From the NCBI GenBank assembly GCA_030612485.1, contig JAUWNS010000016.1, positions 1-22,450 of the forward strand: DNA of 22,450 nucleotides. Direction: 5' to 3'. Numbering within the stretch: the first letter of the stretch is position 1; each line of letters begins with the position of its first letter. The position numbers and the translations under genes were made by a program. This DNA is from Candidatus Bipolaricaulota bacterium. Its GTDB lineage: Bacteria > Bipolaricaulota > Bipolaricaulia > UBA7950 > UBA9294. The notes below the pieces were generated by a model. It saw only the letters and a list, made by a program, of their open reading frames with translations, searched no databases and was not told the DNA's origin. Below, piece after piece: positions 1-22,450 of the stretch.

Positions 1-140
1 GGAAAACCCAACGTACGGAATTTTAGAGAGGGAGGAGGAAACGTGTTGCATGGACTGGCGGCTATTTGCCACGAAGCTGGAAACGGCGGATACATCGGAA
101 GTCACTGTCCTAAACAATGCGCGCCTCCTCTCTACTCGGC
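1..140. other. Left edge, no gene recognised
   Basis: No open frame with a ribosome binding site or a recognisable protein is visible here, and I see no tRNA-like folding. The stretch runs into the repeat that starts at 141. It may be the tail of the intergenic region of an upstream gene outside the window. Confidence 0.5.
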
Positions 141-204
141 GCTCTTCGTGGTGAATTCTCTTCGACCTCCGGTCTTGCTTTGCAACCGGCATCCGCCCCG
201 TGCG
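141..204 (+). repeat. Left copy of a ~64-base inverted repeat flanking the cluster
   Basis: Bases 141-204 match the reverse complement of 18134-18197 at about 59 of 64 positions, including the shared words TTCGACCTCCGGTCTTGCTT and GCAACCGGCATCCG. The two copies lie upstream of the first promoter and 31 bases after the last cluster gene, so they bracket the whole 17.6-kb catabolic unit in inverted orientation. The CACGAAGG-type words at one end are common in dispersed bacterial intergenic repeats, so this may be a genome-wide repeat family and not a dedicated boundary. Confidence 0.85.
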
Positions 205-218
205 AACCGAAATTAGAA

Positions 219-246
219 GTAGGGGCGGTTCGCGAACCGCCCCTAC
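219..246. repeat. Perfect 28-base palindrome (REP-like)
   Basis: Two 14-base arms meet at the centre TTCGCGAA with no mismatch; the outer arms read GTAGGGGCGG and CCGCCCCTAC. It could form a long GC-rich hairpin or cruciform. Short palindromes of this GTAGGGGCG type are familiar as dispersed intergenic repeats in many bacteria. There is no T-run after it, so an intrinsic terminator is unlikely. Confidence 0.85.
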
Positions 247-259
247 ACTCGAAACGACA

Positions 260-303
260 GGGAACCGCGAAAAGAACCCGTTAAATGGCATCAACCGGTT
301 CCC
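260..303. repeat. Inverted repeat with 8-base arms
   Basis: GGGAACCG (260-267) and CGGTTCCC (296-303) are perfect inverted arms around a 28-base loop. They share the GGTTC/GAACC core of the neighbouring 28-base palindrome, so this looks like a related or decayed repeat unit. No function can be assigned. Confidence 0.5.
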
Positions 304-476
304 GGTATGCTACTTCATTGGCTTCCCAGCGGTGTCAGGTCGAACGGGATCCCGATTTGATCACCGATCTCCACGAGCGAGTCGACGACCGGTCGGAAGA
401 GATCGAACCCCTATAGCAATACGGTGACGATCCACCGCGTGTGCGTCATGATCTAACCCTTCCCGCGGTCCTCCTC

Positions 477-505
477 TTGACATTTTATAAGAGTCGTGCT
501 ATGGT
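477..505 (+). promoter_or_regulatory. Sigma70-type promoter of the LacI regulator and operon
   Basis: TTGACA (477-482) and TATGGT (500-505) are separated by exactly 17 bases, close to the consensus. The predicted transcription start is near 512, just before the operator at 520-533 and the ATG at 535. This decides against a longer reading frame from GTG 496, which would begin upstream of the transcript. It probably drives at least the genes up to the terminator at 5874. Confidence 0.75.
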
Positions 506-519
506 GGGATAACGATTTC

Positions 520-533
520 GGAAAACGATTTCC
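520..533. promoter_or_regulatory. LacI-family operator, probable autoregulatory site
   Basis: GGAAAACGATTTCC is an imperfect 14-base palindrome (12 of 14 positions symmetric) with the central CG typical of LacI/GalR-family operators such as the CcpA cre site. It lies immediately downstream of the -10 element and one base before the start codon of the LacI gene, so a bound repressor would block the promoter or early elongation. I found no second good copy elsewhere in the window. Confidence 0.65.
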
Positions 534-534
534 C

Positions 535-1536
535 ATGATAAAACAGGCGACCATTCGAGAAGTAGCCGTACGAGCCGGGGTCTCACCGAGCACCGTCTCC
601 CGTGTGTTGAACGGGCTCGATGCCGCTCATATGCGGCCGGAGACGAAAGATCGCGTTTTGTTGGCGATCGAAGAACTGGACTACACCCCCGTCAAAGCAG
701 CGCAGACACTCCGCCGGCAGCGAACTCAGGTGATCGGCATCCTCGTTCCGGATATCTCCAACTCCTTCTTCTCCCGTATCGTGCGCGGTGTAGGATCGGT
801 CGCGTTTGAGAAGGGGTTCTCCACCCTGGTCTGTGACAGCAACCACTCCGTGGAGAAGGAATCGCACTACTTGGACATCCTCCTCGCGGAAGGGGTGGAG
901 GGGATCGTCTTCATCCCAGTGGGACGTCCGGATATGGCGCGGGTGAAGCGTCTGTTGCACCAGGGGATCAAGATCGTCGTCGCGGATCGCCGTGTGGAGG
1001 GGTTACCCACTGTTGGGGCGGACAATCAGGGAGGAAGCTGCAAATTGACGAAGCACCTCCTTCGACTCGGCTACCAGAGGATTGCGTACATAGCAGGACC
1101 GCAAGAGGTGAGCACGGCTCAGGATCGCTTAACCGGCTTTCGCCAGACGATGACCGCGGCCAACCTCTCTCCAGTAGCGGTCTGTCACGGGAAGTTCACC
1201 TATGAATCCGGATACGAGCACGCCCAGAAAATTCTAAAAAAATACCGTGTGGACGCCATAATGGCGGGGAACGACCTCATCGCGATTGGGGTGATCCAGG
1301 CTGCCGAGGACATGGGCCTCAGTCTTCCGGAGGATCTCGGAGTGACCGGGTTCGACCACACGCCGCTCCTGGCCCTTGTGAGGCCGAAGCTGACCACCGT
1401 GAAGGTCCCTGCATACCGCTTCGGCGAAGAGGTATCTCGTCAACTCTTCGATGGGAAGGGCGAGGACATCACCCTGCCGGTCAAACTCATCCCCGGCGCT
1501 ACCTGTCAACAGCAAGTGATCAAGGAGGAGAAATAA
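535..1536 (+). CDS. LacI/GalR-family transcriptional regulator
   Basis: This is a sugar-responsive repressor of 333 residues, the usual family length. Residues 4-30 form the N-terminal helix-turn-helix (TIREVAVRAGVSPSTVSRVLNG), followed by the hinge helix around 52-62 (VKAAQTLRR) that sits in the minor groove. From about 65 comes the periplasmic-binding-protein-like effector domain, starting VIGILVPDISNSFFSRIVRG. ATG 535 is chosen because the promoter's transcription start falls near 512, although no strong ribosome site precedes it. Its stop touches the ATG of the aldolase, so regulator and catabolic genes are cotranscribed. The palindrome at 520-533 suggests autoregulation. The effector is unknown; the operon suggests a sugar, polyol or nucleoside. 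Confidence 0.93.
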   Translation: MIKQATIREVAVRAGVSPSTVSRVLNGLDAAHMRPETKDRVLLAIEELDYTPVKAAQTLRRQRTQVIGILVPDISNSFFSRIVRGVGSVAFEKGFSTLVCDSNHSVEKESHYLDILLAEGVEGIVFIPVGRPDMARVKRLLHQGIKIVVADRRVEGLPTVGADNQGGSCKLTKHLLRLGYQRIAYIAGPQEVSTAQDRLTGFRQTMTAANLSPVAVCHGKFTYESGYEHAQKILKKYRVDAIMAGNDLIAIGVIQAAEDMGLSLPEDLGVTGFDHTPLLALVRPKLTTVKVPAYRFGEEVSRQLFDGKGEDITLPVKLIPGATCQQQVIKEEK

Positions 1537-2283
1537 ATGAGTGGAAAGATGATTCGGCTGAGCCGGATCTTCCGTGCGGATGGACGGGCGGTCGTCATCG
1601 CCCTCGACCACGGGCAGTTCAAGCACGAAGCAAAGGGACTCGAAAGCGTGGAGGGGATCATCGGGAAGGTGGTCGACGGCGGAGCGGATGGGATCATCCT
1701 AAATCCCGGTCCTGCAGCGCAGTTCGCGCCCATCTATGCCGGAAGATCAGCGCTCATCCTACGGCTGACCGGGGCATCGACCGAGCATAACCCGGACTTC
1801 GACTACCACCGGCCGATCGCCACGGTGGAACAGGCCGTCTCTCTCGGGGCGGACGCTGTTCTGGTGATGGGGTTCATCGGGGGAGCGGGAGAAGCCCGCT
1901 CGCTCGAACTGCTTGCGAAGATCGCTGGGGACTGCCAGCGTTGCGGGATGCCACTCATTGCGGAGATGCTCCCCGTCGAACCGGATAGGTTCTACGATAC
2001 GGAGTGGGTGCGTTGCGCGGCACGGGTGGGGTACGAGCTCGGGGCCGACTGTATCAAGGCCTACTTCACAAGTGCACCAGCCTACAGGTCTGTCATCGAC
2101 AGCTGCCCCGTCCCGATCCTCATCGCTGGCGGGCCAAAGGTGGATGACCCACTGACCATGGTGCGCGACGCGCTCGCGCTGCGTGCCGCGGGTGTCGCCT
2201 TCGGCAGAAACATCTTCGAGGCCGCCGATCCCACACGAGAGGTCGAGAAGCTCGTGACACTGGTCCATTTGAAGAACGATTAA
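1537..2283 (+). CDS. DhnA/LsrF/FbaB-type class I aldolase
   Basis: This is a cytoplasmic Schiff-base aldolase of 248 residues in the DeoC/FbaB/LacD superfamily, acting on a phosphorylated sugar or a related ketose. Visible landmarks are VVIALDHGQ (19-27) near the N-terminus, the candidate Schiff-base lysine K174 in GADCIKAY, and the phosphate-binding ends IAGGPK (196-201) and FGRNIF (222-227). AAGGAGG at 1522-1528 lies 8 bases before the ATG, which directly follows the regulator's stop codon. Related enzymes include fructose-bisphosphate aldolase IB, LsrF thiolase and sulfofructose-phosphate aldolase, so the substrate cannot be named. A role in splitting the phosphorylated product of the pathway is inferred from context. 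Confidence 0.85.
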   Translation: MSGKMIRLSRIFRADGRAVVIALDHGQFKHEAKGLESVEGIIGKVVDGGADGIILNPGPAAQFAPIYAGRSALILRLTGASTEHNPDFDYHRPIATVEQAVSLGADAVLVMGFIGGAGEARSLELLAKIAGDCQRCGMPLIAEMLPVEPDRFYDTEWVRCAARVGYELGADCIKAYFTSAPAYRSVIDSCPVPILIAGGPKVDDPLTMVRDALALRAAGVAFGRNIFEAADPTREVEKLVTLVHLKND

Positions 2284-2293
2284 GGAGGTACCT

Positions 2294-3958
2294 ATGATGA
2301 TGCAGAGAAGATTACGGCTTGCGCTGACGATCGGGATAGCACTCTGTGCCCTGATCCTGGCAAGCACCGGCCTCTATGGCGTAACAGGAACGGTCTACAT
2401 CGACCGCAACAACGATCTGGAATACGACAGCGCTGATCTTCCACTGTCTGGGGTGGTCGTCAGCGATGGGTTCACCGTTGTCAGAACGGACGAGCAAGGC
2501 GCGTTTGCATTGGATCCGGACCCCAAAGCCGGGTTTATCTTTGTCTCCACCCCCAGCGGGACCAGGCCGCTCGACGGATGGTACCGGGACCTTACGGAAG
2601 GGAAGCCCGTCGACTTCCCATTGGAGGTGGTGGTGGACGACTCCCCGCTCGTCTTCGTTCAGCTCTCCGATACGCACTACGCGACCGACCCGGATGAGTT
2701 CAAGGAGGCCTTCTACGATCGGCGGATGAAGGTCCTCCCTCAAGGGGTATTGGATTCGATCATTGATGAGGTAAACAGCCTCGCACCGGATTTTGTTATG
2801 CTGACAGGAGACGTTGTGGCCGATGCGAAACGGCCACCTGTTGAGCTGGTCGACAAATGGATGGCCTATGTAGCCGACGAGTTTGCCGCAAACTTTTCTT
2901 CTCCTTTCTTCGCTGTGGAAGGGAACCATGACATAGTGCGGGATGAAGCCGTAGGGAAAGGGATATACGAAAAATACTTTGGTCCTACCTATTACTCATT
3001 TAATAGCAAAGGTATCCACTTTGTCGTTTTAGACACTATGCAGCTTTCGGGCACAAAACTCACTTATACAGTCTCCCAAAATCAACTTATTTGGATAGAG
3101 CAGGATCTGGCCGCAGCAGATCCGAATGCCCCTATTGTGGTCTTCTGTCATGAGCCTACCCCTTCTTGGGCTAATACCGAGGAGAATGCACAGATGCTCA
3201 AGCTCTTAGCGAATATTGGTATCACCGCTTTGTTAAATGGCTCTTGGCACGCGAACTTCCTTATACACCAGCAATACCCCTTCTATGAGCTTACATCTGG
3301 AGCAGTATGCGGCTCCTGGTGGGAAGGGGAGGCCCCAGATGGAAGCGAGTTTGGATATCGGGTGTACCGGATGAGCCGCGGGCGGTTGGAGAGTATCTGG
3401 CAGGAGGTGGGCCTGAACACAGTCGAACTCAGCTCACCCCAAGGGGCGGTTGTCTTCTGGAACGATACCTTGCAGGCAGCGGTGTGGGGGGAAGCGAAGA
3501 GCGCTTCCTGGCAACTCGATGACAGAGCACCAATAGAAGCAGGGTTATCTCACAATACGCTTTGGAGCACCTCCTACGGAAACCTGAACTTCTCAACGCT
3601 GGATGACGGTTACCATTCATTGACGATTGACTTCCTGATGGTGGATGGAGAAACCGTCTCCCGTGAGCGGTCTTTCTGCATCTTAAACCCCAATTTGACG
3701 ATCGACGAGATGAAGTCCCATAGTGAGGTCTTCGTCGGAAAGACAGTTGCGGTTCCCCGACTCGAAGTCAAGGCGATTATGGGTAGCGACATCTCGGCAA
3801 GTGACGGAAGTGCAACCATTATCATAGGCAAGTTCCCTATTCCAGTGGAAAGGAAGGATGTGATTGGGATAGTAGGTATTTATCGCGAGCACAGCGCTAC
3901 GTTAATAAAGCCCTACGATCCGATCTTCTTCACGAAGTACGACGAGGCAGCGGATTAG
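2294..3958 (+). CDS. Secreted calcineurin-like metallophosphoesterase
   Basis: This is a 554-residue exported phosphoesterase. Residues 1-30 form a signal peptide, 30-115 a small beta-sandwich of the carboxypeptidase-regulatory or SdrD-like kind, and 118-330 the metallophosphoesterase core. The core has DTH (126-128), GDV (D173), GNHD (210-213) and CHE (H286). The usual GHxH motif is degenerate, reading GSWH at 316-319, so one metal ligand position has changed. A C-terminal ~90 residues look OB-fold-like. AAGGAGG (2282-2288) precedes three consecutive ATG codons; the first is chosen. It may dephosphorylate the substrate outside the cytoplasm before import. The middle third (about 2790-3330) is visibly more AT-rich than the rest of the gene. 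Confidence 0.85.
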   Translation: MMMQRRLRLALTIGIALCALILASTGLYGVTGTVYIDRNNDLEYDSADLPLSGVVVSDGFTVVRTDEQGAFALDPDPKAGFIFVSTPSGTRPLDGWYRDLTEGKPVDFPLEVVVDDSPLVFVQLSDTHYATDPDEFKEAFYDRRMKVLPQGVLDSIIDEVNSLAPDFVMLTGDVVADAKRPPVELVDKWMAYVADEFAANFSSPFFAVEGNHDIVRDEAVGKGIYEKYFGPTYYSFNSKGIHFVVLDTMQLSGTKLTYTVSQNQLIWIEQDLAAADPNAPIVVFCHEPTPSWANTEENAQMLKLLANIGITALLNGSWHANFLIHQQYPFYELTSGAVCGSWWEGEAPDGSEFGYRVYRMSRGRLESIWQEVGLNTVELSSPQGAVVFWNDTLQAAVWGEAKSASWQLDDRAPIEAGLSHNTLWSTSYGNLNFSTLDDGYHSLTIDFLMVDGETVSRERSFCILNPNLTIDEMKSHSEVFVGKTVAVPRLEVKAIMGSDISASDGSATIIIGKFPIPVERKDVIGIVGIYREHSATLIKPYDPIFFTKYDEAAD

Positions 3959-3994
3959 CAGCAGGGAGGGTTTACGAGCATGAAAGGAGGAACG

Positions 3995-5269
3995 ATGAAA
4001 CGAGTTGTGTTGTTGGTGGCGTTGCTGGCTCTAATGGTCACGACGCTTGGGGTCCTCGGATCGGCCGCCGACCTCACGTTTGTCTGTCCTGCTTGGCAGG
4101 GGGACACGGTGAAGGAGATCAAGGCGATCGTTGCCGAGTGGAACGATGCGCACCCCGATATTCAGGTCGAGATCCTCTGGCAGGCGTGGGAGAACCTGGA
4201 TGACTACCTCCTGACGAGCTTCCAGGGGGGACAGGCTCCTGACATCTTTCATGAGGACGCGGTGATGTGCTACGAGTACGGGATGCTCGGCTACGCTGCC
4301 CCGCTCAACGATTACCTGAGCGACGAGACTATTTCGGACATCCCCGCCTCCACTTGGGAAGGGGTGAGCGATGATGAGGGGACGATCTATGGGGTCCCCC
4401 TACTGCAGGAGACGCTTGTCATCTTCTACAACAAGACCCTGTTCGCCGATGCTGGGATCGCTCTACCTGCGGATGGGATGATCACTTGGGACGAACTCCG
4501 CTGCTACGCGCAGCTACTGACCAAGAGGGATGAGGCCGGCGCGGTCACCACGTGGGGGCTCCTCGCCCCGCTCGAACAACGGCTGTGGTGGTGCCTGGTC
4601 GAGCAGAACGAGGGAAACGTCCTGCAGCGCCATGACGACGGGACGTGGCACGTCGAGATCGACGAGAACGCGAGAGAGGCGATCAAGAGCTTCACCGACC
4701 TGGTGACCGTCGACCAGACCATGCCGCAGGATATCCTGAGCTACGATTTCATGAGTCTCCTGAAAGGATTCAAGGACGGGCAGTACGCCATGTTCAGCTA
4801 CGGCTGCTGGGTGCGTAGCTGGATCGTGCGGCTGACAAAGGGCGAGCTCGATTGGGGGATGCTCCAGATCAAGGGAGAGAAGAAGACCGTCACCGAGGCC
4901 GATCCACAAGCCTTGGGGATCTACGTCGACTCACCGCACAGGGATGAGGCGTTCCAGTTTGTGGAGTTCTTCACCAACACGGAGAACTCGGCGCGGATCG
5001 CTTACGCCGATTGGCTCTTCCCGGTCAGGCAGAGCGCCCTGGAGCGGCCCGAGTTTCAGAGCGAGGAGAACCAATGGAGCGTTGCATACCAGTGGCTCCC
5101 TTACGCGCAGGACGTGAAGCCGCACATGTTCGCGTTCTTCGCTTGGGAATGGCAATCGTTCCTCCCCCAGATTGAGCTGGTCATCTTGGGAAAACAGGAT
5201 CTTGAGACAGCACTAGAAGCGGCAACCACGCAGGGGAACCTATTCCTACGGCGAATGGGCCTGCAATAG
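3995..5269 (+). CDS. ABC transporter sugar-binding protein (solute-binding family 1)
   Basis: This is the extracytoplasmic binding component of a carbohydrate-uptake (CUT1-type) ABC importer, 424 residues, the normal size. The N-terminus MKRVVLLVALLALMVTTLG is a signal peptide with likely cleavage after GSA near residue 24. Family features follow: a mixed alpha/beta lobe with VKEIKAIVAEWNDAHPDIQVE, then GGQAPDIFHED and VPLLQETLVIFYNKTLF. No lipobox Cys is evident. ATG 3995 is preferred because AAAGGAGG (3983-3990) lies just before it and it gives a canonical signal peptide; ATG 3980 in the same frame, with GGAGG 10 bases upstream, is the alternative. The partner permeases lie at 6957-8659. 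Confidence 0.92.
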   Translation: MKRVVLLVALLALMVTTLGVLGSAADLTFVCPAWQGDTVKEIKAIVAEWNDAHPDIQVEILWQAWENLDDYLLTSFQGGQAPDIFHEDAVMCYEYGMLGYAAPLNDYLSDETISDIPASTWEGVSDDEGTIYGVPLLQETLVIFYNKTLFADAGIALPADGMITWDELRCYAQLLTKRDEAGAVTTWGLLAPLEQRLWWCLVEQNEGNVLQRHDDGTWHVEIDENAREAIKSFTDLVTVDQTMPQDILSYDFMSLLKGFKDGQYAMFSYGCWVRSWIVRLTKGELDWGMLQIKGEKKTVTEADPQALGIYVDSPHRDEAFQFVEFFTNTENSARIAYADWLFPVRQSALERPEFQSEENQWSVAYQWLPYAQDVKPHMFAFFAWEWQSFLPQIELVILGKQDLETALEAATTQGNLFLRRMGLQ

Positions 5270-5349
5270 GGAAAACCCACGATATTGAGGAGGTGATGGA
5301 CATAAGCAAACGCGGTTCCTAGAACAAAAGAAAAAAAGGAGGAGAGACG

Positions 5350-5865
5350 ATGAAGAACGTTTCCAAGGTTTTACTGTGCGTATTGGTGATCGGCCTGATC
5401 GTGGTGAGCGCGTGGGGGAAAGAAGTCCCCGTACCCGCCGGAGAGGTTGTATTGACGGTATCGGGAGCGATCGCGCTGACCAATAACGGTGACGTGTTCG
5501 AGTTCGATATCGATATGCTGAAGGCACTTCCCTACGTTGCCTATCTGGTGGAGGATCCGTGGATGGGAGAACAGGCCTACGGTGGTGTAACGCTGAAGGC
5601 GATCCTTAGATACGTAGGGATTCCCGCCGGTGCTGGCACCGTCGTGTTGATCGCTTCGGATGATAAGGAAGTCCCCGTCGCAATCAGGGATGCCCTCTAC
5701 TATCCGATCCTCTTGGTCTATACCCTCGACGGTGATGACCTCCCGGCAAGCTTGGGCGGACCGGTGAAGTTGGCCTTCCCGTACGACTCCGATCCGGAGA
5801 CCATAGAGCTCTACGATGAGAACCAGTGGAACTGGTACGTCGTCAAGATCCGGGTCGACTACTAA
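5350..5865 (+). CDS. Small secreted molybdopterin-oxidoreductase-fold protein
   Basis: This is a 171-residue exported protein with a signal peptide at 1-23 and the rest resembling a short version of the sulfite-oxidase-type molybdopterin-binding domain. Recognisable stretches are LTVSGAIALTNNGDVFEFD (35-53), YGGVTLKAILRYVGI (77-91) and LGGPVKLAFPYDSD (135-148). The only Cys (C10) is in the signal peptide, so the Cys that ligates Mo in true oxidases is absent and catalysis is doubtful. AGGAGG at 5337-5342 is 7 bases before the ATG. It lies between the binding protein and a strong terminator, which suggests it is expressed with the binding protein. It could be a binding or accessory protein; the assignment is by fold resemblance. 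Confidence 0.7.
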   Translation: MKNVSKVLLCVLVIGLIVVSAWGKEVPVPAGEVVLTVSGAIALTNNGDVFEFDIDMLKALPYVAYLVEDPWMGEQAYGGVTLKAILRYVGIPAGAGTVVLIASDDKEVPVAIRDALYYPILLVYTLDGDDLPASLGGPVKLAFPYDSDPETIELYDENQWNWYVVKIRVDY

Positions 5866-5873
5866 ACTTTCAT

Positions 5874-5903
5874 AAGGGGGGCGAGAGCCCCCCTTCTTTC
5901 TTG
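5874..5903 (+). terminator. Intrinsic terminator with GAGA tetraloop
   Basis: AAGGGGGGC (5874-5882) pairs with GCCCCCCTT (5887-5895) around a GAGA tetraloop, a 9-base-pair stem followed by CTTTCTT. It begins 8 bases after the stop codon of the preceding gene and ends before the dehydrogenase ATG at 5929. Partial readthrough would make the binding protein more abundant than the permeases, a common arrangement in ABC importer operons. Confidence 0.85.
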
Positions 5904-5928
5904 AGAGACGATCAGAAGGATATCAAAG

Positions 5929-6960
5929 ATGAAGATCGCTGAGCTCGTCGAGATCGGGAAGATCGGTTATCGCGATGTCCCGACGCCTCATCCCGGACCC
6001 GGAGCGGTGGTGGTGAAGACCCACTCCGTTGGCCTGTGCGGGACCGATGTCAAGGCCTACTTCAGAGGGCATCCCTATTTCTCGCCCCCCTGCGTCCTCG
6101 GGCACGAGTTTGCGGGGACCGTCGTCGAAATCGGAGAGGGGGTCGAGCGGTTCGAGGTCGGAGAGGGGATAGTCGCCGCACCGTACGTCGAGTGTGGAAA
6201 ATGCGACCTGTGCCGACATGGTCTGGGCGAGCTCTGCGAGCACAAGGCATTCGTCACCGGGGCACTTGCGGAGTACATCCTCCTCCCGAGTGCGATCGTG
6301 GAGCAAGCGACGTTCCGATTGGGTACGGGGGTCGATTTCGCCGTCGGTTCGCTTGCCGAGCCGCTTGCCTGCGCTCAGAATGGCGTCGAGAGAGCAGGAA
6401 TAACAGAGGGAGATACCGTCCTCGTCATCGGAGGTGGACCGATGGGGGTGATGCTCGCCCTGCTGGCAGAGACAAAAGGGGCAAAGGTCCTGTTGAGTGA
6501 GATCTCCTCCCCTCGGATCGAAGCGGCGCATCAGCTGGGTATTGCCGTCGTCTCGCCAGAGGCAGAGGATCTTGTTGAGCGGATGAGGAGCGAGTGGGGG
6601 AAGGGAGAAGCCGATCGAGTCCTCATCGCCGTTGGAAATAAATCGCTCGTCGAGGCGGGGTTCAACCTGGCCGCGGCCGGGGGGTGCGTCCTCCTCTTCG
6701 GCGGATTGCCGAAGGGAGACGAGATCTGCCTCGACGCGTTTGCCGTTCACTATCGCGAGATCGGTCTTATGGGAAGCTTCGGCTACAACCTACGTCAGTT
6801 TAAGACGGCCGTCGCCTGGTTGAACGACCATGCGCAGGTCGTGCGAAGAATTATCACTCACACCGTTCCTTTTTTCGAGCTTGAGAGAGGTTTCGAACTA
6901 GCCAAGGAAGCAAAGGGATTGAAGATCATGATCGATTTTTCTGACAGAGGGGGCACATGA
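5929..6960 (+). CDS. Zinc-dependent alcohol/polyol dehydrogenase (MDR family)
   Basis: This is a cytoplasmic NAD(P)-dependent dehydrogenase of 343 residues, related to sorbitol and threonine dehydrogenases. Catalytic zinc ligands are C37 (GLCGTD) and H59-E60 (GHE), with E144 in SLAEPLAC. The structural zinc site is complete with C89, C92, C95 and C103. The Rossmann glycine motif GGGPMG is at 168-173. AGAAGGA (5914-5920) is 8 bases before the ATG. It follows the terminator and its stop overlaps the permease ATG by four bases. The probable role is oxidation of a hydroxyl group of the imported carbohydrate or a derivative; the exact substrate cannot be read from the sequence. Confidence 0.92.
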   Translation: MKIAELVEIGKIGYRDVPTPHPGPGAVVVKTHSVGLCGTDVKAYFRGHPYFSPPCVLGHEFAGTVVEIGEGVERFEVGEGIVAAPYVECGKCDLCRHGLGELCEHKAFVTGALAEYILLPSAIVEQATFRLGTGVDFAVGSLAEPLACAQNGVERAGITEGDTVLVIGGGPMGVMLALLAETKGAKVLLSEISSPRIEAAHQLGIAVVSPEAEDLVERMRSEWGKGEADRVLIAVGNKSLVEAGFNLAAAGGCVLLFGGLPKGDEICLDAFAVHYREIGLMGSFGYNLRQFKTAVAWLNDHAQVVRRIITHTVPFFELERGFELAKEAKGLKIMIDFSDRGGT

Positions 6961-7835
6961 TGCGTAGCGTTCGTGCACCCTTCGGCGAAGAGCGACGGGC
7001 TCTCCCGTTCCTTATCCCCGCGCTTGTCGTACTGTGCGGGATCAGCCTATACCCCTTGATCCAAGGGATCTCTCGGATGTTCTACACCTATCGTGCCCTG
7101 ACACGGGAGACCGTCTTTGTTGGGTTCCAGAACATGACATCTCTCTTCCAGGATCCCCTCTTCCTGCGGGCGTTCAGCAACAGTATCATCTGGACAGTGA
7201 CGAGCGTCGGGATGCAGTTTATCCTCTCCTATTGGCTTGCCACGATGCTCAACTCTCGCTCCCTGCATTTTCGCAGGATGTTCCGCGGGATTGCCCTCAT
7301 TCCATGGGCTCTTCCCCCGGTCGTTATCTCCCTCATGTGGCGATATATCTTCTTGAACGGCGGGCCGTTGAACGCGTTCCTTCACTCTCTAGGGATGTCC
7401 CACCCGCCCAACTGGCTCACCGATCCCCAGCTCGCTCTCTGGACCTGCATCATCGCTAATATCTGGATGGGAATCCCATTCGTGACGATAATGCTCCTCG
7501 CAGGGCTGCAGACTATCGAGAAGGACACACTCGATGCTGCGGCGATCGACGGGGCGAACTACCTCCAGGCCCAGTGCAAGATCATCCTCCCAAGCATCAA
7601 GAAGGTCGTGTTGATCATCCTCACCCTGGAGACGATCTGGACGTTCAACATGTTCGACATCGTCTTCGTCCTTACGAAAGGAGGACCAGGGAACGCATCG
7701 CTCACCCTTCCGCTCTACGCCTACGAGAACGCGTTCATGTACTACCAGGCGGGCTACGGAGCTGCGATCGGGTTACTGATCCTGCTGTGCCTTCTCACCG
7801 TGGTCGTCTTCTACATTCGGGAGGTCCTCCAATGA
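6957..7835 (+). CDS. ABC transporter permease, MalF/UgpA type
   Basis: This is an inner-membrane permease of a CUT1 carbohydrate importer, 292 residues with about six hydrophobic helices (first at roughly 15-38). The EAA loop that contacts the ATPase is visible as DAAAIDGANYLQAQCKIILP (193-212). The start ATG overlaps the stop of the dehydrogenase (ATGA), indicating translational coupling. It pairs with the next gene to form the channel for the solute delivered by the binding protein at 3995-5269. No ATPase gene is present in the window. Confidence 0.95.
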   Translation: MMRSVRAPFGEERRALPFLIPALVVLCGISLYPLIQGISRMFYTYRALTRETVFVGFQNMTSLFQDPLFLRAFSNSIIWTVTSVGMQFILSYWLATMLNSRSLHFRRMFRGIALIPWALPPVVISLMWRYIFLNGGPLNAFLHSLGMSHPPNWLTDPQLALWTCIIANIWMGIPFVTIMLLAGLQTIEKDTLDAAAIDGANYLQAQCKIILPSIKKVVLIILTLETIWTFNMFDIVFVLTKGGPGNASLTLPLYAYENAFMYYQAGYGAAIGLLILLCLLTVVVFYIREVLQ

Positions 7836-8659
7836 GAATGCACCCTGTAAAAAAGGTCCTGTTACACCTGTTCGTCGTCCTGTTCATGCTCCTCCTTGCC
7901 TTTCCGATGGTCTTTCTCCTGTTCAATTCGTTGAAGACGGAACAGGGAATCGTTGCCTCCCCAATAGGGTTTCCCAGGGAAGCGACGCTTGCCAACTACC
8001 GGGAGGTCTTCACCGAGTCGAGCTTCCTCACGAACTTCAAGAACAGCAGTATCGTTGCCATGGCGACCGTCCTCCTCTCCATCATCGTCTCTACGCCGGC
8101 CGGATACGCCCTGTCGCGGTTCAAGTTCCGTGGGCGGACCATCTTTTCGATGTGGCTCCTCGCCACGCAATCCTTCCCCGGGATTATCATGGTCCTGGGG
8201 CTGTTCGCCGTGCTCAAGACCTACCACCTGTTGAATACCCTTCCGGGCCTCGTCATCATGTACACCAGTTTCAGTATGCCGTTCAGCATCTGGCTCCTCA
8301 AGGGATACTTCGACAAGATCCCAGTCGCACTGGAGGAGGCTGCACGCATCGATGGGTGCAGCCGGGCTGAATCGCTCGTCAAGATCGTCCTCCCCCTTTC
8401 AGTCCCCGGGCTACTGGCGGTAGGTACGTTCTCCCTCCTCCTTTCATGGAACGAGTTTTTCTTCGCTCTCGTAATCATGCGCGATAACGCGCACTACACA
8501 CTTCCCGTCTTCCTGGCGCGGTTCATGGGCTCGGGCGGGGTAGTGCGGTGGGGCCCGTTGAGCGCGGCGGCACTAATGGCGTGCATCCCCGTCTTGATCC
8601 TGTTCATGCTGGGGCAGAAGTACCTCGTCTCCGGCCTCACAGGTGGGGCGATCAAGTGA
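7832..8659 (+). CDS. ABC transporter permease, MalG/UgpE type
   Basis: This is the second permease of the importer, 275 residues with six predicted membrane helices (first about 10-32). The EAA loop is EEAARIDGCSRAESLVKIVL (168-187), and the C-terminus ends in the usual QKYLVSGLTGGAIK. The reading frame is open much further upstream, but ATG 7832 is chosen: it overlaps the stop of the first permease as ATGA and has GGGAGGT at 7819-7825, 6 bases away. The N-terminus from this start matches the family. Confidence 0.95.
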   Translation: MRMHPVKKVLLHLFVVLFMLLLAFPMVFLLFNSLKTEQGIVASPIGFPREATLANYREVFTESSFLTNFKNSSIVAMATVLLSIIVSTPAGYALSRFKFRGRTIFSMWLLATQSFPGIIMVLGLFAVLKTYHLLNTLPGLVIMYTSFSMPFSIWLLKGYFDKIPVALEEAARIDGCSRAESLVKIVLPLSVPGLLAVGTFSLLLSWNEFFFALVIMRDNAHYTLPVFLARFMGSGGVVRWGPLSAAALMACIPVLILFMLGQKYLVSGLTGGAIK

Positions 8660-9663
8660 TCCCTATCGGTCGATCCGGCCTGGTTGCTAACCTTGGGGCA
8701 GGAGCCGGCGAGGAGAAGATTCGTATGTTCCTCTCCCTTCTCCTCCCTAAGTTACGAGGAATTCCGCTCCTTGTAGTCCGTGGAACACCCGTTGCGGCCA
8801 TCGCTGATAGCGTGGGGATAAGCGTTGAAAACGTCGAATCACAGATCGGCTCAGGCTTCACCCGCGTGACCAGTGCGGTCGAAGCGATGCTAGATGCACG
8901 TGTGGAGAGCGTGATCGGGATTGGGGGGGACGGAACGCTTGCCGCCATCGCCAATACGATCATCGACCACGGAGGTTCGGCGCACCTCCTGGGGATCGGT
9001 GCCGGCTCCTCCAACGTGGGACCGCTCGTGACGGTGCGTGGAGAGGACCTAGAAAGGCTCGATCTTTCTCGCCTCGTGGAGAAGTCGATCCACGGGATCG
9101 AGGTGCAGGTGAAGAACGAGCCCACGGGGATCGCGTTCAACGATGTGACCTTAAGCAACCTCTTCTTTGGAACAAAAGATGGAACACGTGTCGACCTCGA
9201 CGCCCGCGCAATGCTCAATGGGGTTCGGCAGGAGACCCGACCGTGCTCGGTCTGTGGTAAGGAAACGAGGATCTACAAGAACGGCGCGCTCATGATAGAC
9301 GCGCAGGATACGCCGATCGGGCAGATCATCGCCTCCCCGATCAACGATCCGCTTTCATACAGCGGCAAGGCGATCAGCGGCCTGATCTGCTGGGGCCCAT
9401 ACCTGGGAAAGGAAGGGGTGCTCACCGCGGCAAGTGCCGTCTTGATTCGGACGCAGATCGATCAGGCGGACCTCGTGGCTGTCGAACCGCTCTTCCTTCG
9501 CCAGGTCAGCTTCGGCGACGGGGACACGATCGAGATAGTGGGATTAGAGAGCGGTGCTGTCGTCATCCTGGATGGGAACCCCACCCGTGCACTATCACCA
9601 GACGATCGTGTGACGCTTCACCTCGGACGGTCCCTCCTCCGCGCGTACAGAAGAATGCTCTAG
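8656..9663 (+). CDS. ATP-NAD kinase-like protein (COG3199/AcoX type)
   Basis: This is a 335-residue protein of the NAD kinase/diacylglycerol kinase superfamily. The signature GGDGT is at 90-94 within VIGIGGDGTLAAIAN, followed by a glycine-rich GIGAGSSNVGP (113-123) and FNDVTLSNLF (161-170). CSVC (197-200) is a possible small metal site. GTG 8656 is chosen because it overlaps the permease stop (GTGA) and leads straight into the conserved N-terminus GRSGLVANLGAGAG; longer readings run through the permease gene. It may phosphorylate NAD or another small metabolite using ATP or polyphosphate. Its place next to Ftr and Mch homologues could reflect an NADP need or phosphorylation of the pathway's own substrate. 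Confidence 0.8.
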   Translation: MIPIGRSGLVANLGAGAGEEKIRMFLSLLLPKLRGIPLLVVRGTPVAAIADSVGISVENVESQIGSGFTRVTSAVEAMLDARVESVIGIGGDGTLAAIANTIIDHGGSAHLLGIGAGSSNVGPLVTVRGEDLERLDLSRLVEKSIHGIEVQVKNEPTGIAFNDVTLSNLFFGTKDGTRVDLDARAMLNGVRQETRPCSVCGKETRIYKNGALMIDAQDTPIGQIIASPINDPLSYSGKAISGLICWGPYLGKEGVLTAASAVLIRTQIDQADLVAVEPLFLRQVSFGDGDTIEIVGLESGAVVILDGNPTRALSPDDRVTLHLGRSLLRAYRRML

Positions 9664-9679
9664 CAAAAAAGGAGAAAGA

Positions 9680-10591
9680 TTGCTCTACAAGAATATTGAG
9701 CTAGAAGAGGCGACCTGCGAGTGCACGGATGTACACCTCTGCCGCGTCCTCCTCACCGCTCTCTCAGAGCGGGTGGCGTTGCAAGAGGCGACTTACTTGT
9801 CCGGGTTCTCCGTCATCACCGCGGCCCCACTCCAGGCGTGCGTTGAGGGGAGGGTCGCTCCGACAGAGACTCTGGATGGACGCCCCGGCGTCCTTATCCA
9901 GTTCAACGCGCCGACGGAGATCGGGATGGAAGCATTTCGCAAGGCTCTACTCGACCGGCTGTACATTCTCCCTCACCTTCCAACTTGCTCACTCTTCGAC
10001 GCGACCCCTGCAGGGAGGAGCGGAGAGACGGTCGAGATCGGTGAACACCTGCGACGGTGGGGGGATGGGTTCGAGGTAAAGACGACGCTAGGGGAGCGCA
10101 AGGTGATCCGCCTCCCGATCATGACCGGGGACATGATGATCGAGAGGAGATGCCATGTCATCACCGGGATGGATGGAGTGATCGAGGTCTTCGCGCAGAA
10201 CGCGGCGTCGTGTCTCATCGCGGCGCAAGAGGCGTCCGATCGGATATTCCACGACACCCATGGCGTCGCGCTCTTCAACTACCCACTCGGCGGGATCAGC
10301 GGGGCAAAGGTGGGAGGGATCAACTATCGCGAGGAAGGAGTGACGACCAACGAGCCCTACTGTCCCACCCTGCGAAGTGAAGTGAGCGAGACGAAGATCC
10401 CGGACGGAGCCACGGCGGTTATCGAGTTCCCGCTCATCGGACTGGGGATAGAGGAGATCAAGGCAGGATTACGTGTGGCGATCGACGCATTCGCTGCAAC
10501 TCCGGGGGTGATGCGCATCACAGCCCCCTCGTTCGGGGGAGAGTGGGGGAAGCATCAGCTCTACCTTCCCGATGTAGTTAGCGAGCGATAG
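9680..10591 (+). CDS. ftr: Formylmethanofuran:H4MPT formyltransferase homologue (Ftr)
   Basis: Ftr moves a formyl group between methanofuran and N5 of tetrahydromethanopterin. This protein (303 residues; archaeal Ftr about 297) matches the family along its whole length: CRVLLTALSERVALQEA, TLDGRPGVLIQF (64-75), ALLDR and SLFDATP, NEPYCPT (224-230) and the C-terminal PGVMRITAPSFGGEWGKHQL. E249 in VIEFPLIGL aligns by eye with the glutamate (Glu245, from memory) proposed as catalytic in Methanopyrus Ftr. It starts at TTG 9680 with GGAG (9671-9674) five bases upstream. No Fwd/Fmd or FhcABC subunit is adjacent. It was probably only a few bases from the Mch gene before a repeat element inserted between them. 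A changed substrate is possible. Confidence 0.85.
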   Translation: MLYKNIELEEATCECTDVHLCRVLLTALSERVALQEATYLSGFSVITAAPLQACVEGRVAPTETLDGRPGVLIQFNAPTEIGMEAFRKALLDRLYILPHLPTCSLFDATPAGRSGETVEIGEHLRRWGDGFEVKTTLGERKVIRLPIMTGDMMIERRCHVITGMDGVIEVFAQNAASCLIAAQEASDRIFHDTHGVALFNYPLGGISGAKVGGINYREEGVTTNEPYCPTLRSEVSETKIPDGATAVIEFPLIGLGIEEIKAGLRVAIDAFAATPGVMRITAPSFGGEWGKHQLYLPDVVSER

Positions 10592-10593
10592 AT

Positions 10594-10982
10594 AATATGA
10601 TTCCTCACGTTCAAGGTGAGGGAACCTAGAGAAGGAGTCAAGAGATGAGTCTCTCACCGAAGAGCAAAGAGGGGGAGACTCGGGGACACGGAGACGCGAA
10701 GAGTGAAAACCAATATCCCTTCGCAATCTTTGCGGCTTGAGTGAGTGTAACGAACGGGCGAGAGAAAAAAGATCGTATCTCGCAAAGTCGCAAAGACGCA
10801 GAGAAGAACAGAAGACAGGAAAAATGACTGAAAACGAGATAAGAGAGATTGTCGTTGTCACTGCGGTCTCGTCTCACCGAGATAGATCTCAGCTTTGGTT
10901 TTACGTACAGGAGTATCTCGAGAGGAGTTCCTCCTATAACCATCCCTTACCTTGCCTTAAGCGTGAGGAGCCGACAATATGA
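10594..10982. mobile_element. MITE-like element with 7-base direct repeats, between ftr and mch
   Basis: AATATGA occurs at 10594-10600 and again at 10976-10982, flanking a 375-base segment (10601-10975) with no plausible gene. The segment ends are imperfect inverted repeats: 10601-10625 (TTCCTCACGTTCAAGG...) against 10945-10970 (...CCTTAAGCGTGAGGA), about 18 of 26 matching. Its left half (10601-10771) is homologous in reverse orientation to 18484-18631. The right end supplies TGAGGAG (10964-10970), the apparent ribosome site of the mch homologue, whose ATG lies in the right direct repeat. Removing the element would leave the two genes about 5 bases apart. Confidence 0.6.
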
Positions 10983-11956
10983 ACAGGCTGAACCTCGACT
11001 CGAGACAACAATCAAGCATCGCCCGGCAATGTAACGGACTTGTGAGTACGTTGATCGAACGTGCGTGGGAGTACGGCCTTGTTGTTCAGACCCTTCCGTG
11101 TGGGGCCACGCTGATCGATGCTGGTGTCAATGTTGTCGGGTCATTTGCGGCGGGGTTGAGCTTGATCGAGATCTGCCACGGCGGGCTCGCTAACGCCTCG
11201 CTCGGTCTCACCGATATCGGAGGGTTCCTCCTCCCGCAGGTCACTGTCGAATCTTTTCGCCCCACCATCTCTACGTACGGATTGCAGGCCTCCTACCCGT
11301 TGAGCACGGATGAGCCAGGGGTTCGTCTCTCCGGCCCGATCCGCTTGTACCTCGATGGAGCGGTAGTAATGGAGAATCCAGCCGCGATCGCGGTCATCGA
11401 GTCCGATCACCTCCTTGATGACGAATTTGCACTCGCGCTCGCCGAGCGAAGCAATCTCTCCCCACAATCTCTAACCCTGATCGTCGTTCCGGGGTGGAGT
11501 GTGGTTGGAGCGGTACAGATTGCGGGGCGGGTGAACGAAAGCGTCATCTTCACCCTGGAAGAGAGCTTGAAAGTTGATTCACGCAAGGTCAAACATATGA
11601 TCGGACAGGCGCCTGTCTGTCCGGTAAGCCAGATCGATTCTCCTGAAGAGAAGCGTCCCTATCCCGATGATTTCATCCACTACGCTGGGGAGGTTGTCCT
11701 CACCCTCCTTGCCTCCCCGGAGGATGATCTGGAGCGCCTTGCACACCTGCTCTCCTTTGCATCGACCTCGATCTACGGGAGCCTCTTTCACGACGTCTTG
11801 GCCGTGGCAGGCGGGATCTTCGAGGCAATCCCTGATCTCATCCACATCAACAAGCCTGCACAGGTCACTATTGAGGATCTTTCCACCGGCCGAGCGGCCC
11901 ATGCCGGGGTGAAGGACGTCGCGCTTTTGACTTCCCTCCTAGGAGGAGCACGATGA
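10979..11956 (+). CDS. mch: Methenyl-H4MPT cyclohydrolase homologue (Mch), divergent
   Basis: Mch hydrolyses methenyl-tetrahydromethanopterin to N5-formyl-H4MPT. This 325-residue protein matches the family in GATLIDAGVNVVGSFAAGL (42-60), an SGP motif (118-120), AVIESDHLLDDEF (138-150), VVPGWSVVGAVQIAGRVNES (169-188) and the C-terminal VTIEDLSTGRAAHAG (296-310). R184-x-x-E187 fits the Arg/Glu pair of archaeal Mch active sites. The lysine expected before the SGP motif is missing: the first lysine of the protein is K198. The start ATG has TGAGGAG 8 bases upstream, supplied by the inserted element. Its stop overlaps the amidohydrolase ATG by four bases. It may act on H4MPT derivatives or on another cyclic amidine; the divergence favours caution. 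Confidence 0.82.
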   Translation: MNRLNLDSRQQSSIARQCNGLVSTLIERAWEYGLVVQTLPCGATLIDAGVNVVGSFAAGLSLIEICHGGLANASLGLTDIGGFLLPQVTVESFRPTISTYGLQASYPLSTDEPGVRLSGPIRLYLDGAVVMENPAAIAVIESDHLLDDEFALALAERSNLSPQSLTLIVVPGWSVVGAVQIAGRVNESVIFTLEESLKVDSRKVKHMIGQAPVCPVSQIDSPEEKRPYPDDFIHYAGEVVLTLLASPEDDLERLAHLLSFASTSIYGSLFHDVLAVAGGIFEAIPDLIHINKPAQVTIEDLSTGRAAHAGVKDVALLTSLLGGAR

Positions 11957-13308
11957 AGACAAATGACACAGGGAAGCAAATGATCGTCATCGAGAAAATC
12001 TCTACCCTTGTGCGTGATGAAACGCGCGTGGAACACGATGTGGACCTCTTGATCGAGGGAAATCGTATCGAGAAGATCGGCCGCGTCACTCCGCAGGAGA
12101 TCGGTCCCAGAGCCACCGTCCTCAACGGGTGTGGGCGGATCGTCATCCCAGGGCTTGTCAACGCGCATACGCACCTCTACCAGTCGATGCTCAAGGGACG
12201 GCGCGACGACCTCTCGCTCGTCTCGTGGTGTGAAGATGTCACCTTCCCCTTCGTACGTAATGTCCTCGATCGGCTGAAAAGCGGTAGGAGCGATGAGATC
12301 GGTTACCTCTGGTCGATCCTCGGGACGACCGAGATGATCAGAAACGGGATCACTTCGTTCGTCGACATGGACATGAACTTGCGCGGAATTCCGCAGGCGT
12401 GGTGCGACATCGGTATCCGCGGTATCGCCGCGATGAGCATGGTCGATCAGTGGGTTCCGGACGACCTAATGGTTGGCTTAGCACAGATACAGGAGAATAC
12501 CCTGGGGCTTATCGAAAACTGGCATCAAACCCCGCGGGAGGATCCACTAGTACAGGTCTTCCTCGGGCCGTCCGCCCCGTTCACCTGCAGTGAAAAACTC
12601 CTTCATTGGATCATGGAGACCGCTGAGAAATACGACTTGGGGATCCAGACACACGTCTCGGAGACGGTCTGGGAGGTGGAACAGTCCCTCAAGACCACCG
12701 GAAGACGCCCCCTGGAGTACTTGGAGTCGATCGGTTTTCTCTCCCGTCCGATTCTGGCTGTCCACGGTGTACACCTGAACAACGAAGAGATCGAGCTTGC
12801 CAAGGAGCATTCGGTGACCGTGGTCTACAACCCCAAGAGCAACATGAAACTCGGAAGCGGGATCGCCCCGATCGTGCAGATGCGCCGGGTTGGAGTCGAG
12901 GTCGCACTAGGGACCGACGGGGCTGCATCCAACGACCTTCTCGATCTGTTCGAGGAGATGCGGACCGGGGTTCTCCTCCAGAAGGTTGCGACAAGGGATC
13001 CGACGGCTCTCGGTGCGCGGGAGATCTTCCGTAGCGCCACCGCGGTGGGAGCGGCAGCCTGCCGGATCGATGCGGGTACTCTCGACGAGGGAAGGCTTGC
13101 CGACCTCGTCCTGATCGATCCCTCCGAGCCCCACCTGTTCAACCTGGGCGATGCAATCGTCCCCTCCCTTGTCTACTGTGCGAAAGGGAGCGATGTCGAG
13201 ACGGTGATCATCAACGGGCGGGTAGTAATGCGTGATCGAGTTATCGTGACAATCGATGAGAAAGCCCTTCTCAAGGAGGCTAAGAAAGTGGGTGAAACAT
13301 ATGCATAG
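11953..13308 (+). CDS. ATZ/TRZ-type amidohydrolase (SAH/MTA deaminase-like)
   Basis: This is a cytoplasmic metal-dependent hydrolase or deaminase of 451 residues in the amidohydrolase superfamily. The metal and catalytic residues are intact: H72 and H74 (NAHTHL), H234 and E237 (THVSET), H271 (VHGVHL) and D322 in LGTDGAASND. This pattern is that of the mononuclear deaminases acting on guanine, cytosine, triazines and S-adenosylhomocysteine/methylthioadenosine. It is not the carbamylated-lysine pattern of FhcA/FwdA. The ATG overlaps the Mch stop, with AGGAGG 6 bases upstream. It could remove an amino or formyl-type group from the imported heterocycle. Because it directly follows Ftr and Mch it might stand in for the missing formylmethanofuran hydrolase, but I rate that lower. 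Confidence 0.88.
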   Translation: MKTNDTGKQMIVIEKISTLVRDETRVEHDVDLLIEGNRIEKIGRVTPQEIGPRATVLNGCGRIVIPGLVNAHTHLYQSMLKGRRDDLSLVSWCEDVTFPFVRNVLDRLKSGRSDEIGYLWSILGTTEMIRNGITSFVDMDMNLRGIPQAWCDIGIRGIAAMSMVDQWVPDDLMVGLAQIQENTLGLIENWHQTPREDPLVQVFLGPSAPFTCSEKLLHWIMETAEKYDLGIQTHVSETVWEVEQSLKTTGRRPLEYLESIGFLSRPILAVHGVHLNNEEIELAKEHSVTVVYNPKSNMKLGSGIAPIVQMRRVGVEVALGTDGAASNDLLDLFEEMRTGVLLQKVATRDPTALGAREIFRSATAVGAAACRIDAGTLDEGRLADLVLIDPSEPHLFNLGDAIVPSLVYCAKGSDVETVIINGRVVMRDRVIVTIDEKALLKEAKKVGETYA

Positions 13309-14719
13309 CGATATCAAGGAAGAGCTTGTCGCGATCGTCGGCGAGCGGTACGTCACCGCTTCTATGGTGGATAGGATCTGCTATTCGCGTGATTGCGGCC
13401 CGGATAAGGCGGGGATCCCGGATGTGGTGGTCCGTCCTGGATCGACGGATGAGGTGGCCGCGATCGTTCGTCTCGCGAACGAGGCAAAGAGACCGATCTA
13501 TACGCGGGGCCGCGGAACGACCTTCCTCGGGAGCGGTGTCAAGGATGGGGTGATCCTCATCGAGACGACCCGTATGAATCGAATAGAGCAAGTCGATCTT
13601 CAGGCCGGCTCCGTCACTGCGCAGGCAGGAGCGATCTGGCACGGGATCGATCAACACCTGCACAAGCTGGGACGAGAGCTCGCTGTTCCCGGCGGCGGTG
13701 GACTCTTCTCGTGCACCATAGGCGGGACTGTCGCGGTCAACGCCATTCCACACGGAGCGACGGAGTACGGGATGACAGCGGACCACGTCCTTGCCCTTGA
13801 GGTGGTCCTTCCCGACGGGAGGGTGATCCAGACCGGGTCAGCGGCGAATCCGAATTCGGAACCAATCGAACGAAACGCGAACGGGCCCGATCTTGCCGGC
13901 CTGTTCATGGGGTCCTATGGGATCCTTGGGATCATCACCAAGGTGACCTACCGCATCCGACCGATCCCGGAGACAGAACTCTTCGCGTTCTATGCCTTCG
14001 ATGACTACCAGAACGCGATCGATGCCGCGTGCGGCATTCAGATGCGCGAGGCAGCGACGTTCATCGTCGGTATGTTCGGCGGGCCCAAGCCCGCAGGAGT
14101 GGAGGGTGATGGGTTCCTTCACCTGATCGTCCGTGATCGCGCCACCGCTGCCCGTGAGCGACTCCGTGAGGCCGAAGCAATCTGCGAGGCGCATCGCGGA
14201 TGCCCCACTTCGGCGGAGGGAACGCGTCACTACTGGGAGGAGCACATGTACTCCTGGCTGCGGAACACCGCTCCTGGTCCGTACTACAGCGATCGACCGT
14301 ACTTCTGTCCCGAGGTGGCCGGTTTCGTCTCCACTCAGGGGTTGAAGAAGGCGGTCCGCCTCTTTCGTGACTTACGGGAAGAGCGTGACGCGGAATTCAC
14401 CAAATACGGGATCCGCGTGAAGGGGTTGGATGCGTACTTCTCCCGTAACGGAGCGTACCTGTGGATCGACACCCTCTACGATGAGCGGCGGGACGACGCG
14501 TGGGAATATGGGATGAAGTTACGTGGCGACATCGCGGAGATCATGTTCACAGAGGGTGCGATGAGCCCGGGCGGCCTGGGGGCGGGAGTCTCCCCTTATA
14601 TCATGCCCAAGCTTGGTGAGACCTTCGAACTGTTCAAGAAGCTCAAGAGTGCGATGGATCCGAATGGTATCTTGAACCCCGACCTTCTCTTTCCCACAGG
14701 AGTGAAACATGAAGCTTGA
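13301..14719 (+). CDS. FAD-linked oxidase, GlcD/D-lactate dehydrogenase type
   Basis: This is a 472-residue flavoprotein of the FAD-binding type 4 family. Residues about 40-220 form the PCMH FAD-binding domain (VVVRPGSTDEVAAIVRLAN, AVPGGGGLFSCTIGGTVAVN, DLAGLFMGSYGILGIIT), and the C-terminal cap ends DPNGILNPDLLFPTG, as in glycolate oxidase GlcD. It probably oxidises a 2-hydroxyacid or a similar substrate and passes electrons to the Fe-S protein encoded next. ATG 13301 overlaps the amidohydrolase stop by 8 bases; GTG 13292 in frame is an alternative start. The frame is open further upstream into the amidohydrolase gene, but that part does not resemble the family. There is no GlcE gene. Confidence 0.9.
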   Translation: MHSDIKEELVAIVGERYVTASMVDRICYSRDCGPDKAGIPDVVVRPGSTDEVAAIVRLANEAKRPIYTRGRGTTFLGSGVKDGVILIETTRMNRIEQVDLQAGSVTAQAGAIWHGIDQHLHKLGRELAVPGGGGLFSCTIGGTVAVNAIPHGATEYGMTADHVLALEVVLPDGRVIQTGSAANPNSEPIERNANGPDLAGLFMGSYGILGIITKVTYRIRPIPETELFAFYAFDDYQNAIDAACGIQMREAATFIVGMFGGPKPAGVEGDGFLHLIVRDRATAARERLREAEAICEAHRGCPTSAEGTRHYWEEHMYSWLRNTAPGPYYSDRPYFCPEVAGFVSTQGLKKAVRLFRDLREERDAEFTKYGIRVKGLDAYFSRNGAYLWIDTLYDERRDDAWEYGMKLRGDIAEIMFTEGAMSPGGLGAGVSPYIMPKLGETFELFKKLKSAMDPNGILNPDLLFPTGVKHEA

Positions 14720-15851
14720 GAAATACAGAGATCAGATCTACAGTTGTCTCCGCTGTGCATTCTGCTTTGATCAAGAGCAGGGGGAGGGAAAGAAGATCTG
14801 CCCGCCGTACGCGACGTACGGGCTCGAATCCTATGGGGCGAGGGGAAAGCTCGCCATTGCGCGCGCCTTGATCGACAAGGAGATCGAATATAGCAACGAA
14901 GTCGTAGAGCGCATCTTCTCCTGCACCGACTGCGAGGCCTGTCAAGAGCAGTGCTTCAAGTATCTTCCGCTCGCTGATATCTATGCAGCGATGAAGGAGG
15001 ATATGGCAGACCAAGGCCTGTTGCCATCCGGTTTTGCCGATGTGCTCGCACAGGTGGATGAGTTCGGAAACCCTTACCGCAAGTTGCAGGAGAAGCGGTT
15101 TGCTTGGCTTCCCAATAAGGAGCGGGTCGACAAGGAGGCAGATGTACTGTTCTTTGTTGGGTGCACCACCGCCTACCTACGGCGCGGGATCGCGCGTGGC
15201 GCGTATCAGGTTCTCGACAAGTTGGGGATCGATTTTACACTTCTCGGGGACGAGCGATGTTGCGGCCATCCCTATATTGCAGCGGGAAAGATGGATCAGG
15301 CAAGAAAGACGACCGCGGCCAATCTGGAAGCGATCGAGCACTTTGGGATAAAAACGATCGTCTTCGCCTGCCCGGGGTGCCTGCGCACCTTCAAGGAAGA
15401 TATGCCGCGGCTCCTTGGAAAGCCTCTCCCGTTTGAGACCATGCACTTGAGTGAGTTTCTTACTGATGAGCTCGCGAAACACCCGGTTCAGTTGAAGAAG
15501 ACATCCCGCGTCGTCACCTATCACGATCCCTGCAATCTTGGGCGGCACATGGGAATCTACGAACCACCGCGGGATTTAATTGAGGCGATCCCCGGGGTCA
15601 GGCTGCTGGAGATGCCTCGCAACCGCGACAATTCCTTCTGTTGCGGAAACGGTGGGTTCGTCCGCTACGACTATGAAGATATGTCCGTGGAGAGTGAGCT
15701 CGATCGGTTTGCCGAGGCGGAAGCGACTGGAGCGGACGCGATCGTGAGCGCGTGCCCGGCATGTCAGAGTGGGTTGCTCGATGCCAAGAGCAAGGCAGGA
15801 TCGAAGATGGAAGTCCTTGACATCCTTGAACTTTTTGCCAAAGCGCTCTAA
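14709..15851 (+). CDS. Fe-S oxidoreductase, GlcF/CCG-domain type
   Basis: This is the 380-residue electron-transfer partner of the FAD oxidase. The N-terminus carries two [4Fe-4S] clusters: C13, C16, C19 and C31, then C72, C75, C78 and C82. Two cysteine-rich CCG domains follow, with VLFFVGCTT...ERCCGHP and YHDPCNLGRH...SFCCGNGG, as in GlcF and heterodisulfide-reductase-like proteins. Its start overlaps the oxidase stop by 11 bases, so the two are translationally coupled. The electron acceptor is unknown; quinone or a soluble carrier are the usual options. No membrane segment is seen, so any membrane link would need another protein. Confidence 0.92.
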   Translation: MKLEKYRDQIYSCLRCAFCFDQEQGEGKKICPPYATYGLESYGARGKLAIARALIDKEIEYSNEVVERIFSCTDCEACQEQCFKYLPLADIYAAMKEDMADQGLLPSGFADVLAQVDEFGNPYRKLQEKRFAWLPNKERVDKEADVLFFVGCTTAYLRRGIARGAYQVLDKLGIDFTLLGDERCCGHPYIAAGKMDQARKTTAANLEAIEHFGIKTIVFACPGCLRTFKEDMPRLLGKPLPFETMHLSEFLTDELAKHPVQLKKTSRVVTYHDPCNLGRHMGIYEPPRDLIEAIPGVRLLEMPRNRDNSFCCGNGGFVRYDYEDMSVESELDRFAEAEATGADAIVSACPACQSGLLDAKSKAGSKMEVLDILELFAKAL

Positions 15852-15867
15852 GAGAAGCGAGGTATAG

Positions 15868-17172
15868 ATGGACGATCTAAAGAAGCGTCGAGATGATGCG
15901 GCAAACATGTGGGAGACGACAGGTCTCTCCGGGGTTAAGGTCTACCCGATCCGCGCCGCTGTGGAAGCGATGATCAATCAAGGGTATGCGATGGAGAAGG
16001 CGTCCACCCTCCTTATTCAGGCAGAGAAGGACTATCACGAGGATAATTACGATAAGCTCCTCGTTTCGATCGCCCTCATCAATAAGGAGATCCACCTTGC
16101 GCTGGAAACTAAGAAGAACCTCGGGCCAACAACCTTTGAGGAGATGAGAGCTTCCCTCCCCGGCCCGGTAGAAGGGATTGCCGGCACGATCACACCTAAA
16201 GAGTACCTGGATCGGGTGAAGGGAGGATGGGTAGGGAAGTGCATAGGCACGGCACTCGGAGACCCGGTGGAGGGGTGGACGAGCGAGATGATCCGCTCCC
16301 GCTACGGGACGGTCACCGACTACCTCGTCCCTCCAAAGGTGGAGAACGACGACACAGCCTACCCGATTCTCATCCTGCATGCCCTTGATGAGTACGGTCC
16401 TTCCTTCACGAGCGAGCAGCTCGCCCTGGAGTGGGTAGGGCACCTTCCCTATGCCTTCACCGCGGAGCAGGTCGCCCTGGAGAACCTCAAGGCCGGGATG
16501 ATGCCTCCGGAGAGCGGCCGGTTTCGCAACCCGTGCAGCGAATGGATCGGCGCGCAGATGCGCGGGGAGATCCATGGTCTCTTAACGCCGCTCCGTCCCG
16601 ACCTTGCCGCGGAGCTTGCCTTCCGCGATGCAATTATCTCGCACCGCCGCGAAGGGGTCTACGGTGAGATCTACTGCGCCGCCCTCATCAGCATCGCCTT
16701 CTCAGGCTGTCCGATCGAGGAGGCCTTGCGCCGCGCGCTAGCGTTTGTCCCGTTGGAGAGCCGTTTTTATCAGGTGGTTGAGGAGACCATCCACTGGTGC
16801 GAGAAGATAGGGGATTGGGAAGGGGTGCTAGTGAAGATCGAGCAGGATCTGGGGCACTACCACTGGATTCACACTTTCCCCAATATCGCCACCGTCATCA
16901 CCGGCCTCCTGCTTGGGGAAGGGGACTTCGGGCGATCGCTCACCACGACCCTGATGTGCGGATTTGACACCGATTGCTCGGCCGGGCAGGTGGGTGGTCT
17001 TCTCGGCACCCTGCTTGGATACGAACGCATCCCGGATAAGTGGAAGGACCCCGTAGGTAAGGAGTTCGAGAGCTACGTGATCGGGTTCGAGAAGATGAGC
17101 TTCACTAAACTGAGCGAATGGACCGTACACTGGGGGCAACGAATCGTCGGGCTGGTTGTACGCGATAGCTGA
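15868..17172 (+). CDS. ADP-ribosylglycohydrolase-family protein with N-terminal extension
   Basis: This 434-residue protein contains an ADP-ribosylglycohydrolase (ARH/DraG) fold from about residue 108. The dimagnesium motifs are present: ENDDTAY (159-165) near the front and GFDTDCSAGQ (365-374) near the end. Residues 1-105 are an extra helical, charged region not part of the fold. GAGG (15859-15862) is 5 bases before ATG 15868. ARH relatives next to PfkB kinases and ABC importers are often suspected to hydrolyse the N-glycosidic bond of nucleoside-like compounds instead of ADP-ribosyl proteins. That suits its place here beside a ribokinase-type gene, and it hints at an N-glycoside substrate for the operon. 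Confidence 0.88.
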   Translation: MDDLKKRRDDAANMWETTGLSGVKVYPIRAAVEAMINQGYAMEKASTLLIQAEKDYHEDNYDKLLVSIALINKEIHLALETKKNLGPTTFEEMRASLPGPVEGIAGTITPKEYLDRVKGGWVGKCIGTALGDPVEGWTSEMIRSRYGTVTDYLVPPKVENDDTAYPILILHALDEYGPSFTSEQLALEWVGHLPYAFTAEQVALENLKAGMMPPESGRFRNPCSEWIGAQMRGEIHGLLTPLRPDLAAELAFRDAIISHRREGVYGEIYCAALISIAFSGCPIEEALRRALAFVPLESRFYQVVEETIHWCEKIGDWEGVLVKIEQDLGHYHWIHTFPNIATVITGLLLGEGDFGRSLTTTLMCGFDTDCSAGQVGGLLGTLLGYERIPDKWKDPVGKEFESYVIGFEKMSFTKLSEWTVHWGQRIVGLVVRDS

Positions 17173-17202
17173 GCCCCATGGAAGGAAGGTGAGTTCGATC
17201 AA

Positions 17203-18102
17203 GTGATCAACGTATTGGGAAGCATCAACATGGACCTCGTCACCGAGGTCCCGCATCTGCCGCGACCCGGGGAGACAGTCCTTGGCCACCGATTCGGTCG
17301 TTACCCCGGAGGGAAGGGAGCGAACCAGGCCGTAGCGGCAGCCCGTCTCGGAGCACAGGTCGCCTTCTACGGGAAGGTCGGCACCGATCCCTTTGGTGAG
17401 GATCTCCTCCGTGGCCTTGCAAAGAACGGGATCGATATTAACGCTGTGGAGAGAGAGCGGAGCGCCTCCTCCGGGATCGCTAGTATCTGGGTGAATGAGG
17501 ACGGTGAGAACGCCATCGCGTACGCACCGGGAGCGAATGCCCTGGTAGATTCTGCCTACGTGGATCGAATCCTTCCTGCGATCGCGCGCGCCGAGGTCCT
17601 TCTCTTGCAGCTTGAGGTTCCCCTTGTAACGATCGATCACCTGCTGCGACGGTTGCCCGCAAGACGCCCCCTGGTGATTCTGGATCCCGCTCCCGCCCAG
17701 GACCTCTCGTCCCTCTTTCTTGAGCGTGTCGATATACTGACCCCGAACCGGGGGGAACTCATCGTCTTGACCGAGGAGGAGGGACTGGAGGAGGAGGCGC
17801 ACAAGCTCCTGGAGCGTGGAGTCGGTCGGGTGATCTGTAAGGACGGAAGTGATGGTGCAGTTCTCGTCGAGGCCGATCGCTACCTGCGCTTTCCAGCATT
17901 CACTGTCTCCCCGGTCGACACTACCGGGGCGGGTGACGCCTTTAACGGCGCGTTAGCCGCCGCCCTTTCAGAGGGACGCCCTGTGGAAGATGCAGTGCGG
18001 TGGGCCGCTGCTGCTGGTGCGTTGGCGACTACCAAGCGAGGGGCGCAGCCCTCCCTTCCCACGCGGCAAGCGGTGGAGGATCTGCTGAACAAGGCCGCGT
18101 GA
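17203..18102 (+). CDS. Ribokinase-type PfkB sugar kinase
   Basis: This is a 299-residue cytoplasmic kinase of the PfkB family that phosphorylates ribose or a related sugar with ATP. It shows the N-terminal substrate motif GGKGANQAVAAARLG (36-50) and the C-terminal signature DTTGAGDAFNG (239-249), with D245 as the catalytic base. It begins at GTG 17203; a GGAAGG/AGGTGA stretch about 10-20 bases upstream is a modest ribosome site. It follows the glycohydrolase by 30 bases and is the last gene of the cluster. Together they would release a sugar and phosphorylate it, and the aldolase at 1537 could then cleave a later intermediate. The family resembles RbsK, but specificity for ribose is not proven. 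Confidence 0.9.
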   Translation: MINVLGSINMDLVTEVPHLPRPGETVLGHRFGRYPGGKGANQAVAAARLGAQVAFYGKVGTDPFGEDLLRGLAKNGIDINAVERERSASSGIASIWVNEDGENAIAYAPGANALVDSAYVDRILPAIARAEVLLLQLEVPLVTIDHLLRRLPARRPLVILDPAPAQDLSSLFLERVDILTPNRGELIVLTEEEGLEEEAHKLLERGVGRVICKDGSDGAVLVEADRYLRFPAFTVSPVDTTGAGDAFNGALAAALSEGRPVEDAVRWAAAAGALATTKRGAQPSLPTRQAVEDLLNKAA

Positions 18103-18133
18103 GGAGGAAACGTTCAGATCCTTCGTCTGTCAT

Positions 18134-18197
18134 CGCATGGGACGGATGCCGGTTGCGAAGCAAGACCGGAGGTCGAAGAGGATTCACCACGAAGGGC
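18134..18197 (-). repeat. Right copy of the ~64-base inverted repeat flanking the cluster
   Basis: This is the reverse complement of 141-204 with about five mismatches. It lies 31 bases after the ribokinase stop. Within it, TTGC-GAA-GCAA can form a small hairpin, but there is no T-run, so it is not an obvious terminator. The 18191-18212 tail (GAAGGGCACGAAGGACACGA) is a short GAAGG(G/A)CAC tandem typical of dispersed intergenic repeats. Confidence 0.85.
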
Positions 18198-18239
18198 ACG
18201 AAGGACACGAAGAATGGAATCCGATGACCAAATCCCAAA

Positions 18240-18640
18240 CGACAAAGAGCAAGAAAAAAGCTTGTGCCTCTCGCAAAGACGCAAAGAGCGCAAAGAAAAG
18301 CGTTACGTAGGGAAAAGAACTAGAACCGAAGGCATCTCTTGGTGATCTTGGTGCCGCGACATCGGAGGATCGGGAAATTGAGTGATTGTAGTTGCCAATC
18401 ATTCAATCACTAAATCTCTCAATGATTCAATCGCTGAGTCTTTCGTGGTGAAACACTTCTGTATCTTTGTGAGAGGCACAAGCTTTTTCTCTCGCCCGCT
18501 CGCTACGCTTACTCAAGCCGCAAAGGTGTCGCGACACCAAGAGCGCCAGGAAATATTGGTTTTCGCTCTTCGCATCTCCGTATTCCTGAGTCTTTCTCTG
18601 GGTTACCGTGCCTTAGGCGTGAGCAACCGTGGGATTAAGT
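18240..18640. repeat. Composite dispersed repeat, related to the 10601-10975 element
   Basis: This gene-free spacer is a mosaic of repeats. Bases 18255-18279 and 18464-18488 are a 25-base inverted pair with one mismatch (AAAAAGCTTGTGCCTCTC...). GGTGTCGCGACACC (18525-18538) is a perfect palindrome, with a related copy at 18347-18363. Bases 18396-18440 hold short ATTCAATC repeats. CGCAAAGACGCAAAGAGCGC (18272-18291) is a familiar dispersed word. Bases 18484-18631 match the reverse complement of 10601-10771 with a few indels. Open frames here are short, lack ribosome sites and overlap repeat words. Confidence 0.7.
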
Positions 18641-18662
18641 GTTGTGTCCCCGGAATTTCAGT

Positions 18663-18692
18663 TTGACAGCGGGAGCCTTCTGCCGCTACAAT
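18663..18692 (+). promoter_or_regulatory. Sigma70-type promoter of the antitoxin gene
   Basis: TTGACA (18663-18668) and TACAAT (18687-18692) are 18 bases apart, near consensus. Transcription would start around 18699, before the ribosome site AGGTGG (18719-18724) and ATG 18731. This argues against the longer frame from GTG 18629. Confidence 0.7.
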
Positions 18693-18730
18693 TGAACTAT
18701 GACATTCCTCGCATAGGTAGGTGGTCCCAG

Positions 18731-18922
18731 ATGGAAGAAGCTCTAAAAGAGGTGGGTGTCGATCTGATTAATCTGCAACGTCTGGCGCATCTTCTAAGGA
18801 GCCTCAGCCCTACTGAAGTCGAAACCCTTGAACTCCTGCTCGATGACGAGGCCAGGGGTATCATTGAGACATCTTTGAAAGAACTCGACCAAGGGAAGGG
18901 TCTCCCTCTTGATCGATGGTAA
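18731..18922 (+). CDS. RelB-like antitoxin of a toxin-antitoxin pair
   Basis: This 63-residue acidic, helical protein has the look of small antitoxins that pair with RelE/ParE toxins. A helical part LQRLAHLLRSLSPTEVETLE is followed by LLLDDEARGIIETSLKELD and a short tail GKGLPLDRW. AGGTGG lies 6 bases before ATG 18731 and a good promoter lies further upstream. The end overlaps the start of a RelE-like frame that is cut short, so this may be an orphan antitoxin that still neutralises a related toxin elsewhere. No DNA-binding domain is obvious in so short a protein. The family call rests on general character and on the toxin-like sequence behind it. Confidence 0.6.
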   Translation: MEEALKEVGVDLINLQRLAHLLRSLSPTEVETLELLLDDEARGIIETSLKELDQGKGLPLDRW

Positions 18923-19013
18923 GCAATATCAGCTTGTCATGGCCCCTGCAGCCCACCGTCGCTTCAAGCATTTTACCGCAGAGGGCGCAAAGATCGCTGA
19001 GATGAAGCATTAA
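18909..19013 (+). pseudogene. Truncated RelE/ParE-type toxin
   Basis: A frame from TTG 18909, overlapping the antitoxin stop, reads IDGKQYQLVMAPAAHRRFK, the first strand and helix of a RelE/ParE toxin. After about 20 residues it runs into dispersed repeat sequence (ACCGCAGAGGGCGCAAAGA from 18975) and stops at 19013 after 34 residues. RelE toxins are normally 80-100 residues and need a C-terminal catalytic strand, so this one is inactive. The repeat appears to have replaced the rest of the gene. Confidence 0.6.
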
Positions 19014-19052
19014 GCCCCCCCTCTGCGTACTCCGCGTTCTCGGCGGTGAAAG
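18971..19052. repeat. Inverted dispersed-repeat pair of CACCGCAGAGG type
   Basis: TTTTACCGCAGAGGGCGC (18971-18988) and the reverse complement of CCTCTGCG...CTCGGCGGTGAAAG (19020-19052) are two facing copies of the same repeat word. Similar words are scattered through many bacterial genomes. The pair lies between the converging toxin remnant and the barrel gene and interrupts the toxin frame. Confidence 0.6.
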
Positions 19053-19085
19053 TTTCTGTTTCGGAGTCGACCTGTCGTTACATCC

Positions 19086-20024
19086 TCAAAAGACCGAACG
19101 GAGGGTACTGCCGAGCCAGCGGACTGCTCTGGACAGGGTTCTTGTGAGAGAATCCGTCTCTTGGTAGCTCAAGGAGACGATATAGCTGTCCGGGAGAGCG
19201 TAATGAAGAAGGTAGGCGAAGTCTATCCGTAGATCCTTCCAATGGACTGACAGACCCACACTGCTCCAATCCCGGTTTGTACCAGCTCGTAGAACAAGCG
19301 GACCAAAACCGGTGTACTCGCAGCCCATCCGCACGCAGCGAATATCACCACGTGTGATCAGGTTCTCGGTAAAGTCGATGCAGTAAACGACTCTGTCAAA
19401 CCGCCAGGCCAGGCCCACGGCCATATCTGATATCCAGGGTTCTATGTGGTCGTCACTGAATCGAGTGCCGGTGTTCAGGATGTTCCGCCACACGATCCCG
19501 TAGCTACGCGGACCCTCTTGAAAGAGAACAGACGGACTAAGTGCAAGTCCGAAGGCCTGTGTAGGAGAAGCGAGACCATAACCTTTAACTTGGAGGCCGA
19601 GGGAGAAGTTGCCGGTCAGTTGATACCCCCATCCCAAGAGAAGCCCGGTGCTTGTGTAACGAAAGCTACCGATGGGGTTCCCGTAGAGGTCGCGCTCCTC
19701 CAGGGTATCCGAGTCGAGGATCAAGAGATAACCTCCCCAGCCGCGCTCGGCTGCTCCTAATACCCCATAGGAGTAAGCGCCGAACGGTTGGGTGAAGAGG
19801 GAGGAGAACCGCGTTTCTGATAGCTGCGGCAGCCCTGCCGGGTTGTAGAACACAGCCGCCTCGTCGTCGGCCAGAGCAATGAAGGCGCCGCCTAAACCAA
19901 GAGTTCGCGCTGATACTCCAAGCTCGAATATCGAGGCGGTGCTGATGTAGTTGTCAGCAGCCATAGCAGGCAACACCATACAAAGGCTTAAGAGAAGCCC
20001 GATTCCTACCCATGCCCCCCGCAT
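19086..20024 (-). CDS. PorV/PorQ-family outer-membrane beta-barrel
   Basis: This 312-residue protein has a signal peptide (1-22, cleavage after AMA) and the family's hallmark N-terminal segment SARTLGLGGAFIALADDEAAVFYNPAGL (38-65), as in PorV, PorQ and UPF0164 proteins, which are FadL-like barrels. The rest is strand-rich with alternating aromatic residues and ends in F, usual for outer-membrane proteins. The frame is open upstream, but ATG 20024 gives the signal peptide and has AAGGAGG at 20034-20040, 9 bases away. It starts 17 bases after the large secreted protein, so they form an operon. In type IX secretion PorV hands CTD-bearing proteins to the cell surface; whether that holds here is inference. 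Confidence 0.85.
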   Translation of the reverse strand: MRGAWVGIGLLLSLCMVLPAMAADNYISTASIFELGVSARTLGLGGAFIALADDEAAVFYNPAGLPQLSETRFSSLFTQPFGAYSYGVLGAAERGWGGYLLILDSDTLEERDLYGNPIGSFRYTSTGLLLGWGYQLTGNFSLGLQVKGYGLASPTQAFGLALSPSVLFQEGPRSYGIVWRNILNTGTRFSDDHIEPWISDMAVGLAWRFDRVVYCIDFTENLITRGDIRCVRMGCEYTGFGPLVLRAGTNRDWSSVGLSVHWKDLRIDFAYLLHYALPDSYIVSLSYQETDSLTRTLSRAVRWLGSTLRSVF

Positions 20025-20041
20025 TACAACTAGCCTCCTTC

Positions 20042-22450
20042 TTACCGCTGAATTACCATCTTCTGAACTGGAGAATAAGTGATAGTTCCGTCCGTGTGCT
20101 CGATTTCCACGAGGTAGAGGTACAATCCGGTCCCGAGCAGCCTCCCTTGATCGTCTTCTGGAATCCATCGTCCGGCTGCTGGATACCTATCCATAGTTGG
20201 ATCAAGCAGGATGCTCACGAGTAGAGCCCCATCGATGTCGAGGATCTTGAGGGTGGCATCGACAGTATCATCAGGAAGATCGAGCCAGAAGATGCAGCCT
20301 TCGGCTGGGACAGGATTGGGGCCGTGGTTAATCAGCTTCCCCTCTGGAACAGTTCCCACTTCGTGGCCAATAAGAAAAGTAGAAAGCGTGTCTGTCCTGC
20401 CGGTGATAACATTTGCAACAGTGTCAACGCTTTGGGTAATGTCGATTCGATCGTCCCACCATTTCCACCAAGGTGTGTCCACTACTTTGTACATCTTGAG
20501 ATTCTTCTCTTGAGAGAGGGTGAGGCCGGAATCGTCGTAATGGATGCTGATTGTGACATCCCCTGTAAACGAGGCAGTGGTATCCACGTAGTACCCCCTG
20601 TCCAACAGGCGAATGCCACCAAGTACCTGCCTCATAGGATTGGCATTCGGGATGCCGGAGTTGACCGTGTTCGTTTCTGTGCGGGATGAAGGATTAAGGG
20701 GATTGGCTTTATGGGGGAACACCATACCCCCAAGGTCGTCCACTGAGATGTCGAGCTTTACAACGTTGGTATTACCCCCGTTCAAAACCCTGTCGAATAC
20801 GAGAATAGCGTTGCCGTCTTGAGAGACTACCCTGACAGTGAGCCCTGATGATGTAGGTGTGGCTACTCGTAGAAGAATCTCCGTTGTGTCACAAAGCCCG
20901 TGCGACACTGGATCCGTGACAGAGAGAGAAAGGATGTATGTGCCAGGATCTAACATTGCAAGCTGGCTGAGAGGTTTGGCATCCAGGGTGTTCTGATTAC
21001 TCCAGGACCATCGTTCAATACGGAAGTCCTCAACAATAGGATCTGTATTCACTGACATACGGTTTCCCGAGGCATCTACTCGGGAGATCTCTAGCTGCAA
21101 TCTCGCGGTGATGGGATATGGTGCTGAATTAGCCACAGAAGCTACTAAGGATAAGCTTGAGACTGGAGTAGCTGCATATCCTAACTGTGAGTCTTTTGGA
21201 AACTCCACCCGCTCGCCCCAGCGATAACTGTAGAGATAACCATGTTCCCATCTGCCATCCCATGTGAAGTGCATCTCTTCCTTCAGACCTGACACAACGA
21301 ATGGCGTACTCCCATCTGGCAATTGCGGCAGCACTGACACAGTGAGAGGCTTCCCTTCTGCGGAAAAGGCAGTGGGTCTAGCGAAAATAAGATTGTATAG
21401 GAGTTGGACGTGAAGAGAGGTAAAGGAAATCTTATCGAATAACTCTCGCCAAGTTACCGTGGCGAAAATCTCGCCCATTTCCAGGTAGTTGGACGGATCA
21501 TGGAAGGAGACCTCATCATCCCAATCTTGGCCGTCCCAATCCACAATAACGATTACGTGGCCCTCTGTGAGAGGTTTGTCTCGTGCCTTCAGACCGAAAT
21601 ACACGGGGGAGCCTTTCGACAGAGCTGAAATGATAGCTTGCTTGGTATCTGAAATGCCGACTTCGAACCAGTCAAATGCCCAATCATCTTGAAGAGCGCC
21701 GTCGAAGTGTTGCTCCAAATAGTTATGGACACGCAGATCAAGCGCCATCTCGTCGGGACCTGCATCTAGGACACCTGCGATCTCCCAAGGCTCGACGTCG
21801 AACCCGTAGTATTTAAGCAGCATCGCTGAGCTAGTCGCCCAACACCACTGAGTGTTATCTTGATTGTAATAAGGGACTGCTAAGGACCTTGTAGGGTACC
21901 CTATGTCGGCGTTTTTCCCCTCTTCCCAGGTGCGATTCCAATTCCCGGAAGCATCACAGGTAAAGACTGCATAGAAGTAGGTGGTATCGTTAGTAACGTC
22001 CGTGTCTGCGTATCTGCCTTCGCCACCAGGAGTAGGGGATGTGCGACGTACGCGAAGGAACCCGTCTGTGTGGTCTGTGGGATATCCGCTAGTCTTGCGG
22101 CGAACAACCACCTCAGCCAGGTCACTGTCGGGCGGATTTGTCCAGTGAAGGGTGCACTGACGATCTTCCCCATCGGAAGCGGTGAAATCCTGGATGAGCT
22201 GAGGGGGCGCGGTATCAACGCTGAACGACGCATTGGTATCGTCGTATTCCCAACCGCTTTCCAAGTCTCCATCATCCGAAGCAAATACTCCGAAGTCAAT
22301 AGCATCCTCCACCTCAGGCCAGCTATCGTTTATCTGGAAGCTCCAGCTCAACTCGTAGCCTTCGGAAGAATTGGCTATTTCGGTGACGTTAACGTTGGTT
22401 ATAGTGAGGTAGTTCTCTCCTTCCTCGCCGGCCCAGGGAGCAGCATGGCC
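20042..22450 (-). CDS. Secreted C39-type cysteine peptidase with Fn3-like and FlgD-like domains (5' end outside window)
   Basis: The frame is open to the window edge, leaving 802 residues of a larger protein. Residue numbers are from the window edge. A beta-sandwich comes first, then a fibronectin-III-like domain around 80-180 (APPQLIQDFTASDGEDRQCT). A papain-like C39 domain spans about 187-340 with oxyanion Q197, nucleophile C203 (QWCWATSSA), H298 (EGHVIVIV) and D318 (HDPSNY). Several beta domains follow. The last ~100 residues (NHGPNPVPAEG...GTGLYLYLVEIEHTDG...PVQKMVIQR) are a FlgD-like Ig domain of the type used as a type IX secretion sorting tag. It may degrade peptides outside the cell. 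Its base composition is less GC-rich than the main cluster. Confidence 0.85.
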   Translation of the reverse strand, partial: GHAAPWAGEEGENYLTITNVNVTEIANSSEGYELSWSFQINDSWPEVEDAIDFGVFASDDGDLESGWEYDDTNASFSVDTAPPQLIQDFTASDGEDRQCTLHWTNPPDSDLAEVVVRRKTSGYPTDHTDGFLRVRRTSPTPGGEGRYADTDVTNDTTYFYAVFTCDASGNWNRTWEEGKNADIGYPTRSLAVPYYNQDNTQWCWATSSAMLLKYYGFDVEPWEIAGVLDAGPDEMALDLRVHNYLEQHFDGALQDDWAFDWFEVGISDTKQAIISALSKGSPVYFGLKARDKPLTEGHVIVIVDWDGQDWDDEVSFHDPSNYLEMGEIFATVTWRELFDKISFTSLHVQLLYNLIFARPTAFSAEGKPLTVSVLPQLPDGSTPFVVSGLKEEMHFTWDGRWEHGYLYSYRWGERVEFPKDSQLGYAATPVSSLSLVASVANSAPYPITARLQLEISRVDASGNRMSVNTDPIVEDFRIERWSWSNQNTLDAKPLSQLAMLDPGTYILSLSVTDPVSHGLCDTTEILLRVATPTSSGLTVRVVSQDGNAILVFDRVLNGGNTNVVKLDISVDDLGGMVFPHKANPLNPSSRTETNTVNSGIPNANPMRQVLGGIRLLDRGYYVDTTASFTGDVTISIHYDDSGLTLSQEKNLKMYKVVDTPWWKWWDDRIDITQSVDTVANVITGRTDTLSTFLIGHEVGTVPEGKLINHGPNPVPAEGCIFWLDLPDDTVDATLKILDIDGALLVSILLDPTMDRYPAAGRWIPEDDQGRLLGTGLYLYLVEIEHTDGTITYSPVQKMVIQR

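Follow-up and report, generated by a model that had tools for sequence, protein, structure and literature searches.

Methanogens use tetrahydromethanopterin (H4MPT) as their main C1 coenzyme, and to our knowledge, the characterised enzymes of the Ftr and Mch families act on H4MPT-type carriers, the haloarchaeal Mch being thought an exception. In the methylotrophy and methanogenesis modules, the two enzymes are found with Fhc/Fwd and Mtd. Other described systems resemble further parts of the locus presented here: PruR-DcpA signalling, the nucleoside-type operons that combine ARH with a PfkB kinase (E. coli yegTUV, whose gene identities we assume), and reductive pyrimidine degradation. For degradation, catabolism, salvage or uptake of H4MPT, no report was found in the open-access literature searched, a body of text outside which most subscription journals fall.

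The window (the whole stretch of DNA analysed, 22,450 nt, positions 1-22,450 on the forward strand of contig JAUWNS010000016.1, assembly GCA_030612485.1, Candidatus Bipolaricaulota bacterium) carries an Ftr-family and an Mch-family gene within a compact operon, all on the + strand, which recurs in uncultured bacteria. Fifteen loci in named genome records contain Ftr, one of them as a fragment at a contig end, and its neighbours recur in the same order across loci; thus chance grouping is excluded. Neighbour matches were counted only on the locus stretches examined, and one such count omits G016. The reading that we favour, and hold to be somewhat probable, is that a reduced pterin bearing a ribose is taken up and broken down by way of the operon. 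This pterin would most likely be H4MPT, or else a closely related archaeal compound, derived from dead methanogens or other archaea.

The Ftr-family and Mch-family proteins

The pair had been recognised in the initial annotation, and Pfam placed both proteins in these families. The 303-aa Ftr-family protein (9680..10591) matched PF02741 with 88.1 bits (cut-off 25) and PF01913 with 78.9 bits (cut-off 27) over its full length, and all four PDB sequences that it matched were Ftr sequences (1m5s, 1m5h, 1ftr and 6s6y_D; we take 6s6y to be a methylotroph Ftr). The 325-aa Mch-family cyclohydrolase (10979..11956) reached 170.6 bits with PF02289 (cut-off 25), and the PDB sequences matching it, also four, were every one an Mch (1qlm, 4fio, 4gvq and 4gvr). 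Both proteins fell below their NCBIfam equivalog cut-offs (177.8 versus 292.6 for TIGR03119 and 158.2 versus 228.8 for TIGR03120), so that both are divergent family members; the score does not support isofunctionality of Ftr with formylmethanofuran:H4MPT formyltransferase. In the Ftr tree, which comprised 61 of the 108 Ftr rows (the window and P0001-P0107) plus three PDB chains and was flagged for long branches, P0083 included, the Ftr of the window group formed its own clade. Searching viral contigs with the Ftr alignment gave 22 pattern-matching stretches, of which none was confirmed.

In the alignments, the equivalents of the catalytic residues are invariant in both proteins. Glu249 of Ftr aligned with Glu245 of the M. 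kandleri enzyme, presumably its catalytic residue, and was E in 79/79 clade rows (the rows were divided at P0078, and the remaining 29 contain four clade fragments, P0079-P0082). For Mch, we take Arg183 and Glu186 of the A. fulgidus enzyme to be catalytic; the window residue Arg184 was R in all 38 rows having a residue there and Glu187 was E in 39 of 39, while PDB entries 4gvq and 4gvr differ at the Glu aligned to E187. The segment QKAGW/QYAGW, which we assume to be the active-site segment of Mch, was broken: of the 37 rows spanning it, 34 lack one residue after Q103.

C1 markers in related genomes

The absence of Fwd/Fhc, Mtd and H4MPT biosynthesis genes beside the pair, pointed out earlier, is true within the window. 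Genome-wide marker searches covered 15 relatives' genomes, which are metagenome bins by title, so that the absences are those of drafts. RFAP synthase and MfnB were above cut-off in none of these 15 drafts, the search for the former (TIGR00144) giving a single sub-threshold match (18.6 versus 113.5 bits, in G005), and Mtd was above cut-off in one. Matches to TIGR03121 at E 0.001 were obtained in 15/15 genomes, the best of them scoring 40.1 bits where the cut-off is 392.75, and in 11 of 14 control genomes as well; since they were mostly short and typical of general amidohydrolases, FwdA/FhcA was counted as above cut-off in 0/15 drafts. These counts suggest that the hosts make neither H4MPT nor methanofuran by known routes. 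A complete H4MPT module elsewhere in the genome had been named as the finding that would speak against an undescribed pathway, and none was found in the 15 drafts of relatives. Thus, the pair shares families and conserved catalytic residues with the methylotrophy and methanogenesis modules but differs in lying within an uptake operon and in the relatives' missing synthesis markers, and because of these differences an undescribed role is likely.

The two H4MPT enzymes without synthesis markers, together with a PruR-like protein among the importer genes, could also mean that H4MPT is imported intact and used as a C1 carrier. We regard such salvage as very improbable: with FwdA/FhcA and Mtd at the above counts the known C1 route could not be completed in the relatives, and ARH, RbsK, GlcDF, the aldolase and the deaminase would destroy the cofactor. 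Use of tetrahydrofolate or an unknown carrier by Ftr and Mch, in a C1 route disposing of formyl from an imported compound, is quite doubtful too. FTHFS was present in 13 of the 15 host genomes, and PMC8305020 describes haloarchaeal Mch as assumed to be folate-dependent; however, PF00763 (FolD, itself a methenyl-H4F cyclohydrolase) was likewise found in 13 of 15, a folate C1 role for Mch was weighed and placed low, and this route would leave the PruR-like protein and the co-occurrence with ARH and COG3199 unexplained.

Uptake genes and catabolic enzymes

The importer, LacI regulator, aldolase, dehydrogenase, glycohydrolase and sugar kinase listed as neighbours in the initial annotation are all present in the window; the secreted metallophosphoesterase, GlcD, GlcF and the PruR-like protein had not been mentioned there. 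The first gene of the operon encodes a LacI-type repressor (535..1536), an ORF identified by eye whose start is assumed to be an internal ATG; LacI matches directly precede the aldolase gene in L008, L009, L010, L013, L014 and L023. The importer consists of an SBP_bac_1 solute-binding protein (3980..5269; PF01547, 111 bits), not of the nucleoside (BMP) type, and two permeases (6957..7835 and 7832..8659, ORFs identified by eye), each matched in seven of the eight genomes whose loci extend at least 3 kb upstream of Ftr, the one missing being G005.

The small secreted product of 5350..5865 is by predicted fold closest to PruR periplasmic pterin-binding proteins, with other SUOX-fold proteins close behind, and it looks like a candidate pterin-binding part of the ABC importer. 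It resembles PruR in its length (~170 aa), signal-like N-terminus and SUOX-type fold, and it may do so too in lacking the Mo-ligating Cys (no Cys is conserved) and in having invariant Trp (W71, W160 and W162 in 8/8, not equated with Trp160/Tyr104 of A. tumefaciens PruR). In contrast to PruR-DcpA signalling, its gene lies among ABC importer genes, and no DcpA- or DTB-like gene was seen among the window genes examined. The PruR of A. tumefaciens favours tetrahydromonapterin, and its site also accommodates smaller pterins, according to PMC13259868. Together with the Mch pocket altered by the deletion, this would fit another pterin glycoside or precursor (dephospho-H4MPT of methylotrophs, sarcinapterin, pterin ribosides), with H4MPT one of several substrates or unused. 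We consider this rather improbable, given the carriers of the characterised enzymes and a phospho-hydroxyglutarate tail that best fits GlcDF and the phosphoesterase.

Among the catabolic genes, the class I aldolase of the DeoC/LacD/FBA-I type (1537..2283; PF01791, 117 bits) had MJ0400, LsrF and archaeal FBP aldolase as its nearest PDB entries, and a lysine in its IKAYF motif fits the Schiff-base position. The calcineurin-like metallophosphoesterase (2294..3958; PF00149 and PF16371 above cut-off) has DxH, GD and GNH motifs and a signal-like N-terminus identified by eye. It is accompanied by a zinc alcohol/polyol dehydrogenase (5929..6960; PF08240, PF00107) and by an AcoX-like putative kinase with a GGDGT motif (8656..9663; PF00781 and PF01513 slightly under cut-off), here called COG3199, which had no match among PDB sequences up to E 0.1. 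Downstream of Mch lie a TRZ/ATZ-type amidohydrolase, a candidate pterin deaminase (11953..13308; PF01979, 210 bits), a GlcD-like FAD 2-hydroxyacid dehydrogenase (13301..14719; PF01565, PF02913), with D-lactate DH, LctD, glycolate oxidase and D-2-hydroxyglutarate DH as nearest named PDB entries, and its GlcF-like Fe-S partner (14709..15851; PF02754, PF13183). Further downstream, two genes encode an ARH (ADP-ribosylglycohydrolase-fold) protein with an extra N-terminal part (15868..17172; PF03747, 168 bits, residues 119-390) and a ribokinase (17203..18102; TIGR02152, 315.5 bits, cut-off 299.65; PRK11142, 289.6 bits, under the cut-off of 341).

The ARH protein bears DDT and DTD motifs and has the ARH/DraG fold as well as the PF03747 domain; its model (pLDDT 83.1) gave MJ1187, DraG and ARH3 as Foldseek matches. 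ARH1 and ARH3 are alpha-specific and leave beta-NAD uncut (PMC9738213), and by analogy the window protein is a candidate alpha-riboside hydrolase. An ARH and a ribokinase also recall the nucleoside-type operons, and the locus L043 of G016 has an ARH (34% identical), a ribokinase (69%) and a similar LacI (71% over 325 aa) alongside a BMP-like importer (by eye). Such importers were otherwise seen only in variant L005 (by eye), XDH-like genes lie upstream in G014, and the best named PDB match of the window amidohydrolase was MTA/SAH deaminase, with 8-oxoguanine deaminase lower in the list. This may indicate degradation of a purine or modified nucleoside, with Ftr and Mch re-tooled to act on the purine's ring carbon at the formyl level. 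We find it unlikely: common nucleosides are beta, a plain one needs no phosphoesterase, GlcDF, dehydrogenase with aldolase, or AOR pair, and both the predicted fold of the PruR-like protein and the retention of catalytic residues in two H4MPT enzymes argue against it. Unlike the window, L043 had no Ftr, Mch, GlcDF, phosphoesterase or PruR-like match.

Proposed breakdown of H4MPT

What was observed is the gene order, protein families, conserved catalytic residues, PruR-like predicted fold, missing synthesis markers of relatives and co-occurrence; which compound is degraded, in which direction and by which reactions, we infer throughout. The phosphoesterase, GlcDF-type oxidase, ARH, ribokinase, dehydrogenase, kinase-like protein, aldolase and amidohydrolase could each be matched with a part of H4MPT. 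This fit, the PruR-type protein among the uptake genes and the conserved Ftr and Mch residues suggest that the imported compound is the pterin itself. Of the undescribed pathway proposed earlier, the uptake-and-catabolism operon without a C1 module is thus retained, whereas a pterin as internal carrier or a purine-like ring as target is no longer favoured. F420 and cobamides were ranked lower as substrates: F420 has neither ribose nor exocyclic amine, and alpha-ribazole needs no Ftr or Mch.

In the breakdown of H4MPT, the secreted phosphoesterase would open the phosphodiester between ribose-5-phosphate and 2-hydroxyglutarate, and the solute-binding and PruR-like proteins would hand the pterin to the importer. 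Mch would then open the N5,N10-methenyl bridge by hydrolysis, giving N5-formyl, and Ftr, as a candidate C1-stripping enzyme, would take the formyl off, to water or another acceptor. Subsequently, ARH would cleave the alpha-ribofuranosyl link and RbsK phosphorylate the ribose, while the Zn-dehydrogenase, COG3199 kinase-like protein and aldolase would split the polyol chain into triose phosphate and an arylacetaldehyde; in some relatives, the latter could be oxidised by an aldehyde:ferredoxin oxidoreductase (AOR) pair adjacent to the operon. GlcD/GlcF would oxidise 2-hydroxyglutarate, and the amidohydrolase would deaminate the pterin ring. Next to the operon, some relatives have a dihydroorotate-dehydrogenase/PreA-like protein and a dihydropyrimidinase, as in reductive pyrimidine degradation, and these two may open the ring; unlike in that pathway, they occur alongside a deaminase-type protein and a candidate importer of pterins, and they are absent from the window. 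The pathway as a whole is tentative, and we place it a little short of probable. In it, uncultured anaerobes would feed on the H4MPT of dead archaea: they would capture it outside the cell in a pterin-specific way, remove its C1 unit with enzymes of the kind known from methanogenesis, and take apart its hydroxyglutarate, ribose, polyol, aryl and pterin moieties step by step.

If this is true, finding Ftr and Mch genes in a metagenome is not in itself evidence of methanogenesis or methylotrophy, a consumer of dead archaeal biomass can be named, and the operon enzymes could serve as tools for dissecting or assaying H4MPT. Breakdown of H4MPT would also give a testable function to a COG3199 protein and to a sub-family of ARH proteins. 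In the phylum of G014, a COG3199 match was present in 13/13 Ftr-bearing genomes versus 0/87 others. ARH occurred without Ftr in 3 of the 87, a count that includes G021 and G025, neither of which is a clean exception because the operon runs into the contig end in both.

Ftr and Mch homologues and the operon that contains them

The Ftr-family protein (9680-10591, + strand) and the Mch-family protein (10979-11956, + strand) passed the Pfam gathering scores across almost their full length, and both missed the NCBIfam equivalog cut-offs. The pair also recurred across loci in relatives, and its recognition in the initial annotation was confirmed. In the window, a single long run of + strand genes begins with a LacI-type repressor (535) and ends with a ribokinase (18102), with intergenic gaps, for the gene starts as chosen here, of at most 80 bases (many of them negative), except for 387 bases between Ftr and Mch. 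Transport is represented in the run by a solute-binding protein and two permeases (by eye), which are accompanied by a small secreted PF00174 protein (PruR-like, 5350-5865). Other genes encode an aldolase, a zinc dehydrogenase, a phosphoesterase whose N-terminus is signal-like, a COG3199-like protein, an amidohydrolase, GlcD, GlcF and an ADP-ribosylglycohydrolase-fold (ARH) protein. The Ftr-Mch gap (10592-10978), which is shorter than 10 bases in the relatives' loci L001 and L002 as judged by tblastn ends, likely contains an inserted repeat element, because it holds motifs like GCAAAGTCGCAAAGACGCAGAG. Short direct repeats, CACGAAGGGCACGAAGGACACGAAG, were observed immediately 3' of the ribokinase gene (18103-18250). 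Beyond the operon, two minus-strand genes (19086-20168 and 20042-22351) were read by eye, one as resembling an outer-membrane barrel and the other as a large secreted protein containing a C39-peptidase-like region.

The PDB entries 4gvq and 4gvr, A. fulgidus Mch and its E186Q variant, differ at the glutamate aligned to Glu187 of the window Mch; this residue was invariant in 39/39 rows, and Arg184 in all 38 rows with a residue there. Glutamate 245 of M. kandleri Ftr (by count), the key residue, corresponds to Glu249 in the window protein, which was kept in 79/79 rows of the protein's own Ftr clade and in 28 of 29 other rows, the remaining row being a gap. Canonical Mch carries QKAGW or QYAGW at the Gln103 site, whereas the Mch clade is one residue shorter, the residue after Gln103 being missing in 34 of the 37 rows covering the site. 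In the Ftr tree (64 rows), a branch (95/80) divided the 37 clade rows from the archaeal and methylotroph chains, a separation to be read with a long-branch warning. Two more Ftr groups (P0084-P0093) fell on the non-clade side of this tree, separate from the archaeal and methylotroph chains.

Distribution of the gene cluster

Searching 5.8 billion proteins (E 1e-5 or better) yielded 107 Ftr relatives and, with the 7995 candidates sharing most words being scored, at least 38 Mch relatives. Scanning genome contigs located 15 Ftr loci, in records titled Bipolaricaulota, Bipolaricaulis, Acetothermia, Atribacteria, Neomarinimicrobiota, Hadesarchaea and uncultured bacteria. These titles are possibly wrong, as genomes G002 (Neomarinimicrobiota) and G006 (Atribacteria) cluster in the phylum of G014, which was taken as Bipolaricaulota from the majority of its titled members. 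Twelve of the 15 loci have Mch directly beside Ftr, and 13 contain both genes; Mch was not found in loci L012 or L013.

Neighbours were compared over the available stretches of 17 genomes (the 15 plus G021 and G025), with many misses due to contig ends: the amidohydrolase was matched in 14, GlcD in 13, COG3199, ARH and the first aldehyde:ferredoxin oxidoreductase (AOR1) in 10 each, AOR2 in 8, and the phosphoesterase, solute-binding protein, PruR-like protein, dehydrogenase and each permease in 7. G005 and G012, unlike the contig-end misses, are truly different. Eight genomes have loci that extend at least 3 kb upstream of Ftr; 7 of them carry the importer genes together with the PruR-like protein, and G005 is the exception. 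L006 carries its PruR-like gene, along with a solute-binding protein and two permeases, in an additional importer set (3-3069); the main set, which follows downstream, is without it.

Among 100 genomes from the phylum of G014, 13 carried the Ftr clade; COG3199 was matched in the same 13 and in 0/87 others, and ARH in 12/13 and 3/87, respectively. Two of these three genomes (G021 and G025) have contigs that stop inside the operon, and in the third, G016, the operon is of another kind, combining a BMP-like importer with an ARH 34% identical to that of the window. Among 50 genomes from the phylum of G005, one carried the clade.

Pterin markers and the imported compound

RFAP synthase carries out the first committed step of tetrahydromethanopterin (H4MPT) synthesis (PMC6787355). 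Among the 15 relatives' genomes, drafts of unstated completeness, RFAP synthase, FwdA/FhcA and MfnB were each above curated cut-offs in 0/15, Mtd in 1/15, and FTHFS and the FolD domain (PF00763) in 13/15 each. Draft incompleteness is an unlikely cause of the missing markers, because three were absent throughout whereas the two folate markers were found in 13 genomes. Partial H4MPT gene sets occur in various bacteria and archaea, and their spread has been interpreted as a sign that an ancient pathway disappeared from many lineages (PMC5020050). The Ftr/Mch operon offers an alternative reason for such scattered sets.

H4MPT consists of pterin, arylamine, polyol, alpha-linked ribose, phosphate and 2-hydroxyglutarate, and a fitting candidate enzyme is found in the operon for each of the last four. 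The predicted model of the ARH protein (pLDDT 83.1) matched MJ1187, DraG and ARH3 structurally. ARH1 and ARH3 cleave alpha-ribosyl links, including the ADP-ribose-ADP-ribose link, and not beta-NAD (PMC9738213; background in PMC7050489). The ribokinase scored above the TIGR02152 cut-off, and the closest named PDB relatives of GlcD use D-lactate, glycolate and D-2-hydroxyglutarate. The amidohydrolase falls in a group with MTA/SAH and 8-oxoguanine deaminases, to which pterin deaminases also belong. In relatives, genes next to the operon encode two AOR family proteins, a second amidohydrolase, a dihydroorotate-dehydrogenase/PreA-like protein and a dihydropyrimidinase. The PreA-like protein has 4Fe-4S motifs, and its best-scoring model, dihydroorotate dehydrogenase, stayed below cut-off; the dihydropyrimidinase was over cut-off in L013 and slightly below in L016. 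Within contig reach, IOR and ADP-forming acyl-CoA ligase-like genes were found upstream in G008, G009, G010 (ligase alone) and G014, the last also with XDH-like genes.

The window's LacI and ribokinase have close relatives inside an apparent nucleoside operon, L043 of G016 (9352-17509; 71% and 69% identical, respectively; BMP-like importer genes by eye), which is likely a nucleoside catabolic relative. A simple nucleoside substrate would require few of the operon and neighbour enzymes. The likeliest imported compound would be H4MPT itself; among the open-access papers searched, we found no report of its degradation, catabolism, salvage or uptake. The earlier proposal of an undescribed pathway tied to an imported compound stands in outline, with the compound now read as most likely the coenzyme.

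Variant loci

The L013 version would function, if at all, without Mch. In L012 (record titled Hadesarchaea), a clade-type Ftr adjoins DUF2193 and a PfkB-like kinase, with no Mch, and Mtd, FTHFS and FolD are on a separate contig of that genome. The Atribacteria locus L005 has only Ftr, Mch and the amidohydrolase in common with the window, together with BMP-like importers and other oxidases. Around Ftr, this variant (L005/L022) carries BMP-like ABC importers together with E1 alpha/beta-like subunits (both by eye), two amidohydrolases, two oxidoreductases (one DAO-type, one NAD/FAD) and two Mch copies, one of which is, by eye, without the deletion.
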